Below the pieces are notes generated by a model that saw nothing but the letters and a program-made list of their open reading frames with translations, made no database searches and was not told where the DNA came from. DNA of 64,000 nt, from positions 1 to 64,000 of the forward strand of contig NZ_JAGTAR010000025.1 in the NCBI RefSeq assembly GCF_018156225.1, given 5' to 3'. This DNA comes from Carboxylicivirga sediminis. Lineage in GTDB: Bacteria; Bacteroidota; Bacteroidia; Bacteroidales; Marinilabiliaceae. The position numbers were made by a program, and so were the translations under genes. Shown here piece after piece: positions 1-64,000 of this stretch (position 1 is the first letter of the stretch; each line of letters starts with the position of its first letter).

Positions 1-552
1 AGACACCCTGCGTATACGAATTACCTGTGGACCTGCTCCAAATTGAATATCCTTATCGAAAGTCAGCGTCAGCGCATCATCGAGTGCTACATCAACGGCA
101 TCCTGCAATGGTAAATAACTCGTTATAGCAGGAGGTGCAGATGCGGTTATAAATGACACTAAGGTAGGAGTGGTCGTTTCAATATCCGTTGCAGTATTCC
201 AATCATAAGTTACAAAATATGCATCATAGTTCGTTGAGGAGTTGAGCCCTGTAAAGTTTTCAAAAAACTCAGTCCCTGATGCCGATCCCCAGAAACTACC
301 ACTAACGACAGCTGCAGTTCCAGTTCCATCTTCTCCTCTTTTAACCTGTCTTATAGTAGGGGCCGCAACGCCATCTGATTGTATAATATAGTAAGTATCG
401 TAATCATTTGATGTGGTATTAGTAACAGCTCTACCTCCTGAAGAAGTAACATCCGTAATGTTAGGATAACCACTTGTATAACTCTGCCCATTTGCAAATG
501 CAAATATTGACAGCAAAATGAGTAAGTTCAATAGCGTGTAACAATATCTCAT
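1..552 (-). CDS. Secreted Ig-like domain surface protein (N-terminal part, cut by window edge)
   Basis: An open frame runs from an ATG at 552 down to base 1 with no stop, so the gene continues outside the window. The first 23 or so residues (MRYCYTLLNLLILLSIFAFA, then NGQS) form a clear signal peptide. Residues about 140-184 read like an SbsA/Big_5-type Ig-like domain, with a P-x-x-x-A-V-D-V-A-L-D start and a LTLTFDKDI strand followed by a G-x-G-P-Q-V-I-R-I strand. Such domains occur in large secreted or adhesin-like Bacteroidota proteins. The gene lies 136 bp downstream of the methyltransferase on the same strand. No catalytic domain is visible in this part, so the function is unknown beyond cell-surface or secreted. 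Confidence 0.75.
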   Translation of the reverse strand, partial: MRYCYTLLNLLILLSIFAFANGQSYTSGYPNITDVTSSGGRAVTNTTSNDYDTYYIIQSDGVAAPTIRQVKRGEDGTGTAAVVSGSFWGSASGTEFFENFTGLNSSTNYDAYFVTYDWNTATDIETTTPTLVSFITASAPPAITSYLPLQDAVDVALDDALTLTFDKDIQFGAGPQVIRIRRVS

Positions 553-688
553 AACCTATTATTTTTCATAGACGAACAATTCGAAAGATACTAAAATCCA
601 TCGTATTAACATTAACAACTTCTGTTCAATAACCCTTTCAGCCAGATTCTTTGACAAAAACTTCATTTAGGGTTATTATCGGTTAATT

Positions 689-1423
689 TCATGTGATAAG
701 TTGCAAGCGTGCCAGATAATCATAATGATGACCATCCGCCATCTTCTCAAAACTAAACCCATTTTCTTTAGCTTTTGCTGCCAACAAAGCTGAGTCAATA
801 AACAGCCACTCAAATGGTATCGTTTTATGCTGCCTGAAAGTCATAGTGTACATCACCTCGCCATAATATTGCTCATCAGGCAAATCGCAGTAACTATCCT
901 CGTCCATGTATAAGTAGCGCAGATCTGAACTATCAAGGATAACCTGGCCGCCCGGATTTAACAACTTTTTTATCTGTTCGAAGAAAACCGGCAAATGCTC
1001 AATAGCTGCGGCTAATCCTATTCCGTTCATCATCAGCAACAATGTATCATATCCCTGTTCAGATGTCAATGAATAGAAGTCATCATTTATTATGTTTTTC
1101 ACCCCTCTTTGCTTAGCTGCCAGACAACATCCATGCGAAACATCAAGCATGGTGACATTCAATCCTTTCTTTTGCAACTCCAGGGCATGCGAACCAACGC
1201 CACCACCAATATCCAGCACACTTCCCCGACAATGAAGGATAGCTTGTTGCTCCAAAACAGGCATTTCATTGAATTGCCTGAACAGGTAATCCACGGGAAT
1301 AACGTCGTCTTCTACGATATTCGATTGCACTTTAATCTTGAGATTTCTTTTCCCTGCCAGATAGGCAAGTGCTGCCTCACCAAGCGGGTCATTATAGTTC
1401 GAATCTGTTGTACTGCTTTCCAT
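689..1423 (-). CDS. Class I SAM-dependent methyltransferase
   Basis: This is a cytoplasmic protein of about 244 residues with a Rossmann-type methyltransferase core. Motif I is VLDIGGGVGSHALELQKKG, followed by an acidic residue in TMLDVS, and the post-I region carries LLLMMNGIGLAAAIEHLP and LLNPGGQVILDSSDL. The last is typical of the small-molecule Methyltransf_11/25 group. The substrate cannot be told from sequence. A TTG three codons upstream could also start the frame, but I chose the ATG at 1423 because a TAnnTTTG promoter element sits immediately upstream and would leave almost no leader. It follows rpe on the same strand and is separated from it by a terminator hairpin, so it is probably transcribed alone. 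Confidence 0.8.
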   Translation of the reverse strand: MESSTTDSNYNDPLGEAALAYLAGKRNLKIKVQSNIVEDDVIPVDYLFRQFNEMPVLEQQAILHCRGSVLDIGGGVGSHALELQKKGLNVTMLDVSHGCCLAAKQRGVKNIINDDFYSLTSEQGYDTLLLMMNGIGLAAAIEHLPVFFEQIKKLLNPGGQVILDSSDLRYLYMDEDSYCDLPDEQYYGEVMYTMTFRQHKTIPFEWLFIDSALLAAKAKENGFSFEKMADGHHYDYLARLQLIT

Positions 1424-1429
1424 AAGGCA

Positions 1430-1460
1430 CAAAAGTAATAATTCAATACAGCCCTTACAA
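1430..1460 (-). promoter_or_regulatory. Bacteroidetes-type promoter for the methyltransferase
   Basis: On the minus strand TACTTTTG (1437-1430) matches the -7 consensus TAnnTTTG, and a TTG (1460-1458) lies 20 bases upstream as the -33 element. The transcript would begin within a few bases of the ATG at 1423. Confidence 0.5.
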
Positions 1461-1464
1461 GCCC

Positions 1465-1496
1465 AAAAAAGGCGGACTTAAAACCATCCACCTTTT
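1465..1496 (-). terminator. Rho-independent terminator after rpe
   Basis: On the minus strand a 10-bp stem (AAAAGGTGGA with TCCGCCTTTT, one G-T pair) with a 10-base loop is followed by a run of T. It lies between the rpe stop and the methyltransferase promoter. Confidence 0.65.
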
Positions 1497-1517
1497 CTTG
1501 TATATTATAATGAATCG

Positions 1518-2174
1518 CTAAAACGATAAATTCTTTAATCCAGCAATGGTCTGCTCAGGATTCGCAGATTTAAAAACATAACTTCCTGCCACTAACACAT
1601 CAGCTCCTTTCTCCACCAATTGTGCTGCATTGGTATTATCAACACCACCATCAACCTGAATAAGCGCCCGACTATTTTTACGTAGAACGAGCTCTTTAAG
1701 CTGCTCGACCTTGTTGTATGTGTTTTCAATATACTTTTGTCCTCCAAATCCGGGATTTACTGACATAAGGAGCACCAAATCCAGCTCACTCACAATGTCT
1801 TCAAGAACACTAACGGGAGTATGAGGGTTCAGAGTTACACCTGCTTTCATGTCATTGGCATGAATGGTTTGAACCGTTCTGTGTAAATGCGTACTTGCCT
1901 CGTAGTGCACATTAAACAGGTCAGCTCCTGCCTTTTTAAACGTCTCAATATACCTTTCGGGTTGCACAATCATCAAGTGCACATCAAAAGGCTTTTCAGC
2001 CAAAGGCTTAATAGCTTCTAAAATTGGAATACCAAAGGAGATATTAGGCACAAAAACACCATCCATTATATCCAGGTGAAACCAGTCAGCTTCACTTCTG
2101 TTGAGCATTTCAACATCTTTCTTAAGATTACTAAAATCTGCAGCTAATAAGGATGGAGCAATTAAATGTTTCAT
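1518..2174 (-). CDS. rpe: Ribulose-phosphate 3-epimerase
   Basis: This enzyme interconverts D-ribulose 5-phosphate and D-xylulose 5-phosphate in the pentose phosphate pathway. The 218-residue protein has the usual family length and TIM-barrel signatures. These are the N-terminal IAPSLLAADFSNL, the metal-site segment DWFHLDIMDGVFVPNISFG, FDVHLMIVQPERYI, LLMSVNPGFGGQKYI and the C-terminal phosphate-binding VDGGVDNTNA and VAGSYVF. An upstream in-frame extension exists, but the ATG at 2174 gives the canonical start MKHLIAPSLLAADF. A TATTTTTG promoter box lies 36-43 bases upstream of that ATG. It sits just downstream of rpoD on the same strand. Confidence 0.96.
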   Translation of the reverse strand: MKHLIAPSLLAADFSNLKKDVEMLNRSEADWFHLDIMDGVFVPNISFGIPILEAIKPLAEKPFDVHLMIVQPERYIETFKKAGADLFNVHYEASTHLHRTVQTIHANDMKAGVTLNPHTPVSVLEDIVSELDLVLLMSVNPGFGGQKYIENTYNKVEQLKELVLRKNSRALIQVDGGVDNTNAAQLVEKGADVLVAGSYVFKSANPEQTIAGLKNLSF

Positions 2175-2209
2175 TGTAAACAGTTCTCTAATCAATAAAA
2201 AATGTGTTG

Positions 2210-2217
2210 CAAAAATA
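2210..2217 (-). promoter_or_regulatory. -7 element for rpe
   Basis: On the minus strand TATTTTTG matches TAnnTTTG. It would start transcription about 30 bases before the rpe ATG at 2174. No convincing -33 TTTG was found. Confidence 0.4.
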
Positions 2218-2259
2218 CAACACATTCCTTTATACTGATATGATAATTAACACTTTTAT

Positions 2260-3126
2260 CTATTGCCCCAGGAAAGAGCGTAGTATTTTACTTCTGTAGG
2301 TATTCTTAAGTCGCTTAATGGCTTTCTCTTTTATTTGACGCACCCGCTCTCTGGTCAGGTTAAATAATTTACCAATTTCCTCCAGAGAATAGGGTGGCTC
2401 ACCACTTAATCCATAATACAGTTTAATAATATCTGACTCTCGTGTTGAAAGTGTAGCCAAAGATCGTTCAATCTCCTGCCTGAGGGAGTCATCGAGCAAA
2501 TGAGTATCCGGACTTAAGGAGTCGTTGGATAAAAGCACATCATACAAGGTGTTATCCTCATCCTTTTTCAAAGGCGCATCCATGGATACATGTCGCGACG
2601 ACACCTTTAATGCTTCCTTCACCTCTTTGGGTGCAATTTCCAATACCTTAGCAATTTCGTCAGCAGTTGGCTCACGCTGAAAATCCTGCTCTAACCGAGA
2701 GAAAGCATTACTAACCTTATTGATGGAACCTATTTTATTGAGAGGCAGGCGCACTATCCGAGCCTGTTCTGCCAAAGCTTGTAGTATTGATTGGCGTATC
2801 CACCACACAGCATAACTGATAAACTTAAATCCTCGCGTTTCATCAAAACGTTGGGCTGCTTTTATAAGCCCAAGGTTACCTTCATTGATTAAATCGGGTA
2901 AACTCAGTCCCTGATTCTGATATTGCTTGGAGACAGATACCACAAAACGAAGGTTAGCATTAATAAGTCGCTCAAGGGCCTTGTTATCACCTTGCCTTAT
3001 TTTTTTTGCCAAAACAACTTCTTCATCTGCGTTAAGTAGCTTCACCTTCCCTATTTCATGAAGGTATTTGTCTAAAGAAGGCGTTTCCCGATTGGTAACC
3101 TGTTTGGTAATTTTGAGTTGTCTCAT
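2260..3126 (-). CDS. rpoD: Primary RNA polymerase sigma factor, short Bacteroidota type
   Basis: This is the housekeeping sigma-70 factor of 288 residues. Region 1.1 is absent, as is normal for Bacteroidota. Region 1.2 ([17 protein letters not shown]) is followed by region 2 with [21 protein letters not shown], the core-binding and -10-recognition segment. Region 3 spans [17 protein letters not shown], and region 4.2 carries the helix-turn-helix [20 protein letters not shown]. The protein is full length. It is divergent from rho across a 293-bp intergenic region. The many TAnnTTTG elements elsewhere in this window are consistent with the distinct promoter specificity known for this sigma group. 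Confidence 0.96.
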
Positions 3127-3280
3127 ATCGAATCAGTTATATTTAAGTATACCTATTTTAGAACAACGCAGATTTCGGTTTAATTGTTTTTGTTACTTTA
3201 AAAATGCATTTTTTTTTGTGACTGACAAAGTGATTGACAATTAAATTAATACAACATTCTCATTAATTTGATGATTTTTT

Positions 3281-3311
3281 TTTGCACGTCAACAAACTTT
3301 CCCTAGATTTG
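3281..3311 (+). promoter_or_regulatory. Promoter for rho
   Basis: TTTG at 3281-3284 and TAGATTTG at 3304-3311 are separated by exactly 19 bases, matching the Bacteroidota -33/-7 consensus. The leader to the rho ATG would be about 100 bases, long enough for autoregulation by Rho. Nothing else is recognised in the 3127-3419 gap apart from T-rich runs, and no clear rpoD promoter was found. Confidence 0.7.
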
Positions 3312-3419
3312 CATCAATAAGTTGACGCCTGTCAGGTGGTCAATCCTAATTTAACTTTCAAGTAAAATTCAATTACAAAATCTAATTCAGAAGATTTTCC
3401 TAAATAAGTTACATTACTT

Positions 3420-5156
3420 ATGTATGATATACTAGAACTTAATAAGAAGCTTTTGACCGAATTGCGTCAAATAGCGAAAGAACTTAACGTAAAACGCGTT
3501 GAGTCATTTAAAAAGCAGGACTTGGTATATAAAATCCTTGATGAACAAGCTATTCAGGTATCAAGTGATAAAAAACCTAAAAAGGATAAACCTGCAGATA
3601 AGAAAGCACGCACCAAACGCCCGCGCACTCAACGTAACGATGGCCCAATTGCCTCATCGGTGCAATCAAAAGTGGCAGAAGCAGCCAATGCTATAGCCGA
3701 AAAGGAAGAGAAACCTGCGAAAGAAGCTAAACCAGCAGAAAAAGAACAGCCTAAAGAGACCAAAAAGGAGCAGCAAGCTAAAGAGGTAAAAAGAGAAGCT
3801 AAACCAAAAGCTGCTGCACCAAAAGTGGAAGAAGAAAAAGTTGTAAAAGCAGAAACGGCAGCTCCTGCAGAAGAAAAAGAAGAAGCACCACGTGAGTTTA
3901 AGCGTCGTGATGATAAGGATAATCGCCAGCGCGATAACCGTCAGCAGGATGACAGCAACAAACGTCGCTTTCAAAATGATAAAGGGCGCGACAACCGCCG
4001 TCAGCAAGAGCGCAAAGATGACAAGCAATATGAGTTTGAAGGTATTATTTCAGCTTCAGGTGTATTAGAGATTATGCCGGATGGATATGGTTTTCTGCGC
4101 TCGTCGGATTACAACTACCTAAACTCGCCAGATGACATTTACGTGTCGCAATCGCAAATCAAATTATTCGGTTTGAAAACCGGTGATAGTGTTTTAGGAA
4201 CCATTCGCCCACCTAAAGAGGGAGAGAAATACTTCCCACTTATCAAGGTTGAGCAAATCAATGGTCGTCAGCCTGCATTTGTGCGCGATCGTGTGCCATT
4301 TGATCATTTGACACCTATCTTCCCTGATGAGAAATTCGATTTAACAACAGGACCGAAAGCCAACCTTTCTTCACGTGTTGTTGACATGTTCTCACCTATT
4401 GGTAAAGGACAGCGCGGACTAATTGTTGCGCAGCCTAAAACAGGTAAAACGGTACTATTGAAGGACGTGGCCAATGCCATTGCAGCCAATCACCCTGAAG
4501 TGTATATGATTATCCTGCTGATTGACGAGCGTCCTGAAGAGGTAACTGACATGGCACGTAGCGTTAATGCCGAGGTAGTATCATCTACTTTTGACGAACC
4601 GGCCGAACGCCATGTAAAGGTTGCTAACATTGTATTGGAGAAAGCTAAGCGCATGGTTGAGTGTGGCCACGATGTGGTTGTTTTACTTGATTCTATTACG
4701 CGTCTGGCACGCGCCTACAATACTGTATCACCTGCCTCAGGTAAAGTATTATCTGGTGGTGTTGATGCCAATGCATTACACCGTCCTAAACGATTCTTTG
4801 GTGCCGCGCGTAACATCGAAAATGGTGGTTCATTAACTATCATTGCTACTGCACTTACCGAAACAGGTTCTAAGATGGATGAAGTGATATTCGAAGAATT
4901 TAAGGGAACGGGTAACATGGAATTACAACTAGACCGTCGCCTGTCGAACAAGCGTATATTCCCTGCTGTGGATGTCAATCTGTCAAGCACGCGTCGTGAA
5001 GATCTGTTGATCGAGCCAGACATGATGAACCGCATCTGGATTCTGCGTAACTACCTGTCGGATATGACAGCAGTTGAAGCTATGGAGTTCCTGCACGACA
5101 GGATGAAAAAAACAAAATCAAATGAAGAGTTCCTGATATCAATGAATGATAATTAG
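3420..5156 (+). CDS. rho: Transcription termination factor Rho with charged N-terminal insert
   Basis: Rho is a hexameric RNA helicase that ends transcription. The 578-residue protein starts with a Rho_N domain ([24 protein letters not shown]). Residues about 45-200 are a low-complexity insert, first rich in Lys/Glu/Ala/Pro, then in Arg/Asp/Gln/Asn. An RNA-binding cold-shock-like domain follows ([21 protein letters not shown]). The ATPase domain has the P-loop QPKTGKT at residues 338-344, [11 protein letters not shown], Walker [18 protein letters not shown] and the R-loop segment [16 protein letters not shown]. The insert makes it longer than the roughly 420-residue E. coli protein. Such inserts are known in Bacteroidota and are likely disordered RNA-binding tails. 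A strong terminator follows the stop. Confidence 0.97.
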
Positions 5157-5181
5157 ACCTTCTATTTTCTATAATAGCATT

Positions 5182-5216
5182 AAGCGGGATTTCGATTGAA
5201 ATCCCGCTTTCTTTTT
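5182..5216 (+). terminator. Rho-independent terminator after rho
   Basis: A perfect 12-bp stem (AAGCGGGATTTC with GAAATCCCGCTT) and a GATT loop are followed by a T-rich tail. It lies 26 bases after the rho stop codon. Confidence 0.85.
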
Positions 5217-5269
5217 GCACAATCCTAACTGCATTTTTATAAAAGCTTCCTTTCTTCCCTTGCTTTGCT

Positions 5270-5277
5270 TAATTTTG
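5270..5277 (+). promoter_or_regulatory. -7 element for the DJ-1/PfpI gene
   Basis: TAATTTTG matches TAnnTTTG and lies 30 bases before the ATG at 5307. The -33 region is not clear. Confidence 0.4.
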
Positions 5278-5306
5278 TATTGACTTGATATAAACACATA
5301 TCCCCA

Positions 5307-5855
5307 ATGAAAAAAGTAGTTTTGTTTTTGGCCGAAGGCTTTGAGGAAGTTGAAGCACTAACCCCGGTAGACGTTCTCCGAAGAGCCAACATAGAGGTAA
5401 CAACCGTATCAATCTGCCAAAGCAAGCAGGTTGAAGGAGCACATGCCATCACCGTAAGTGCAGATTTTTTATTTGATGAAATCAGCTATTCGAACTTTGA
5501 CGCGCTGCTGCTACCTGGAGGTATGCCTGGTACTTCTAATCTGATGACTCATGATGGCCTAAAAAAGGTAATCTTAGATTTTAACGCTCATAAAAAACTG
5601 ATTGGTGCCATTTGTGCAGCCCCAATGATTCTTGGTGAACTGGGGTTATTAGCCGGTAAAAAAGCGGTTTGCTATCCAGGATTTGAGAAACATCTGAAAG
5701 AAGCCATTTACACTAAACAACCAGTCGTTAAAGACGGGAGATACATTACTGCCAGCGGGATAGGCAGTGCTATGAAATTCTCTTTAGTTCTTGTAGAAGA
5801 ATTGATTGATAAAGATACAGCGAACAGATTGGGACAAAAAATGTTAGTTCAATAA
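5307..5855 (+). CDS. DJ-1/PfpI (YajL-like) family protein
   Basis: This 182-residue cytoplasmic protein belongs to the DJ-1/ThiJ/PfpI superfamily. It carries the conserved acidic residue in LAEGFEEVEALTPVDVLRRA, the ALLLPGGMPG strand and the nucleophile-elbow cysteine in GAICAAPMILGELGLLAGK. The C-terminal SGIGSAMKFSLVLVEELI is typical of the bacterial YajL-like subgroup. Members act in protection against oxidative or carbonyl stress and have been reported as glyoxalase- or deglycase-like, so the exact reaction should not be assumed. It is a single gene between rho and the sensor kinase, with its own promoter element. Confidence 0.88.
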   Translation: MKKVVLFLAEGFEEVEALTPVDVLRRANIEVTTVSICQSKQVEGAHAITVSADFLFDEISYSNFDALLLPGGMPGTSNLMTHDGLKKVILDFNAHKKLIGAICAAPMILGELGLLAGKKAVCYPGFEKHLKEAIYTKQPVVKDGRYITASGIGSAMKFSLVLVEELIDKDTANRLGQKMLVQ

Positions 5856-5859
5856 AAAA

Positions 5860-5894
5860 GAATAGGACATAAAGCCGTTGCTCATGTCCTATTC
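5860..5894. terminator. Perfect hairpin after the DJ-1/PfpI gene
   Basis: An 11-bp perfect stem (GAATAGGACAT with ATGTCCTATTC) encloses a 13-base loop. It starts five bases after the stop codon. No T-run follows on the plus strand. A run of six A precedes it, so the U-tract would suit minus-strand transcription better. It may be a terminator or an mRNA-stabilising hairpin. Confidence 0.45.
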
Positions 5895-6048
5895 AATAAC
5901 CTAACCCAAATCTATGAAAAAAAATCTGACAAGAATATTCCAATTAGCGTGCCAAACAATTACCCAAAATAGTTATCAATAGTTAAATTGGCTATTGATT
6001 TGTTAAGCTGAATCTAATGCTCTATTCGATTTATTAAAGCAACTCAAA

Positions 6049-9000
6049 ATGCGCCCACAAGCCTACTTTATAATCTTACTGTTATTATTCAGCATTCAGG
6101 TAGCCGGTGTTACTAAAAAGTTCAGGAGCTACCACCTTGATGATGGATTATCAAGCAGCACCGTATCCTGCTTTTATAAGAGTGATAATCATTTAGTTTG
6201 GATAGGCACGGCAAAAGGCGTTGATTTATTTACCGGTCATGAGTTTATTCCTTTAAGCCACTTCTTCACCGACTCTGCGGGTGCTACCAATACGAGTATC
6301 ACTGCTATAACTGAATTTAAAGATAATACCCTGTGGGCCGGCACATGGGGTGATGGACTTTTTAGTGTTAATATTGAGAATGGAGAATACACACATTACC
6401 GGGGTGCTGAAGAATTATCCAACACAACCATTAGTGATAATTACATCAATTGCCTGGAAGTATTTGACGACTATTTATGGGTAGGGACCAATTTCGGACT
6501 CTGCCAAACCAGCGGCAATGGTCATTTCTTCCATTACACATTTACAGAAGTTCTATCAAGAAACTCGGCCGACATAAGAGCTGTCATCCAGAAATATGAA
6601 CATTTGCTATTGGCATTTACTGATAATGGTGAAATTATTGAGCTTAACACGCAAAGCGGTGCGTACAAGAAGGTGGCAGAAATAAATGTACCTCTCAAAA
6701 ACATAACAAAAGTAACCAAAGACCATTTAGGGCGCTATTGGATTGGGACAGCCTATTTGGGATTATTCATACTTGACGAGCACTTTCAGCCCATACCAAT
6801 ACCTAATCAACTGAAAAAAGCATTAACCAGCGCCAGCATTTCTGATATTATTTACAACCACGAATTTGGCATATTTATTAGTTCTGATGGTGGTGGCCTC
6901 ATTATTATCAATCCAGATAACCTGGATACACAAGTAATAAAAGCATCAAAAAATAATGATGCTCTATTCAGTAATCAAACAGAGAGTTTATACCTGGATG
7001 AAGATGGGATTTTGTGGATTGGTTACTACAAAGATGGATTTAGTAAAACCTATTTAAAAGACGATGGCATCCGTCATATATCGCCCAATGATAAAGACCA
7101 ACTAATCCCCAATAAAAACGTTAACTGTTTTGCCAAAGACTTCAATCAATACATTTGGGTTGGAACTGAAAACGGACTGGCAATTCTTGATGCAAATCTT
7201 ACCAGCATCACACAATCTCAGGTATACCGAAAAGCACTTCGCTTGCTTAAAGACTACCCGATTACCTCTTTATCAACCAACACTGAATTATCAATAGTAT
7301 ATGCGGGCACCTATAATAATGGACTGTACAGCATCGATCTAAAAAAGAATAAGATCATTAATTACAACAAGACCAACAGTGCACTTGAAAGCAATTTTGT
7401 TCGCGATCTAAAAACGTACAATGATACTATTAACTATGTTGCCACGGTTGATGGAGGTGTTTATAAGTTTGATGGCACTAACTTTGAGAAAATCAAGGTC
7501 GTTTACCAGGATAAATATGAGCTACTTGACTTTCTGCACATAGAAATAATTGATAGTCAAAACATTTGGCTATCAAGTACTGGAAAAGGTGTCATCCGCA
7601 TTAATACATCATCTGGTACTGGACAGATGTTCAACGCTGTTATATCTACCATATGCTATAGTAGCTGTCTGACCAACGACTCTACTATCTTTTTAGCCAC
7701 CAATAAAGGTGTATTTGAATATTCTAATGATATTCAGGATTTTATTCCAATCAGCGATGACCTAAGTAACATGGATGTTTACGGCATAATTGAAGACGAT
7801 GAACATGCGTTGTGGTTAAGCAGCTCAACAGGGCTTTACCGTTATTACAGACAGAGTAAGACGCTTGAAAAAGTCACTAGCATAAATATTCAGGATAGAG
7901 AATTTTTACCTGGCTCCTTTTTCAAACTCTCCAACGACAATTTTTTATTTGGAGGAACCAACGGTTTTAATGCTGTTTCGCCACAACAATACAAGTCAAA
8001 CATCGCCAATACATCACTATTCATTAGTGAATTTAAAGTTTATAACAGGTCTGTTAAACCAGGCGATACCTACAATGGCGAGGAACCACTGCAACAGCAA
8101 GTTAATTATATCTCAAAGCTTACCATTCCATCTCACATTGATCTTTTCAGTGTTACTGCAACAACAATTGATTACAAATCTGCAGATAATAAGAAAGTAG
8201 CCTATACCCTTAAAAACGGTAAAAAAGACAGTAAACTGTTTTATACTGATGGTGAAATTGCTTTTCTGAATATGAAACCCGGCAGATATAAGTTAAGCAT
8301 TTACCCTATAAGCGGCGTCAATAATCAGCTTATTGAAAGTTCTGCAAAACATCTGCTAATACAGAAGATGTCGCCCTGGTGGCACTCTGTCTGGATCTAT
8401 ATCGCACTTTTTGTAATAATCACCGGCATCATTTTAGCACTACACCTGATGCGTGTAAGAGAATACAAAAAAACCCAAAGGCTTCTGCAGGAGAAAGTGA
8501 CCGAAAGAACAGCCACGCTCTTAAGTCAAAAAGAACGGCTTGAACGACAAAAGACAGAACTGCAGGAAATATTGGCTAAAAACAAAAAGTTGGAATCATT
8601 CAAGGAAAATATTATCAATATGATTGTACACGACCTTAAAAATCCATTAAACGGAATAATAGGTCTGTCATCGCTGAATGAAGCGGAGTACTTTGAGCCT
8701 ATTAATAGTGCCAGCCGACAGATGCTTTGCCTGGTAGAGAATATACTGGATGTACGCAGATACGAAACACACTCGCTTCAACTGTTTTACCAACAATGCG
8801 ATATACGACAGCTGGCTAACGAAGCCATTGACGAAGTTCGATTCTTACTGAAAGACAATCAAATAGAGATAATCAACCTGACTAACTCAATTATAGTACA
8901 GGTAGATAAAGACATACTAAGACGTGTGTACATTAACCTGCTGACCAATGCCATCAAATACAGCCAGGTAAATGGTAAAATCATACTCAGGGGCCAATTG

Positions 9001-9264
9001 AAACCTGATGCATCAGAAAAAACACTACTTTTGTCGGTGCAGGATGAAGGTCCAGGTATATCAAAAAAGTTTCAGGAAAGTATATTTGACCTTTATCAGC
9101 AGATTGACACCAAGAAATCGGGCCAGGCCAACTCTAATGGATTAGGATTAAGCTTTTGCAAGATGGCTATTAATGAGCACAATGGTAAAATATGGGTTGA
9201 ATCTGATGTTGGACAAGGAGCCCTTTTCAACATGGAAATACCGCAGCAAAAAGCCAAATCCTAA
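6049..9264 (+). CDS. Membrane sensor histidine kinase with periplasmic beta-propeller, no receiver or output domain
   Basis: The protein has 1071 residues. A signal peptide (1-20) is followed by many two-component-regulator propeller repeats with W-x-G-T motifs (VWIGTAKGVDLF, YWIGTAYLGLFI, IWVGTENGLAIL) to about residue 680. Next come a Y_Y_Y-like domain, a transmembrane helix near 785-805 and a coiled-coil linker. The HisKA domain has the phospho-accepting His861 in IVHDLKNPLNGIIGLSS, and the HATPase has NLLTNAIKYS, DEGPGI and GLGLSFCKMAINEHNGKIWVES. It resembles SusR-type hybrid two-component systems but stops after the ATPase. No response regulator lies next to it. The ligand is unknown. 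The only close neighbour in the same direction is the small barrel protein 31 bp downstream. Confidence 0.9.
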   Translation: MRPQAYFIILLLLFSIQVAGVTKKFRSYHLDDGLSSSTVSCFYKSDNHLVWIGTAKGVDLFTGHEFIPLSHFFTDSAGATNTSITAITEFKDNTLWAGTWGDGLFSVNIENGEYTHYRGAEELSNTTISDNYINCLEVFDDYLWVGTNFGLCQTSGNGHFFHYTFTEVLSRNSADIRAVIQKYEHLLLAFTDNGEIIELNTQSGAYKKVAEINVPLKNITKVTKDHLGRYWIGTAYLGLFILDEHFQPIPIPNQLKKALTSASISDIIYNHEFGIFISSDGGGLIIINPDNLDTQVIKASKNNDALFSNQTESLYLDEDGILWIGYYKDGFSKTYLKDDGIRHISPNDKDQLIPNKNVNCFAKDFNQYIWVGTENGLAILDANLTSITQSQVYRKALRLLKDYPITSLSTNTELSIVYAGTYNNGLYSIDLKKNKIINYNKTNSALESNFVRDLKTYNDTINYVATVDGGVYKFDGTNFEKIKVVYQDKYELLDFLHIEIIDSQNIWLSSTGKGVIRINTSSGTGQMFNAVISTICYSSCLTNDSTIFLATNKGVFEYSNDIQDFIPISDDLSNMDVYGIIEDDEHALWLSSSTGLYRYYRQSKTLEKVTSINIQDREFLPGSFFKLSNDNFLFGGTNGFNAVSPQQYKSNIANTSLFISEFKVYNRSVKPGDTYNGEEPLQQQVNYISKLTIPSHIDLFSVTATTIDYKSADNKKVAYTLKNGKKDSKLFYTDGEIAFLNMKPGRYKLSIYPISGVNNQLIESSAKHLLIQKMSPWWHSVWIYIALFVIITGIILALHLMRVREYKKTQRLLQEKVTERTATLLSQKERLERQKTELQEILAKNKKLESFKENIINMIVHDLKNPLNGIIGLSSLNEAEYFEPINSASRQMLCLVENILDVRRYETHSLQLFYQQCDIRQLANEAIDEVRFLLKDNQIEIINLTNSIIVQVDKDILRRVYINLLTNAIKYSQVNGKIILRGQLKPDASEKTLLLSVQDEGPGISKKFQESIFDLYQQIDTKKSGQANSNGLGLSFCKMAINEHNGKIWVESDVGQGALFNMEIPQQKAKS

Positions 9265-9295
9265 GTGAAGTAGTTTATTAACCTTAATTTTAGAA

Positions 9296-9781
9296 ATGAA
9301 GAAGTGTTTTATTTTACTGGCTGTTTGCCTGCTAGGGATGACAGCTTTTGGACAAGTAAAAAATCAGCATGCTCTTGGGGCTAGGCTGGGTGGTGGTAAT
9401 ACCTTCGGTTCGCAGGTAACGTATCAATATGGTCTGTCGAACTACAACCGCATTGAAGCAGACCTTGGATTCCACTCCAATAACGATGGTAATGGTTTTA
9501 TTCTGGCTGGTGCCTACCAGTGGGTATGGGCCATAGAAAATGGCTTTAACTGGTACGCTGGCCCTGCTGCGTCATTGGGTTCGTGGAGTTATAACAGTAA
9601 ATACGACGGAAGTGGTGACTCAGGTGCCTACCTTGGATTGGGAGGACAAATTGGTATTGAATACAATTTTGTTGAAGTGCCTCTAAATATGAGTATTGAC
9701 TCGATGCCACTTTTCGGGTTTGGATCAACTAATCAACATTTCAGCATGGGACTATCATTGAGTCTTCGGTACACGTTTTAA
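9296..9781 (+). CDS. Small outer-membrane beta-barrel protein
   Basis: The protein has 161 residues, with signal peptide MKKCFILLAVCLLGMTAFGQ and a body of alternating hydrophobic and glycine-rich strands such as HALGARLGGGNTFGSQVTYQ and LGLGGQIGIEYNF. It ends in a terminal aromatic residue (LRYTF). This is the pattern of a small 8-strand barrel like OmpX/OmpA-type porins and related uncharacterised Bacteroidota proteins. It follows the sensor kinase by 31 bp with no terminator between them, and a strong terminator follows it, so the two may be cotranscribed. No specific function can be assigned. Confidence 0.75.
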   Translation: MKKCFILLAVCLLGMTAFGQVKNQHALGARLGGGNTFGSQVTYQYGLSNYNRIEADLGFHSNNDGNGFILAGAYQWVWAIENGFNWYAGPAASLGSWSYNSKYDGSGDSGAYLGLGGQIGIEYNFVEVPLNMSIDSMPLFGFGSTNQHFSMGLSLSLRYTF

Positions 9782-9805
9782 AGTGTCCAAGTAAAAAAAT
9801 AGATG

Positions 9806-9834
9806 AAGGCTCTTGCTAATGCAGGAGCCTTTTT
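9806..9834 (+). terminator. Rho-independent terminator
   Basis: An 11-bp stem (AAGGCTCTTGC with GCAGGAGCCTT, one G-T pair) with a TAAT loop is followed by TTT. It closes the kinase/barrel unit. Confidence 0.85.
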
Positions 9835-9872
9835 ACATTTAAGGAAGCGGTCTCAATACTAAAAAAATAATG

Positions 9873-9880
9873 TATTTTTG
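9873..9880 (+). promoter_or_regulatory. -7 element for the ECF sigma operon
   Basis: TATTTTTG matches TAnnTTTG and ends 18 bases before the sigma factor ATG at 9899. This suggests the operon has at least one housekeeping promoter. Confidence 0.45.
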
Positions 9881-9898
9881 ATTGACACAACAAAAATC

Positions 9899-10480
9899 AT
9901 GACCTCTAATCCTAACGATATTCAATTATTCAATGCACTAGTTAATGGAGACATATCTGCATTTGACAAACTCTTCAACTTATATTATCCAATACTTTGC
10001 AGATTTGCACTAACCATTACACGCGAAGAATCCGATGCCGAAGAGTCGGTACAAGATGTATTTGTTAGACTATGGGAAAAGAAAAAGCATAGTACAACAG
10101 TCAGCAATGTAAAATCATACCTTTTTAAAGCAACTTATAACCAGTGCATACTGCAGCTTAAAAACAGGCGTACCCGAGTGTTACATGAAAGTGAATACGC
10201 CATTAATATGCCTTCCGACATACCGATTGAAGAAGCAGAGAATTGGGAGGCCTTTCGGCCTGTAATTCAATCTGCGGTCAACCAATTACCTGAAAAATGC
10301 CGCCAAATATTTCTGATGCGCCGATATGAAGGACTCACTAATAGTGAAATTGCAGATTACCTGAGCATTTCAGTAAAAACAGTTGAAAATCAACTCACAA
10401 TAGCCATAAACAGATTGCGCATACAGCTTAAACCACACATAAAACAGCTTATTATTTTATTTTTTATTGATAATCTTTAG
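9899..10480 (+). CDS. ECF RNA polymerase sigma factor (FecI/Bacteroides-expansion type)
   Basis: This 193-residue sigma-70 factor contains only regions 2 and 4. Region 2 is LFNLYYPILCRFALTITREESDAEESVQDVFVRLWEKK. Region 4 is LPEKCRQIFLMRRYEGLTNSEIADYLSISVKTVENQL, containing the helix-turn-helix. It is preceded by an in-frame TTG, but the ATG at 9899 fits the family start and the promoter element better. It is the first gene of a six-gene run with short gaps or overlaps. The FecR-like protein 39 bp downstream is its expected anti-sigma factor, so the operon is probably switched on by an envelope signal. Confidence 0.92.
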   Translation: MTSNPNDIQLFNALVNGDISAFDKLFNLYYPILCRFALTITREESDAEESVQDVFVRLWEKKKHSTTVSNVKSYLFKATYNQCILQLKNRRTRVLHESEYAINMPSDIPIEEAENWEAFRPVIQSAVNQLPEKCRQIFLMRRYEGLTNSEIADYLSISVKTVENQLTIAINRLRIQLKPHIKQLIILFFIDNL

Positions 10481-10519
10481 GGGTTTTACTACTGGCGCTT
10501 CTCTTATAAGAAAAACAGA

Positions 10520-11464
10520 ATGCAGAAGCAGCCTCCAATTGATAGTATTATTGCCGAACTTGACGCCTCCATTTCTAAAGACGAGAAAAGCACACTTGAA
10601 CAATGGCAAGCCCAAGCACCCGAAAACAAATCATTTGTCAAAGCATTTAAATTCATTTGGCAAAATACAGGCAGCAGGCACAACCTTTTTACAGTCAGAA
10701 CAGATGAGGCTCTGATAGCTGTGCACAAGAGAATTACTCGTCGCAGGCTTATCAGACAGGTTAGTTCTGTGGCAGCGTTAATCATTTGCATCCTCTTGAG
10801 CGGCATTGCTTATAAACTATTAAGCAGTCAAACACAAACTATTCAATTAACTGCTCAACAGCAGCAATCAATCACCTTACCTGATAGCACAACCGTTATA
10901 TTGGCTAAAGGAAGTACGGTAGTGTATCCGCCGGAATTCAGTTCAACCAAAAGAACAATTAAACTTATTGGAAAAGCCTGGTTTAATGTCCATCACAATA
11001 CTTCACAGCCATTTACTGTTGAAACACAGCATGGAGCAACCACTGTTTTAGGCACTAAATTTACACTCTGTGATGAACCGACACACGCACTTCAACTGTT
11101 CCTTGACGAAGGCAAGGTGGTATTTAAAGCAAAGCAATGGTTTAGTCAGCCATTACATTTAGCCCCTGGTGAAATGATAAGTATGGTAAACGACGAATAC
11201 ACCATCAGTCTGCAACCAAACCTGAATGCCTCAAGCTGGGCCACCAAAACTTTAATTTTCAAAAATACGCCACTCAATGAAGTAACCAAAGAACTTGAGG
11301 CCTATTACAATATTCACATATCATTGAAACAAAAACAAATAGCCAAACTACGCTTCAGTGGACAGATAAATGAAACAGAGCCACTAACTGCACTTGAGAT
11401 TATTGCCCTTACACTAAACCTAAAACTCATTAAAGAATCAACCTCCTTTTCCCTTTCATTATGA
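10520..11464 (+). CDS. FecR-like transmembrane anti-sigma factor
   Basis: The 314-residue protein has a cytoplasmic N-terminal sigma-binding part (about 1-85) and a single transmembrane helix near 90-105 (VAALIICILLSGIAYKLL). A periplasmic FecR domain follows, with ITLPDSTTVILAKGSTVVYPPEF, GKAWFNVHHNTSQPFTVET and the GTKFTL strand. The C-terminal DUF4974-like segment is LIFKNTPLNEVTKELEAYYNIHISL. Family members hold the sigma factor until an outer-membrane partner with an STN domain signals. The next gene starts inside its stop codon (ATGA overlap at 11461-11464), which shows translational coupling with the STN-containing protein. Confidence 0.9.
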   Translation: MQKQPPIDSIIAELDASISKDEKSTLEQWQAQAPENKSFVKAFKFIWQNTGSRHNLFTVRTDEALIAVHKRITRRRLIRQVSSVAALIICILLSGIAYKLLSSQTQTIQLTAQQQQSITLPDSTTVILAKGSTVVYPPEFSSTKRTIKLIGKAWFNVHHNTSQPFTVETQHGATTVLGTKFTLCDEPTHALQLFLDEGKVVFKAKQWFSQPLHLAPGEMISMVNDEYTISLQPNLNASSWATKTLIFKNTPLNEVTKELEAYYNIHISLKQKQIAKLRFSGQINETEPLTALEIIALTLNLKLIKESTSFSLSL

Positions 11465-13032
11465 AAATAAAGCAATTAACAATCTGCGTTTTGATATGCG
11501 CTTTTGCGTTCACATCAAATGCACAAAAAACAACCCATTTCTATCTGGATAGTATAGCACGACTGAATAACCTCCAACTCACCTACAGCGAAGATTTGGT
11601 CAACCTGCAAAAAACAATCTATCCAACAAGTGATTCAATGGCCTTTGATGACTACATTGAAATGCTGGCTTTAAAATACCACCTCAACATACAGCAAAAA
11701 GGTCAATGCCTGATAGTTACCAACCCAAGAGCACAAACCATTAAAATAAGTGGAACACTTATTGACCTGTTTTCAGGCGAACCACAACCTTTCGCCCATA
11801 TTTCGCAACAAGACTGGGGAACCGGCTCGATTACCAATTCTGAGGGTGAATTTGAGTTAAACATCCCATCGCTCTTAGCAGGCTTCAAACTCGATTTCTC
11901 AAGCCTGGGCTATGCCGATACAAGCATCTTTATTCCCAAAACAGATTCCCTTAATTTAATTATACCCATACGTCCGAAACCCTATAATTTAAATGAGGTC
12001 TTAGTGCTACCTAACGGTAACACTGCCGAAGACCTGGTGCGTATCGCTTCTAAACGTATCAAACGGAATTTTCATCGCAAAAAAGCTCAAATGGATGCCT
12101 TCTATCGACGAACCGGATTCCGTGACTCAACCTTTGTGCAACTTATTGAAGCCGCCTTGCTTGTTGAAGACAAAGGCATTGACATGCCAACATCTACTAC
12201 CAAAATAAAAGTTATAGAAGTCAGAAAAAGTCAGAACTACTTAGTACCCATGTCTGCCAAGTACAAATGGGCCTATGAGAAGATGGAGAAAATGATACAT
12301 GGTGGTCATCGCAATATGTTTTACATGGCATATAATAATCCTGTGAGAGCCTATAAAAATGAATGGTGGTATCAACCACTGACAGACTATGAAACTTTCC
12401 GATATGAATTTGAAGGAGCGATGTGGCTGGATACCATCAAGGTTTACAAGGTCCAATTTGAATATGATGCCTTATATCCCAATGGCAAAAGGGCTTCAGA
12501 AAATAAGCAATCGTTTCATGGAGGCTATATTTATATTGATGCCAACGATTACGGCATTCATAAGATGGAATACCTCTTTAGATTAATTCCTAAGCATAAT
12601 AATGCCAAATATGGGATAAAAAACGGCATTATTGATCAATCCGTAATAAGCTATCAAAAAATAGAGGGCAAGTATTATCTCAAATACATTAGCGATATTG
12701 CCCCAACCAACGCCAAGAATTTTATTTTCGAAAACCCGGATGCTGACGATAAGGACAAAGTCATCAAACACCGCCAATGGGCTGAAACCCTGCTAGTGAT
12801 TACCAATGTTGTGACAGAACGCCAGGAGCGTCAACGTATCTCTAACAAAAGCATGTTGGATCACCATGAAAACTCTTATGAAACCAATTACCCGTACAAC
12901 CCGGATTTTTGGGAGAACTACAGCATGATAAAACAAAAGCCATTACCCGGTAAAGCCATTGAAGACCTGGAATGGGAAAAATCTCTGGAATTGCAATTCA
13001 TTGAAAACAGTACCAGCTATGTTAAAGATTGA
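11461..13032 (+). CDS. Secreted STN plus CarboxypepD-regulatory-like protein without a TonB barrel
   Basis: The protein has 523 residues. After signal peptide MKIKQLTICVLICAFAFTSNA, residues about 24-80 look like an STN domain (secretin/TonB short domain): FYLDSIARLNNLQLTYSEDL, then a DDYIEMLALKYHLNIQQKG helix and CLIVTN strand. Residues about 92-178 form a CarboxypepD_reg-like domain (ISGTLIDLFSGEPQPFAHIS, GSITNSEGEFELNIPS, FSSLGYADTSI). The remaining 340 residues match the look of uncharacterised Bacteroidota proteins that follow this domain (KKAQMDAFYRRTGFRDSTFV, then beta-rich sequence). No plug or TonB barrel is present. It overlaps the anti-sigma gene by 4 bp and the ATPase gene by 14 bp. 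In normal FecR systems this position is taken by a SusC-type receptor. Confidence 0.75.
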   Translation: MKIKQLTICVLICAFAFTSNAQKTTHFYLDSIARLNNLQLTYSEDLVNLQKTIYPTSDSMAFDDYIEMLALKYHLNIQQKGQCLIVTNPRAQTIKISGTLIDLFSGEPQPFAHISQQDWGTGSITNSEGEFELNIPSLLAGFKLDFSSLGYADTSIFIPKTDSLNLIIPIRPKPYNLNEVLVLPNGNTAEDLVRIASKRIKRNFHRKKAQMDAFYRRTGFRDSTFVQLIEAALLVEDKGIDMPTSTTKIKVIEVRKSQNYLVPMSAKYKWAYEKMEKMIHGGHRNMFYMAYNNPVRAYKNEWWYQPLTDYETFRYEFEGAMWLDTIKVYKVQFEYDALYPNGKRASENKQSFHGGYIYIDANDYGIHKMEYLFRLIPKHNNAKYGIKNGIIDQSVISYQKIEGKYYLKYISDIAPTNAKNFIFENPDADDKDKVIKHRQWAETLLVITNVVTERQERQRISNKSMLDHHENSYETNYPYNPDFWENYSMIKQKPLPGKAIEDLEWEKSLELQFIENSTSYVKD

Positions 13033-13723
13033 CCAACTTAGCCACACAATCAGCAAACAGCCAATTATACGTGACCTATCGTTAACCACCAAACCATCGG
13101 GATTGTATGTATTTGCCGGTGCCAATGGTTGTGGAAAATCAACCTTGTTTAATATTATCTGCGGCTTATACCCTATTCAGCAAGGAAGCATTTTTATCAA
13201 TAACACTAACAATATTGAGGTATATCGCTCACTAATTGGCTGTTCAATAGAACCGTTTACCAACGCCCCACAAATTTGTGTCAGGCAAATATTGGACATT
13301 GCCCGGCGAATTAAAGAAACCACAGAAGAAGATGTCTATTATTGGCTTAAATTCTGGGACCTTCACGAAGCCATCGATAAGCCTTTTGGTGCACTATCTG
13401 TTGGTATGATTAAGCGCTTATCATTAATTACCTCCCTATTGGGTAATCCATCCGTTTATATATGGGATGAACCTTTTAATGGCCTCGACCCACTGGGCAT
13501 TCAAAAATTGAAACAGCTCATCACAACACTGTTATCACAGAATAAACTCATTCTTCTGTCGACACACATATTAGCGGAACTCTCCAATACTGTTGAACAA
13601 GTAATTATTATGGAAATGGGTGAAATTAAAAAGATACTCACACCTCCAAATAAGGAGATAAATAGTACTTCGAGCATCATATCGTGGCTCGAAAAACCAA
13701 CGCCTAATCACATACCTGAATAA
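13019..13723 (+). CDS. ABC transporter ATP-binding protein
   Basis: The 234-residue ATPase has Walker A GANGCGKST at residues 34-42. A degenerate signature LSVGMIKRLSL stands in place of LSGGQ, and Walker B is VYIWDEPFNGLDP, followed by the H-loop histidine in LLSTHILAEL. The ATG at 13019 gives the usual start MLKIDQLSH and overlaps the preceding gene by 14 bp. It pairs with the membrane protein that begins 1 bp after its stop. The pair is of the ABC-2/exporter kind used for lipids, peptides or drugs. The cargo is not evident. Confidence 0.9.
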   Translation: MLKIDQLSHTISKQPIIRDLSLTTKPSGLYVFAGANGCGKSTLFNIICGLYPIQQGSIFINNTNNIEVYRSLIGCSIEPFTNAPQICVRQILDIARRIKETTEEDVYYWLKFWDLHEAIDKPFGALSVGMIKRLSLITSLLGNPSVYIWDEPFNGLDPLGIQKLKQLITTLLSQNKLILLSTHILAELSNTVEQVIIMEMGEIKKILTPPNKEINSTSSIISWLEKPTPNHIPE

Positions 13724-13724
13724 C

Positions 13725-14450
13725 ATGAGAAACTACTTCACCTTTGAATTACATCTACTTACAACCTGGAGAACAGCTATCAATTTTATCATTTTATTCA
13801 TTTTATTCCTCTTTTTGTCACTATTGCAATTATGGAGCGGAAGTAATGATCACCTATCGGATAGCACCCTGGCTCAGCACATTGGTAAACGGGCCATGAC
13901 CTCCACCTTAACGGGCCTGTTTTTTACCCTGTTTATCATACAAATGGTTAGCCACTTAACTAATTCAGGTTATTACAGGAGTCTGCTGAGTTTTGGTCTG
14001 TCACGTCCAAAGCTCTTTTTGCATTGCCAGTTTCAAATTACTTTTTACCTGCTACTTATTCTTTTTATCAACTACATTGCAGCTTCAATAGCTGGCATAT
14101 TCTTCGATATCCGACCATGGCAATTGGTCCTTCACCTAAATTTCAATAGCTTCACAGCACATTGTCTGTTCCTGTTTGCTCTTGGAAATATTGGCCTGTT
14201 GATTGGCTTCTTCAGACCTGGTAACATCATGGTCCTGCCTTTTCTCTTTTATTGGTTAATCGAATCGTGGCTGGTAGGTTATGCCAACAAGGGAATGGAC
14301 ACTACACTTTTCAGTTACACCCCCTTAGCCGGATTAAAACTAATAATTGGCGATACTATCCTAAGTACTACAAGCCTAATTATCATTTCCTTCTATGTTT
14401 GCAGTACGCTCCTTATTCTTCACCAATCCATACTAAAAAAATCATTCTGA
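13725..14450 (+). CDS. ABC-2 type permease subunit
   Basis: This 241-residue integral membrane protein has about six hydrophobic helices, for example INFIILFILFLFLSLLQL, LTGLFFTLFIIQMV, ITFYLLLILFINYIAASIAG and LIIISFYVCSTLLILH. It begins 1 bp after the ATPase gene, so the two very likely form one transporter. It lacks periplasmic domains and resembles small ABC-2 family permeases. Specificity is unknown. Confidence 0.82.
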   Translation: MRNYFTFELHLLTTWRTAINFIILFILFLFLSLLQLWSGSNDHLSDSTLAQHIGKRAMTSTLTGLFFTLFIIQMVSHLTNSGYYRSLLSFGLSRPKLFLHCQFQITFYLLLILFINYIAASIAGIFFDIRPWQLVLHLNFNSFTAHCLFLFALGNIGLLIGFFRPGNIMVLPFLFYWLIESWLVGYANKGMDTTLFSYTPLAGLKLIIGDTILSTTSLIIISFYVCSTLLILHQSILKKSF

Positions 14451-14463
14451 TACTCACCTCATC

Positions 14464-15027
14464 ATGAACAGACTACTGCCCTTGTCCATTTCCGCCATTT
14501 TCAGCATCCTGCTAATCACAAGCAATGTCATTGCCCGATGGCAGCAATCAGCCATCTTCCGTCAATATGAAACAATTGATGAACCACTTCGATGCATCCT
14601 GGAACAAGATGAATTCCTGGCTGATGAATCCAACAATCGCATCTATGTAATTAACCTGTGGGCCACCTGGTGCCCACCCTGCATGAAAGAAATTCCCCAC
14701 CTCAACCAACTGGTTGATAAGTACGAGGAGGATGGAGTCCTGTTTTTAGCCATCAATGGTGAAAAAGAAAAAGATGTAGTGGAGTGGATGGATTACCAGA
14801 AGAATGATTTTATCTACTTTCACCTGCACAACCAAAAGCAGCTAATGAACTACCTTTTTGAGCTGAATCCAAATGAAACGCACAAAACCGGACAAAAGCC
14901 TCAACACCTGCCAACAAATATTATCATTAGCAATGGTGAGCTTACTTTTTTTAACGCAGGCTATAGCGATGAAGCACTTGTTGAGCTGGAGCATGCTTTG
15001 AAGAAATGTTTGATGACACATCCGTAA
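14464..15027 (+). CDS. TlpA/ResA-like membrane-anchored thioredoxin
   Basis: The 187-residue protein has an N-terminal signal anchor (LPLSISAIFSILLITSNVIA) and a thioredoxin fold with the active site WCPPC (Cys70 and Cys73) in INLWATWCPPCMKEIPHLNQL. The cis-proline loop is HLPTNIIIS. Such proteins reduce or rearrange thiols in the periplasm. It is the last gene of the sigma/FecR/STN/ABC operon, 13 bp after the permease. A thiol-redox step tied to an exporter could mean that the cargo or the STN protein carries cysteines, but that is only an inference. Confidence 0.88.
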   Translation: MNRLLPLSISAIFSILLITSNVIARWQQSAIFRQYETIDEPLRCILEQDEFLADESNNRIYVINLWATWCPPCMKEIPHLNQLVDKYEEDGVLFLAINGEKEKDVVEWMDYQKNDFIYFHLHNQKQLMNYLFELNPNETHKTGQKPQHLPTNIIISNGELTFFNAGYSDEALVELEHALKKCLMTHP

Positions 15028-15406
15028 GCTTTCATTTTCATGTTATATATCAGTTTTCGTATTTTTTTCGGTACCTGATGCGCCGAAATAATTTGAATTT
15101 ATTACATTGCGATTCTCAAAGACAAAGATGCAATGAATCAACTGACAGCATATAAAACTGTTACCACAAAGCGCCTGGCACTTAAGGGGCACTTTACATT
15201 GCATTTTACTATCTCATCCATCGCATTAATTAGCCTGTACGGCCGTTTCGGCATGGGCCTGTTTGAATGCTGGATTTTTTGATATCCCTGATTTAAGTAC
15301 TTCTGATGATTTGATGGTATACGCCATCTCCCAATAAACATGTGCCTGGATTGGTACATGCAATGGTCTATAACAAACTAAACTGTTTATAAGTAAATCA
15401 AAACCA
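15028..15406. other. 379-bp intergenic region
   Basis: No long gene is present here. A 49-codon open frame at 15133-15282 is listed separately. No TAnnTTTG element was found in front of the S9 peptidase, and no clear terminator was seen after the thioredoxin gene. Confidence 0.4.
15133..15282 (+). CDS. Possible 49-residue small protein
   Basis: An ATG-to-TGA frame encodes a basic N-terminus (MNQLTAYKTVTTKRLALKG), a moderately hydrophobic middle (TLHFTISSIALISLYGR) and an aromatic tail with one cysteine (FGMGLFECWIF). It lies 105 bp after the exporter/thioredoxin operon and could in principle be a short peptide linked to that transporter. I do not recognise it. Chance open frames of this size are common, so it is a weak call. 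Confidence 0.2.
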   Translation: MNQLTAYKTVTTKRLALKGHFTLHFTISSIALISLYGRFGMGLFECWIF

Positions 15407-17671
15407 ATGAAGAAGATTCTTTTTCTTTTATGTGTTGCATGCAATCTGGCCTCGGCAATAGGCCAGGTTAGCATCGACACAACAGATTATCAGCGAGCTG
15501 AAGCTTTTATCTCGTCCAACATTACCAAAAAGTATTACCGCTCATGGGTCAATCCGCAATGGGTGAAGGATGCCCAATTCTTCTGGTATTCCATTAACAC
15601 CAAGAATGGTACTGAATACATCAAATGCCAGATGAAAAACGGATCGAAATCAGCGCTTTTCGATCAACAAAAGCTGGCTAAGCTATTGGCTACCGAGCTT
15701 GATAAGACAGTAGAGCCCTATAAACTGCCCATTGCCTCCATAAAAGTGGATAAAACCGGCAACACACTTACATTTAAAGTAGAAACGCAAAAATACAGCT
15801 ACCAGATTAAGCAGAATACGTTGCAAAAGATTGATAGTAAAAAAACTCTGCAACTGGCATCGACTTCTCCGGATAAAGCAAAAACAGCTGTTGTGCATGA
15901 TTATAATATCTGGCTTAAAACAGGAAACGATTCGGTACAAGTGACCCAAGACGGCTCACGAGCATATGGCTACGGTGTTTCTCCATCGTGGTATTCCACT
16001 AAAAATATTGAGTTGGAAAGCGACCACCCTTTAGAGCTAAACATCAGCTGGAGCCCCGACAGTAAATACATTATTGCTGGTAAATACGACAGAAGAGAAG
16101 CACGCAACTTGTACCTGTACAAAGTATTACCAGATGAAGGTCATCGTGCCGAAGTACGTGAATATGAGCGACCCATTGCCGGCGACAGCATTGTACCAAC
16201 CGTTGAATATATTCTTATAGACGTTGAAAAAAACAGCTACCAGCTAATCGATATACCAGCTAAAGCTACTTTTTTGGCCTATGGCTTCAACTGGACAAAG
16301 GATGGCAGCAGAGCCTACCAGGTCAGCTTTGTCAGAGGTTACCAATCGGTGGATATATACGAAGTAACAGCTGCCAGCAGCCAGGTGCGTACCGTTTTTA
16401 CAGAAAGTGCTGCCACTTATGTTGACCCCAACACCAATGACCTTAGAGTACTTGATGCATCCAACGAACTGCTGTGGCTATCGGAGCGCGATGGCTGGCA
16501 GCATATTTACCGCATCAATCAGCAAACAGGCCAGGTCATCAATCAAGTAACAAAAGGCACATATGTAGTGCGAGGCATCGAACACATTGATGAGAAATCA
16601 CAACGCATCTATTTCACGGCAGGTGGTATAGAGCCTGACATCGATCCTTACTATCCCCTGCTCTACTCTATCCGGTTTGATGGAACAGGCCTTACACAAC
16701 TAACGCATGAAGCTGCGCACCACTCGGTTTTCTTCAGCACAAAGGGAGACTATTTTGTTGACAACTACTCAACCGTTGAAGAGCCTAACATAGCTGTACT
16801 AAGACGCAGTAAAGATGGCCGCGTGATGGCACAGCTTGAGCAGGGTGATATCTCCGAGATAATTGCCATGGGCTGGCAAAAACCAGAACCATTTAAAGTA
16901 AAAGGGCGCGATGGCAAGACTGATATTTACGGTGTATTATTCAAGCCCAATAATTTTAATCCCAATCAAAAATATCCGTTGATTGAAGGCACCTACAGCG
17001 GCCCGCAAACCATACGTGCCCCCAAAACATTTTACCGCGGTTTGTCTAACGATGATACACCCATGACCCAGCTTGGTTTTGTAATGGTCAATATCGATGG
17101 CATGGGTTCCGCCTTTCGTTCCAAAGCCTTTCATGATGTATCGTATAAAAACCTGGGCGACATTGGAGGACCAGATAAAATGATAGCCATTAAAACACTG
17201 GCCGGTCAATATCCATGGATAGATTCTACCCGCGTTGGTATTTTCGGGCACTCGGCAGGGGGTTATGATGCAGCACGTGCCCTGCTGGCCTATCCTGAGT
17301 TTTATAAGGTGGGTGTAGCAACTGCCGGCAATCATGATCATCGCTCTGCCAAGGCATGGTGGCCCGAATTATACATGGGCTATCCGGCAGGTAAAAACTA
17401 CGACGAGCAGAGCAATTACACTCACGCCAAAAAACTGCAAGGAAACTTGCTGCTGGTGCATGGCGACCAGGATCAGAACGTGAATCCAACCGCATCTATG
17501 CGACTGGCAGCTGAGTTGATTAAAGCCAATAAAGATTTTGAATTGTTGCTTATCCCTAATAAAGACCACAGCCAGGTGTATTACGATAAGTACCTGATTC
17601 GAAAACGTTGGGATTTCTTTGTGAAGCACCTGCACGGCATCCAACCACCTAAAAATTATCAAATAAAATAA
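15407..17671 (+). CDS. S9 family prolyl peptidase (dipeptidyl peptidase IV type)
   Basis: This secreted serine peptidase of 754 residues has signal peptide MKKILFLLCVACNLASAIG. An N-terminal DPP IV beta-propeller (about 70-480) contains SWSPDSKYIIAGKYDRREARNLYLY and repeats with WLSERDGWQHIYRI. The C-terminal alpha/beta hydrolase has Ser616 in GIFGHSAGGYDAAR, Asp689 in LVHGDQDQNVNP and His721 in NKDHSQVYYD. Enzymes of this group release X-Pro or X-Ala dipeptides from peptide N-termini. It begins a run that includes an Xaa-Pro aminopeptidase 12 bp downstream, so a role in digesting proline-rich peptides in the periplasm is likely. Confidence 0.92.
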   Translation: MKKILFLLCVACNLASAIGQVSIDTTDYQRAEAFISSNITKKYYRSWVNPQWVKDAQFFWYSINTKNGTEYIKCQMKNGSKSALFDQQKLAKLLATELDKTVEPYKLPIASIKVDKTGNTLTFKVETQKYSYQIKQNTLQKIDSKKTLQLASTSPDKAKTAVVHDYNIWLKTGNDSVQVTQDGSRAYGYGVSPSWYSTKNIELESDHPLELNISWSPDSKYIIAGKYDRREARNLYLYKVLPDEGHRAEVREYERPIAGDSIVPTVEYILIDVEKNSYQLIDIPAKATFLAYGFNWTKDGSRAYQVSFVRGYQSVDIYEVTAASSQVRTVFTESAATYVDPNTNDLRVLDASNELLWLSERDGWQHIYRINQQTGQVINQVTKGTYVVRGIEHIDEKSQRIYFTAGGIEPDIDPYYPLLYSIRFDGTGLTQLTHEAAHHSVFFSTKGDYFVDNYSTVEEPNIAVLRRSKDGRVMAQLEQGDISEIIAMGWQKPEPFKVKGRDGKTDIYGVLFKPNNFNPNQKYPLIEGTYSGPQTIRAPKTFYRGLSNDDTPMTQLGFVMVNIDGMGSAFRSKAFHDVSYKNLGDIGGPDKMIAIKTLAGQYPWIDSTRVGIFGHSAGGYDAARALLAYPEFYKVGVATAGNHDHRSAKAWWPELYMGYPAGKNYDEQSNYTHAKKLQGNLLLVHGDQDQNVNPTASMRLAAELIKANKDFELLLIPNKDHSQVYYDKYLIRKRWDFFVKHLHGIQPPKNYQIK

Positions 17672-17683
17672 CACCAATACCAT

Positions 17684-19075
17684 ATGTTTAGTAAAAACAC
17701 CTATATCAAACGCCGCCAGCAATTGGCCCAGGATGTTGACAAAGGACTGCTCCTGTTTATTGGCAACACCGAAAGTCCGATGAACTATGCCGACAACACC
17801 TACCGCTTTCGTCAGGACAGCAACTTCCTCTATTTCTTCGGATTGAATCACCCCGATTTAGTTGGGGTGGTAGATGCTGAGTATGGAGAATCAGCCATTT
17901 ATGGTGATGACTACACCATTGATCACATTGTGTGGATGGGCAACCAGCCTACCATTGCCCAACGCGCTACCACATGTGGCGTGCAACAAACCGGCACCAC
18001 AGCAGAACTGTTAAAAACACTGGAAAAAGCCAAAGCGGCCGAACGCCCCATCCATTTTTTGCCCGTTTACCGTGGCGAAAGTAAGATTAAGCTACTGGAA
18101 TGGTTGAGTATTCAGCCCTCAGAAGTAAAAGAAAAAGCTTCGCTGGAGCTGGTCCTGGCCGTTATTAAACAGCGCAACTACAAATCAGCCGAAGAAATTG
18201 TTGAAATAGAAAAAGCGGTGAACACCACAGTAGATATGCACCTGGCTGCCATGCGCATGGCTCGTCCGGGTATTACTGAGGCGCAGATTGCTGCTGAAGT
18301 GGAACGTATTGCTCTGGCTGAAGATGGCGGTATCTCTTTCCCGGTTATTGCCACCATCAACGGACAAACATTGCACAACCATTACCACGGCAACACCCTG
18401 AAGGAAGGCCAATTATTTTTACTGGATGCCGGAGCCGAAACCTCCATGGGCTATGCCGGTGATATGTCAAGCACCTTCCCGGTATCCAAAACCTTTACAC
18501 CACGCCAGAAAGACATTTACCAGGTAGCTTTAAACTCGCATGAAAAAGCCATATCGATGCTTAAGCCCGGAGTGGCCTTTAAAGAGATTTACCTGGAGTC
18601 GGCACGTGTGGTGATGCAAGGCATGAAAGACCTGGGCTTTGCCAAAGGTAATATTGACGATGCCGTTATGTGTGGCGCTCATGCCATGTTCTTCCCCTGC
18701 GGGCTTGGGCATATGATGGGACTGGATGTGCACGACATGGAGGATTTGGGCGAACAATATGTTGGCTACCACAATGAGGCAAAAAGCACACAGTTTGGTA
18801 TGAAATCACTGCGTCTTGGACGCAAGCTAGAGCCAGGTTTTGTACTCACCATCGAACCGGGTATTTACTTTATCCCACAGTTAATTGACAAATGGAAATC
18901 GGAAAAACATTTGACAGAGTTCTTAAATTTCGATAAACTTGAAGAATACAAAGATTTTGGTGGTTGCCGCAATGAGGAGGATTTTCTGATAACCGGACAA
19001 GGATACCGATTGTTAGGTAAGCCCCTGCCAAAAACCATCGAAGATGTTGAACAAGAGCGATTAAAAGCTTTTTAA
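17684..19075 (+). CDS. pepP: Xaa-Pro aminopeptidase (M24B)
   Basis: This 463-residue metallopeptidase removes an N-terminal residue next to proline. Residues about 1-170 form the creatinase/prolidase N-domain (MNYADNTYRFRQDSNFLYFFG). The C-terminal pita-bread domain carries the dinuclear metal ligands Asp248 (LLDAGAETSMGY), Asp260 (AGDMSSTFP), His343 (GLGHMMGLDVHD), Glu391 (TIEPGIYF) and Glu431 or 432 (RNEEDFLIT). No signal peptide is visible, so it is cytoplasmic. It lies 12 bp after the S9 peptidase and 9 bp before the reductase gene, which indicates one operon for proline peptide use. Confidence 0.94.
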   Translation: MFSKNTYIKRRQQLAQDVDKGLLLFIGNTESPMNYADNTYRFRQDSNFLYFFGLNHPDLVGVVDAEYGESAIYGDDYTIDHIVWMGNQPTIAQRATTCGVQQTGTTAELLKTLEKAKAAERPIHFLPVYRGESKIKLLEWLSIQPSEVKEKASLELVLAVIKQRNYKSAEEIVEIEKAVNTTVDMHLAAMRMARPGITEAQIAAEVERIALAEDGGISFPVIATINGQTLHNHYHGNTLKEGQLFLLDAGAETSMGYAGDMSSTFPVSKTFTPRQKDIYQVALNSHEKAISMLKPGVAFKEIYLESARVVMQGMKDLGFAKGNIDDAVMCGAHAMFFPCGLGHMMGLDVHDMEDLGEQYVGYHNEAKSTQFGMKSLRLGRKLEPGFVLTIEPGIYFIPQLIDKWKSEKHLTEFLNFDKLEEYKDFGGCRNEEDFLITGQGYRLLGKPLPKTIEDVEQERLKAF

Positions 19076-19084
19076 ATCCGATTT

Positions 19085-20047
19085 ATGCGAATTTTATCTT
19101 CACAGGTTATTGAGCAGGCTGCCACCCCTACTTTGTGGACAGACATCATGGAACTGGCCTTAAAAGCAGCGGCCGACCAGGATTATTTCACCCCCAACCG
19201 CATGCATGTTGACATCAATGACAACACACTATTGCTGATGCCTGCTGTGGGGCCTGATATGTTTGCCACCAAGCTGGTATCTGTTTTTCCGGGCAACAGC
19301 CATCATGGAAAAGCAGTGATTAACGGCACAGTTTTGCTCAACGATGGTGCTACCGGCGAAGCACTGGCACTGTTTAATGGTGCCAAGCTTACCGCCATGC
19401 GCACTGCAGCTGTAGCCTGTGTAGGTATTCGTCATTTATCCGATCCACTGGCAACTACACTGGGCATTATCGGTGGCGGTGCACAAGGCCGCCACATTGC
19501 CTGGATGGCCTGTCACGCGCGCGACTTTGAGCGGGTGTATGTATATGATCGTTCCCCGCAGGTGATTGGTGACTTTATCAGTTTTATGACCGAAAAATGC
19601 CCCAATGTAGATGTGGCACTGTGTGAAGATGCCCAACAGGTAGTCGTTAACAGCGAGGTAGTGGTAACAGCTACCACTTCCCCGGAACCGGTGATACCCA
19701 ACCTGGAAGATTTGATAGTTGGCAAGTGTTTTATTTGTGTTGGTTCCTATAAGCCTGATATGAGGGAGATACCAGAGTCCATCTTCCGATTAATCGATAG
19801 TGTATGGATTGATGCCGAACACGGTAAAACAGAAAGTGGTGATTTGCTCTTTCCGCTCAGCAACCACCTGGTTAGCCCCGAGCAGATTAAACACATCTCA
19901 CTACTCTTAAACGAACCGGGAGCATTGGGTTTCAGAGAGACGCGCCTTTTTAAAACCGTAGGTGAAGGTACCTTCGATTTATTTGCAGCCAAACTGGTGT
20001 ACGAAAAAGTACGCGAGGGTGATTTGGGTGAAGAAGTGTCTTTATAG
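19085..20047 (+). CDS. Ornithine cyclodeaminase/mu-crystallin family protein, probable delta-1-pyrroline-2-carboxylate reductase
   Basis: The 320-residue protein has the family substrate lysine region (MFATKLVSVFPGN), GAKLTAMRTAAVACVGIRHL and the NAD(P)-binding GIIGGGAQGRHIAWMA, then VVVTATTSPEPV and CVGSYKPDMREI. Family members are ornithine cyclodeaminases, alanine dehydrogenases or pyrroline-2-carboxylate reductases. The gene for a trans-3-hydroxy-L-proline dehydratase lies next, and that enzyme makes pyrroline-2-carboxylate. Reduction of that product to L-proline is therefore the most likely role. The annotation to family level is firm, while the specific reaction rests on context. Confidence 0.8.
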   Translation: MRILSSQVIEQAATPTLWTDIMELALKAAADQDYFTPNRMHVDINDNTLLLMPAVGPDMFATKLVSVFPGNSHHGKAVINGTVLLNDGATGEALALFNGAKLTAMRTAAVACVGIRHLSDPLATTLGIIGGGAQGRHIAWMACHARDFERVYVYDRSPQVIGDFISFMTEKCPNVDVALCEDAQQVVVNSEVVVTATTSPEPVIPNLEDLIVGKCFICVGSYKPDMREIPESIFRLIDSVWIDAEHGKTESGDLLFPLSNHLVSPEQIKHISLLLNEPGALGFRETRLFKTVGEGTFDLFAAKLVYEKVREGDLGEEVSL

Positions 20048-20057
20048 CAGATGATAT

Positions 20058-20226
20058 AGTGCACGGTGCGAGGTGCATGGTGCGCAGAAAATGCAGATAA
20101 CAGTTCGGCTACATGGTATAAATTATTCAGTGTCTGGTGCACAGTGCACCAAGCACCAGGCACTAACTTCTACCTTCTACCTTCTGCCTTCTGCCTTCTG
20201 CCCTCTGCCTAATAGCTAACCAACTA
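20058..20226. repeat. Degenerate heptanucleotide repeat tract
   Basis: Two blocks show a strict 7-base period. Block A at 20058-20085 reads AGTGCAC, GGTGCGA, GGTGCAT, GGTGCGC. Block B at 20136-20226 begins GGTGCAC, AGTGCAC, CAAGCAC, CAGGCAC, then passes into TAACTTC, TACCTTC twice, TGCCTTC twice, TGCCCTC, TGCCTAA, TAGCTAA and CCAACTA. The tract fills the gap between the reductase and the dehydratase genes. Its TAGCTAA unit recurs in another heptad tract after 22942. Confidence 0.75.
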
Positions 20227-20237
20227 ATAAAAAACAA

Positions 20238-21278
20238 ATGATCAACCTTACTAACTGGAGCTGGCATCCGCCCAAAGATTGGCTCCGCATACAATCCGTT
20301 GATTTACATACAGGTGGCGAACCCCTGCGCGTACTTTACGGAGGCTTACCTCCAATAAACGGTCAAAACATACTGGAGAAACGGCGCTATTTCAGAGATG
20401 AACTGGACTATATCCGCACGGGCACCCTATTTGAGCCACGCGGCCATGCCGATATGTATGGGGCCATAATCACCGAACCCATCACACCCAATGCCGATTT
20501 CGGCACATTCTTTCTGCACAACGAGGGCTACAGTACCATGTGTGGCCATGCCATCATCGCCCTTACCAAACTGGTGTTTGATACGGGTATGATCGAAAAA
20601 GAAGGCCATGAACCAGAGCTGGTGATTGATGCCCCTCCGGGATTAATCCGCGCTAAAGCTTATCGGAACAATGGCTGGGTTGAAAAAGTTTCGTTCCTGA
20701 ATGTCCCCTCCTTCCTGCTCATGAAAGACGAGACGATACATGTGGAAGGAATTGGTGATGTCACCTTTGATGTGGCCTATGGCGGTGCTTTTTATGCCTT
20801 TGTGGATGCCGATAAGCTGGGCATTGGCATGAAGGAGAGTGATTATAACCAGCTTATTGACTGGGGACGACGTATCAAATATGCAGTGATGGAACACTAC
20901 GCCATTAAACATCCCTTTGAAGAGGATCTCAGTTTTTTATATGGAACCATCTTTACCGGCAAACCCAATAACCCCAGGCATCACAGCCGTAATGTCTGCA
21001 TCTTTGCCGAGGGCGAGGTAGACCGTTCATCCACCGGTTCGGGGGTAAGTGCACGTGCAGCATTTCATCATGCCAAAGGCGAATTAAAAACAGGTGAACG
21101 TATTACCATCGAAAGCATATTGGGCACAACCATGGATGTGATGGTAACCGAAACAACGACCTACGGCCCCCACCAGGCTGTTATACCCGAGGTTAGCGGC
21201 ACCGCTCACCTGACCGGCAAAAATGAATTTTGGTTTGATCCAAACGACCCATTGAAGGAAGGCTTTATCTTCCGCTAA
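20238..21278 (+). CDS. Trans-3-hydroxy-L-proline dehydratase (proline racemase family)
   Basis: The 346-residue protein belongs to the proline racemase superfamily. The first catalytic site is Cys102 in STMCGHAIIALTKL. The second site, which is Cys in proline racemases and 4-hydroxyproline epimerases, is Thr266 here (VDRSSTGSGVSARAAFHH). The Cys/Thr pair is the known mark of trans-3-hydroxy-L-proline dehydratase, as in human L3HYPDH. The enzyme converts trans-3-hydroxy-L-proline, abundant in some collagens, to pyrroline-2-carboxylate. The predicted reductase for that product lies 190 bp upstream. No signal peptide is seen. Confidence 0.87.
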   Translation: MINLTNWSWHPPKDWLRIQSVDLHTGGEPLRVLYGGLPPINGQNILEKRRYFRDELDYIRTGTLFEPRGHADMYGAIITEPITPNADFGTFFLHNEGYSTMCGHAIIALTKLVFDTGMIEKEGHEPELVIDAPPGLIRAKAYRNNGWVEKVSFLNVPSFLLMKDETIHVEGIGDVTFDVAYGGAFYAFVDADKLGIGMKESDYNQLIDWGRRIKYAVMEHYAIKHPFEEDLSFLYGTIFTGKPNNPRHHSRNVCIFAEGEVDRSSTGSGVSARAAFHHAKGELKTGERITIESILGTTMDVMVTETTTYGPHQAVIPEVSGTAHLTGKNEFWFDPNDPLKEGFIFR

Positions 21279-21307
21279 ACAAGTGATAAACAGTTAAAAA
21301 TATAATC

Positions 21308-22942
21308 ATGAAGCATCTTATATCTATCTTATTAGTATTCATTGCCGGGTATAGCCATTTGTATGCCTGCACCGTTATTGCCATTGGTAAAAAAGCATCG
21401 GCCGATGGTTCGGTTATTGTATCTCATACCGATGCCGGCCCGGATTGCCGTCTGCACCTGGTGCCTGGCCAACAATTTAAGGCTGGAGAGAAAGCTCCTG
21501 TTTATTGGGGCATGGTTGAGTCGGGTCGTCCGTTGGGCGACTATGGTGAGGTGATAGGCCACATTCCACAGGTGGAGCAAACACACACCTATTTTCAAAC
21601 GGCCTACCCGCAAATTAATTCCAGGCAGCTGGCCATTGGTGAGAGTACACTGAGCCAACGCCCCGAGCTGATGGTGGACCGTTCCATATGCGAACAAATA
21701 ATGACCATTGAACAGGCACAGGCCTTTGCCCTGCAACGCTGCACCACTGCACAGGACGCTTTACAACTCATTACCGGCCTGTTGGAAACCTATGGTTTTC
21801 TGCCATCGTGTGTGGACGAGAGTGAATCGTTGGTGATTGCCGATACCGAAGAGATTTGGGTACTGGAGGTATTTAGTGTGGGAAATGATTGGAAGAAAGA
21901 CAGCGGTAAGCCTGGCTGTATCTGGGCAGCCCAGCGCGTACCCGACGACCATGCTATGATCATCCCAAATTGGAGCATCATCAAGCAAATTGACCTGGAG
22001 GATACAGCTAATTTCCGCGCTTCATCCAACTACATGCAGGAGGCCATTGACCGTGGCTGGTACAACCCGGCATCAGGCCGTCCGTTTATCTGGCAGGAGG
22101 CCTACTCACCCATTCCACGAGAATGGTCAACCTCACGCTTCTGGCTGTTTTATGCCACCTTTGCACCTAACTATACCGAGTGGCCCGACCGCTTTACCAA
22201 CTCGGTATGGGAAGGCGAAAACCAGTACACGCAGTATGTTGAGCCGCTTTCCATCTACCCTTTCTCGGTTAAACCAGAGAAAAAACTATCGGTGCAGGAC
22301 GTGATGGCCTTTCAGCGCTCCACCTTCGAAGGCACCATCTACGACAAAGAGAATGCCCAGGCCTGGTATTACCCCAACGAAGAAGGACAACTGACAAAAA
22401 GTGCCTTTGCCACGCCTTTCCCAACCCTGGAAATGCGTCGTGTCATGAACATTAACAGCCGACGTAATGTGGCGCGCGCCCGTGGCGAATACGGCATGGT
22501 GGCCCAGTTACGTGGCTGGCTGCCCGATGAAGTGGGTGGTATCTATTGGTTTTATGTGGATAATGCCTACACCAGTGCTTATGTACCCATTTATACGGGT
22601 GCTACCGATGTGGCCGAGTGTTACAAGGTATATAACCCGGCCTACTATCAGGAGAACAGCATACGTTGGGCTGTGGACTTTGTGGATAACCTGATGTACC
22701 TGCGCTGGCAGGATGCCCACAAAAAGGTGCTGGAGAAGCGCGATCCAATGGAAGCCCGTTTCTTTGCCGAACAGGCAGATGTAGATGCAAAAGCGCAGGA
22801 GTTACTGACAAAGAGTCCTAAAAAAGCACAAGCCTACCTGACCCAGTTAACCATTGACCGGATGAATGAAGTACATCAACTCTTTAAGGAGCTGAAGCTG
22901 GACCTGATTTCGGAGTTTACCAATAATAAGCAAGGAATTTAA
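21308..22942 (+). CDS. C69 family dipeptidase
   Basis: This 544-residue peptidase U34/C69 protein has signal peptide MKHLISILLVFIAGYSHLYA, directly followed by Cys21 in CTVIAIGKKASADGS. In this Ntn-hydrolase family the N-terminal cysteine exposed by processing is the nucleophile. Further conserved parts are SHTDAGPDCRLHLVPGQ, LLETYGFLPSCVDESESLVIAD, WAAQRVPDDHAMIIPN and WVLEVFSVG. It cleaves dipeptides, most likely in the periplasm. It lies 29 bp after the dehydratase gene and closes the proline/hydroxyproline peptide module. A bidirectional terminator follows. Confidence 0.9.
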   Translation: MKHLISILLVFIAGYSHLYACTVIAIGKKASADGSVIVSHTDAGPDCRLHLVPGQQFKAGEKAPVYWGMVESGRPLGDYGEVIGHIPQVEQTHTYFQTAYPQINSRQLAIGESTLSQRPELMVDRSICEQIMTIEQAQAFALQRCTTAQDALQLITGLLETYGFLPSCVDESESLVIADTEEIWVLEVFSVGNDWKKDSGKPGCIWAAQRVPDDHAMIIPNWSIIKQIDLEDTANFRASSNYMQEAIDRGWYNPASGRPFIWQEAYSPIPREWSTSRFWLFYATFAPNYTEWPDRFTNSVWEGENQYTQYVEPLSIYPFSVKPEKKLSVQDVMAFQRSTFEGTIYDKENAQAWYYPNEEGQLTKSAFATPFPTLEMRRVMNINSRRNVARARGEYGMVAQLRGWLPDEVGGIYWFYVDNAYTSAYVPIYTGATDVAECYKVYNPAYYQENSIRWAVDFVDNLMYLRWQDAHKKVLEKRDPMEARFFAEQADVDAKAQELLTKSPKKAQAYLTQLTIDRMNEVHQLFKELKLDLISEFTNNKQGI

Positions 22943-22946
22943 AAGA

Positions 22947-22979
22947 GCTAATAGCTGTTAGCTAATGGCTGATAGCTAA
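22947..22979. repeat. Heptanucleotide repeat tract
   Basis: Right after the dipeptidase stop codon the units GCTAATA, GCTGTTA, GCTAATG, GCTGATA and GCTAA follow each other. The 7-base period and sequence resemble the TAGCTAA end of the tract at 20206-20226. Confidence 0.65.
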
Positions 22980-22982
22980 AAT

Positions 22983-23019
22983 AAAAATAGGCTTTGAGCA
23001 ATGCTCAAAGCCTATTTTT
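22983..23019. terminator. Bidirectional Rho-independent terminator
   Basis: A 17-bp perfect stem (AAAAATAGGCTTTGAGC with GCTCAAAGCCTATTTTT) has an AAT loop and T-runs on both strands. It separates the convergent dipeptidase and FKBP genes. Confidence 0.9.
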
Positions 23020-23041
23020 ATTTTTTACACGAAGTGTAATA

Positions 23042-23866
23042 TTATTTCTTCTTCACTACTTCAATCAAATCAAGGTCGAAGATAAGCGTTGCATTAGGAC
23101 CTATTTTAGCACCCGAACCACGCTCACCATAAGCCAGGTCAGCCGGAATGTATAAACGCCACTTACTTCCTTCAGGCATCAATTGCAAAGCCTCAGTCCA
23201 GCCTTTGATAACACCTGTTACAGCAAACTGAGCTGTATCCTTACGCTCTACTGAACTATCGAATACGGTACCGTCCAACAATGTTCCGTGGTACTGACAC
23301 TTCACACGATCGCTGGTAGTAGCCACCGTTCCATTACCTTCTTCCAGCACTTCGTACTGTAAACCCGATTCGGTTGTCTTTACTTCAGGACGCTTGCCAT
23401 TTTCTTCCAAAAACTTCTGTCCTTCAGTTAAGTTAGCTGCCGCCTTCTCGGCTCGTTCAGCATCTTTCACCTTACGGATTTCCTCCATCACCTTACGCAG
23501 ATAAACATCAGCTGTCATCTCGGTAAAATAAGGATTTTTGTTGTAGACGAATTCATTAAGGAAACCTCTCATAAAGGCATCTTCACTAATGTCATTGAAC
23601 ATCCCTTTCAGGTGCTCAAGGTTAGCCTTATTGATTTCCTGCTTGGCCATCACCTTCGCAAAATCCCTCATGGCAACAGAATCAACCTCTAATGGCCAAC
23701 GATCAAATTGCTTCTTTAAATTAGCAGCCTGAAGATAACCCAGTGCATAGCTCACACTATCTGTCTGGTCTGCAAAATCCATTTTTCCTGTGTTCGGAAC
23801 TTTTGTACACGAAGCCAATACCATAATGATTAAAGTAAAGGCAGCTAGTAGATTTGTTACTTTCAT
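23042..23866 (-). CDS. FKBP-type peptidyl-prolyl isomerase lipoprotein
   Basis: The 274-residue protein has a lipoprotein signal with lipobox LASC (Cys20). An FKBP_N dimerisation domain (about 35-150, VSYALGYLQAANLKKQF onward) is followed by a helical linker and a C-terminal FKBP domain. That domain has QYEVLEEGNGTVATTSDRV, YHGTLLDGTVFDSS, GVIKGWTEALQLMPEGSKWRLYIP and LAYGERG. It is of the FkpA/Mip type and would assist folding of envelope proteins. It is followed by a closely related gene without a lipobox, probably a paralogue. Confidence 0.93.
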   Translation of the reverse strand: MKVTNLLAAFTLIIMVLASCTKVPNTGKMDFADQTDSVSYALGYLQAANLKKQFDRWPLEVDSVAMRDFAKVMAKQEINKANLEHLKGMFNDISEDAFMRGFLNEFVYNKNPYFTEMTADVYLRKVMEEIRKVKDAERAEKAAANLTEGQKFLEENGKRPEVKTTESGLQYEVLEEGNGTVATTSDRVKCQYHGTLLDGTVFDSSVERKDTAQFAVTGVIKGWTEALQLMPEGSKWRLYIPADLAYGERGSGAKIGPNATLIFDLDLIEVVKKK

Positions 23867-23984
23867 CTGTTAATTATTTAGTTTACATTGGCCAGGTGCC
23901 ACTCATCGCATGCCGGCTTTCAAACGAAGCTGAAGCAAATGCCATTCATCACACCTGATTAAGTTAGAAAATTACAATTTATGC

Positions 23985-24569
23985 TTATTTAATAGCTAAT
24001 AGCTCAACTTCAAATACCAGTGTTGTGTGAGGTCCGATGTGCTGACCGGCACCACGCTCACCATAAGCCAGATTAGATGGAATATATAAGCGCCACTTAC
24101 TTCCCACAGGCATTAACTGAAGCGCTTCAACCCATCCCTGGATAACACCACTTACCGGGAATGTAGCAGGCTCGCCACGCTGTACTGAGCTGTCGAATAC
24201 AGTTCCGTCGATTAAAGTACCATGGTAGTGACACTCTACCTGATCAGCTGCACTTGGCTTAGCTCCGTCACCTTCTGTAATCACCTCATACTGAAGACCA
24301 CTTTCTAAAGTTACCACACCTTCTTTTTTAGTATTCTCAGCTAAAAAGTCTTTACCGGCCTGAATAGCCGCCTCTGCCTGCTTAGCCTGCAGCTCACCAA
24401 AAAACTGTTGTAATGTTTGATTAGCTTCGTCGGCTGACATTTGAGTTTCTTTACCTTCAAAAGCAGCTTCCAGCCCTTTTGTAAATTCTGCGTATTCGAT
24501 CGTCTCAATACCTGATGCTTTCAGATTTTGCGCCAGGTTCATACCAAGGGCATAACTAATTTTGTTCAT
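23985..24569 (-). CDS. FKBP-type peptidyl-prolyl isomerase, cytoplasmic (FklB-like)
   Basis: The 194-residue protein has FKBP_N and FKBP domains closely similar to the lipoprotein next to it: YHGTLIDGTVFDSSVQRG, GVIQGWVEALQLMPVGSKWRLYIP, LAYGERGAGQHIGPHTTLVFEVELL. No signal peptide is seen. An in-frame ATG nine codons upstream exists. I chose 24569 because it gives MNKISYALGMNLAQNL, the usual family start, and leaves room for a TACTTTCG promoter-like box around 24610. It lies 118 bp upstream of the lipoprotein gene on the same strand. Confidence 0.9.
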   Translation of the reverse strand: MNKISYALGMNLAQNLKASGIETIEYAEFTKGLEAAFEGKETQMSADEANQTLQQFFGELQAKQAEAAIQAGKDFLAENTKKEGVVTLESGLQYEVITEGDGAKPSAADQVECHYHGTLIDGTVFDSSVQRGEPATFPVSGVIQGWVEALQLMPVGSKWRLYIPSNLAYGERGAGQHIGPHTTLVFEVELLAIK

Positions 24570-24778
24570 ATAACTATTCTTTAAAATATAATTCATGGAA
24601 ATCGTGTGCGAAAGTACATTATTAATGGCAATTAGAAAAACCTTATGTCCATTGCTGTGCAGATGACACGGTTTTTTTCATAAAAAAATGCATAGGTGTA
24701 GCTATACTGATTAGTAAGCCATTGAAACAAAACACCGCAGCTAAATCCGCTTTTTTTTTCTTTCCTATTCAAAAACAT

Positions 24779-24809
24779 TTTGTGAATTTAGTTTTTGGTT
24801 CTACATTTG
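24779..24809 (+). promoter_or_regulatory. Promoter for tRNA-Leu
   Basis: TTTG at 24779-24782 and TACATTTG at 24802-24809 are exactly 19 bases apart, a full match to the Bacteroidota consensus. The tRNA begins 10 bases after the -7 element. Confidence 0.8.
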
Positions 24810-24818
24810 CAGCCGCAA

Positions 24819-24902
24819 GCCCAGATGGCGAAATTGGTAGACGCGCTGGTTTCAGGGACCAGTGTCAGCAATGACGTGCAGGTTCGAGTCCTGTTCTGGG
24901 CA
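24819..24902 (+). tRNA. tRNA-Leu (anticodon CAG)
   Basis: This 84-base gene has a 7-bp acceptor stem (GCCCAGA with TCTGGGC), a D-arm with AATTGGTAGACGCGCT and an anticodon arm CTGGT-TTCAGGG-ACCAG giving anticodon CAG. A long variable arm typical of Leu and the T-arm GCAGGTTCGAGTCCTGT follow. The discriminator is A at 24902. CCA is not encoded. A promoter precedes it and a terminator follows. Remnants that look like a tyrosine recombinase lie just downstream, so this tRNA may have been an integration site. Confidence 0.95.
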
Positions 24903-24903
24903 C

Positions 24904-24944
24904 AAAAGCTCCCGGTTGATTATTCAGCCGGGAGCTTTTTTTTT
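24904..24944 (+). terminator. Rho-independent terminator after tRNA-Leu
   Basis: A 16-bp stem (AAAAGCTCCCGGTTGA with TCAGCCGGGAGCTTTT, one T-G pair) with a TTAT loop is followed by a long T-run to 24944. Confidence 0.9.
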
Positions 24945-25095
24945 GGGCAGCCTGCATTGATAGTGCATTGATCAAGAAGTATGGTGTAGCTGTTTTCTTC
25001 ATAATCGCATATAACAAACAGCAGCGCAACAACAAAACCCAATTCTACCTCCCTAAACTTGGTTATATCTATATATTCTGATATGGATTGGGGCT

Positions 25096-25214
25096 TTTGA
25101 TATCGCGTAAGCCACTCATTAAAAAGGGGTGGTGTCATTTGCAAAAGGAAGCGACTGGCAGCGGAATTAATGGATGGGCATGCCCTCTAAAGGTGGGAAA
25201 CTTGGCTGTATTTC
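25096..25214 (-). pseudogene. Diverged inverted copy of the recombinase fragment
   Basis: Read on the minus strand this DNA aligns with 25256-25371 on the plus strand. Shared blocks include GAAATACAGC, CATGCxCATCCAT (one variable base), GTCGCTT, a similar AATxACACC block and GATATCAAA. The copy has frameshifts and stop codons. The two copies lie head to head around about 25235. It looks like an eroded second fragment of the same gene. Confidence 0.45.
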
Positions 25215-25255
25215 CATAAACTTCGAAGAATAATCAAATGGCTTATAGACAATCT

Positions 25256-25399
25256 GAAATACAGCTGTGTTTCACCCGCCTGCTTAGGAAATCATGCTCA
25301 TCCATTGAGCAATCAGGCGTCGCTTGTGCTAATCACACCGCCCGCCATACCTTTGCGGTTGCGATATCAAAGGCAGTGGCTTTAAAAAAACTGAATTAG
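25256..25399 (+). pseudogene. Fragment of a tyrosine recombinase (phage integrase family), C-terminal active-site part
   Basis: An open stretch without a start codon encodes a peptide containing NHTARHTFAVAISKAVAL and ends at TAG (25397-25399). HTARHTFA is the H-x-x-R active-site box of tyrosine recombinases, usually followed by a leucine-rich segment and LGH, then Tyr. Here the frame stops before the tyrosine, and the upstream arm- and core-binding domains are absent. Its place beside tRNA-Leu fits an old integration event. The call rests on one motif and context. Confidence 0.5.
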
Positions 25400-25495
25400 T
25401 CCTCTAGCTAACTGATATGTTTTTCAGTTGAAATAATATGCTGATTCTGGTTAAAAAACCGTCAAGGTGATCTATATGTAATATAAGGCCTAAAC

Positions 25496-25536
25496 AGCCC
25501 CATTAATACACTTAAATAAAATGTATCAACAGGGCC
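25496..25536 (-). terminator. Possible terminator hairpin at the end of PUL1
   Basis: On the minus strand GGCCCTGTTGATACA can pair with TGTATTAATGGGGCT with several G-T pairs around an 11-base loop, shortly after the GH31 stop. No strong T-run follows, so this is uncertain. Confidence 0.35.
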
Positions 25537-25546
25537 ACACTCACAA

Positions 25547-27817
25547 CTACAGTTCAATGGTTAATGGTTCATTTACATCATAATCTTTAACCATTATAGA
25601 TAGTCTATCTCCTTCAAAACTTATTGCATCTTCATTCATTGACTTGCCGTTTAGCAGCACTCTTGAAGGCTGCTGCTTAATGTATTTAAACACCAGATTG
25701 TAATTACGTACTTTAACACCACCTTCATACTGCCCTTTGACTGGATGAATGACAACCTTAGTTCCCTGCCCTTGTTTATACGCGTATTCAATAGTGGTCC
25801 ACTGAGACTTACCATTTTGGTAAGCTAGTGAGACACCATCATCTTCATATAAATCAAAAGACGTTGCCATGGAGTTGGTAGCTTGATAAAACTCAATTGT
25901 CACATTATCCAAAGGTTTCTGATCTGTGTAGTCCATGTAATCCATCATAGGAATAATGGCTCCTTCTTTAATATATAAAGGCATTTCATCTATGGGTTTA
26001 GCCACCAGGGTTTCAACAGGTCCGTTAATAGCTTCACCACTGAAATAATCGTACCAGGTCCCTTCAGGTATCCAAACATTGTGTTTTGCCTTACCATCTG
26101 TTCCTTTTTGGTCCTCGGCTGGTGTGATAATAGGGGCCACCAATACAGACGGGCCAAACATATACTGCGATTGACTGTACTGATAAGCCTGTGCATCGCT
26201 GGGATAATCCATATACATCCCATGACAAATCAACAAACCATCATCATGTGCCTGGCGATTCAATGAGTAAGTATATGGCATTAATTTATATTTTAACTGC
26301 AAAATTTTCCTAGTCGCATCTAACACTTTATCGCCCCACTTCCAGGGTTGACGGCAATGTACCAAACGCTTATCCCATTCAACGCCGCCGGTAGCGTGCA
26401 GGCGACAGAAAGGTGACATGGCACCTGCTTGCACCCAGCGTGTAAAAAGCTCGCTGTAATCTATTTCTCCAAAGCATTCCATATGACCTCCAATATCGTG
26501 CGACCAATACACCCCATTATTAGCTCCCATCACGGTAAGCTCAGTATTGAATTTCAGGCTTTCCCAACTTATATAACTATCGGCAGAGAAACCAATTGGA
26601 TAGCGATGATGATCAAAACTGCCTGCTACCTGTCGTGTTAAAACAATGGCTCTTTGTTGGTTATGAGCCTCCGTCAGTTTGTAATATTGCTCCAGGTTTT
26701 TAGTAGATGGCGTACCATCGACCCAGTGGAAATCCAATCCTTCATCCATGATTGGCGACAGAAAAACATCAAAGAACGGTTTAATATGATCGGGGTTGCC
26801 TTCGCCGTAAAACAAGGCATTTTCAATAAATTCCCATCCCGATTCTTCATATTGCTTAATGGTTGCCTGCAAAAGTGAATCATAATCCAGCCCGGCTTGC
26901 TGACAAAACATTTTTGCACGTATATCATCTCTAATCACAGCTCCAGGGTGGTGATTAAAGCCCACATGAATACCATTCTTGTGTGTCCATTCAAAAAAAC
27001 CTTTCATATCCGGAAACTTCTCCAGGTCATAACGGGTGCCAAACCAACCATCAATGTGCCAGTTCATGTCCGGAACAATTACGTCAATTGGAATTTGTTC
27101 TTTCCTAAAACGATTAACGATGTTTTTATAATCATTGGCTGATAATGGCTGGTAACGACTAAACCAGGTGCCCAATGTCCATTTGGGTAATAAGGGCACT
27201 TGTCCGTTCAATTGTGTAAAATCTTTTAATGCACTCTTGTAATCAGAACCATAACAAAAGATAAATAAAGCATCCGCCATGCCATCCGTGTCACTATGTT
27301 TCAAAGTGCCTTCAACCGATTTAAGAACTGTAAAACCCCGCTGACTCAACAATCCATTGGGTATTTGCAAAGGCTTTGCGGCAGATGTATAGTCGTATTC
27401 ACTGTATTCGAGTCGCCCATCGCAACGGTCAACCGACTTAATAACACCACCCAAATTTTGCTTATCAACTTGACTGATTTCTGCTTGCACCTGCCCTGAG
27501 ATGCCCTCATAGATAACTTGAATCCGCTCTGCTAGTGTCTCTTCACCTGGAGTATAAACCAAACTACATTTTGAGGTGTGCACCTCCAACTGCTGGCCAT
27601 TCTGCACCACCTGAAAATCGCAACTTGGAAATTCATCATTTACAGTGGCGATATGCACACCTTCTTTTTGCACGGCTATTAAACCAGGTGAAAGCACTTG
27701 AAATTCATAACCATCATAAGTCACTTTATTGCTATTGATAGTGTACTTATCGCAACTTGTTAATAAAAGTACAAACACACTCAAAACGAGTAACTGTAAT
27801 TTATAGAGTTTTACCAT
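25547..27817 (-). CDS. GH31 family glycosidase lipoprotein (alpha-glucosidase or related)
   Basis: The 756-residue protein has lipobox LTSC and the layout of GH31: an N-terminal beta-sandwich, a (beta/alpha)8 barrel and C-terminal sheet domains. Conserved blocks are PLLPKWTLGTWFSRYQPL, PIDVIVPDMNWHIDGWFG, and the probable nucleophile Asp367 in LDFHWVDGTPS. The probable acid/base is Asp413 in FSADSYISWESLKF, and the YWSHDIGGHM motif follows. GH31 enzymes act on alpha-linked glucosides or xylosides. The spacing between the two proposed catalytic residues (46) is shorter than in well-known members. It is the last gene of PUL1, 15 bp after the EEP gene. Its alpha-specificity is odd in a beta-glucan locus. 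Confidence 0.85.
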   Translation of the reverse strand: MVKLYKLQLLVLSVFVLLLTSCDKYTINSNKVTYDGYEFQVLSPGLIAVQKEGVHIATVNDEFPSCDFQVVQNGQQLEVHTSKCSLVYTPGEETLAERIQVIYEGISGQVQAEISQVDKQNLGGVIKSVDRCDGRLEYSEYDYTSAAKPLQIPNGLLSQRGFTVLKSVEGTLKHSDTDGMADALFIFCYGSDYKSALKDFTQLNGQVPLLPKWTLGTWFSRYQPLSANDYKNIVNRFRKEQIPIDVIVPDMNWHIDGWFGTRYDLEKFPDMKGFFEWTHKNGIHVGFNHHPGAVIRDDIRAKMFCQQAGLDYDSLLQATIKQYEESGWEFIENALFYGEGNPDHIKPFFDVFLSPIMDEGLDFHWVDGTPSTKNLEQYYKLTEAHNQQRAIVLTRQVAGSFDHHRYPIGFSADSYISWESLKFNTELTVMGANNGVYWSHDIGGHMECFGEIDYSELFTRWVQAGAMSPFCRLHATGGVEWDKRLVHCRQPWKWGDKVLDATRKILQLKYKLMPYTYSLNRQAHDDGLLICHGMYMDYPSDAQAYQYSQSQYMFGPSVLVAPIITPAEDQKGTDGKAKHNVWIPEGTWYDYFSGEAINGPVETLVAKPIDEMPLYIKEGAIIPMMDYMDYTDQKPLDNVTIEFYQATNSMATSFDLYEDDGVSLAYQNGKSQWTTIEYAYKQGQGTKVVIHPVKGQYEGGVKVRNYNLVFKYIKQQPSRVLLNGKSMNEDAISFEGDRLSIMVKDYDVNEPLTIEL

Positions 27818-27832
27818 TATTATCCTGAATTG

Positions 27833-28678
27833 TTAGTCTATATTGAACTCAATGATGGCTGTTACCGGCAGATGGTCAGAAACATACCTCCCATTAGCTT
27901 TTCGCCGATCAATATGTGTATGCTGTTCTACATTGAAATGCTTCACAAAAACATAATCTATCCGCCTGGATATAGACGAATCAACAAAACCATTAAAAGT
28001 GCCTACCGGGCCTTTCCCGGGATGAAGGGCTATATCACGGGTATCGCAAAGCTGATCTTTAAGTATTTGTATGCATAACTCCTGCTCTTCTGCATTGAAA
28101 TCCCCCATTACACAAACCGCTTCCTGATGGCTCGCTAATTGATTCATCTTCGATAGAATCAGTCTGGCCGATGCTTCTCTTGCTTTTAATCCGATATGAT
28201 CGAAGTGGGTATTAAACACCCACATTTTTTTGCCGGACGAGTGATGGTGAAATAAGCCGTAGGTACAAATCCTTGGATAAGCGGCATCCCAACCTATGCC
28301 TATTGAGTCCGGTGTGTCCGAAAGCCAAAAAGTACCCTCCTGAATAACCTTTAATTGTGTGGTATCATAAAAGATGGCGCAGTACTCACCTGCTGTTTTC
28401 CCATCATCTCTTCCTACGCCTATATAGCTATAGTCAGCTAAATGAGCCTGCAGATCGCTTAACTGATTATGCAAGGCCTCCTGAACACCAATAATCGCAG
28501 GTAATTCATCGTTAAGTAACCGGGCCATTTCCTCTTTGCGCAGCTCCCAGGTGTCCAGCCCCTCTTGCTGATAATCATTTTTGATATTGTAGGTCATAAC
28601 CTTTAGCTCCTGGGCTGGTAGCTCAAAACAAAGCATTATAAAGATATACCCCAATATAAAATTAAGTGCTGACTTCAT
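27833..28678 (-). CDS. Endonuclease/exonuclease/phosphatase (EEP) family secreted protein
   Basis: The protein has about 281 residues and a signal peptide, then the EEP fold: LKVMTYNIKNDY, IIGVQEALHNQLSDL, FNTHFDHIGLKAREASARLI, VMGDFNAEEQE, RRIDYVFVK and the catalytic YVSDHLPVTAII. I used the ATG at 28678, which puts the hydrophobic segment at the N-terminus. EEP enzymes cleave phosphodiesters or phosphomonoesters (nucleases, sphingomyelinases, inositol phosphatases). Genes of this family recur in Bacteroidota glycan loci without a proven role. It lies between the GH3 and GH31 genes of PUL1, with 15 bp to GH31. Confidence 0.88.
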   Translation of the reverse strand: MKSALNFILGYIFIMLCFELPAQELKVMTYNIKNDYQQEGLDTWELRKEEMARLLNDELPAIIGVQEALHNQLSDLQAHLADYSYIGVGRDDGKTAGEYCAIFYDTTQLKVIQEGTFWLSDTPDSIGIGWDAAYPRICTYGLFHHHSSGKKMWVFNTHFDHIGLKAREASARLILSKMNQLASHQEAVCVMGDFNAEEQELCIQILKDQLCDTRDIALHPGKGPVGTFNGFVDSSISRRIDYVFVKHFNVEQHTHIDRRKANGRYVSDHLPVTAIIEFNID

Positions 28679-28760
28679 ACTAAAATGCCACATATGATAT
28701 TATAAAAAGCAGCTACTTCATTCTTGGTTATTCCAATGACAAAGTAACTGCCTTCCTGTT

Positions 28761-30944
28761 TTATTTAACTTCAATGGTTAATGTTTTCCTGATGTCCTGA
28801 GAGGACGTACCCACCATTAACTTAAACTGTCCGGCTTCAAGTTGCCACTCTTCTTTATCTTCGTCGTAATACGCAAAAGAATCAACCGGAATACTGAATT
28901 CCACCAATTTACTTTCACCGGGTGTCAGCTTCACTTTCTTGAAAGCTTTCAGTTCTTTAAGCGGCCGCATTACGGCGGCTTTACTATCGTGGACATATAC
29001 CTGCAACACTTCTGCACCTGCCTGTTTGCCTGTATTACTGATATTCACAGAAAGTTTAACAAAATCACCAGCCTGATATTGCGCTGATTGCACCTCAGCG
29101 GCATGTATCTTAAAAGAAGTGTAAGATAATCCATGTCCAAAAGCATATAATGGCTTTATCTGCTTAGTGTCGTGCCAGCGATAGCCTACCAAAATATCTT
29201 CTTTGTATACCTGATCAACCCCATTGCCAGGATAAGATAAAGCATCAAAGGCATGTGCTCCGTTATCTTTCAATTTTACCGGAAATGTAAAAGGTAACTT
29301 ACCTGAAGGATTGACATCACCTGAAAGCACATCTGCTAAAGCATGCCCTGTTTCGCTGCCCAGGTACCAGGCCTGCACTATGGCTTTAGCCTGCGCTTGC
29401 CAAGGCATGGCAACGGCATTACCGCTCACTAATACCACCCCAACATGGTTATTTACAGCCATGATTTCACTTAACAACTCATCCTGTCCGAAAGGCAGGT
29501 TCAAGCTTTTTCTATCACCGTTTTCACAATCCTGTTCGTGATTTTTATTTAAACCACCCACAAACAACACGAGGTCAGCTTCTTTTGCTACCTGAATGGC
29601 CGCTTGTTTCAGTGAGTCAGCATCCAGGTGAGAAGGTATCACTCGACCGTATGCCGAAGGTCCTGATGCATATCCCATGGAATGAATAATATTGGCCTTT
29701 GTAAATCGTTTCTGAATGCCTTCTAAAGGTGAAATTTCATGCACCGTTTTTAACTCTGACGAACCTCCTCCAATAGTCATCATCCGCGTAGCATTCTCGC
29801 CTATAACAGCAATAGTTTGGGTTGTTTCCGGGTCTAATGGTAAAAAGCTCTTATGATTCTTTAACAAGACAATACCTTCCTGTGCTACCTCGCGTGCCAC
29901 ATCAAAATGCTCCTGATTAGCCTTACGCCCCAAAGGCCGTGCCTTACTCATATTTGTTCGAAACATTAATCGCAGGATTCGGCGCACTTTATCATCCACA
30001 ACGCTTTCATCAATCTCACCACTTTTAAGCATCTCCAAAAATGGCTTAGCCAGGTAATAATAGTCGTATGCATTTTCAGTGGACGATGTTAAACCATCGG
30101 TGCCGGTCCCCATTTCAATATCCAGTCCATTCAAAGCAGCTTCCTTTGTATCATGCGCACTTCCCCAGTCAGTCACCACCACACCATCAAATGCCCAATC
30201 GCCTTTAAGGATGTCATTAATTAACACCTCATGATGGCTGGTATGCTGACCATTGTATTGATTATAGGCTCCCATTACAGACCAAACTTCACCGTCCTTC
30301 ACCGCAGCTTTAAAAGCAGGCAGATAAATCTCATGCAACGCACGATCGCTCACCTTTACGTTAATGTGTCCGCGCCATACTTCCTGGTTATTGAGGGCAT
30401 AATGCTTCACACAAGCTGCCACGCTATTGGTTTGAACACCCTGAATATAAGGCACACACATCACTGATGCCAGATATGGGTCTTCGCCCATGTATTCAAA
30501 ATTACGTCCATTAAGAGGTGTGCGATAAATGTTAACCCCAGGTCCCAACAGTATATCTTTCTTACGATAGCGGGCTTCTTCACCAATGGCCACACCATAC
30601 TTATAGGCCAGCTCAGGATTAAAGGTGGAAGCCAGACAGGTTAAGGCCGGAAATGCTGTGCATGAGTCGTTGGTCCACCCTGCGTAGTTCCAACTATCCC
30701 ATTCTATCTCTGCCCTCACACCATGTGGACCGTCCGACATCCATATCTCCGGTATCCCCAGGCGCTCCACTCCCGGTGAACTAAATTTCGACTGGGCATG
30801 ACACATCTTTACTTTTTCCTCAAGGGTGAGTTGACTAATTATCTCATCAATTCTTTTCTCAACATCTTTCTGCTGCTGTTGAGCCAGTAGTTGAAAAGAA
30901 CCAACCACGAGCAACATCAAGTGTATAACTATTACCTTCTTCAT
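28761..30944 (-). CDS. GH3 beta-glucosidase
   Basis: The 727-residue secreted enzyme has signal peptide MKKVIVIHLMLLVVGSFQLLA. The GH3 N-domain has MSDGPHGVRAE, CVKHYALNNQE and the nucleophile Asp259 in GVVVTDWGSAHDTKEA. The GH3 C-domain has VLLKNHKSFLPLD and NHEQDCENGDRKSLNLP with candidate acid/base residues. A fibronectin type III-like domain ends the protein (LSVNISNTGKQAGAEVLQVYV). Such enzymes remove glucose from short beta-linked gluco-oligosaccharides. I prefer the ATG at 30944 over an upstream GTG. It follows the GH5 gene by 47 bp in PUL1. Confidence 0.93.
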   Translation of the reverse strand: MKKVIVIHLMLLVVGSFQLLAQQQQKDVEKRIDEIISQLTLEEKVKMCHAQSKFSSPGVERLGIPEIWMSDGPHGVRAEIEWDSWNYAGWTNDSCTAFPALTCLASTFNPELAYKYGVAIGEEARYRKKDILLGPGVNIYRTPLNGRNFEYMGEDPYLASVMCVPYIQGVQTNSVAACVKHYALNNQEVWRGHINVKVSDRALHEIYLPAFKAAVKDGEVWSVMGAYNQYNGQHTSHHEVLINDILKGDWAFDGVVVTDWGSAHDTKEAALNGLDIEMGTGTDGLTSSTENAYDYYYLAKPFLEMLKSGEIDESVVDDKVRRILRLMFRTNMSKARPLGRKANQEHFDVAREVAQEGIVLLKNHKSFLPLDPETTQTIAVIGENATRMMTIGGGSSELKTVHEISPLEGIQKRFTKANIIHSMGYASGPSAYGRVIPSHLDADSLKQAAIQVAKEADLVLFVGGLNKNHEQDCENGDRKSLNLPFGQDELLSEIMAVNNHVGVVLVSGNAVAMPWQAQAKAIVQAWYLGSETGHALADVLSGDVNPSGKLPFTFPVKLKDNGAHAFDALSYPGNGVDQVYKEDILVGYRWHDTKQIKPLYAFGHGLSYTSFKIHAAEVQSAQYQAGDFVKLSVNISNTGKQAGAEVLQVYVHDSKAAVMRPLKELKAFKKVKLTPGESKLVEFSIPVDSFAYYDEDKEEWQLEAGQFKLMVGTSSQDIRKTLTIEVK

Positions 30945-30991
30945 ATGCACTGTTTTATAATATTTTGAACTATTTAACTATTACTTAAGAG

Positions 30992-32263
30992 CTACCACGT
31001 TCGAATAATGGAACGTGCCAGCTTACCGGATTCGGTTAGTACCTGGTCGCTCCAGGCCCCATTGACTGGTGCTCCCTGCTTCACAATTGACCATTCTTCC
31101 TCTTTATCATTGACAGCCCAGTTGCAATGGATTATCTGATTTTCTTTACACCATTCCATCCATTTCATAGTTTCCGGATCATTTTGTGTATAACCCAAAC
31201 AGCCCCATTCTGTTACAATAATTGGTAAACCAGCTGCTGTGGTTCTGTCACGCAACCATTGGGTGTGATGCACCGAATAAAAATGCATTACATAGGCCAC
31301 ATTGCTATCAGAAGTAATAGGATTTTGTGCAGCTAAATCAACACGCTGTGACCATTCAGGAGTGCCTACGACAATCAGATTATCTTTATCAAATTCTCGT
31401 ATGGCAGCTATCACTTTCTCGGCATAAGGTTTAATCACATCGTCCCACGATACATCCAATGGTTCGTTATATATCTCGTATATAATATTGTCATAATCGC
31501 CATAGGCCTGTGCCATCTCTTTAAAAAAAGCCACTGCATCATCCGGGTAATCTTCAGCATGGTGTGAATGCCAGTCAATAATGACATATAATCCCTCCTC
31601 AATAGCTGCATCAACCAGTTTCTTGACATTGGTTTTATTTGCTGCTTGTTTCTCCAAATATCCACCCCATTCGTCAACCCCCATTGCGGCACGTACTATG
31701 GTGGCTCCCCAATCGAGCTTCAACCAGGATACGACCGAAGCGTTATAAAAACGATTGCCTCCCCATCCTTCATTACTCCAGAAAAAGCTGTTCCCGGCCA
31801 GGCTAACAGCCTGACCATGTTTACCAACAATTTTATTTCCTTCCACCTGTAAGCGACCATGCTTTTCAACAATTGATTGGTAATCGTGCCGCTCAAATGT
31901 CAAAGAATAAGTTTGGGTTGCAACACCATCTTCTGCTGTCACCTCTATTTCAATAGACGAATCCTCCAAACGGAGAGCATCTCCAAATTTAACCGATGTC
32001 TTTGCTCCTTTTGAAAGAATCAGAGCACTCACATATAACTCCTCAACTCCCCATGGAATAGGGCGATCAATCCTAACTGTATTTCCATCAATGGAAGTAT
32101 TGAAAACAGATTGCTTATATTCTAAACTAAACAATGATAGTTCGGTGGAAGATGAAAGAACGTTGGGCTCAATTTCATCCTTTAAACCACCACTGCAGGC
32201 TAAAAGCAAGTAATTAAATATCAGAACGATTAATAACCAATATTTCATACCTAAGATTTTCAT
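30992..32263 (-). CDS. GH5 endoglucanase-like lipoprotein with N-terminal Ig-like domain
   Basis: The 423-residue protein has lipobox LLAC (Cys near 23). Residues about 40-125 form an Ig/cadherin-like beta-sandwich (LSLFSLEYKQSVFNTSIDG, VTAEDGVATQTYSLTF). The GH5 barrel follows: LAGNSFFWSNEGWGG, VRAAMGVDEWGG, VIIDWHSHHAEDY, acid/base Glu267 in IYEIYNEPLDVSWD and nucleophile Glu352 in PIIVTEWGCLGY. The sequence resembles the cellulase-like GH5_2 group. In PUL1 it may cleave beta-1,4 linkages of mixed-linkage glucan. A second ATG five codons downstream is also possible. Confidence 0.9.
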   Translation of the reverse strand: MKILGMKYWLLIVLIFNYLLLACSGGLKDEIEPNVLSSSTELSLFSLEYKQSVFNTSIDGNTVRIDRPIPWGVEELYVSALILSKGAKTSVKFGDALRLEDSSIEIEVTAEDGVATQTYSLTFERHDYQSIVEKHGRLQVEGNKIVGKHGQAVSLAGNSFFWSNEGWGGNRFYNASVVSWLKLDWGATIVRAAMGVDEWGGYLEKQAANKTNVKKLVDAAIEEGLYVIIDWHSHHAEDYPDDAVAFFKEMAQAYGDYDNIIYEIYNEPLDVSWDDVIKPYAEKVIAAIREFDKDNLIVVGTPEWSQRVDLAAQNPITSDSNVAYVMHFYSVHHTQWLRDRTTAAGLPIIVTEWGCLGYTQNDPETMKWMEWCKENQIIHCNWAVNDKEEEWSIVKQGAPVNGAWSDQVLTESGKLARSIIRTW

Positions 32264-32294
32264 CTGGAAATTCTCGTATTAAATTGAAAAAGGA

Positions 32295-32383
32295 TTCGGA
32301 ATGGTCATGAAATCTGCGATTATTTCAAAAACTAATTGATTTATAAAAAGTGTAGAATCGAACCAATAGTGAACCATTCCGAA
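32295..32383. repeat. Long-range inverted repeat between GH3 and GH5 genes
   Basis: TTCGGAATGGTCA at 32295-32307 pairs with TGAACCATTCCGAA at 32370-32383, with one bulged base and a loop of about 62 bases. On the minus strand a T-rich stretch follows the hairpin. It may be a weak terminator or an RNA-processing site in the PUL1 transcript. Confidence 0.4.
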
Positions 32384-32392
32384 AACCTAAAA

Positions 32393-34663
32393 TTATTCTA
32401 TCACAAACACATCTCTTAGACCTTCCTCAGAATTGCATCCTACCATCACCTCAAATTCTCCCGGCTCCATCAGGTAGTCTCCCATTCCATTGTAAAAGCC
32501 CATTTCTTTTTCTGTCAGCTTAAAGACAACTTTAATTGTTTGCTCAGGCTCCAGTTTAATTTTCTCAAAACCTTTAAGTTCCTTCACAGGCCGCACCACA
32601 CTGGCAACCTTGTCATGTAAATACAACTGAACCACTTCCTCTCCGGCTCTGTCGCCTATATTTGTTACTTTAACCGCTACCTCCACCTGATGCTTACTTT
32701 TAACAGCCACCTCCAAATCAGTGTATTGAAACTGTGTGTAACTCAATCCATAACCAAACGGGTAAAGCGGTTTTTCACTTTCATCCATGTAATGCGGCCA
32801 GAACACCTCATTGCGAGGCCCGGGGCGCCCGGTTCTAAACTGGTTATAATAAATGGGCACCTGTCCAACATGTCTAGGGAAAGTCATGGGCAGTTTCCCG
32901 GATGGATTATAATCTCCAAACAACACTTGTGCCACGGCATGTCCTGTCTGGCTTCCTAACTGCCAGGCTTCAACAATAGCAGGTACATGTTCATCGGCCC
33001 ATGTTATGGTTAAAGGGCGACCATTCATCAATACTAACACAATGTTGGTATTCACCTTGTACACAGCCTCAAGCAGTTCCTGTTGTACTCCTGGCAAGCC
33101 TAATTTCGCCCTTGAACGCGCCTCTCCACTGTGCAAACCATGCTCACCCAACACCATCACCACAACTTCAGCCTCTCTAGCTGCCTTAAGTGCGTGCTTA
33201 AAGCCTGAACGATCAGTTGTATTGACAGTCAGCTCCTGAGAAAAAGCTGTTGGACCAGTAACCAGCTTTGCTCCTTCGGTATAAGTATAGTTAACTCCAT
33301 AAGCATCCAATCCCTCGAGCACCGACACAGCCGTATTATCATCAGCCGCCATGCGCCAATTTCCCAGAGGGCTATCTTTATCATCCGCCAGGTCTCCAAT
33401 AACTGCAATTTTATGTGACTTCTTCAGAGGCAATGTAGCTTCCTCATTCTTCAACAAAACAATTGATTTTTTGGCCATATCCAAGGCGGCAGCTATGTGC
33501 TCAGGATGATAAATCATCTCTTTCTCCCGTTTCTCATTACAATACTTGTAAGGATCATCAAATAAGCCCAATTCGAACTTAACGCGAAGAATACGACGCA
33601 CCGCATCATCCACCATGCTCTCATCTACTCTACCAGCTTTTACCAAATCAACCAGGTGCTTCACATATGCATAGGATTCCATATCCATATCCGAACCAGC
33701 CTTAACCGTTAGTTCTGCCGCATGTTCCAGCGAGCTCGCATAGCCATGCTCAATCATTTCACGACCACTGCTCCAATCGGATATAACAAAACCTTTAAAT
33801 CCCCATTCACCTTTAAGAATATCTCGTTGCAAATACTTATTTGCTGTTGACGGCACGCCATTCACAATGTTAAATGAATTCATAAATGTTTTTACATCAG
33901 CCTCATCAATAGCCGCTTTAAAAGGTGGAAAGATCACATTGTAGTAGGTGACAGTACCCATATCCACTGTATTGTAATCCATACCTGCTTCGGCAAAACC
34001 ATATCCGGCAAAGTGTTTAGCGCAGGCAGCTATGGTATTATTGGCACTTAAATCATCGCCCTGAAATCCCTTTACACGAGCCACGCCAATTTTGCTACCC
34101 AGGTAAGTATCTTCACCGGCCCCTTCCATGACACGTCCCCATCGCGCATCACGAGAAACATCCACCATGGGAGCAAAGGTCCAGTTAAGCCCCTCTGCTG
34201 AAGCTTCGATGGCACCAATCCTTGCCGATTGCTCAATAGCTTTCAAGTCCCAACTGGCTGCCTCGGCCAACGGAATAGGAAACATCGTTTTATGTCCATG
34301 AATAACATCAAACCCAAATATCATGGGAATTCCCAGCCGCGAACTATCAACCGCCAGCGACTGCATTCGGCGTACTTCTTTGGCGCCTCTCACATTAAGC
34401 ATGGAACCAACCCATCCGTTTTTAATGTGCTCATATTTAGCTTTGGCATCCCCCTCTGAAGGTGCCGGACCTGTGACATCATAAAACCCATTGTACTGAT
34501 TCATCTGCCCCACTTTCTCTTCCAATGTCATTTGAGCCAATAAATCCTCCACCTGTTTATCAATAGCATCTGTTGGTACGGATTTAACTGAACACCCATT
34601 CAGTACTAAAAAAATGGCCATTAGCGCCATATACACTTGTCTATCTCTCTTGAAAATCCTCAT
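32393..34663 (-). CDS. GH3 beta-glucosidase lipoprotein (BglX-like)
   Basis: The 756-residue protein has lipobox LNGC. GH3 signatures are MIFGFDVIHGHKTMFPIPLAEAASWD, APMVDVSRDARWGRVMEGAGEDTYLG, CAKHFAGYG and nucleophile Asp296 in FVISDWSSGREM. The C-domain has SIVLLKNEEATLPL and VVMVLGEHGLHSGEARSRAKL, with a Glu likely serving as acid/base. A fibronectin-like domain ends it. The layout matches periplasmic BglX enzymes that degrade beta-gluco-oligosaccharides. It lies 4 bp after the GH16 gene, so it is firmly within the PUL1 operon. Confidence 0.94.
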   Translation of the reverse strand: MRIFKRDRQVYMALMAIFLVLNGCSVKSVPTDAIDKQVEDLLAQMTLEEKVGQMNQYNGFYDVTGPAPSEGDAKAKYEHIKNGWVGSMLNVRGAKEVRRMQSLAVDSSRLGIPMIFGFDVIHGHKTMFPIPLAEAASWDLKAIEQSARIGAIEASAEGLNWTFAPMVDVSRDARWGRVMEGAGEDTYLGSKIGVARVKGFQGDDLSANNTIAACAKHFAGYGFAEAGMDYNTVDMGTVTYYNVIFPPFKAAIDEADVKTFMNSFNIVNGVPSTANKYLQRDILKGEWGFKGFVISDWSSGREMIEHGYASSLEHAAELTVKAGSDMDMESYAYVKHLVDLVKAGRVDESMVDDAVRRILRVKFELGLFDDPYKYCNEKREKEMIYHPEHIAAALDMAKKSIVLLKNEEATLPLKKSHKIAVIGDLADDKDSPLGNWRMAADDNTAVSVLEGLDAYGVNYTYTEGAKLVTGPTAFSQELTVNTTDRSGFKHALKAAREAEVVVMVLGEHGLHSGEARSRAKLGLPGVQQELLEAVYKVNTNIVLVLMNGRPLTITWADEHVPAIVEAWQLGSQTGHAVAQVLFGDYNPSGKLPMTFPRHVGQVPIYYNQFRTGRPGPRNEVFWPHYMDESEKPLYPFGYGLSYTQFQYTDLEVAVKSKHQVEVAVKVTNIGDRAGEEVVQLYLHDKVASVVRPVKELKGFEKIKLEPEQTIKVVFKLTEKEMGFYNGMGDYLMEPGEFEVMVGCNSEEGLRDVFVIE

Positions 34664-34667
34664 CTTA

Positions 34668-35462
34668 TCATTTAGTTTTTTGATATACTCTTACATAATC
34701 CACCTGCAAGGTGCATGGAAACATACTTTCATCTACGCCATGTTTACCGCCCCAATTGCCGCCCACAGCCACATTTAGCAACAGATGGAATCGTTTATCG
34801 AACGGCCATTCTCCTGAACCAGCCTGTTTGGCTTTTTCAAATTGAAAAACCTCTTCTTTATCCAATAAAAATGTGCATGACTCAGGTGTCCATTCTATTG
34901 CATAACAATGAAAAGCTTCTTCAGCGTCAGGCAAGAATACAGCATTCCCCTGCTGTGTGCCTTTTGTGTGGTTATAGTTTTCTGTGTGAATGGTGAAATA
35001 CACCGAATCGGGCTCGTAGCCCACATGCTCCATAATGTCCAACTCTCCGCTGGCTGGCCATGCGCCATACTCCAAATCCGTAGGAAGCATCCAAATGGCT
35101 GGCCACGCACCCTTACCTCCACACAATTTGGCTTTTACTTCCATTCGCCCATACAACCAATCGCCCTTACCTTTAGTAATTAAACGAGCTGATGTATATG
35201 GCTGGTTAAAGCCATCTTCTTTTCGGGCAATTATATGAAGAACTCCATCGCGAACCGTTGCATTCTCTTCCCGGTCAGCTGTGTAATATTGTAGTTCATT
35301 ATTACCCCATTGCCAGCTATTCCCATCGGTATCAAAGCTCCATTTGGTGGAATCGGGTAAGCCATTGTAGTTGAACTCATCGGCCCACACCAATTGATAG
35401 TCATTCCCTCTCTGACAGCCGGATAAGGAACTAACAAGGATTAAAAAAAAGATAAGTTTCAT
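34668..35462 (-). CDS. GH16 laminarinase-like beta-glucanase lipoprotein
   Basis: The 264-residue protein has lipobox LSGC (near residue 16) and one GH16 jelly-roll domain: LVWADEFNYNGLPDSTKW, YTSARLITKGKGDWLYGRMEVKAKL, GAWPAIWMLP. The catalytic motif GELDIMEHVG has nucleophile Glu140, Asp142 and acid/base Glu145. The C-terminal RFHLLLNVAVGGNWGG is typical of endo-beta-1,3-glucanases. The frame is open further upstream, but the ATG at 35462 gives the lipoprotein start. The upstream stretch holds nested inverted repeats, so it is likely untranslated. Confidence 0.94.
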   Translation of the reverse strand: MKLIFFLILVSSLSGCQRGNDYQLVWADEFNYNGLPDSTKWSFDTDGNSWQWGNNELQYYTADREENATVRDGVLHIIARKEDGFNQPYTSARLITKGKGDWLYGRMEVKAKLCGGKGAWPAIWMLPTDLEYGAWPASGELDIMEHVGYEPDSVYFTIHTENYNHTKGTQQGNAVFLPDAEEAFHCYAIEWTPESCTFLLDKEEVFQFEKAKQAGSGEWPFDKRFHLLLNVAVGGNWGGKHGVDESMFPCTLQVDYVRVYQKTK

Positions 35463-35503
35463 TTTACCTGATTTAATTGCTTTGCTGATTGACTTTAAAA
35501 AGC

Positions 35504-35636
35504 GCCAAAGATTCTTCGTCTTATCGATCAAGATGAAAACATTAGCTTTAAGAATGCGCCTTTCTGGTGACAGCCAGCATTCGTTAATACAAGCTGTCAC
35601 CTATCGTTTAACCTAGCTAATCAAAGAATCTTTGGC
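35504..35636. repeat. Nested inverted repeats in the GH16 leader
   Basis: An outer 13-bp pair (GCCAAAGATTCTT at 35504-35516 with AAGAATCTTTGGC at 35624-35636) encloses an inner 9-bp pair (GGTGACAGC at 35566-35574 with GCTGTCACC at 35593-35601). Both are perfect. They lie in the gap between the two GH16 genes, in the leader of the downstream one. Confidence 0.6.
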
Positions 35637-35678
35637 TCATAGCAGAGTATGAATCTCTGAATTGAAAAGCGCATTCCA

Positions 35679-37022
35679 TTATTTCATTTGATATACATGC
35701 ACATAATCCACTTCCATTGTTGCCGGAAATATATCATCATCGACACCTTGAACCCCTCCATAATTTCCACCAACAGCCATATTCAGAAGAAAATAAAAGG
35801 GCTGGTCGAAAGGCCAGTTGTCCATGTTGGCATTAGCTGGCTTCTTATATGTTAATAGGATATTGCTACAATCATCCCGATAAAACCGCAGTTCTGTATC
35901 CGTCCATATTAAACCGTAAATATGAAAAGCCTCCTCAGCAGTTTCTAATGGCACATGTCCCGAACCAATGGCGTTTCCTATGGCATGGTTATTACTTTCG
36001 ATATGAATAGCAGATGATGTTTTATCAGGATCCCAGCTAACGTATTCCATAATATCCATTTCACCACACAATGGCCAGTTTGTACCTTCACGAATGGATT
36101 GTCCGAGCATCCAGATGGCTGGCCAAACACCCGGCCCCTGATAGTCTGGCATTTTAGCGCATATTTCGAATATGCCATAGGTAAATGATGGTTTTGAATT
36201 AATTCTGGCAGAGGTGTAATCGCCCACTTGCTGTCCCTCGCCGCTTTTTCGAGCAATTATCTTGAGTGTACCGTCAGAAATGGCAATATTCTGTCCATCG
36301 GTATAGTTCTGCCATTCAGCATTACCCCAGCCATGCTGACCTGTTTCAAACAGCCATTTTTCCTTATCAATTATGCCGTCATCAAAGTCATCATTCCAAA
36401 CCAATTGATAATGGGAACGAAAGTCGGGATCATCCTCTGTTATGCTTAATATTTCGGACATGGTCTTTTCAAATTCACCATGAGATAGGCTAATACTTAT
36501 CTTGTTTTCACCTTCAAAAGGAAAATAGACTTCCACATTCTGCTCTGTCTTATCCAATACCTTGTCATTTACCAGCCAGGATACTTTATCATATTCTCCG
36601 CTACTGGTATTAGTCAGTCGGTAAGTATTTGTTTTACCATCAACAGGCGTTACCTCAAAAGCGGGTGTATAGACATCGTTCTCAACCACAATCTGTTTGC
36701 TGACCTGCTTATTATCCGACCAGTCTGACTGACTTCCCCAAATGGTTAAAGTAACAGTATAGGTTCCTTTCTCTGGATAGAAACCTTGCATTTCTGTCGT
36801 TTCCACCGGCACTCGGTTTGTTCGCTCTCCATTACCGAAATCCCATCGCCAATAGTAATGCTCACTCTGTGTTGTGTTTCTAAAGACAAAAACATTCGCA
36901 TCAGATGGATGTGGATTGATTTCAAAATCTGGCACATAAGTGTTTTGAGGCGATTCGTCACCACAAGCAATAAATAAACTACTTAAGAGCGTTAAACCTA
37001 TTAATATGATACGTATCCCCAT
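35679..37022 (-). CDS. GH16 beta-glucanase lipoprotein with PKD-like domains
   Basis: The 447-residue protein has lipobox FIAC. Residues about 30-200 form two PKD/Ig-like beta-sandwiches (FRNTTQSEHYYWRWDFGNGE, EKGTYTVTLTIWG, then AFEVTPVDGKTNTYRLTN). The C-terminal GH16 domain has LVWNDDFDDGIIDKEKWLFE, VWPAIWMLGQ and the catalytic GEMDIMEYVSW, with Glu321, Asp323 and Glu326. The C-terminus FYFLLNMAVGGNYGG marks it as laminarinase-like. It is a multidomain paralogue of the next gene. The PKD domains may hold the enzyme off the cell surface or bind glycan. Confidence 0.93.
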   Translation of the reverse strand: MGIRIILIGLTLLSSLFIACGDESPQNTYVPDFEINPHPSDANVFVFRNTTQSEHYYWRWDFGNGERTNRVPVETTEMQGFYPEKGTYTVTLTIWGSQSDWSDNKQVSKQIVVENDVYTPAFEVTPVDGKTNTYRLTNTSSGEYDKVSWLVNDKVLDKTEQNVEVYFPFEGENKISISLSHGEFEKTMSEILSITEDDPDFRSHYQLVWNDDFDDGIIDKEKWLFETGQHGWGNAEWQNYTDGQNIAISDGTLKIIARKSGEGQQVGDYTSARINSKPSFTYGIFEICAKMPDYQGPGVWPAIWMLGQSIREGTNWPLCGEMDIMEYVSWDPDKTSSAIHIESNNHAIGNAIGSGHVPLETAEEAFHIYGLIWTDTELRFYRDDCSNILLTYKKPANANMDNWPFDQPFYFLLNMAVGGNYGGVQGVDDDIFPATMEVDYVHVYQMK

Positions 37023-37066
37023 AACTAATAACTTTGTTTAAAATGCATACTCATTGAATTCTGTAG

Positions 37067-38887
37067 TTACTGACCTGAGTCTACTAAACGACTTGAGGCA
37101 AGTTTTCTTCCTTCTTTGACAGATGATTCTGAATACAGGGTTAGTTTAAATGCTTTAAGGTTAGAACCTCCAGATTCAATCCTGATTCTGACCTTCACTT
37201 CTCCTGCTGGCAGGTATATCTTTTTTATTTGCGTGCTGTTCCATTCCTCTCCACTTTCTGTGAGTGGTAATCGAATATTTGATGCTTGTGCAGCACCATT
37301 TACCAAGAAACTAATTTGACCTCCTGCGGTGGCTGCAGCACTCATTATATCCAACTTATAATAACCCGACTGAACTGCATTAATGGTGTATTGTAACCAC
37401 TCACCAGGCTCAGTCCATCCTACATAATAACCATCTCCATCTTTACCAATATCTACACCATCGTTTCGAAAATGATTTCCAACATTCCACTTAGCCCATT
37501 TACTTGAACTATCATGAATATCTTCTGATAATGCATCGTGGTAGGCATCACCATCATTGCCCAAATCGTAATGAACACATTGTATCCATTCCTCTGTCTT
37601 GTGATGCATATAAGGCTTTGTTGCCCTTACGTGGCTCCCACTATTTAAAGAAAAAATGACATCTGGAGCAATCGTGCAGTTTTCAATTTTATGGGCATCA
37701 GCATAAGCCATTACGGCGTTGTAAGTTTCTTCTGCTGAAAGTGGTTTACTCCCGTCTTTCCATGAATTTACTAATTTATAATAATCTTCATTGGTAGTCA
37801 CTTTTAATACATTGTTCAGGCGGCTCTTTTTTACCGGCCACCATGACCAACCAATGTTATTTTTTTCGAAAAGCTCTATTGCTTCCGCAAACCAGTGATT
37901 TGAGTTTTCTCCTGATTCGCTCATCCATAAAGGCATCTGGTATTGCTGGCGCATATCAATTGCCCACTGTATAGCGTTTTGGGCATTACTATTCCAATAT
38001 TTATGAAACGTCAATACGGTGTTATCATCATAGCCATTTAAAGCATGGTTCTCAAAACCTTTGTAGTTATTCCCCCAGCAGTTACCTGATATAAAGATGA
38101 TATGCGTTTTATCAACGCTTCTAATGGCATTTGTTATGCGTTGGTGCAAACTCCATAATGCCGCATTGTTTTGGCATTCGCATCCGTTTTCATTTTTGCT
38201 ATTGCCATCTACATCCCAGTTAGGCTCATTGATAATGTCGTATCCGCCTACCCAGGGATTGTTTTTATAACGTTCGGCTATTTTTACCCACAGCGCTATT
38301 AATTTCTCCTGATTATCGGCACTCTCCCACAGTGATAGGTATGCAGGATCGTAGTCAGATATATTGGCATCTTTTCCCTGACCACCGGGCGCGCCGTGCA
38401 TATCAAAAATCACATACATCTGGTTTTCTCCGCACCATGCCACCAGCTTATCCAGCATGTCAAAACCCTTATTGAGCCAAGTGTTTTGTATAGTGCCAAT
38501 AGAATTCCTTTCTTCCTCCTCTATTGGCAGCGTAAACCATTTATAATGCAAAGCAGGACGTATGGTATTGAATCCCCATGCTTTCAAAGAGTCTAAATCA
38601 GTTTTAGTAAAATGATGCTCTAACCAATGAGCATAGAATTTATTGGTGCGGTCAACGCCCATTGTTTCATGTAGCTTGTTACGGAACTGGGTATGTGTAT
38701 TGATACCTGCACCAGTTGATTGCATCATATACCCTTCCTGAATCATCCAGTTGCCTGTGCCAATACTGCGAATAATAAAAGGTCCCTCATCATTGATGAT
38801 ATTGATACCTTCAACACGCAGAAATCCCTGACTATGGCAAACTAGCAGGTGGCTAAGTAATATTATTAATGTCGAAAATCGGTTCAT
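37067..38887 (-). CDS. GH5 glucanase with C-terminal CBM6-like module
   Basis: The 606-residue secreted protein starts with a signal peptide (MNRFSTLIILLSHLLVCHSQ). The GH5 barrel opens with IRSIGTGNWMIQEGYM, similar to fungal exo-beta-1,3-glucanases. It continues with WGFNTIRPALHY, VIFDMHGAPGGQG, acid/base Glu221 in YDIINEPNWD and nucleophile Glu324 in LWMSESGENSNHW. Residues about 440-590 look like CBM6: YDLGNDGDAYHDALSEDIHD, VGWTEPGEWLQYTINAVQSGYYKL, ISFLVNGAAQ. The likely substrate is beta-1,3-glucan. The ATG at 38887 is preferred over a TTG two codons upstream. It is the first enzyme gene after the PUL1 surface lipoprotein, behind a terminator-like hairpin. Confidence 0.9.
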   Translation of the reverse strand: MNRFSTLIILLSHLLVCHSQGFLRVEGINIINDEGPFIIRSIGTGNWMIQEGYMMQSTGAGINTHTQFRNKLHETMGVDRTNKFYAHWLEHHFTKTDLDSLKAWGFNTIRPALHYKWFTLPIEEEERNSIGTIQNTWLNKGFDMLDKLVAWCGENQMYVIFDMHGAPGGQGKDANISDYDPAYLSLWESADNQEKLIALWVKIAERYKNNPWVGGYDIINEPNWDVDGNSKNENGCECQNNAALWSLHQRITNAIRSVDKTHIIFISGNCWGNNYKGFENHALNGYDDNTVLTFHKYWNSNAQNAIQWAIDMRQQYQMPLWMSESGENSNHWFAEAIELFEKNNIGWSWWPVKKSRLNNVLKVTTNEDYYKLVNSWKDGSKPLSAEETYNAVMAYADAHKIENCTIAPDVIFSLNSGSHVRATKPYMHHKTEEWIQCVHYDLGNDGDAYHDALSEDIHDSSSKWAKWNVGNHFRNDGVDIGKDGDGYYVGWTEPGEWLQYTINAVQSGYYKLDIMSAAATAGGQISFLVNGAAQASNIRLPLTESGEEWNSTQIKKIYLPAGEVKVRIRIESGGSNLKAFKLTLYSESSVKEGRKLASSRLVDSGQ

Positions 38888-38898
38888 TGTCAATGAAA

Positions 38899-38933
38899 AA
38901 AAAGGGGCTTACAACAGGTGTAAAACCCCTTTT
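38899..38933 (-). terminator. Intra-PUL terminator after the surface lipoprotein gene
   Basis: On the minus strand AAAAGGGG pairs with CCCCTTTT, with an inner TTACA/TGTAA pair, followed by a run of eight T. It lies between the PUL1 surface lipoprotein gene and the GH5 gene. It would reduce readthrough from susCD into the enzyme genes. Confidence 0.75.
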
Positions 38934-38953
38934 CAGATGTTGAATAATTAAGT

Positions 38954-39775
38954 TTATTCGGCAGGTTTGAATACCCAGAGCCATCCGGTACCACCGGCAT
39001 TTGACGCTGTGTACAAAATCATGCGATCACTGCTTAGTTCAATAATCTCGTATTTTGAATCAGGATTAACCCTGGCTGGATCATATCCCAAAATTGATTG
39101 CTCGTTAAATGTAATACTTGTAAAATCACCGTTGAAAGCAAAGCTACCTAAACTACCTGCATCATCCGGACTTGTAAAATAGGTGTAATTCGGTGCTCCT
39201 GCTAAGTCAAACACCATCTTACCGTCTGCATCACCCGGAGGGCAACATGTTGAACCAGCATTCCACCACAACTCCTGCCAGTTGTAGGGTGCCACCATGG
39301 CCCAGAATAAATTTTGCCCATCAGACCATTGATAATCCTTATCAAACACCCAGGTTTTACCGCCCAAATCATCACCCACCAGTGCATAGTAAGCTTCTGG
39401 TAAAGGTTCGTCAAGTTGAGTGACCTCAACCGTTACAGACTTCTGAATGTACTCCTTAGTGTCTGGTGTATCATTGGTCATATAAGGAGTGGTAGCATAG
39501 TAGGTAAACTCGTGCGTTCCTGTAAACGGGAATACAACCTCCACACGATCAGTTGATTTTGTATCCAGTATATAGTCCCAGTAACCTGTTACACCAGGTG
39601 TATTCATTTGAATGGATAATTTGTTACCTCCATTAGTTGCCTGAACGACGGCCAACTCAATATTATCCGCATCAAAACTATTCTTTAATACATCTCTGTC
39701 TTCGATTGGCTCACAAGCAGAAAATGCTAAAAGCGAAGCGCCTGCTAACAAACCAAATAGTTTATTTAATTTCAT
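38954..39775 (-). CDS. SusE-position surface lipoprotein of PUL1
   Basis: The 273-residue lipoprotein has lipobox FSAC (Cys21). The first half is a PKD/Ig-like sheet domain (SIQMNTPGVTGYWDYIL, VEVVFPFTGTHEFTYYAT). The second half is rich in aromatic residues (KTWVFDKDYQWSDGQNLFWAMVAPYNWQELWW), as in surface glycan-binding proteins encoded after susD. No catalytic motif is seen. It is 29 bp after susD and is predicted to bind glucan at the cell surface. The specific family is not recognised, so the role rests on position and composition. Confidence 0.78.
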   Translation of the reverse strand: MKLNKLFGLLAGASLLAFSACEPIEDRDVLKNSFDADNIELAVVQATNGGNKLSIQMNTPGVTGYWDYILDTKSTDRVEVVFPFTGTHEFTYYATTPYMTNDTPDTKEYIQKSVTVEVTQLDEPLPEAYYALVGDDLGGKTWVFDKDYQWSDGQNLFWAMVAPYNWQELWWNAGSTCCPPGDADGKMVFDLAGAPNYTYFTSPDDAGSLGSFAFNGDFTSITFNEQSILGYDPARVNPDSKYEIIELSSDRMILYTASNAGGTGWLWVFKPAE

Positions 39776-39804
39776 ACTTTTCTGTTTTTCAAGTTAACAA
39801 TTGA

Positions 39805-41541
39805 TTACCAGCCTGGATTTTGCTCATACACACCGTTAGATAAGCGAATTTCACCTTCTGGCACCGGTACTAAGCCCTTCGTCTCAGGTCGGTAAGACAC
39901 TTTATAACTTCCCTCTGTTCCTGAGTTATTAACAGCAGCTTCCACACCGAAGTAGTTATTGCCGCTCTCGGCATCACCCCAGCGCACCAGGTCAAACCAC
40001 CGTAACCCTTCGAAAGCAAATTCGTGCAGACGCTCCTCTTTCAAATTCTCAATCGTATAGGCTACAGGTTCCAATCCTGCTCTGGCTCGCACAGCATTGA
40101 TGCCATCTGCTGTTTGAGTTAATTCAGAATGCATTAACAGAATATCAGCAAAACGCAGGTAATAAAAATCCTGAGCAGCCCATAACTGCATTGGGTCACC
40201 ATGCACCATGTTAAGCAAGTAGTAGAACATCCCTTTTACACCATCCGGGCCATTGTGCTGAATGGTGGTGTACTTTTTATTCGTCAAGCCTGTGTTGTGA
40301 TCGCCTTTTCCAATGTTCCAGCCATCAACTCCCATATCCGGGTCTTTCGAATTTAAATCAATAACAGAACCCTGCTTACGCGGATCATCATCAGACCAGC
40401 TGTTATAAAAGGCATTGTGCACAGTACCCCAGCCCCAGCCCTGGCCGAATGGCACCATCGAATGATCGCGGATACCAAAGAATAAACACACACGGTTGTT
40501 ATACTGCTGTCCAAAGCTCCAATCAGCCAAACCATAACGTAGGGCAAACATTACTTCGTGGTTACCAGTACCAATGCTTGAGTTAGGACCATCCTGACCA
40601 ACCCATTCCAAACCTTCATTCTCTGCCCATGGCAATACCGGATGTGTTCCCTCCGGATCATAATCGCGTGCATTTTGATTGACGTACGAATAAGGCCACA
40701 GATTTCTGAAGTCAGATGCTAATTTATAGCCACTATTGTCGCGTACGTCTTCCAAATGAGCAATTACGTCGGCTTTGGAAATACTGCCTCCATCGTACAA
40801 TGGTAAAGCATCAGCAGCCTGCTTCTCCACATTGGTCATATAACCGGTATAGTATAGATAAGCCCTGGCTATGTAAGCTTTGGCCACCCATACATTGGCA
40901 TGTCCATAAGTTGCCAATGGAAAATCAGCTGCTTTCCTCTTAGGTAACAGTTCGGCCGCAGCTTTGAAATCTGAGGCAATAACACCCCAGGTTTCTTCCA
41001 TTGAGGCACGGGGTGCTTTGCGGTCTGCATCTGTTGTTAGTATCAAAGGCATACCTCCGAAGAATCGGGCAGCACGATACATTAAGAAGCCACGCATAAA
41101 ATAGGCTTCTCCCAATGTGTTGTTTTTGAAAGTTTCTGCTTCGGCTGCGGTTTCGAAAAAGCGCTTGAAATCATTTAGCTGAACAGCCTCTATCACCGCA
41201 TTGGCACGACTAACCCCATTATAGGTTTCTTTCCATAAATCACGATAAGTATCTTCAGCCGGATCCAGAAAATTATCCACATCTTTTGCTGATTTATCAT
41301 CTGGGCCACCACCGCCCAGCATCACATCACTCATCAGGTTGGCTGCCACATGCTCGTTACTGTGCACTCCTCCAACAAATAAAGCGTTATACACTCCATT
41401 CATTGCTTCCTCGATATCGGTTGGTGTCCGATAGAAAGTATCTAAGCTTTTTTCATATAGATTATCAGTATCGAGATGATCATCACAACTGCTTATGATG
41501 GCCACTAAACCAATAACCACTGTATATATTATCTTTTTCAT
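39805..41541 (-). CDS. SusD/RagB family glycan-binding lipoprotein (PUL1)
   Basis: The 578-residue protein has lipobox ISSC and a SusD-like TPR fold: NLYEKSLDTFYRTPTDIEEAMNGVYNALF, GEAYFMRGFLMYRAARFFGGMPLIL, FYYLRFADILLMHSEL, GINAVRARAGLEPV and LKEERLHEFAFEGLRWFDLVRWG. It works with the SusC barrel encoded just upstream as a lid that captures glycan. 122 bp separate it from susC. The gene order susC-susD-surface lipoprotein is the classic PUL arrangement. Confidence 0.96.
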   Translation of the reverse strand: MKKIIYTVVIGLVAIISSCDDHLDTDNLYEKSLDTFYRTPTDIEEAMNGVYNALFVGGVHSNEHVAANLMSDVMLGGGGPDDKSAKDVDNFLDPAEDTYRDLWKETYNGVSRANAVIEAVQLNDFKRFFETAAEAETFKNNTLGEAYFMRGFLMYRAARFFGGMPLILTTDADRKAPRASMEETWGVIASDFKAAAELLPKRKAADFPLATYGHANVWVAKAYIARAYLYYTGYMTNVEKQAADALPLYDGGSISKADVIAHLEDVRDNSGYKLASDFRNLWPYSYVNQNARDYDPEGTHPVLPWAENEGLEWVGQDGPNSSIGTGNHEVMFALRYGLADWSFGQQYNNRVCLFFGIRDHSMVPFGQGWGWGTVHNAFYNSWSDDDPRKQGSVIDLNSKDPDMGVDGWNIGKGDHNTGLTNKKYTTIQHNGPDGVKGMFYYLLNMVHGDPMQLWAAQDFYYLRFADILLMHSELTQTADGINAVRARAGLEPVAYTIENLKEERLHEFAFEGLRWFDLVRWGDAESGNNYFGVEAAVNNSGTEGSYKVSYRPETKGLVPVPEGEIRLSNGVYEQNPGW

Positions 41542-41663
41542 ACGTTTTTTCTTTTCTATTGTCGTATGGAACTTACCATGATTGAATAGTTACTCTTCGG
41601 TTTAAATTAACCATGGCTCATTTCATGATTCATTTATAATCAACTAAAACAATTGGAATAGCT

Positions 41664-44600
41664 TTAGAATGTCACATTCACTCCAAACATCACCGTGCGT
41701 GGCAACGGATATAATCCCAAATCAATACCCGATGACCATGGATCAGTATCGGGACCATACCCTACTTCAGGATCCATACCATCATATTTGGTAAAGGTGT
41801 ACAGGTTGTTAACAGACACATACACTTTTGCTGCACTCATCCAATCAACATCTCTTAGCAAGCGATCAAATTTGTATCCTACCGTCAGGTTATTGATGCG
41901 GAGATAATCGGCATCGTGCATGTAAATATCAGAAATCAGCTGGGTATTGGCATTACTGTTATAGGTCAGACGAGGCAAGCGGTTGGATGTACCTTCTCCA
42001 TGCCAGCGATCAAATATCTGGGTCGTATAGTTTTGAGTTAAACGGTCAGCAAAAGAACGATACGATTGCATCACCTGGTGACCAAATTTACCTGCCATTG
42101 TAGTATTCACATAAACACCTTTATACTCAGCATTCAGTTGTATCCCTAATTCGAAGTCTGGTAATGGTTTTCCGAGCATAACACGATCATCATCATTGAT
42201 GACACCATCTCCATTTTGGTCAACAAAGCGAACATCTCCCGGCTGACGAGGTTGGCCTGGTTCTGTTTCAATCATAATGGGTGTACCATCAGCTGTTACA
42301 TAATTATCAACGTCCGTCTGATTTTGAAGAATACCATCGGTTTTGTAACCATAAAAGAAGCCAATTGGATTGCCTACCTGAACCCTGGCGATATCAGAAG
42401 TTCCCTGAGATAATACATGACTGGTACCATATATTATACCTTCTGCATTGGCCAGTTTGGTTACCTTATTTTTATTGTATGCACCTGAAACAGTGACTCC
42501 ATATTTGAAGTCTGAGATGTTGTCATTCCAGTTCAACATCACTTCAAAACCCTTGTTTTCGATATCACCACCATTAATAAATGGTGCACCTGCTCCAAAA
42601 GTTCCCAATATTGGCGCATCTACTAACCAATCCTTGGTTGTCTTTTTATACCAGTCAAATGTAAAGCCCAAACGCGAACTAAAGAAACGTGTATCCAAAC
42701 CAATGTTTATCTGTTCTGATGTTTCCCAGGTCACATCAGGATTAGGCACATTAGCAGGTACTGCAGCTTGCTGAGGAACATCTTTGTTAGGACCAAAATA
42801 ATAGCCTTGAGCCCGATAAGCAATATTAGAGCTGTAAACAAAATTACGAATGTCCTGGTTTCCGTTCTGTCCCCAGCTGGCACGCAACTTACCATAGCTG
42901 AAAATATCAAGCCCACGTATAAATGATTCTTCACTGAAGTTCCATCCTGCGGATACTGATGGGAAGTACCCCCAACGATTACCTTCTGCAAAATTGGATG
43001 AACCATCGGCACGCATGGTAAAGTCTGCCATGTATTTCTCATTGAAATTATAGGATAAACGTCCCATATAGGACATTAATCCGCCCCCCTGAGCGGCCCA
43101 GTCTTTTCCCCAAGTCCCAATTTGTGTAACTTTTTCAGGGTTTTTTGTATTGTCAATGTAGGCATACTTAGGGTCTGCAAACAATGTATTACGCTTTTGA
43201 CCACCTACATTTACATTCAAAATATCTTTCACCATCTCGGTACCAGCTAAAGCACTAAAACGGTGATTGTTGACATTAAAGTCGTAGGTAGCGGTATTTG
43301 TCCATGTATAGCGGGTTCCCTGGTACATATCCTGTTGTGCACCATCAACGGTATTCTGGTATTGAGTGCCCAACTCATAAGTTGGCGACCATGAGCGGCT
43401 GTGTCCAAACCAGGCATCCAAACCAAATGAAGATCGAACCTTTAGGTTCTTAACAGGCTCTAAAATGGCGTATACATTACCCACAATATTATTGCCTTTA
43501 CCCCAGTTGTAGTTGTGACGGTAATACATGGTAGCAATTGGATTGTGCTGTCCCATAGCAATACCCTCTAATGTCGGAGCATATCCGCCTGTACGGTGAT
43601 CAATATCTTCGTTTGACCAATAAACCGGCATCAGTGGATTTGTAACCAAAGCGTTATGTAAATCATTGTAATAGATATTACCGGTTGCAACAGCACGATT
43701 CTCGGTGTTGGTATAAGTAAAGTTCTCACCTAATTTCAATAATTCTCTGTCGTTTAGTTTAAGCACGGTAAACTCGGTATTTAAACGTCCTGTAATACGT
43801 TTGTAACCGGCATCGGTGATATGACCGCCAATAATACCTTCCTGATCGAAATAAGAGAAACCGGCTGAATACACAACGCCCTCACTGGCGCCGGTTACAT
43901 TAATTGAGTGGCTCTGCATAGCAGCATTATCATTTGTCATTTCATCCACCCAATTAGTACCTTTCCAGCCACTTTGTAGTTGATCCCATACATCTTGTCC
44001 ATATTCAGTCCCAAGATTTCCAGGAAATGTTTCATTCATATAAGTATTGCCATTCACAATCATATCCTGCCAATCAAATGGCTCAAGACGCTCATTGGAA
44101 CGGGCCTCATCCATGATGAACATATACTCCTGTGCATTTAAAACAGGTAAAGTCTTATAGACATTTTGAACACCATAGTAGCCATCGTAAGTAATTTGAG
44201 GTTTGGCCCCTTTTTTACCTTTTTTTGTAGTCACCAGAATAACTCCATTAGCTGCACGTGAACCATAAATAGCAGCTGAAGCCGCATCTTTGAGCACATC
44301 AATGGATTCAATATCCGATGGGTTTAAGTAATCAATGCCACCACCTACAGCAACCCCATCAACAATGTACAAGGGTGATGCATTTTCAATGGTACCGGCA
44401 CCACGAATCGTAACACGCGTACCTGCACCAGGTGCACCATTACTACGGGTAATATTCACACCCGGAGCTAAGCCCTGTAAAGCTTCCATTGCACTGGCAG
44501 TGTTTAATTCTGCTAATGCCTCCCCTTTCACATTAGCATTGGCTCCTGTTACCAAGGCTTTCTTTTGCACGCCATAACCTACTACCACAACCTCATCCAG

Positions 44601-44891
44601 GTCCGTGGCATCTTCTTCTAACTGCACATTGATAGTTGGAGAAGTCACCATCACTTCTTGTGCTTTCATACCTACAAAAGAGTACACTAACATATCGCCT
44701 TCGTTGGCCATCAGTTGATAAAACCCGTCAACATTAGTGATAGTACCCGATGTAGTACCTTTTAAAACAACACTAACCCCGGGTATTGGTGCTCCATCGG
44801 CAGCACCTGTAACAGTACCCGTTACAGTTAGGTTTTGAGCCTGGCTGGTTAAAGCCAGTAAAAAGAGAAAAATCCCCAATACATGTTTCAT
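41664..44891 (-). CDS. SusC/RagA family TonB-dependent outer-membrane transporter (PUL1)
   Basis: The 1075-residue protein has a signal peptide (MKHVLGIFLFLLALTSQA) and a CarboxypepD_reg domain (TVTGTVTGAADGAPIPGVSVVLKG). A TonB-box region (DLDEVVVVGYGVQKKALVTGA) and plug domain (GVNITRSNGAPGAGTRVTIRG, SIDVLKDAASAAIYGSRAANGVILVTTKKG) precede a 22-strand barrel. It has no STN domain, so it should not signal through FecR. It imports oligosaccharides bound by SusD. A -7 element and an array of CCTCA repeats lie upstream, next to the LuxR-type regulator gene. Confidence 0.97.
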   Translation of the reverse strand: MKHVLGIFLFLLALTSQAQNLTVTGTVTGAADGAPIPGVSVVLKGTTSGTITNVDGFYQLMANEGDMLVYSFVGMKAQEVMVTSPTINVQLEEDATDLDEVVVVGYGVQKKALVTGANANVKGEALAELNTASAMEALQGLAPGVNITRSNGAPGAGTRVTIRGAGTIENASPLYIVDGVAVGGGIDYLNPSDIESIDVLKDAASAAIYGSRAANGVILVTTKKGKKGAKPQITYDGYYGVQNVYKTLPVLNAQEYMFIMDEARSNERLEPFDWQDMIVNGNTYMNETFPGNLGTEYGQDVWDQLQSGWKGTNWVDEMTNDNAAMQSHSINVTGASEGVVYSAGFSYFDQEGIIGGHITDAGYKRITGRLNTEFTVLKLNDRELLKLGENFTYTNTENRAVATGNIYYNDLHNALVTNPLMPVYWSNEDIDHRTGGYAPTLEGIAMGQHNPIATMYYRHNYNWGKGNNIVGNVYAILEPVKNLKVRSSFGLDAWFGHSRSWSPTYELGTQYQNTVDGAQQDMYQGTRYTWTNTATYDFNVNNHRFSALAGTEMVKDILNVNVGGQKRNTLFADPKYAYIDNTKNPEKVTQIGTWGKDWAAQGGGLMSYMGRLSYNFNEKYMADFTMRADGSSNFAEGNRWGYFPSVSAGWNFSEESFIRGLDIFSYGKLRASWGQNGNQDIRNFVYSSNIAYRAQGYYFGPNKDVPQQAAVPANVPNPDVTWETSEQINIGLDTRFFSSRLGFTFDWYKKTTKDWLVDAPILGTFGAGAPFINGGDIENKGFEVMLNWNDNISDFKYGVTVSGAYNKNKVTKLANAEGIIYGTSHVLSQGTSDIARVQVGNPIGFFYGYKTDGILQNQTDVDNYVTADGTPIMIETEPGQPRQPGDVRFVDQNGDGVINDDDRVMLGKPLPDFELGIQLNAEYKGVYVNTTMAGKFGHQVMQSYRSFADRLTQNYTTQIFDRWHGEGTSNRLPRLTYNSNANTQLISDIYMHDADYLRINNLTVGYKFDRLLRDVDWMSAAKVYVSVNNLYTFTKYDGMDPEVGYGPDTDPWSSGIDLGLYPLPRTVMFGVNVTF

Positions 44892-44921
44892 AATAAATGG
44901 ATTTTAAATTATTCGATGGCA

Positions 44922-44929
44922 CAAACATA
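44922..44929 (-). promoter_or_regulatory. -7 element for PUL1 susC
   Basis: On the minus strand TATGTTTG matches TAnnTTTG and lies about 31 bases before the ATG. The -33 element is weak, which is common at activator-dependent promoters. Confidence 0.5.
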
Positions 44930-44962
44930 AACGTCATTTGTTAACAAGTGCTAATACACATA

Positions 44963-45011
44963 CCTCATAAAGCCCTCACTCCACCTCTCCAACGACCTCA
45001 TTTTATCCTCA
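44963..45011 (-). promoter_or_regulatory. CCTCA direct-repeat array upstream of PUL1 susC (putative operator)
   Basis: On the plus strand CCTCA occurs at 44963, 44974, 44996 and 45007, with a CCTCT at 44984. The spacings are 11, 22 and 11 bases, so the repeats lie on one helix face. Relative to the predicted susC start (near 44915) the array spans about -48 to -96. The right pair, ACCTCATTTTATCCTCA, differs in only two positions from copies at 52251 and 61998. Confidence 0.5.
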
Positions 45012-45392
45012 TTTAACAACTACCTAACAACTCATATACTGACACTTAGGCATTTTTAAATTCTTAAAATAGCATACAATCGCCTCATTGGTGTATCTTT
45101 TACACTTACAGCCTTATTAGTATACATTTTTTAACACTTACTACTTTAAACCACCACGGTACAAGCTGAAAGAACGGAAGCGTACCTATAGGATTGATGA
45201 ATATCCGTAATAAGAGACATAATAATCTTAAGAGATTTCAAGAACCAATGCAATTTGGATGAGAACTAGTAGAAAATAGGTAAGCAGCGTCAGAACGGAA
45301 ACATCACAAATCCTTGCTGCATTAAAGAGATTTTTAGAAAGCTACAAAGGCACTAAAAACTGGATATATTGAAGCTCTGCTGTAATAAAGCT

Positions 45393-48281
45393 TTAGCCAA
45401 TAGATGCAATATATTCTGAAAGGTCATCGCCGGTTTTAAGCCCTAACTTCTGACGCAGTTTATAGCGGTTGTTTTCAACTGAGCGTGTACTAATATTCAT
45501 TAGTGAAGCAATTTCTTTAGAAGCCATCCCCATTTTGATATAAGCACATAACTTTTTCTCTTTATCGGTCAGTTCCATATGACGCTCAACTAGTTTATTG
45601 ATAAAGGTTTGATGTACTTGTTCGAATTGTCTTTCAAATAACTGCCAGTTACTTTCATTATCAATATCCTTACCAATCTTTTGTATCAAACTTTCTATTT
45701 TCCTTTCTGATTCATCCTGACCTTTGATGCGTTTAATACGTTTTAATTGACCTTGCAATTCAGATAGTAAGTCATTTTTTTGCACAATATGTACCGTTAG
45801 GCTTGCCAGCTCCTGTTCTTTAAACTGCATTTCACTGCGCAACTTCTCATTCCGCATCTTAATAACTTCCTGCTCTGCTTTGAGCGCCTCATTGGTCAGC
45901 TGCTCTTCTTTTTTCTTGTAGAAATCTTTAGCCTTCAGCTTTTCTTTCTGTCGGTTTATTTCTATACGCTTGTTTATGATGCCCACGGTACCAAGTAAGA
46001 CGATCAAACATAAGAGGACGTAAGCTAGCTTTGCATAGAAGGTTCGGTACCAGGGGGGCAGCACTCTAAATGAAATTGTATGTGGTATCGACTCTATTCC
46101 ATAACTATTGCGCGCTTTAACTGCAAACAAATACTCACCTTCACGCAGTTTACTGAACTGACGCTTATTCTCTGGTGTCCATTCTGTATACGTCTCATCC
46201 AAAGATGACAAGAAAGTAGCATATTCAATGTTGTCATCTCCAAAGAAGGCTGCTGCATATTCAACTTCAAACAGGTTATTCTTATACTTATATACCAAAT
46301 CATTAGAAGCATCAGCCTCTGAACTACCATTCTGGAAATAAGTATAGGCCAAACTATCACCCCTACCTTTAAAACTTCGAATGTGTACCTTGAATGGCTT
46401 CCTGAAATTTATGTAACTATGTAAATAATAATGTGCAAATCCATCCTCTATACCAAAAAACACATGAGATGAATCCGGAACACAAACTGATTCAAAGCTA
46501 CTCACCAGTTTATTTTTTAATGGAATAAAAGGAAGTATGATGTTTTTGTAATTATCAGCATCTGTATATTGAAGCAACTCGACATGTTCTGGGTAAAACA
46601 ACCATAAGTTCTTTAGCCCATCCTCAATAATTTGCGAAGGATACAACGATGCTTTAAAGAAAGCATCCAGCTTTTTATAAGGCTCTATAACGCCTATTTC
46701 ATTTAAACAAAACAGTCCTTTATCACCTACAATCACAATCTTTTGAGCAATTTTTGTCACCTTAACAGAAACGCTTTGCTTAAAATGCGTGGGTCCATAG
46801 ACTGCTGTTTTCAGTAAACTTTGGTAATCACTGGAAAAACTTAGCCGATATGCAGTGTCATAACCATCGGCTACCCATAAACGCCCCTGTTCATCCCAGT
46901 CCATAAAACGTGAAGGTTTATCAAATCCCTCCAGCTTTGTTTTGAATTTCCATCGCCCATTTTCCTTACTAAGTATAATCAGTCCTTCATATGTGCCACA
47001 AATAAGTTTATCAGAATGACCCGGTATAGGCAAAAACTTCCACACTCCGTTGACTGATGGCGGCGTTATTGAACGACTTTTTTCACCTATAACTTCGTAA
47101 ACACCTAAGTTATGACCACACAGTATATTTTCATCATCGTGGTATAAACTCCAAACCTGTCCTTCTGTACCACTAATTTTAATAAAATGAGTTCGTTCTT
47201 TCAGCGGATCTTCAAAACGTTTTTGATCAATTTTATAGAGGCCCTGATTAGTTCCAAAATACCAATCACCCTCATATTTTTGCTGAACATACCCCGTTCC
47301 AATATTATAATAGCCTGCTAAAAAGGAAATACTGCTATTAAGGCTGATTCGGGCAATGCCATTATCTAAACCACACCATACAGCTCCCTGATTGTCAACA
47401 AAAAGCCCGAGAACCGTATTATTCTTCAACCCTTTATCTTTTCCAATATGTAATAATAATTCACCTGACATATTGGTTACCAGCAGGCCTTTTTGGATAG
47501 TTCCAAACAGCATGGTTTCATCATTGTAACGTACTGCACAAAACACATTCGCCTCTGCCAATAATGAATTCACCGAACCTTTCCATTTCTCTATGGCAGT
47601 CATATCCCAGGTAAAGGCCCCATTATTCATAGTCGTAATTAGTAGTTTACTCTTTGATAAGGGGATGATAGAAGTAATGTACTTATCTGCAAAGAAATCC
47701 CCATTTACCAAAGGAAAAACTTCGTTACCACGCAATTCCATCAAGCCATTTTGCTCATCATATACAAGTAACATCTCATTTGCAAGAAAACAGGACACAA
47801 AGCGCGACAAGTTAGGAACGACACTAACAACGTAATCATCCTTTATAATTACTAAAGCCTTTTCGGTGTGTAACACTATTCGCTCATTCCATAGATATAT
47901 ATTCCACACATCACCAAGACTACGAAGGCTATCATTGGTAGCCAGCGAAACAAAGCGAAACTGTTGCAAAGAATCATATTCGAAGTAACCAAAATCGTTA
48001 TGAGCACCTGCATAAACCCTTTTGCCAATACACTTAACACTCCGAACAGCACCTGTTATAAACTTTCCATAACGTTGCCAGCGATTTCCATCAAACTCTA
48101 ACAATCCTTTATTATTGGCGACATATATCAGGTCATTATCACTTTGCGACACCTGCCAGTTTTGAGTGGCACCATCATACTGCCGCCTGTTAAAATACTC
48201 AACTTCAGGTATACCAAACGTTTGCCCCTGAATAGTGACACTCACTAATAATGTTAAAACAAGAAATAAAGCTCGATTCAT
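45393..48281 (-). CDS. Membrane-spanning propeller regulator with Y_Y_Y domain and LuxR-type HTH
   Basis: The 962-residue protein has a signal peptide (MNRALFLVLTLLVSVTIQG), then about 14 propeller-like repeats (YVANNKGLLEFDGNRWQRYG, WCGLDNGIARISL, RLWVADGYDTAYRL). A triple-tyrosine (Y_Y_Y) domain follows (FEVEYAAAFFGDDNIEYATFLSS, REGEYLFAVKARNSYG). One transmembrane helix near 770-790 (YAKLAYVLLCLIVLLGTVGII) and a coiled coil lead to a C-terminal LuxR/GerE helix-turn-helix (LTDKEKKLCAYIKMGMASKEIASLMNISTRSVENNRYKLR). It joins periplasmic sensing and DNA binding in one chain. It lies between the rus-like genes (45 bp) and PUL1 susC (501 bp), all on one strand, and most likely controls PUL1. 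Confidence 0.9.
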   Translation of the reverse strand: MNRALFLVLTLLVSVTIQGQTFGIPEVEYFNRRQYDGATQNWQVSQSDNDLIYVANNKGLLEFDGNRWQRYGKFITGAVRSVKCIGKRVYAGAHNDFGYFEYDSLQQFRFVSLATNDSLRSLGDVWNIYLWNERIVLHTEKALVIIKDDYVVSVVPNLSRFVSCFLANEMLLVYDEQNGLMELRGNEVFPLVNGDFFADKYITSIIPLSKSKLLITTMNNGAFTWDMTAIEKWKGSVNSLLAEANVFCAVRYNDETMLFGTIQKGLLVTNMSGELLLHIGKDKGLKNNTVLGLFVDNQGAVWCGLDNGIARISLNSSISFLAGYYNIGTGYVQQKYEGDWYFGTNQGLYKIDQKRFEDPLKERTHFIKISGTEGQVWSLYHDDENILCGHNLGVYEVIGEKSRSITPPSVNGVWKFLPIPGHSDKLICGTYEGLIILSKENGRWKFKTKLEGFDKPSRFMDWDEQGRLWVADGYDTAYRLSFSSDYQSLLKTAVYGPTHFKQSVSVKVTKIAQKIVIVGDKGLFCLNEIGVIEPYKKLDAFFKASLYPSQIIEDGLKNLWLFYPEHVELLQYTDADNYKNIILPFIPLKNKLVSSFESVCVPDSSHVFFGIEDGFAHYYLHSYINFRKPFKVHIRSFKGRGDSLAYTYFQNGSSEADASNDLVYKYKNNLFEVEYAAAFFGDDNIEYATFLSSLDETYTEWTPENKRQFSKLREGEYLFAVKARNSYGIESIPHTISFRVLPPWYRTFYAKLAYVLLCLIVLLGTVGIINKRIEINRQKEKLKAKDFYKKKEEQLTNEALKAEQEVIKMRNEKLRSEMQFKEQELASLTVHIVQKNDLLSELQGQLKRIKRIKGQDESERKIESLIQKIGKDIDNESNWQLFERQFEQVHQTFINKLVERHMELTDKEKKLCAYIKMGMASKEIASLMNISTRSVENNRYKLRQKLGLKTGDDLSEYIASIG

Positions 48282-48326
48282 GTACTTGGTTTCTTTGGCT
48301 AAGCCTAAGATATAAATTTTCGACTA

Positions 48327-50255
48327 TTAATAAACTTCCAACTCCCCTATACTCGTTGCAAACTCAAGGCCTAAATGTGCATTATTAGCATCTTTCTCAA
48401 TTCCTCCAGGTATACCTATAACTCTAATAGCAGTCGTTTCAATCGGATTAAAATCAATTGTATAAGATTGATAAACGGGCTTTAGCCATTGAGTATTATC
48501 TAAATTCATCTTTGGGGCAATGGATAAACCATTAACATTTTCCCAATGATCAACCGCCCAGAACTGCACATCAAATGAAGTAAACCATCCATAAAACTCG
48601 CTGGGCTTACCATTATTATATATCAACGATGAAACGGTCTGTAGTTCATCCCATTTATACCCATAGTAATCAGGGGATTTCTGCTCTGACTGTCTCCTAC
48701 CCATTAGTGAAGTTTTAGGATTACCATCACGCATTTGTTCCATATCATCAACATTGAAGATAGAATTTGAGATGATTTCATTAGCAGTATGTGCTTTATT
48801 ATTACTGAACACGCGAATAGTTACATCAATACTTTTTTCTTCTTCGGGATGCCTAGCTACAATCTTAAAGTGATAAAGTCCCTCTATTTCAGGTGTACCT
48901 GACAATTGTCCTTTCGTTAGACTGATGCCCAATGGCAGTTCGCCTTCTACCGATAAAGCTACCTCTTCTCCCCGGCCTGTATGAATAGGGTACGCAAATG
49001 GTTGTCCAATCCTTGCACTCATCTGAGGAATTGGATTAAGCTCAAATGGCGCTACAAAATTGGCTTCCAATGGAATTTTATAGTATAATTTACCCCCGAT
49101 TTCAACTTTCTCACCTCCCTGCGCCAATATAATCCTTTCTCCTTGTCGGACTGTGCGCGCAGCCAGCTCTGATATTTTCGCATCTGTCAGGCCCTCACGG
49201 GTTATCATTTTATAAGAATCATTGAATGGTTGTTCCCAATTAACTTCATTCAATGGGTACATTAGCTCCTTGGGAATACTTTCAAATCCATTTACCACCC
49301 CCAACAACCCACACATAGTAGCAGCCTGGTTGTCTGCATCCATTCCAAAAGCACAAGCATAATCCAATGTTTGCTGAAAATCGCCCTGGCCATATAATAA
49401 AGCCATAATTCCCAGGGCACCATTGAGCGTAGCATCTACTGCCGCCCAAGAGTGACGATTATAATCTTCAACCACGTAATACTTATCACACACATTTTGT
49501 CTGGCCAGCTGCCAATTGTCGGGATACAACGCATGCTGCTGCCTGACATACTCAACAGCATGGGCAAAACGGCTGTCAGGTGTCAAGGCCTTGTTTCCAA
49601 TTTTAATGAGTTCATTAATGTTTTTTTCAAAGAAGGCTGCACTGAACATGGCCGCATAATGAAGGGTTGGCTCCAAACCAAAATCATCGCTGGTTATGCG
49701 GGCGGCATATTCCGATTTAGCAACTGCATAATCAATCATTCCGGGTGCCGTAATAGCCCAAATTTCATTCACCAGCTGTGGATCAATCTGAAACCATTCA
49801 CTATTAAAACTCTTATCTCCCGTCACTGGCGGATAATGGCCCGCATGCATCAAAGTAACAGCCATGCGATTGGCAAACCATATACGTTCCTTAACATGTC
49901 CTTTCCAGGCTTCAGTCAACTGATAATAGGAAGGTTCAATACCATGTTTCTCCATCTGTGTCAGGTACATGTATTCAATATCCGTATCATCATCGGAGAA
50001 AGCGCCATCGTGCCTGCGCAAATCTTCTAAAGTAAAATCATATCCATAAGGAAAACTATCGGGCCCTGCCTCATCAATGTACTTAAACTCATAACCCAGT
50101 CCGTAAGTATTGCCGATTATCTGCCCAATCCAGGATGCATAAACGGCATCGTTATAATCCTCTACTAAAAGGTATTGGTAATATGTCCCTTCACTTCTAT
50201 CGTGACACGAAAAGCAAACGACTATAAAACAGAGTATTGGTATTAGCTTCTTCAT
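48327..50255 (-). CDS. ADP-ribosylglycohydrolase family lipoprotein (RusGH-like)
   Basis: The 642-residue protein has lipobox CFSC. The ADP-ribosylglycohydrolase domain (about 30-350) starts with DAVYASWIGQIIGNTYGLGYE. Its metal-binding motifs are DDDT at residues 88-91 and GMDADNQAAT with Asp306 and Asp308. Residues about 420-500 look like an Ig-like He_PIG domain (LPLGISLTKGQLSGTPEIEG). The C-terminus is a discoidin-like sheet. ARH-type enzymes hydrolyse N- or O-ribosyl bonds. As a lipoprotein it would act in the envelope on extracellular ribosides. Its start overlaps the ribokinase stop by 4 bp. A similar enzyme belongs to the Bacteroides rus ribose locus. Confidence 0.88.
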   Translation of the reverse strand: MKKLIPILCFIVVCFSCHDRSEGTYYQYLLVEDYNDAVYASWIGQIIGNTYGLGYEFKYIDEAGPDSFPYGYDFTLEDLRRHDGAFSDDDTDIEYMYLTQMEKHGIEPSYYQLTEAWKGHVKERIWFANRMAVTLMHAGHYPPVTGDKSFNSEWFQIDPQLVNEIWAITAPGMIDYAVAKSEYAARITSDDFGLEPTLHYAAMFSAAFFEKNINELIKIGNKALTPDSRFAHAVEYVRQQHALYPDNWQLARQNVCDKYYVVEDYNRHSWAAVDATLNGALGIMALLYGQGDFQQTLDYACAFGMDADNQAATMCGLLGVVNGFESIPKELMYPLNEVNWEQPFNDSYKMITREGLTDAKISELAARTVRQGERIILAQGGEKVEIGGKLYYKIPLEANFVAPFELNPIPQMSARIGQPFAYPIHTGRGEEVALSVEGELPLGISLTKGQLSGTPEIEGLYHFKIVARHPEEEKSIDVTIRVFSNNKAHTANEIISNSIFNVDDMEQMRDGNPKTSLMGRRQSEQKSPDYYGYKWDELQTVSSLIYNNGKPSEFYGWFTSFDVQFWAVDHWENVNGLSIAPKMNLDNTQWLKPVYQSYTIDFNPIETTAIRVIGIPGGIEKDANNAHLGLEFATSIGELEVY

Positions 50256-51166
50256 TTTGATTTTGATAATTCATTAATAAATGGAATCGAAGGTTGTGCG
50301 CCTCTCCGGGTAACTGCGATGGCCGCAGCATTCTTCGCCACTTCAATCGCTTCAGTGATTGCAACATTATCGGATAAACAACTCGCCAGGTAGCCACAGA
50401 AAACATCTCCGGCAGCTGTTGTATCTATGGCCTTAACCTTTTGAGCTGTTATAATTTGTTCATTCTCATTTTTCATTTTTTGCAGTACCCCTTGTGCTCC
50501 CATTGTCAATATAACTGCCTCATCCACATGAACCAGTAACTCTGAAACAACACGTTTTTTACTCTCCATATCGAGAAGCTGACGACCAGACAACTGCTCT
50601 GCTTCAGTTTCATTGGGTATTAGAATATCAACCAGCTTAAGTAAATCATGACTTAATATGCCAGCCGGTGCTGGATTAAGAATGGTTTTTACACCGTATT
50701 TTTTAGCCAGAGCCAGAGCCGTTTTTACTGTTTCTAATTGAATTTCCAATTGGACTAACAATACATCTGCTGATCGAATGACATCTTCCAGGCCTTTTAC
50801 CTCATCAGGCAGCAGAGCCGCGTTTGCGCCACTCACTACTATAATTGAATTTTCGCCAGTAGTCTGATCCACGGTGATCATTGCCACACCAGTTGATAAT
50901 TGGTCATCAACCAAGACATGACTCGTATCTATGCCATCCTCCTGATAGGCACTGATGGCATTTTGTCCAAATTCATCGTTGCCCACCTTGGCAATAAATG
51001 TAACCTGAGCTCCTGCTCTGGCAGCGGCTACAGCCTGGTTAGCACCTTTTCCACCCTGATGAACAATAAAGACTGTTCCAAAGACTGTTTCGCCCGGCTT
51101 AGGCATTGTGGCAGTTGTCACTACCATATCTGTATTGCTACTTCCTATAACTACAACTTTTTCCAT
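50252..51166 (-). CDS. rbsK: Ribokinase
   Basis: The 304-residue PfkB-family kinase phosphorylates ribose to ribose 5-phosphate. Ribokinase marks are VVIGSSNTDMVV, VHQGGKGANQAVAAARAGA, DEFGQNAISAYQEDGIDTSHV, ILNPAPAG and IPNETEAEQLSG. The catalytic DTTAAGDVFCGYLA carries the anion-hole GD with the base Asp. It is cytoplasmic. It lies 5 bp after the transporter gene and overlaps the ADP-ribosylglycohydrolase gene by 4 bp, so the three are coupled. The pairing with a riboside-cleaving lipoprotein supports ribose as the substrate. Confidence 0.93.
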   Translation of the reverse strand: MEKVVVIGSSNTDMVVTTATMPKPGETVFGTVFIVHQGGKGANQAVAAARAGAQVTFIAKVGNDEFGQNAISAYQEDGIDTSHVLVDDQLSTGVAMITVDQTTGENSIIVVSGANAALLPDEVKGLEDVIRSADVLLVQLEIQLETVKTALALAKKYGVKTILNPAPAGILSHDLLKLVDILIPNETEAEQLSGRQLLDMESKKRVVSELLVHVDEAVILTMGAQGVLQKMKNENEQIITAQKVKAIDTTAAGDVFCGYLASCLSDNVAITEAIEVAKNAAAIAVTRRGAQPSIPFINELSKSK

Positions 51167-51171
51167 GGCAA

Positions 51172-52170
51172 CTACTGTTTTGCAATGATAATTAGCGAAA
51201 GACCAAGTAAAAAGGATAAAAACATTACCGTCAATAATCCATTGGTGCCTTTGGGGCTATTCTTAAATTCCTTCCAAACAAATACTCCCCAGATAGCCGC
51301 CACCAAAGTGGCTCCTTGACCTAAACCATAGGAAATGGCATAGCCCGCTTTCTCGCCCGACATGATACTTAGCAACATCCCCATACACCAAATAACCCCA
51401 CCAAGTATGCCAATAGCATGCAGTTTGATTGAGCCATTTTTGAAGTAATTGGAAAAAGTAATAACAGGTCCACTCACTGGTCGTTTCATTAAAATAGTAT
51501 TAAATAAAAAGCTAGATATAAACACCCCTATTGAAAAAACAAAAACTGCCGTATAGGGCGTTAATGTACCTGATTCAATATTTTTAAAAGAAGGCGACAT
51601 TGATTCGGCCACAAACCGATAGAAAAACGACATTAAAAGGCCTGCGACCAATGAAATAAATATCCCTTTATTGGACCTTACATCCTGACGCATCTTTTTA
51701 TATGCCAAAGCATTAATGATTATAGCCATCACAACCAGGCCTACACCAGCAAATAACACAAAGGAGTTATAAGCCTCGGGATGGGGAATAAAATTGACAA
51801 ACACCCCTAAAACCAGGGCAAGACCAATGCCTATGGGGAACGCTACAGCCATCCCAGCCAAATCTATGGCTACGACCAGTAGTAAATTAGCGAGATTAAA
51901 AAGGACACCTCCCAATAAAGCCAGCGCGAGTATCCTGGGAGTACTCTGTGATAAGTTTTCTATAAAGCTTTGCCCTGTTGCGCCTGATGAACCAAAGGAC
52001 AGACCAAAGAGTAAACTCAGGATTATTATCCCCAAAGAATAGTCCCAATAAAAAAGTGTAAAACTCCAGGATTTGGATGCAAGCTTTTGCGTGTTGGCCC
52101 ATGAGCCCCAGCACACCATTGTTAGAATGCAAAAAAGCACTGCTGTCAGGTAATTTTCTACCACATACAT
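51172..52170 (-). CDS. Sugar transporter of the GRP/DMT family (RusT-like)
   Basis: The 332-residue integral membrane protein has about ten helices. Typical glucose/ribose porter features are CWGSWANTQKLASKSWSFTLFYWDYSLG, GGVLFNLANLLLVVAIDLAGMAVAFPIGIGLALVLG and GGVIWCMGMLLSIMSGEKAGYAISYGLGQGATLVAAIWGVFVWKEF. It would move a free monosaccharide across the inner membrane. The ribokinase encoded 5 bp downstream points to ribose. It is the first gene of a three-gene operon. A CCTCA repeat pair lies 82-97 bp upstream of its ATG. Confidence 0.9.
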   Translation of the reverse strand: MYVVENYLTAVLFCILTMVCWGSWANTQKLASKSWSFTLFYWDYSLGIIILSLLFGLSFGSSGATGQSFIENLSQSTPRILALALLGGVLFNLANLLLVVAIDLAGMAVAFPIGIGLALVLGVFVNFIPHPEAYNSFVLFAGVGLVVMAIIINALAYKKMRQDVRSNKGIFISLVAGLLMSFFYRFVAESMSPSFKNIESGTLTPYTAVFVFSIGVFISSFLFNTILMKRPVSGPVITFSNYFKNGSIKLHAIGILGGVIWCMGMLLSIMSGEKAGYAISYGLGQGATLVAAIWGVFVWKEFKNSPKGTNGLLTVMFLSFLLGLSLIIIAKQ

Positions 52171-52251
52171 AATTACTGAATTTCTGTTAGCGAACTATTG
52201 CAAGAATACTATAAATAGATGGTTTGAACCAGTACATGTGGCTCTATTGCA

Positions 52252-52267
52252 CCTCATTTTTACCTCA
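52252..52267 (-). promoter_or_regulatory. CCTCA direct-repeat pair in the rusT/DUF6377 divergent region (putative operator)
   Basis: CCTCA at 52252 and 52263 are 11 bases apart. The 17-base block ACCTCATTTTTACCTCA (52251-52267) is identical to 61998-62014. On the minus strand a TATTCTTG (52208-52201, one mismatch to TAnnTTTG) would place the pair about -58 to -73 from the transporter start. Confidence 0.45.
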
Positions 52268-52322
52268 CTTTTAGAGTTTTTTTATCACCTTTAGGTTCAA
52301 TGACTATTCAGACGATTTATTT

Positions 52323-52330
52323 TATATTTG
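52323..52330 (+). promoter_or_regulatory. -7 element for the DUF6377-like regulator
   Basis: TATATTTG matches TAnnTTTG and ends 19 bases before the ATG at 52350. No clear -33 TTTG was found. Confidence 0.45.
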
Positions 52331-52349
52331 AATCAAATAAATCTCAATC

Positions 52350-53999
52350 ATGCGCCATTTTATATTTCTTCTTGTTTTCTTAATTCTGCCTTTACAAGGG
52401 TACTGCCAGCAAATAGATTCCTTATTATCTATACTTGAAACTACGATTACCCAAAGAAGCAGTTACGATAAAGTGCGCTTAACAAGAATAGAAGATCTTA
52501 AAAGAAATCTGAGTAAAGGGAATATGACAGCAGAACGCAAGTTCTATCTTCAGCAATTACTTATTGAAGAATATGAGCCTTTCAACTTCGATTCCACTCA
52601 ACATTATTTAAATCTCAACAAGCAGCTTACTCATGAGCTAAAAAGCTTAGCCCTAACAAACTCTATCTCCTTAAAAATGGCCAAGATATTAGCTAGTTCA
52701 GGACGCTATTTTGAAGCAATAGAATATTTAAATGAGTTAGAATACAACTCATTATCACAATCAGATTTAAAGAACTATTATAGTAATTTAATTAAAATAT
52801 ATACCGATCTGGCCATTTACAGTCCAATTCACGAAACATACAGAAAATATTCAGGCATAGCACAATCATATACTGATAGCTTATCTGTCCTATTAAAAGA
52901 GGGCACAGAAGAGTATCTTGCAATTGAAGAGAAAAGATTCAGAGATAAACGATTATTCAACGAAAGTAAACGAATTAACGATCAACGATTAGCATTGACA
53001 ACTCCAGGAAGCAGACAATACTCTCTAGTTACTTTCGAGCGTTCGTTAATATATGAATTAAAAGGAAATGTTAGTGAGCGAAAAAAATATCTGATTTTAT
53101 CAGCCATTTCCGACATTCAATCAGCAGTAAAAGATAATGCATCTTTAACAACCTTGGCCTTAATACTGCATAAAGAAGGAGATATCAATAGAGCCTATCG
53201 CTTTATTAAATTTGCATACGAAGATGCGTCTTTTTATAACTCGAGGCTACGCTTTACTCTTATCTCAAATATTCTGCCGGTTATCAATGAGGCTTACCAA
53301 ATAAGGGTTGAAAAACAGAAGAAGAAGTTACGCTCTTTTCTATTTATTATTAGTTGCCTGTCAGGTTTTTTACTTATTGCAATATATTTCATTTACAGAC
53401 AACTGAAAACACTTAACCGGGCACAGTCCGAATTGGTTAATGCTAATGAGCAGCTGAAGAGATTGAATAACAGCCTCAAAGAGAAAAACCAAACGCTTAA
53501 TGTTCTAAATGAGGAGTTGTCCGAATCAAACCTTGTGAAGGAACATTATATTGCCAATTTCCTTAGTATCTGTTCTAACTACATCGATAAACTAGATAGG
53601 TTGAATAAAGGCATTGGTAAGCAAATTAATGCTGGCAAGGTTGAGGACTTATTCAAACAAAGTAAATCGCGAAAGTTGATGGACCAGGAATTGAAAGAGT
53701 TCTATCAGAATTTTGATGATATCTTCCTACATATCTATCCGCACTTTGTAGAGGAAGTAAATAACTTATTACAAGAAGGTGAAGAGATCATGCTTAAAAA
53801 GAACGAAACACTCAATACTGAACTTCGCGTATTTGCACTTATTCGATTAGGTATTAATGACAGTTCTCGCATTGCTAAATTATTACGTTACTCGGTCAAC
53901 ACGATTTACAATTACAGGGTAAAAATTAAAAATAAGGCCAAAGGCAATCGGGATGAATTTGAACAGAACATTATGAGAATTGATGCTGTCAAATCATAA
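52350..53999 (+). CDS. DUF6377-like transmembrane regulator of PUL2
   Basis: The 549-residue protein has a signal peptide (MRHFIFLLVFLILPLQGYCQ). A helical, TPR-like periplasmic region (about 25-320) precedes one transmembrane helix (FLFIISCLSGFLLIAIYFIYR) and a coiled coil (LVNANEQLKRLNNSLKEKNQTLNVLNEEL). The cytoplasmic end carries LNTELRVFALIRLGINDSSRIAKLLRYSVNTIYNYRVKIKNKA, which looks like a helix-turn-helix of the LuxR kind. This layout fits the DUF6377 family of Bacteroidota, found beside susCD genes. It is 256 bp upstream of PUL2 susC on the same strand and is its likely regulator. The family name is recalled rather than searched. Confidence 0.78.
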   Translation: MRHFIFLLVFLILPLQGYCQQIDSLLSILETTITQRSSYDKVRLTRIEDLKRNLSKGNMTAERKFYLQQLLIEEYEPFNFDSTQHYLNLNKQLTHELKSLALTNSISLKMAKILASSGRYFEAIEYLNELEYNSLSQSDLKNYYSNLIKIYTDLAIYSPIHETYRKYSGIAQSYTDSLSVLLKEGTEEYLAIEEKRFRDKRLFNESKRINDQRLALTTPGSRQYSLVTFERSLIYELKGNVSERKKYLILSAISDIQSAVKDNASLTTLALILHKEGDINRAYRFIKFAYEDASFYNSRLRFTLISNILPVINEAYQIRVEKQKKKLRSFLFIISCLSGFLLIAIYFIYRQLKTLNRAQSELVNANEQLKRLNNSLKEKNQTLNVLNEELSESNLVKEHYIANFLSICSNYIDKLDRLNKGIGKQINAGKVEDLFKQSKSRKLMDQELKEFYQNFDDIFLHIYPHFVEEVNNLLQEGEEIMLKKNETLNTELRVFALIRLGINDSSRIAKLLRYSVNTIYNYRVKIKNKAKGNRDEFEQNIMRIDAVKS

Positions 54000-54021
54000 T
54001 TCTTACTATTCTTATAACTCA

Positions 54022-54070
54022 AAAGTGGAAAAATAGCTTCATTTATCACCAAAGAACATCCACTTTTTTA
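54022..54070 (+). terminator. Possible terminator after the DUF6377-like gene
   Basis: AAAAGTGGA at 54022-54030 pairs with TCCACTTTT at 54060-54068 and runs into a T-stretch. The loop is 29 bases, so it is a moderate call. Confidence 0.5.
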
Positions 54071-54255
54071 AGGATGACGTAAATTATCATAGCACACATA
54101 ATCAGGCTATTGATATTTTAATACATCTACTTTTTTACTACCCACTTTCGTTATTCATTTCTCAAACTTGTCTTTTTACTCTCAGTTAAAATCCGGCGTT
54201 TGAATATCAAATAAATCGGATTTGTAAATCGAGTAATAACACAAATTCAAGTTTA

Positions 54256-57222
54256 ATGAAGAAACATCTTTACAAATCTATCCAAAGAGCTTTGTATAGA
54301 ATACCGATGCTTATACTGTTATGCATATTTTCTATACTAACAATTCATGCTCAAAACCTCACCATTACCGGGAAGGTAACAGATTCATCAGGCCAACCAA
54401 TTCCGGGTGCATCCATTGTGATTAAAACAACCACTATTGGGACAATCAGTGACATAGATGGAAACTATAGTTTAACCGGAGAGCTTTCTCCTGAAAGTAT
54501 CTTAGTCTATAGTTTTGTTGGAATGAAGACACAAGAGGTTTTAGTTGGTAATCAAGCAACTATTGATGTAACCATGCAAGATGATGTGCATGGTCTGACA
54601 GAAGTAGTCGTTGTAGGGTATGGTACACAGGAGAAGAAGGATATTACTGGTTCTGTTGCTTTGGTCGGAGCGGATGAACTGGAGTCTCGACCTAATACTC
54701 AGTTGGGGTCATTAATCCAGGGACGTGCTGCGGGTGTGCGGGTAGCATCCAGTTCTGGTAAGCCTTCGCAAGGTTTAAGTATACGTGTGCGTGGCACCAA
54801 TTCAATTACTGCAGGCAGCGAACCTCTATATGTGGTTGATGGCATACCTACAAGTGACACCCGTTCAATCAATCCTGCAGATGTTGAAACAATGACTGTA
54901 TTGAAGGATGCTTCATCCGCTGCTATTTATGGGGCGCAAGGAGCAAATGGGGTAGTGCTTATCACCACTAAACAGGGAACGTCGGGTAAGCCTAAAGTAA
55001 CCCTGGATGCTTATACAGGTTTTTCTGAAGTTTGGAATACCCTGAGTGTACTGAATGGCGAACAATACAGAGACTTGATGACAGAGATGGGGCAATCAAC
55101 TGATTGGAACCGCTACAACAAAAATACTGACTGGCAAAAAGAGATCTTTCAGAGGGGCATCTCTCAAAACTACCAGTTGTCATTATCAGGTAAGAGCGAG
55201 CAAACTACCTACTATGTTTCTGGCGGTTGGGTGCAACAGGTAGGTGCAGTGCGCAGTTCAGAAATGGATCGTGCCAACTTTAAAATTAATCTGGATCAGG
55301 AAGTTAATGACTGGTTAAGCATTGGTACACGCATTGCCTATACCAGGTACCGCGATGTTGATGTCAATGACAATAATGCGATTAACCAAGGCGGTGTTAT
55401 CACAGGTGTTATCAACACACCATCGGTCATAGGGATTTACAATGAAGATGGAACCTTCACTAGCAATCCATTTCAAAACTGGGAAAACCCGGTTGCTAGC
55501 ACCGATGGTTCCGATCGCGAATATCGCCAGGAGCGTTTCCTTGGCAATTTGTATCTGAAAATCAAATTTCTGAAGGATTTTAGCATTAAATCAAATTTTG
55601 GTGTTGATTACAGCAATGGTATCTATGATTACTTTCTCGATCCTTACAGAACCAGTTATGGTCAGGCAAAAAAAGGCATTGGTACAAATAACACTGATCG
55701 CTCAAGCTACTGGATGGCAGAAAATATCCTTTCATACAATAAAAAAACAGGCAAGCATTCCATTGAAGCTCTGGCAGGTAACGTGGTACAAAAGTATTTG
55801 TGGGAGAATGCTTATATAACTACAGAGAATTTTGCCAGTGATGGAGTAAAAACAACTAATGGAGGCTCTATCATTGCATCGGCTGGTAATACAAAGGCCG
55901 AGAAATCGAATGTCTCATACATTAGTCGTTTAAACTATGTATTTGATGATAAGTACTTATTAACCGCCAACTTCCGGGCCGATGCATCAAGTGTCTTTGG
56001 AGCCGATAATCGTTGGGGATATTTCCCATCATTTTCTGCCGGCTGGCGTATCTCGCACGAAGGTTTTATGAACGATTTTGACTTCCTTAATGATTTGAAA
56101 GTACGCGCTGGATGGGGTATTGTAGGTAATGATCAGATTCGAAACTATGCCTATTATGGAACCGTTGGTTCAAATAATTACCCAATTGGCGGCACTCTAA
56201 TGCCTGGCACTTATCCCAATGCAATGGATAACAATAGTCTGAAATGGGAAGAATCAGAACAAACCAATATTGGATTAGATATTAGTGTATTAAATGGACG
56301 GATTCAGTTAACGGCAGATGCTTATCATCGCAAAACACGTGATTTGTTGCTGGATGCCCCACTTCCAATAAGTACAGGCTACCAGGCTGCGTTACAAAAT
56401 ATTGGTAATCTCGAAAATAAAGGTCTGGAATTTAGCCTTAATACAGTTAATATCGATAAAGAAGTGAAGTGGAGCAGTACTTTCAATATCTCATTTAACC
56501 AAAATGAAGTAACCAACCTGGTTGTTGAAAGTTTGCCAATGGGTAATATTGCCGGACGTGGCGAAGCCATTCTTTTAGAGGAAGGCCAGTCGCTGGGGAC
56601 TTTATATGGATATGTTTGGGGTGGTGTTGATCCGGCTACGGGTAATGCCTATTACATCGATGCCAACGGAGAAAGTACTTTTACCCCAACGGCTGATGAC
56701 CGCCAAATTATTGGTAATGCTAGTCCTGATTTTTTCTATGGATTGAATAACACAGTTAGCTATAAAGGCATTGGCTTAACTGTATTTTTAGAAGGTGCTT
56801 ATGGCAATGATATGCTGAATGCTACTCGCATTGACTCAGAAGGCATGACTGATCCAAAGAATCAGCTGTTAACCGTTAATAACCGTTGGAGGCAGCCTGG
56901 TGATGTAACGGATACCCCAAGAGCAAGCTGGGCCAATACCGACAACTCGCTCATATCAACACGCTTTATCGAAGATGGTTCGTATCTGCGTCTTAAAACT
57001 GTTACCCTAAGTTACGACATACCCCAAAGTATTTTGTCTAAAGTCAACTTGTCCAATGTACGTTTGTATGCAACCGGAGAAAACCTGCTAACTTTTACCG
57101 ATTATTCGGGCTTTGATCCGGAAGTCAATGCATTTGGCGGTTCCAACACCATGCAGGGCATTGATTATGGCACCTATCCGCAAACACGAAATATCATTTT
57201 CGGATTGAACGTTACTTTTTAA
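54256..57222 (+). CDS. SusC/RagA family TonB-dependent outer-membrane transporter (PUL2)
   Basis: The 988-residue protein has a long SusC-type leader (MKKHLYKSIQRALYRIPMLI, then a hydrophobic segment). Next are a CarboxypepD_reg domain (TITGKVTDSSGQPIPGASIVIKTT), the TonB-box region LTEVVVVGYGTQEKKDITGSV, and a plug (GVRVASSSGKPSQGLSIRVRG, TMTVLKDASSAAIYGAQGANGVVLITTKQG). A barrel ends in FGLNVTF. It shares the overall plan of the PUL1 SusC but is 87 residues shorter and clearly diverged. It should import beta-glucan fragments captured by the SusD encoded 18 bp downstream. Confidence 0.97.
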   Translation: MKKHLYKSIQRALYRIPMLILLCIFSILTIHAQNLTITGKVTDSSGQPIPGASIVIKTTTIGTISDIDGNYSLTGELSPESILVYSFVGMKTQEVLVGNQATIDVTMQDDVHGLTEVVVVGYGTQEKKDITGSVALVGADELESRPNTQLGSLIQGRAAGVRVASSSGKPSQGLSIRVRGTNSITAGSEPLYVVDGIPTSDTRSINPADVETMTVLKDASSAAIYGAQGANGVVLITTKQGTSGKPKVTLDAYTGFSEVWNTLSVLNGEQYRDLMTEMGQSTDWNRYNKNTDWQKEIFQRGISQNYQLSLSGKSEQTTYYVSGGWVQQVGAVRSSEMDRANFKINLDQEVNDWLSIGTRIAYTRYRDVDVNDNNAINQGGVITGVINTPSVIGIYNEDGTFTSNPFQNWENPVASTDGSDREYRQERFLGNLYLKIKFLKDFSIKSNFGVDYSNGIYDYFLDPYRTSYGQAKKGIGTNNTDRSSYWMAENILSYNKKTGKHSIEALAGNVVQKYLWENAYITTENFASDGVKTTNGGSIIASAGNTKAEKSNVSYISRLNYVFDDKYLLTANFRADASSVFGADNRWGYFPSFSAGWRISHEGFMNDFDFLNDLKVRAGWGIVGNDQIRNYAYYGTVGSNNYPIGGTLMPGTYPNAMDNNSLKWEESEQTNIGLDISVLNGRIQLTADAYHRKTRDLLLDAPLPISTGYQAALQNIGNLENKGLEFSLNTVNIDKEVKWSSTFNISFNQNEVTNLVVESLPMGNIAGRGEAILLEEGQSLGTLYGYVWGGVDPATGNAYYIDANGESTFTPTADDRQIIGNASPDFFYGLNNTVSYKGIGLTVFLEGAYGNDMLNATRIDSEGMTDPKNQLLTVNNRWRQPGDVTDTPRASWANTDNSLISTRFIEDGSYLRLKTVTLSYDIPQSILSKVNLSNVRLYATGENLLTFTDYSGFDPEVNAFGGSNTMQGIDYGTYPQTRNIIFGLNVTF

Positions 57223-57240
57223 TTCTTAAACCGAAACATC

Positions 57241-58737
57241 ATGAATTTTAAAACATATATAATAGGGGGCCTAATCGTATTATCTGCCTGGTCGTGCGAT
57301 GATTTCCTGGAACTTAAGCCCTTGTCAGAAGAGACCACAGCGACTGCATATACAAAACTGAGCCAAATTGAAGCCGCCTTAACAGGTGCCTATGAATCTT
57401 TCCAGTCAGATGCCTATGTATGGAACAATGTACAATTTCAGGATGTACGCTCTGATAACCATTATGCAGGTGGAGATAATCCATCCTTTTACGAAATAGA
57501 TTATCTGGATATTTCTGCTACCAATGACAAAGTCAATCAAAGCTGGGGCAATATCTATAATGCCATATTAAAAGCGAATATTGTTCTGGAACGAGTTGAT
57601 GATGTTACGGATCCATTATTAACGGAGAAGCGCAAAAAGGAAATCATTGGCGAAGCCTTGTTCTTAAGAGCTTATCACTACTACAACCTGGTTAATTTAT
57701 ATGGAGGAGTGCCACTTATTTTGGAAGCAACAAAATCAACCGATGCGGGTAGCGTTAACATTCCTCGCTCAAGCGCTGAGGAGGTATTTGCGCAAATCAT
57801 TTTGGATTTAGATGAAGCCAGCAAGATTTTACCAGATAACTATGGTAATAATGCTGCTGTGAACAAAGCGCGCGCTACTGCCGGTGCTGCCTGGGCATTA
57901 ATGGCTAAAGCCTATGCTCAAAAACCATCACCTGAATATAATAAAGTACTGGAGTGTATTGATGAAGTTGAGAAGAGTGCTGCTAATTATAAACTGATTG
58001 ATTACACCCATCTGTTTGACGGGGCACATTATAACAATGATGAATCAATTTTAGAAGTGCAATGGATAGCTGGTTCTGATGGCAATTGGGGGCCACAGCT
58101 ATTGTTGCCACCTTCAATAAGTGGTGATTCGTGGCGCAAGTTTGTAACTCCTTCAAAAGACCTGGTAGAGGCTTTTGACGCTGAAGGTGATGAGATACGT
58201 AAAAATGCAACCATCCTCTTTGAAAATGTTGCCTGGATTGATGAATACTATGGTATTGATGAACCAAGTGATGGTAATGCTATGCCAAACAGTGTGGCAT
58301 TTGGTTACAAATGGAAACATGCCGATGGATGGTCAAGTGGCAATCGACAATACCTGTTGCGCTATGGCGACATCGTATTACTAAAAGCTGAAGCTTTAAA
58401 TGAAACGAATGAATTAGCATTAGCTGTTGCAGAGGTAAATCGCATCCGCAATCGTGTTTCATTGGATGATTTGACTGACGAGCAAAAGAGCTCCAAAGAG
58501 GTAATGCGACAAACCATTCTCAATGAACGTCGACTGGAGCTGGCACAGGAAGCGCAGCGCTGGGACGATTTGGTACGCTATGGCGTAGTGGTAGAAACCA
58601 TGAACAATCTGGTTGAAATTGACTTACGCAATGCTCAGGCTATTGATTACAATATGACAAGCGATAAAACTCTTTTGCCTATCCCGCAGCAGGAACTGGA
58701 TCGAAACCCAAATCTAACGCCTAATCCATCAAACTAA
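57241..58737 (+). CDS. SusD/RagB family glycan-binding lipoprotein (PUL2)
   Basis: The 498-residue protein has lipobox AWSC (near residue 19). SusD features are DDFLELKPLSEETTATAYTK, LTGAYESFQSDAYVWNN, GEALFLRAYHYYNLVNLYGGVPLIL, YGDIVLLKAEALNETNE, VNRIRNRV and ILNERRLELAQEAQRWDDLVRYG. It forms the surface lid of the SusC transporter encoded 18 bp upstream and precedes the SusE-like gene by 5 bp. Confidence 0.96.
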   Translation: MNFKTYIIGGLIVLSAWSCDDFLELKPLSEETTATAYTKLSQIEAALTGAYESFQSDAYVWNNVQFQDVRSDNHYAGGDNPSFYEIDYLDISATNDKVNQSWGNIYNAILKANIVLERVDDVTDPLLTEKRKKEIIGEALFLRAYHYYNLVNLYGGVPLILEATKSTDAGSVNIPRSSAEEVFAQIILDLDEASKILPDNYGNNAAVNKARATAGAAWALMAKAYAQKPSPEYNKVLECIDEVEKSAANYKLIDYTHLFDGAHYNNDESILEVQWIAGSDGNWGPQLLLPPSISGDSWRKFVTPSKDLVEAFDAEGDEIRKNATILFENVAWIDEYYGIDEPSDGNAMPNSVAFGYKWKHADGWSSGNRQYLLRYGDIVLLKAEALNETNELALAVAEVNRIRNRVSLDDLTDEQKSSKEVMRQTILNERRLELAQEAQRWDDLVRYGVVVETMNNLVEIDLRNAQAIDYNMTSDKTLLPIPQQELDRNPNLTPNPSN

Positions 58738-58742
58738 ATACG

Positions 58743-60458
58743 ATGACAATGAAAACATTTAAGAAACATATATTGTGGGCAGCTTTGCTAATGCTCACGC
58801 TGTGGAGCTGCGAGGAGAAAAGCAATCTGCAGCCAGAAGGCAACTGGGATTTGAGTGCTCCAGCGTTAATGCCTTTAAATGGTGATAATAAATTAGTGCT
58901 TGATGAAGCGAATCCACATGGTAAAATTACTTTTAATTGGGAAGCAGCGGTTTCATCAGCTAAATATGGGGTGTATTATACTGTTGTAATCGATTCGTTG
59001 AATGCAAGCGATGTGAATCAACCAATCATTCAATTCAAGTCACTGGAAGGCGGTAAGAGCAACAGCGCTTCAATTACCAATCTGGAGCTGAACGATGCTT
59101 TATACATGGCAGGCTTCCTCCCCGGGCAGGAGCTGGAATTACAATGGGCTGTTCAAGCCGTGTGCTTATCAAAGATGACAAGTGATGAAGCCGATGTTAC
59201 TGTTACCCGTTACGATGATGATAAACTATTTTTATCAGGTAGCGCAACCGAAGTGGGTGATAATGTAACTAATGCTATCAAGATGATGCGACTAAGCAAT
59301 GGTGCAGGTGAAAAGCTGAAGTTATACGAGTCATACACTGAGCTTAAAGCCAATGAAGGCTTTATGGTTTTTAATGGTCGTAGTGAAAATGCCATTGCCT
59401 ATGGCGTGGACAACGAAGGCAAATTAGTTCGTGATGGTCAACCTATCACCGTTGATGCAGATGGTGTGTATCGCATCAATATTGATTTCGAGACCATGAG
59501 TATCTCATTCCATAAAGTCGATCGCCTGGGACTGATTGGTTCGCCACTTGCCGGAGGTTGGGGAGCCGATGAGGCTCTGGAATATATAGGTATGGGTGTT
59601 TGGCAAAGCGATATAAGTTTCCCGGGAACAGGTGGCTACATCATACGTGCCAATAACAACTGGGAAGGCATTATCAAACACAAAAGCGGTAGCGTGAACG
59701 ATGTTGTCCGCGAAGATTTTGGTAACGAACAGGGTATTGCTTTTGAAGATTTTCAGCAAAATGAAGCTGGTTTATATACTGTTACATTAACACTTGATGG
59801 CAATAATTACACAATGAATCTGGAGAAAGCTCCTGAGCAACGTATGTATGTTATTGCCAACGGCACTGATGCTTATGAGCTAACCATGGTTGGCGATGGC
59901 ATTTTTGCAACCACCAGCTACATTGCACTGCAAACAACAGACAATGTACTTGTTAACACCAAGGCAGATGGAAGCGGAATCAGCTACAGTATCAGCGATG
60001 CTATGGGACAAGGTGATGATAACAAAGTGGAGGCGACCGCAAGCATGTCTGAAAGTACAACTCCTTTCTCCCCTGTTGTGGATCAGGCTTATGGTTTTGT
60101 GATAGATGTTAAAACAGGCGAACTAAAGTGGCACTACTACAACCTGAAACTCTTCCACTGGGATGAAGTTGGTGGTGGTTGGGATACCCGAACAGAAACC
60201 TTATTAAGCTATTCGCATCCTTTCACATTTACAGCAACTGCTGACTTACAGGCCGGTTATCACTCGAAGGTATTCTCGCCATGGGAAATCTTGTTTGGAG
60301 CAGCAACAAGTGAAGATGTAAATGCATTAAGTGGAAACATGCTCAATGATGGCGGTGCAGCCAATATAGATAACATATCTACCTCTGGCTCTTATGATTT
60401 TACACTAACCATTACAGCTGATTATTCAACAGGAACCTTCGAATTTGTATCTAAATAA
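58743..60458 (+). CDS. SusE/SusF-like surface glycan-binding lipoprotein (PUL2)
   Basis: The 571-residue protein has lipobox LWSC. The N-terminal SusE domain (APALMPLNGDNKLVLDEANPHGKITFNWEAA) is followed by repeated SusE/F starch-module-like domains with the pattern LFLSGSATEVGDN, then LGLIGSPLAGGWGADEALEYIGMGVWQSDISF and RMYVIANGTDAYELTMVGDGIFAT. Such proteins bind polysaccharide at the cell surface and are not catalytic. The start may be the ATG at 58743 or the one at 58749. A strong hairpin lies after the stop codon. Confidence 0.9.
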   Translation: MTMKTFKKHILWAALLMLTLWSCEEKSNLQPEGNWDLSAPALMPLNGDNKLVLDEANPHGKITFNWEAAVSSAKYGVYYTVVIDSLNASDVNQPIIQFKSLEGGKSNSASITNLELNDALYMAGFLPGQELELQWAVQAVCLSKMTSDEADVTVTRYDDDKLFLSGSATEVGDNVTNAIKMMRLSNGAGEKLKLYESYTELKANEGFMVFNGRSENAIAYGVDNEGKLVRDGQPITVDADGVYRINIDFETMSISFHKVDRLGLIGSPLAGGWGADEALEYIGMGVWQSDISFPGTGGYIIRANNNWEGIIKHKSGSVNDVVREDFGNEQGIAFEDFQQNEAGLYTVTLTLDGNNYTMNLEKAPEQRMYVIANGTDAYELTMVGDGIFATTSYIALQTTDNVLVNTKADGSGISYSISDAMGQGDDNKVEATASMSESTTPFSPVVDQAYGFVIDVKTGELKWHYYNLKLFHWDEVGGGWDTRTETLLSYSHPFTFTATADLQAGYHSKVFSPWEILFGAATSEDVNALSGNMLNDGGAANIDNISTSGSYDFTLTITADYSTGTFEFVSK

Positions 60459-60463
60459 ATAAG

Positions 60464-60500
60464 AGAGTGGAGTCCAATTAATGTTATTGGACTCCACTCT
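60464..60500 (+). terminator. Strong hairpin between susE-like gene and GH30
   Basis: A perfect 15-bp stem (AGAGTGGAGTCCAAT with ATTGGACTCCACTCT) with a 7-base loop lies five bases after the susE-like stop. It is not followed by a T-run, so it may protect or process the mRNA rather than end it. Confidence 0.55.
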
Positions 60501-60520
60501 TACTAATAATAAGCAGGAAG

Positions 60521-61972
60521 ATGAACCAAAGAATTATTCGACTAATCACTCCTATTCTACTAATCATTATACTGGGCCTAATGGGTGCCCGATGTCAAAA
60601 GGAAGAGCGTATTACACCTCCTCCTCCGGTTATGCCCGATGCATTAGATATATCCATGCGCTTATCAACCTACGATGGCGTAAGTAAGTTTAGTCAGCAG
60701 GATATCAAGTTTTATGCTATTGAACCCAATAATAATCCAACCATAAGCATTACAGCTGAATCAAAATACCAGGTGATGGATGGTTTCGGATACACTTTAA
60801 CAGGCGGCAGTGCCATGCATTTGAAAAAAATGAGCGACAGTAAGCGCAGTCAGCTGCTGTATGAATTATTTAATAATGAAGATGATAATATAGGTGTGAG
60901 CTATTTGCGCATCAGCATTGGTGCTTCTGATTTAGATGCTGCTCCATTTTCATATAACGACTTGCCCGCAGGTCAAACTGATGAGGAGATGACGCAATTT
61001 TCACTAGTTCCGGATAAGCAATACCTGATTCCTGTTCTGAAAGAAATTTTAGCGATTAATCCTGACATCAAAATTTTAGGCTCTCCATGGTCTCCTCCCA
61101 CCTGGATGAAAGACAACGGTGCTACCAAAGGCGGTGAGCTACTAAAAGAGTATTACCAGGCTTATGCAAAGTACTTTGTTAAGTATGTTCAGGAAATGCA
61201 AAAAGAAGGTATTATCATTGATGCCATTACAGTTCAAAACGAACCATTGCACCCCGGTAATAACCCAAGCTTGTATATGTCGGCAACAGCTCAGGCTGAG
61301 TTTATCAAAACGGCTTTAGGGCCTAATTTTGAAGCTGCTAATATCAGTACTAAAATAATTATATACGACCATAATGCTGATAAACCTGAATATCCGATTT
61401 CCATCTTGAACGATGTCGAAGCTAAGCAATTCATCGATGGTTCTGCCTTCCATTTATACGGTGGCGACATTGATAACCTGAGCCAGGTACACAATGCGCA
61501 CCCGGATAAGAATCTATATTTCACAGAACAGTGGATTGGCGCACCGGGTAGCTTTGGTGATGATATGGTTTGGCATACGCGTAACCTAATAATCGGAGCA
61601 CCTCGCAATTGGTGCCGCAATGTATTGGAGTGGAACCTGGCAGCCAACTCCGCTTTGGAGCCTCATACTGATGGCGGCTGCACCAAGTGTCTTGGAGCCT
61701 TGACCATCGATGGAGATAAGGTGGTGCGCAATCCGGCTTATTATATTATTGCTCATGCCTCAAAATACGTAAGTCCTGGTTCGGTCCGTATTGAAAGTAA
61801 TATTCCAAACAACTTACCCAATGTGGCCTTCCTGACACCCGACAATAAGATTGTTGTTATTGTATTGAACGAAAGTGATAGCGAACAGCAATTTAACATT
61901 GAGCTGGGTGAACAACTCACCAGTACAAAGCTGGCTGCTAAAGCTGTGGCTACTTACGTTTGGAAACAGTAA
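60521..61972 (+). CDS. GH30 beta-1,6-glucanase-like lipoprotein
   Basis: The 483-residue protein has lipobox GARC (near residue 25). The GH30 barrel and side beta-domain show YQVMDGFGYTLTGGSAMHL, YLRISIGASDLDAAPFSYND, ILGSPWSPPTWMKDNG, acid/base Glu241 in AITVQNEPLHPGNNP, FHLYGGDI and nucleophile Glu336 in LYFTEQWIG. These match the GH30_3-type endo-beta-1,6-glucanases, though the subfamily was not tested. It follows the SusE-like gene behind a strong hairpin and would cut beta-1,6-glucan outside the cell. Confidence 0.88.
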   Translation: MNQRIIRLITPILLIIILGLMGARCQKEERITPPPPVMPDALDISMRLSTYDGVSKFSQQDIKFYAIEPNNNPTISITAESKYQVMDGFGYTLTGGSAMHLKKMSDSKRSQLLYELFNNEDDNIGVSYLRISIGASDLDAAPFSYNDLPAGQTDEEMTQFSLVPDKQYLIPVLKEILAINPDIKILGSPWSPPTWMKDNGATKGGELLKEYYQAYAKYFVKYVQEMQKEGIIIDAITVQNEPLHPGNNPSLYMSATAQAEFIKTALGPNFEAANISTKIIIYDHNADKPEYPISILNDVEAKQFIDGSAFHLYGGDIDNLSQVHNAHPDKNLYFTEQWIGAPGSFGDDMVWHTRNLIIGAPRNWCRNVLEWNLAANSALEPHTDGGCTKCLGALTIDGDKVVRNPAYYIIAHASKYVSPGSVRIESNIPNNLPNVAFLTPDNKIVVIVLNESDSEQQFNIELGEQLTSTKLAAKAVATYVWKQ

Positions 61973-61977
61973 CAAAA

Positions 61978-62014
61978 ACTCATTTTAACCACACCAAACC
62001 TCATTTTTACCTCA
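61978..62014 (+). promoter_or_regulatory. CCTCA direct-repeat array upstream of the second GH30 (putative operator)
   Basis: ACTCA at 61978, CCACA at 61989, CCTCA at 61999 and CCTCA at 62010 are spaced 11, 10 and 11 bases. The last pair lies in ACCTCATTTTTACCTCA, identical to 52251-52267. A TAAGTTTA box (62055-62062, one mismatch to TAnnTTTG) would place the array about -55 to -91 from a start near 62069. Confidence 0.45.
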
Positions 62015-62087
62015 TCATACATAACAAACCGTGACTTGATTAGCCTGTAAAAGCTAAGTTTATAACAATTACTAAAAAACAACCATT

Positions 62088-63554
62088 ATGAAGTTATACA
62101 TACCAGTATTAATGGCTGCTTTGGCAATAGCTTGCTCACCCAAGCAGTCAACTGACATGGAAGTGGTAAATAACAATTTGCCTTACAGTCTCGAAAATAA
62201 GACAGTTCGAGTATTCGAGACATCAAAAACCGGTGGAGAACGAATGGCTGCCAAAGGAATTAATGAGTTTGGTGAAGCCAATCAACCTTTAGAATCAGAG
62301 GTAGCTGTTTTTGTTAATCCCAACAAACAGTTCCAAACCTTTATTGGTATCGGCGGAGCCATCACCGATGCCTCGGCCGAGGTCTTCCATAAGCTGTCTG
62401 CCGCCAATCAAAAGAAACTGGTGGATGCCTACTATGGCCCTGGCGGTAATGACTATACGCTGCTGCGCACCACTATTCATAGCTGTGATTTTTCCAGCGA
62501 AAGCTACACCTATATTGAAGAAGGTGACAAAGAACTGAAGACTTTCTCCATTGAACGTGATAAAAAGGAACGCATTCCAATGATAAAGCGTGCCATGGCA
62601 CAAGCCTCAGAGCCATTGCTATTTTATGTCAGCCCCTGGAGCCCACCTGCCTTTATGAAAGGTCGCGAGCACATGCTACAAGGTGGTAAACTATTACCTG
62701 AGTTCTACCAGTCATGGGCCAGCTACTATGCCAGGTTTATCAAAGCTTATGAAGCCGAAGGTATGCCGGTTTGGGGCTTAACCATTCAAAATGAGCCGAT
62801 GGCGGTGCAAACATGGGAATCATGTGTCTACACAGCTGAAGAAGAAAGGGACTTCCTGAAAAACTACCTTGGTCCTACTTTGGAGAAAGAAGGTTTAGCA
62901 GATAAAAACATTGTGGTATGGGATCATAACCGTGACTTGATTTCGCACCGTGCCAACACCATTTTTGGTGATCCTGATGCGGCTAAATATGCCTGGGGAA
63001 TTGGTTTTCACTGGTATGAGCGCTGGGCTGGCGGCGAATCTATGTGGCGTAACCTAAGTAATGTAAAAGAGTCATACCCGAATAAACAGTTACTGTTTAC
63101 GGAAGGGTGCATTGAGGCATTTGATGAAACACAATACCAACGCTGGTCCAATGCAGAACGATATGGTAAATCAATGATCAACGATTTTAACTGCGGAACA
63201 GCCGGATGGACCGACTGGAATATCCTTCTGGATCACACAGGTGGACCAAACCACGTTGGCAACTTTTGCTTTGCACCAATACACGCCGATACGCGAACAG
63301 ATGAATTGATTTTTACGCCATCGTACTATTACATTGGTCATTTCTCGAAGTTTATACGCCCCGGAGCAAAGCGTGTGAGCACGACAACTAGTCGCAGCCA
63401 CATTAACAGCACCTCATTCATCAATACTGACGGTACAATGGTTACTGTAGTGATGAATGATACGGAAAAAGCCATCATCTATAAGTTGATTGTTGACCAA
63501 CATGAAACAGTAATGGAGATACCTGCTCACGGTATTCAAACATTAGTCTACTAA
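62088..63554 (+). CDS. GH30 beta-glucosidase/glucanase-like lipoprotein
   Basis: The 488-residue protein has lipobox AIAC. GH30 features are TFIGIGGAITDASAEVFHKL, LLRTTIHSCDFSSESYTY, YVSPWSPPAFMKGREHMLQGG, acid/base Glu236 in LTIQNEPMAVQTWESC, GFHWYERWAGG and nucleophile Glu339 in LLFTEGCIEA. The type resembles glucosylceramidase-like GH30_1 enzymes, some of which are exo-acting beta-1,6-glucosidases. It is the last gene of PUL2, with its own upstream repeat array. It probably finishes breakdown of beta-1,6-gluco-oligosaccharides. Confidence 0.88.
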   Translation: MKLYIPVLMAALAIACSPKQSTDMEVVNNNLPYSLENKTVRVFETSKTGGERMAAKGINEFGEANQPLESEVAVFVNPNKQFQTFIGIGGAITDASAEVFHKLSAANQKKLVDAYYGPGGNDYTLLRTTIHSCDFSSESYTYIEEGDKELKTFSIERDKKERIPMIKRAMAQASEPLLFYVSPWSPPAFMKGREHMLQGGKLLPEFYQSWASYYARFIKAYEAEGMPVWGLTIQNEPMAVQTWESCVYTAEEERDFLKNYLGPTLEKEGLADKNIVVWDHNRDLISHRANTIFGDPDAAKYAWGIGFHWYERWAGGESMWRNLSNVKESYPNKQLLFTEGCIEAFDETQYQRWSNAERYGKSMINDFNCGTAGWTDWNILLDHTGGPNHVGNFCFAPIHADTRTDELIFTPSYYYIGHFSKFIRPGAKRVSTTTSRSHINSTSFINTDGTMVTVVMNDTEKAIIYKLIVDQHETVMEIPAHGIQTLVY

Positions 63555-63585
63555 TACTAGGTTTTCATTAATATACACAAACACA

Positions 63586-63620
63586 AAAACGGGCGTTCAT
63601 TTTACCAGAACGCCCGTTTT
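63586..63620. terminator. Bidirectional Rho-independent terminator
   Basis: A 13-bp perfect stem (AAAACGGGCGTTC with GAACGCCCGTTTT) with a 9-base loop lies between convergent GH30 genes, with T-rich sequence on both strands. Confidence 0.88.
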
Positions 63621-63649
63621 ATTATTTGTAATAATGCTACTAAAAAACC

Positions 63650-64000
63650 TTACTGAACATTACTAATGGTTACTACACTTCGTGATGGTATTATCAACTG
63701 ATCTCCCTCATTAATTTCTTGCTGAAAAGCCAGGTTATTTTCGTTCTTACCATCTGTCAGGTATACTTTCATTGGGCCATTCAATGAGGCATCATTGAAG
63801 GTTAACTGCACAGGCACCTCCGTATTAAGGTAATTGGTGAGAACAATAGTTGCCTTACTTTTATCTGTTGAAACAAATGCACATGACATAATTCCGGCAA
63901 GTGATTGTTCATCGGTTTTTGCATCACTTCTGGTGAGCATCACCCGCTGCATGCCATCCCTAATAAAACGCGAATAGTTACCCAAGGCCCAAAGTGTTTT
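63650..64000 (-). CDS. GH30-like glycosidase, C-terminal part (cut by window edge)
   Basis: An open frame runs from the right edge to a stop at 63650, giving the last 116 residues of a larger protein. It begins with TLWALGNYSRFIRDGMQRV, the end of the GH30 barrel region as seen in XynC-like and beta-1,6-galactanase-like members. It then passes into a side beta-sandwich (ATIVLTNYLNTEVPVQLTF) ending in IPSRSVVTISNVQ. Catalytic residues lie outside the window. It is convergent with PUL2 and may belong to a further glycan gene cluster to the right. Confidence 0.72.
   Translation of the reverse strand, partial: KTLWALGNYSRFIRDGMQRVMLTRSDAKTDEQSLAGIMSCAFVSTDKSKATIVLTNYLNTEVPVQLTFNDASLNGPMKVYLTDGKNENNLAFQQEINEGDQLIIPSRSVVTISNVQ

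Follow-up and report, generated by a model that had tools for sequence, protein, structure and literature searches.

Helix-phased TGAGG repeats as a probable operator of a propeller/Y_Y_Y/LuxR regulator in Carboxylicivirga sediminis

What reads the short CCTCA repeats that stand ahead of three groups of genes in the window, as we call the whole 64,000-nucleotide stretch of Carboxylicivirga sediminis DNA analyzed here? In our main reading, to which we assign a probability of roughly 0.8, the repeats would be the operator of a transmembrane one-component activator encoded at 45393-48281, with a regulon that would span beta-glucan and ribokinase-type genes. The repeats are very probably the landing site of this neighboring, predicted membrane-spanning sensor protein.

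Repeat sites and genes in the window

The sites and the genes next to them are:

39805-41541: PUL1 susD, 3' of PUL1 susC
41664..44891 (-): PUL1 susC
44922..44929 (-): PUL1 susC -7 box, TAnnTTTG, 82 bp from the first TGAG
44940-44944: TTAAC, a conserved word between site 1 and the PUL1 susC -7 box
44963..45011 (-): site 1, TGAGG half-sites at 0, 11, 33 and 44 bp, 5' of PUL1 susC
44996-45011 and 44963-44978: site 1 pairs, exact CCTCA-N6-CCTCA on the + strand
45393..48281 (-): candidate regulator, propeller/Y_Y_Y/LuxR protein (Pfam, AlphaFold2, PDB match)
48327..52170 (-): rus-like genes (transporter, ribokinase, ADPRGH)
48327-50255 (-): ADP-ribosylglycohydrolase-like protein (ADPRGH), 45 bp before the regulator gene
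50252-51166 (-): ribokinase (TIGR02152, 348.7 bits against a cutoff of 299.65)
51172-52170 (-): ureide-permease-type transporter
52201..52208 (-): -7-like box of the site 2 run, TATTCTTG
52251..52267 (-): site 2, TGAGGTAAAAATGAGGT, pair 52252-52267, 5' of the transporter-ribokinase-ADPRGH-regulator run, with a SusR-like gene divergent on its other side
52350..53999 (+): SusR-family regulator (DUF6377; NCBIfam NF058541, 586 bits against a cutoff of 480)
61977-61993 (+): degenerate pair of site 3, 3 mismatches, 21 bp from the good pair
61998..62014 (+): site 3, ACCTCATTTTTACCTCA, pair 61999-62014, inverse orientation, 5' of the second GH30
62055..62062 (+): -7-like box of the second GH30, TAAGTTTA, 56 bp from the first CCTCA
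62088..63554 (+): second GH30 (GH30b)

The further PUL1 genes encode, in order, a Pfam-matchless protein, GH5-CBM6, GH16, GH16, GH3, GH5, GH3, an endonuclease/exonuclease/phosphatase and GH31, a set whose GH5, GH16, GH3 and GH31 members suggest degradation of a laminarin-type beta-glucan. The transporter, ribokinase, ADPRGH and regulator genes form an operon-like run with intergenic distances of 5, -4 and 45 bp; its putative 'riboside' label draws on gene families, among which the ribokinase passed its model.

The preliminary description had reported CCTCA repeats spaced by about 11 bp, and four exact CCTCA-N6-CCTCA pairs are indeed found at the places it gave. They are all the exact pairs in the window and all lie on the + strand, compared with a mean of 0.105 and a maximum of 1 in 200 window shuffles with both strands counted. 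The 17-base block ACCTCATTTTTACCTCA is, as it had said, identical at 52251-52267 and 61998-62014, its sole exact copies in the 5.81-Mb assembly, and 44995-45011 differs from it at 2 positions. Also borne out are the orientation relative to transcription, TGAGG at sites 1 and 2 and CCTCA at site 3, and the -7-like boxes downstream of all three sites. The array that it had drawn at site 3 (61978-62014) stands only in its one good pair, the other block being weak.

Conservation and promoter geometry

From sequence comparison, the repeats are a conserved, putative promoter element, roughly TGAGGT-N5-TGAGGT. A comparison of orthologous intergenic regions had been proposed as a check, and the motif is kept in C. 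mesophila, in Carboxylicivirga-group genomes and across genera. C. mesophila (G011), with a regulator that is 94% identical, keeps all four pairs. The same flank of the best ortholog carries a (C/A)CTCA pair, one or both halves being CCTCA, in G001, G002, G005-G008, G010, G013, G015 and G019, and a weaker pair in G003, G004, G012, G014 and G021, while convincing copies are absent beside the family-level orthologs of G017 (42%), G020 (40%) and G016 (35%).

We then considered 80 loci from public genomes, of which 44 at 34% identity or more were scanned and 35 at 29-32% served as a comparison set (L152, where the regulator end is missing, was excluded). Within 1.6 kb downstream of the regulator, the + strand carries TGAG(G/T)-N6-TGAG(G/T) in 33/44 loci, many of which are close relatives, so that these are not 33 independent events; the - strand gives 2, and 300 shuffles give a mean of 0.37 and a maximum of 3. 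Shuffles were chosen as the control since TGAGT-N6-TGAGT fits both readings, which makes the reversed pattern unfit. Over the 5-40 bp examined, the spacing of TGAG pairs in the 44 loci peaks at 11, 22 and 33 bp on one strand; the exact-repeat spectrum of the 35 comparison loci has no 11-bp peak. Where a susC follows the regulator ortholog, a TGAG(G/T) pair precedes the susC in 31 of 34 loci and the other 3 have degenerate arrays, compared with 0/8 among loci with no susC found in the flank examined. Two loci with a contig end within 500 bp carry the pair and were left out of this two-by-two table.

The element follows a particular group of proteins. In a FastTree tree that included every third comparison locus (12) and 15 paralogs and left out L151, the motif-linked proteins form one clade of 44 rows with an SH-like support of 100, made up of 33 with the motif, 3 degenerate and 8 without susC nearby. 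The pair is missing at all 20 propeller paralog genes (23-28% identity) whose regions were read in seven Carboxylicivirga-group genomes. Two rows were dropped from this survey: L192, a 49% paralog that carries a TGAGT pair, and L204, where the scan gave no propeller ORF and the motif is also absent. At the other two kinds of target, the motif lies ahead of the rus-like/ADPRGH genes in 6/6 genus genomes with a close ADPRGH ortholog, and a relaxed motif lies ahead of GH30b in 8 of the 10 genus genomes that have the gene and in 0/4 genomes outside the genus.

This link to the propeller clade bears on another candidate binder of the repeats, the SusR-family protein (52350-53999). Site 2 is within this gene's own upstream region, one copy in G010 is flanked by a SusR-like gene and the susC of a starch PUL, and in G001 and G007 the SusR-like gene and ADPRGH share a motif-bearing intergenic region. 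Yet the motif tracks the propeller clade (33/44 loci) rather than the SusR-family gene: in G006 and G008 the SusR-like protein has no match at E 0.001 and the motif nevertheless adjoins the propeller gene. Between the SusR-like gene of the window and its susC at 54256 there is no copy with up to 2 mismatches, and the SusR boxes predicted in the accessible part of Ravcheev et al. (PMC3878776) lie at distances of 67 or 77 bp rather than 11. We rejected the SusR-family protein as main binder on these grounds, and regard its binding to the repeats as unlikely.

The distance from the repeats to promoter words is also regular. We aligned 34 sites (the window and 33 others), whose half-sites at 0 and 11 bp are there by selection. 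Most of them show TGAG/TG words again at 33 and 44 bp; TTAAC stands at 66-67 bp in 27/34 and TA-N2/3-TTTG at 79-82 bp in 23/34. Geofilum and AS08 have their promoter words at 56 and 70 bp, one helical turn nearer, and the sites beyond these bearing and shifted ones have no exact promoter word. In the window, C. mesophila, C. marina and C. sp. M1479, 59 bp separate the rus-type site from TAnnCTTG, which is the same 11-bp register as at the susC sites (81 minus 22); in G001 and G007 no box was seen by eye at 59 bp. From the GH30b site to a TAnnTTT(A/T/G) box there are 56 bp in the window, C. mesophila, G007 and G008, a spacing not seen in the other 4 of 8 motif-bearing genomes. Scanned for sigma-70 promoters, 44850-45420 yielded 4 sites versus 2.4 in shuffles, none of them at the proposed -7 box.

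Motif places in whole genomes and sites in trans

The preliminary description had asked for the density of the motif genome-wide, a check that was not decisive and came out differently for counts and for places: counts are near chance, places are away from it. The bare 10-base CCTCA-N6-CCTCA has 10 matches in the 5.81-Mb genome, of which the window accounts for 4; another 3 lie downstream of two related ORFs on C47 and C48, 2 are intragenic and 1 overlaps the start of a sensor-like gene. With up to 2 mismatches the window has 42 matches against 42.2 expected, the chance level. The bare pattern is thus not rare genome-wide, and the case rests on context and conservation. We abandoned loose patterns as a route to a genome-wide regulon, given that bare-pattern matches outside the window mostly make no promoter sense; the 17-mer with up to 3 mismatches was likewise discarded as a regulon finder (38 matches versus 28 in a reversed control).

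The fuller form TGAGGT-N5-TGAGGT has 2 copies in this genome, both in the window, and 12 copies across 24 genomes, at most 2 per genome. It is present in 6/6 genomes with a close regulator ortholog (at least 58%) and in 1/18 others (G032). Ten of the 11 copies in the six genomes adjoin regulator, ADPRGH or GH30b genes, and the remaining one, in G010, is ahead of a starch-type PUL that neighbors a SusR-like gene. In the reversed control these six genomes give 8 matches, so that the copy number of 11 is no evidence and the places are; a looser form gave 46 matches versus 37 for its control in ten genomes.

These places also weigh on two further explanations. A global factor, whether a sigma factor or CRP-like, might read the repeats, with the propeller link a matter of mere neighborhood. 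The activator position and the spacing to promoter words, fixed in most sites, would suit such a factor, as would the occurrence of the element away from the regulator gene, yet an element with no more than 2 copies in each of 24 genomes, found mainly with a close regulator ortholog (6/6 versus 1/18) and absent at the 20 same-genus paralog genes, argues against it, and we think it still less likely than SusR binding. Least probable of all, and very improbable, is a functionless sequence repeat or an RNA element: the simple AT-rich spacers and the overall motif counts near chance agree with such a reading, but the position upstream of a -7-like box, the spacing peaks and the cross-genus conservation speak against it. 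Rfam gave no match at gathering score in 44500-62500, on which ground the RNA element was rejected.

An operator of the propeller regulator may also be expected away from its gene. Among the ten genomes searched with the looser form, seven have a regulator that does not adjoin susC, and in six of these seven (G040-G044, G046) an array lies ahead of a susC homolog elsewhere, with TTAAC at 65-66 bp; in G045 the looser form had no match. Other sites are ahead of GH16 homologs (Geofilum, M. salmonicolor, ANBcel2), of GH3 homologs (Geofilum, Alkaliflexus) and, in Alkaliflexus, of a protein partly similar to the GH5-CBM6 protein of the window. Such GH16/GH3/GH5-type targets are consistent with a beta-glucan regulon. 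We inspected 38 of the 46 looser-form matches, 30 as loci and 8 picked by a T-rich spacer or tandem place, and several further matches in these genomes have no such gene context. Together with the clade link, the spacing and the sites at the rus-like genes and GH30b, the sites in trans support the earlier proposal of one regulator, perhaps the propeller/LuxR protein, over glucan and riboside-type genes.

The regulator, its proposed mode of action and its relatives

The protein at 45393-48281 has a signal-peptide-like N-terminal helix (by eye), a propeller, a Y_Y_Y domain, a long helix, a coiled coil and a LuxR-type (GerE) HTH, the GerE domain covering residues 903-949 with 31.7 bits against a Pfam cutoff of 23.5. 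Its AlphaFold2 model has a mean pLDDT of 80.4 and a pTM of 0.64, with residues 779-834 poor; helix 748-782 fits a membrane span and is followed by further long helices and the HTH. We take it to be a one-component receptor for which the upstream tandem sites would serve in activation. In the periplasm, its propeller and Y_Y_Y region would sense a glycan fragment, and its cytoplasmic HTH, joined through the membrane helix and coiled coil, would bind TGAGGT half-sites, which, by recurring every 11 bp, would share one face of the DNA. The two pairs at susC, separated by three helical turns, would stop a few bp short of the presumed -33 region, where the bound protein may recruit or position RNA polymerase. 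One pair, at roughly -59 to -41 relative to the -7 box, would serve the rus-like operon, and one pair in inverse orientation the second GH30. Site 2 lies ahead of an operon with the regulator gene in last position, which makes autoregulation of that operon likely, with positive feedback as the simplest reading. The regulon would then join laminarin-type beta-glucan uptake and hydrolysis with ribokinase-type genes. This promoter layout of half-sites, spacing and -7 box, which foretold targets in trans, is precise enough for base-by-base testing and predicts a feedback loop coupling beta-glucan uptake to ribokinase-type genes.

The sensor part is reminiscent of the Bacteroides HTCS proteins (BT4663, BT3049, BT4673), which likewise combine a periplasmic propeller and Y_Y_Y sensor with a susC neighbor; the best PDB matches of the regulator are 4a2l, 3v9f and 3ott, the top one being the heparin sensor BT4663. 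Unlike HTCS, it carries a LuxR-type HTH, and Pfam found no histidine kinase, receiver or AraC HTH. The GerE domain is shared with LuxR/NarL-type regulators, but Pfam found no receiver or autoinducer domain and the sites are direct repeats; dimeric LuxR/NarL proteins usually use inverted repeats. Direct repeats of 11 bp, with half-sites once per helical turn, are the sites of OmpR/PhoB-type proteins, which are alike in this geometry only, their HTH being unrelated to that of the regulator.

As a membrane one-component activator of susC-type operons, the protein would also work like the SusR family (BT3705; NF058541), as portrayed in the accessible part of PMC3878776, yet it has no NF058541 match at E 0.001. 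That part of Ravcheev et al. (PMC3878776) gives long-spaced motifs for SusR and HTCS; against the 67 or 77 bp between SusR boxes, the spacings here are 11, 22 and 33 bp (5-40 bp examined). The propeller regulator is thus, by its predicted domains, similar to HTCS and SusR in its working and falls outside both families. The rus locus of B. thetaiotaomicron has sugar transporter and ribokinase-type genes, as here. It reportedly contains a susC/susD pair, whereas the operon of the window ends in a propeller regulator and has no such pair. PMC12596196, which covers the Rus PUL BT2803-2809 and RusT, has no mention of LuxR in its accessible part. A search of the open-access literature, mostly of listings, gave no DNA sites for propeller/LuxR-type regulators: in the parts accessible, PMC12125979 deals with Vibrio XylRA, PMC5698469 with the AraC-type CgrA, and PMC13188888 with LuxR-annotated genes in laminarin-type clusters, sites not given.

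An uncharacterized kind of regulator thereby becomes testable through its probable site. More tentatively, propeller/Y_Y_Y/LuxR proteins might form another large class of glycan receptors in Bacteroidota, one that recognizes tandem sites in phase with the helix, with a half-site that varies with the recognition helix; if so, a protein-to-site code could assign targets to many orphan regulators. That the comparison loci show no 11-bp peak speaks against this wider reading. To our knowledge, DNA sites are known for few Bacteroidota glycan regulators. Alongside TGAGGT-N5-TGAGGT as the site, the recognition helix reads (V/I)(E/D)NNR(Y/S) in 43/44 Marinilabiliaceae-type loci and VEIRRY in 30 of 35 homologs of about 30% identity, mainly from Sphingobacteriaceae. 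By counts made without a shuffle control, on words read by eye off the same loci beforehand, the same flank of these 35 homologs has a different conserved pair of words, TGATGTAnTAATGTn(G/T)AG in 20 and an inverted relative just after the stop in 30.

Words downstream of the distant homologs

Past the propeller stop codon, in the first few hundred bp, we find CTACATCATnACCTCTC at 30 of 35 loci (L157-L191) encoding homologs of the window's propeller/LuxR regulator at ~30% identity, mainly from Sphingobacteriaceae, and an inverted relative, TGATGTAnTAATGTn(G/T)AG, at 20 of the 35; both words had been read off these same loci before counting.

A GTTAAC-like word within the presumed promoter

44940-44944: word resembling GTTAAC, flanked by the presumed -33 region and the presumed -7 region (alignment column 66)

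This word recurs in 29 of 34 aligned sites (the window's and 33 others), lying 66-67 bp from the first TGAG half-site in 27 and 56 bp from it in two. Alkalitalea and Natronoflexus (L134 and L135) carry an extra TGAGGTAAAAATGAGG in inverse orientation, 212-217 bp past the regulator stop and ~140 bp ahead of the susC array.

Related sites elsewhere

One more protein of the regulator clade (49%; contig C56, L192) is encoded in the window genome, and with it lies TGAGTTTAATGTGAGT (L192:2581-2596), where T replaces the G of the window's sites, a one-base difference that may insulate the two regulators from each other.

A 17-mer identical to the block shared by window sites 2 and 3 occurs in another genome, with a SusR-like gene on one side and a PUL of starch type on the other, a context outside the beta-glucan theme:

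G010:C108:54442-54458 (L255/L301): identical 17-mer
Adjacent PUL: susC, susD, SusE, CBM26, alpha-amylase, GH97

Further CCTCA arrays in the window genome (G000) lie 3' of two related ORFs that resemble, by look only, mobile-element primase/helicase genes, and are probably unrelated:

G000:C47:33520-33546 (L001/L002)
G000:C48:46346 (L003)

A CCTCA pair at G000:C80:24095-24110 (L009) overlaps the start of a gene, divergent from another ORF, that resembles a propeller sensor (naming by eye only).
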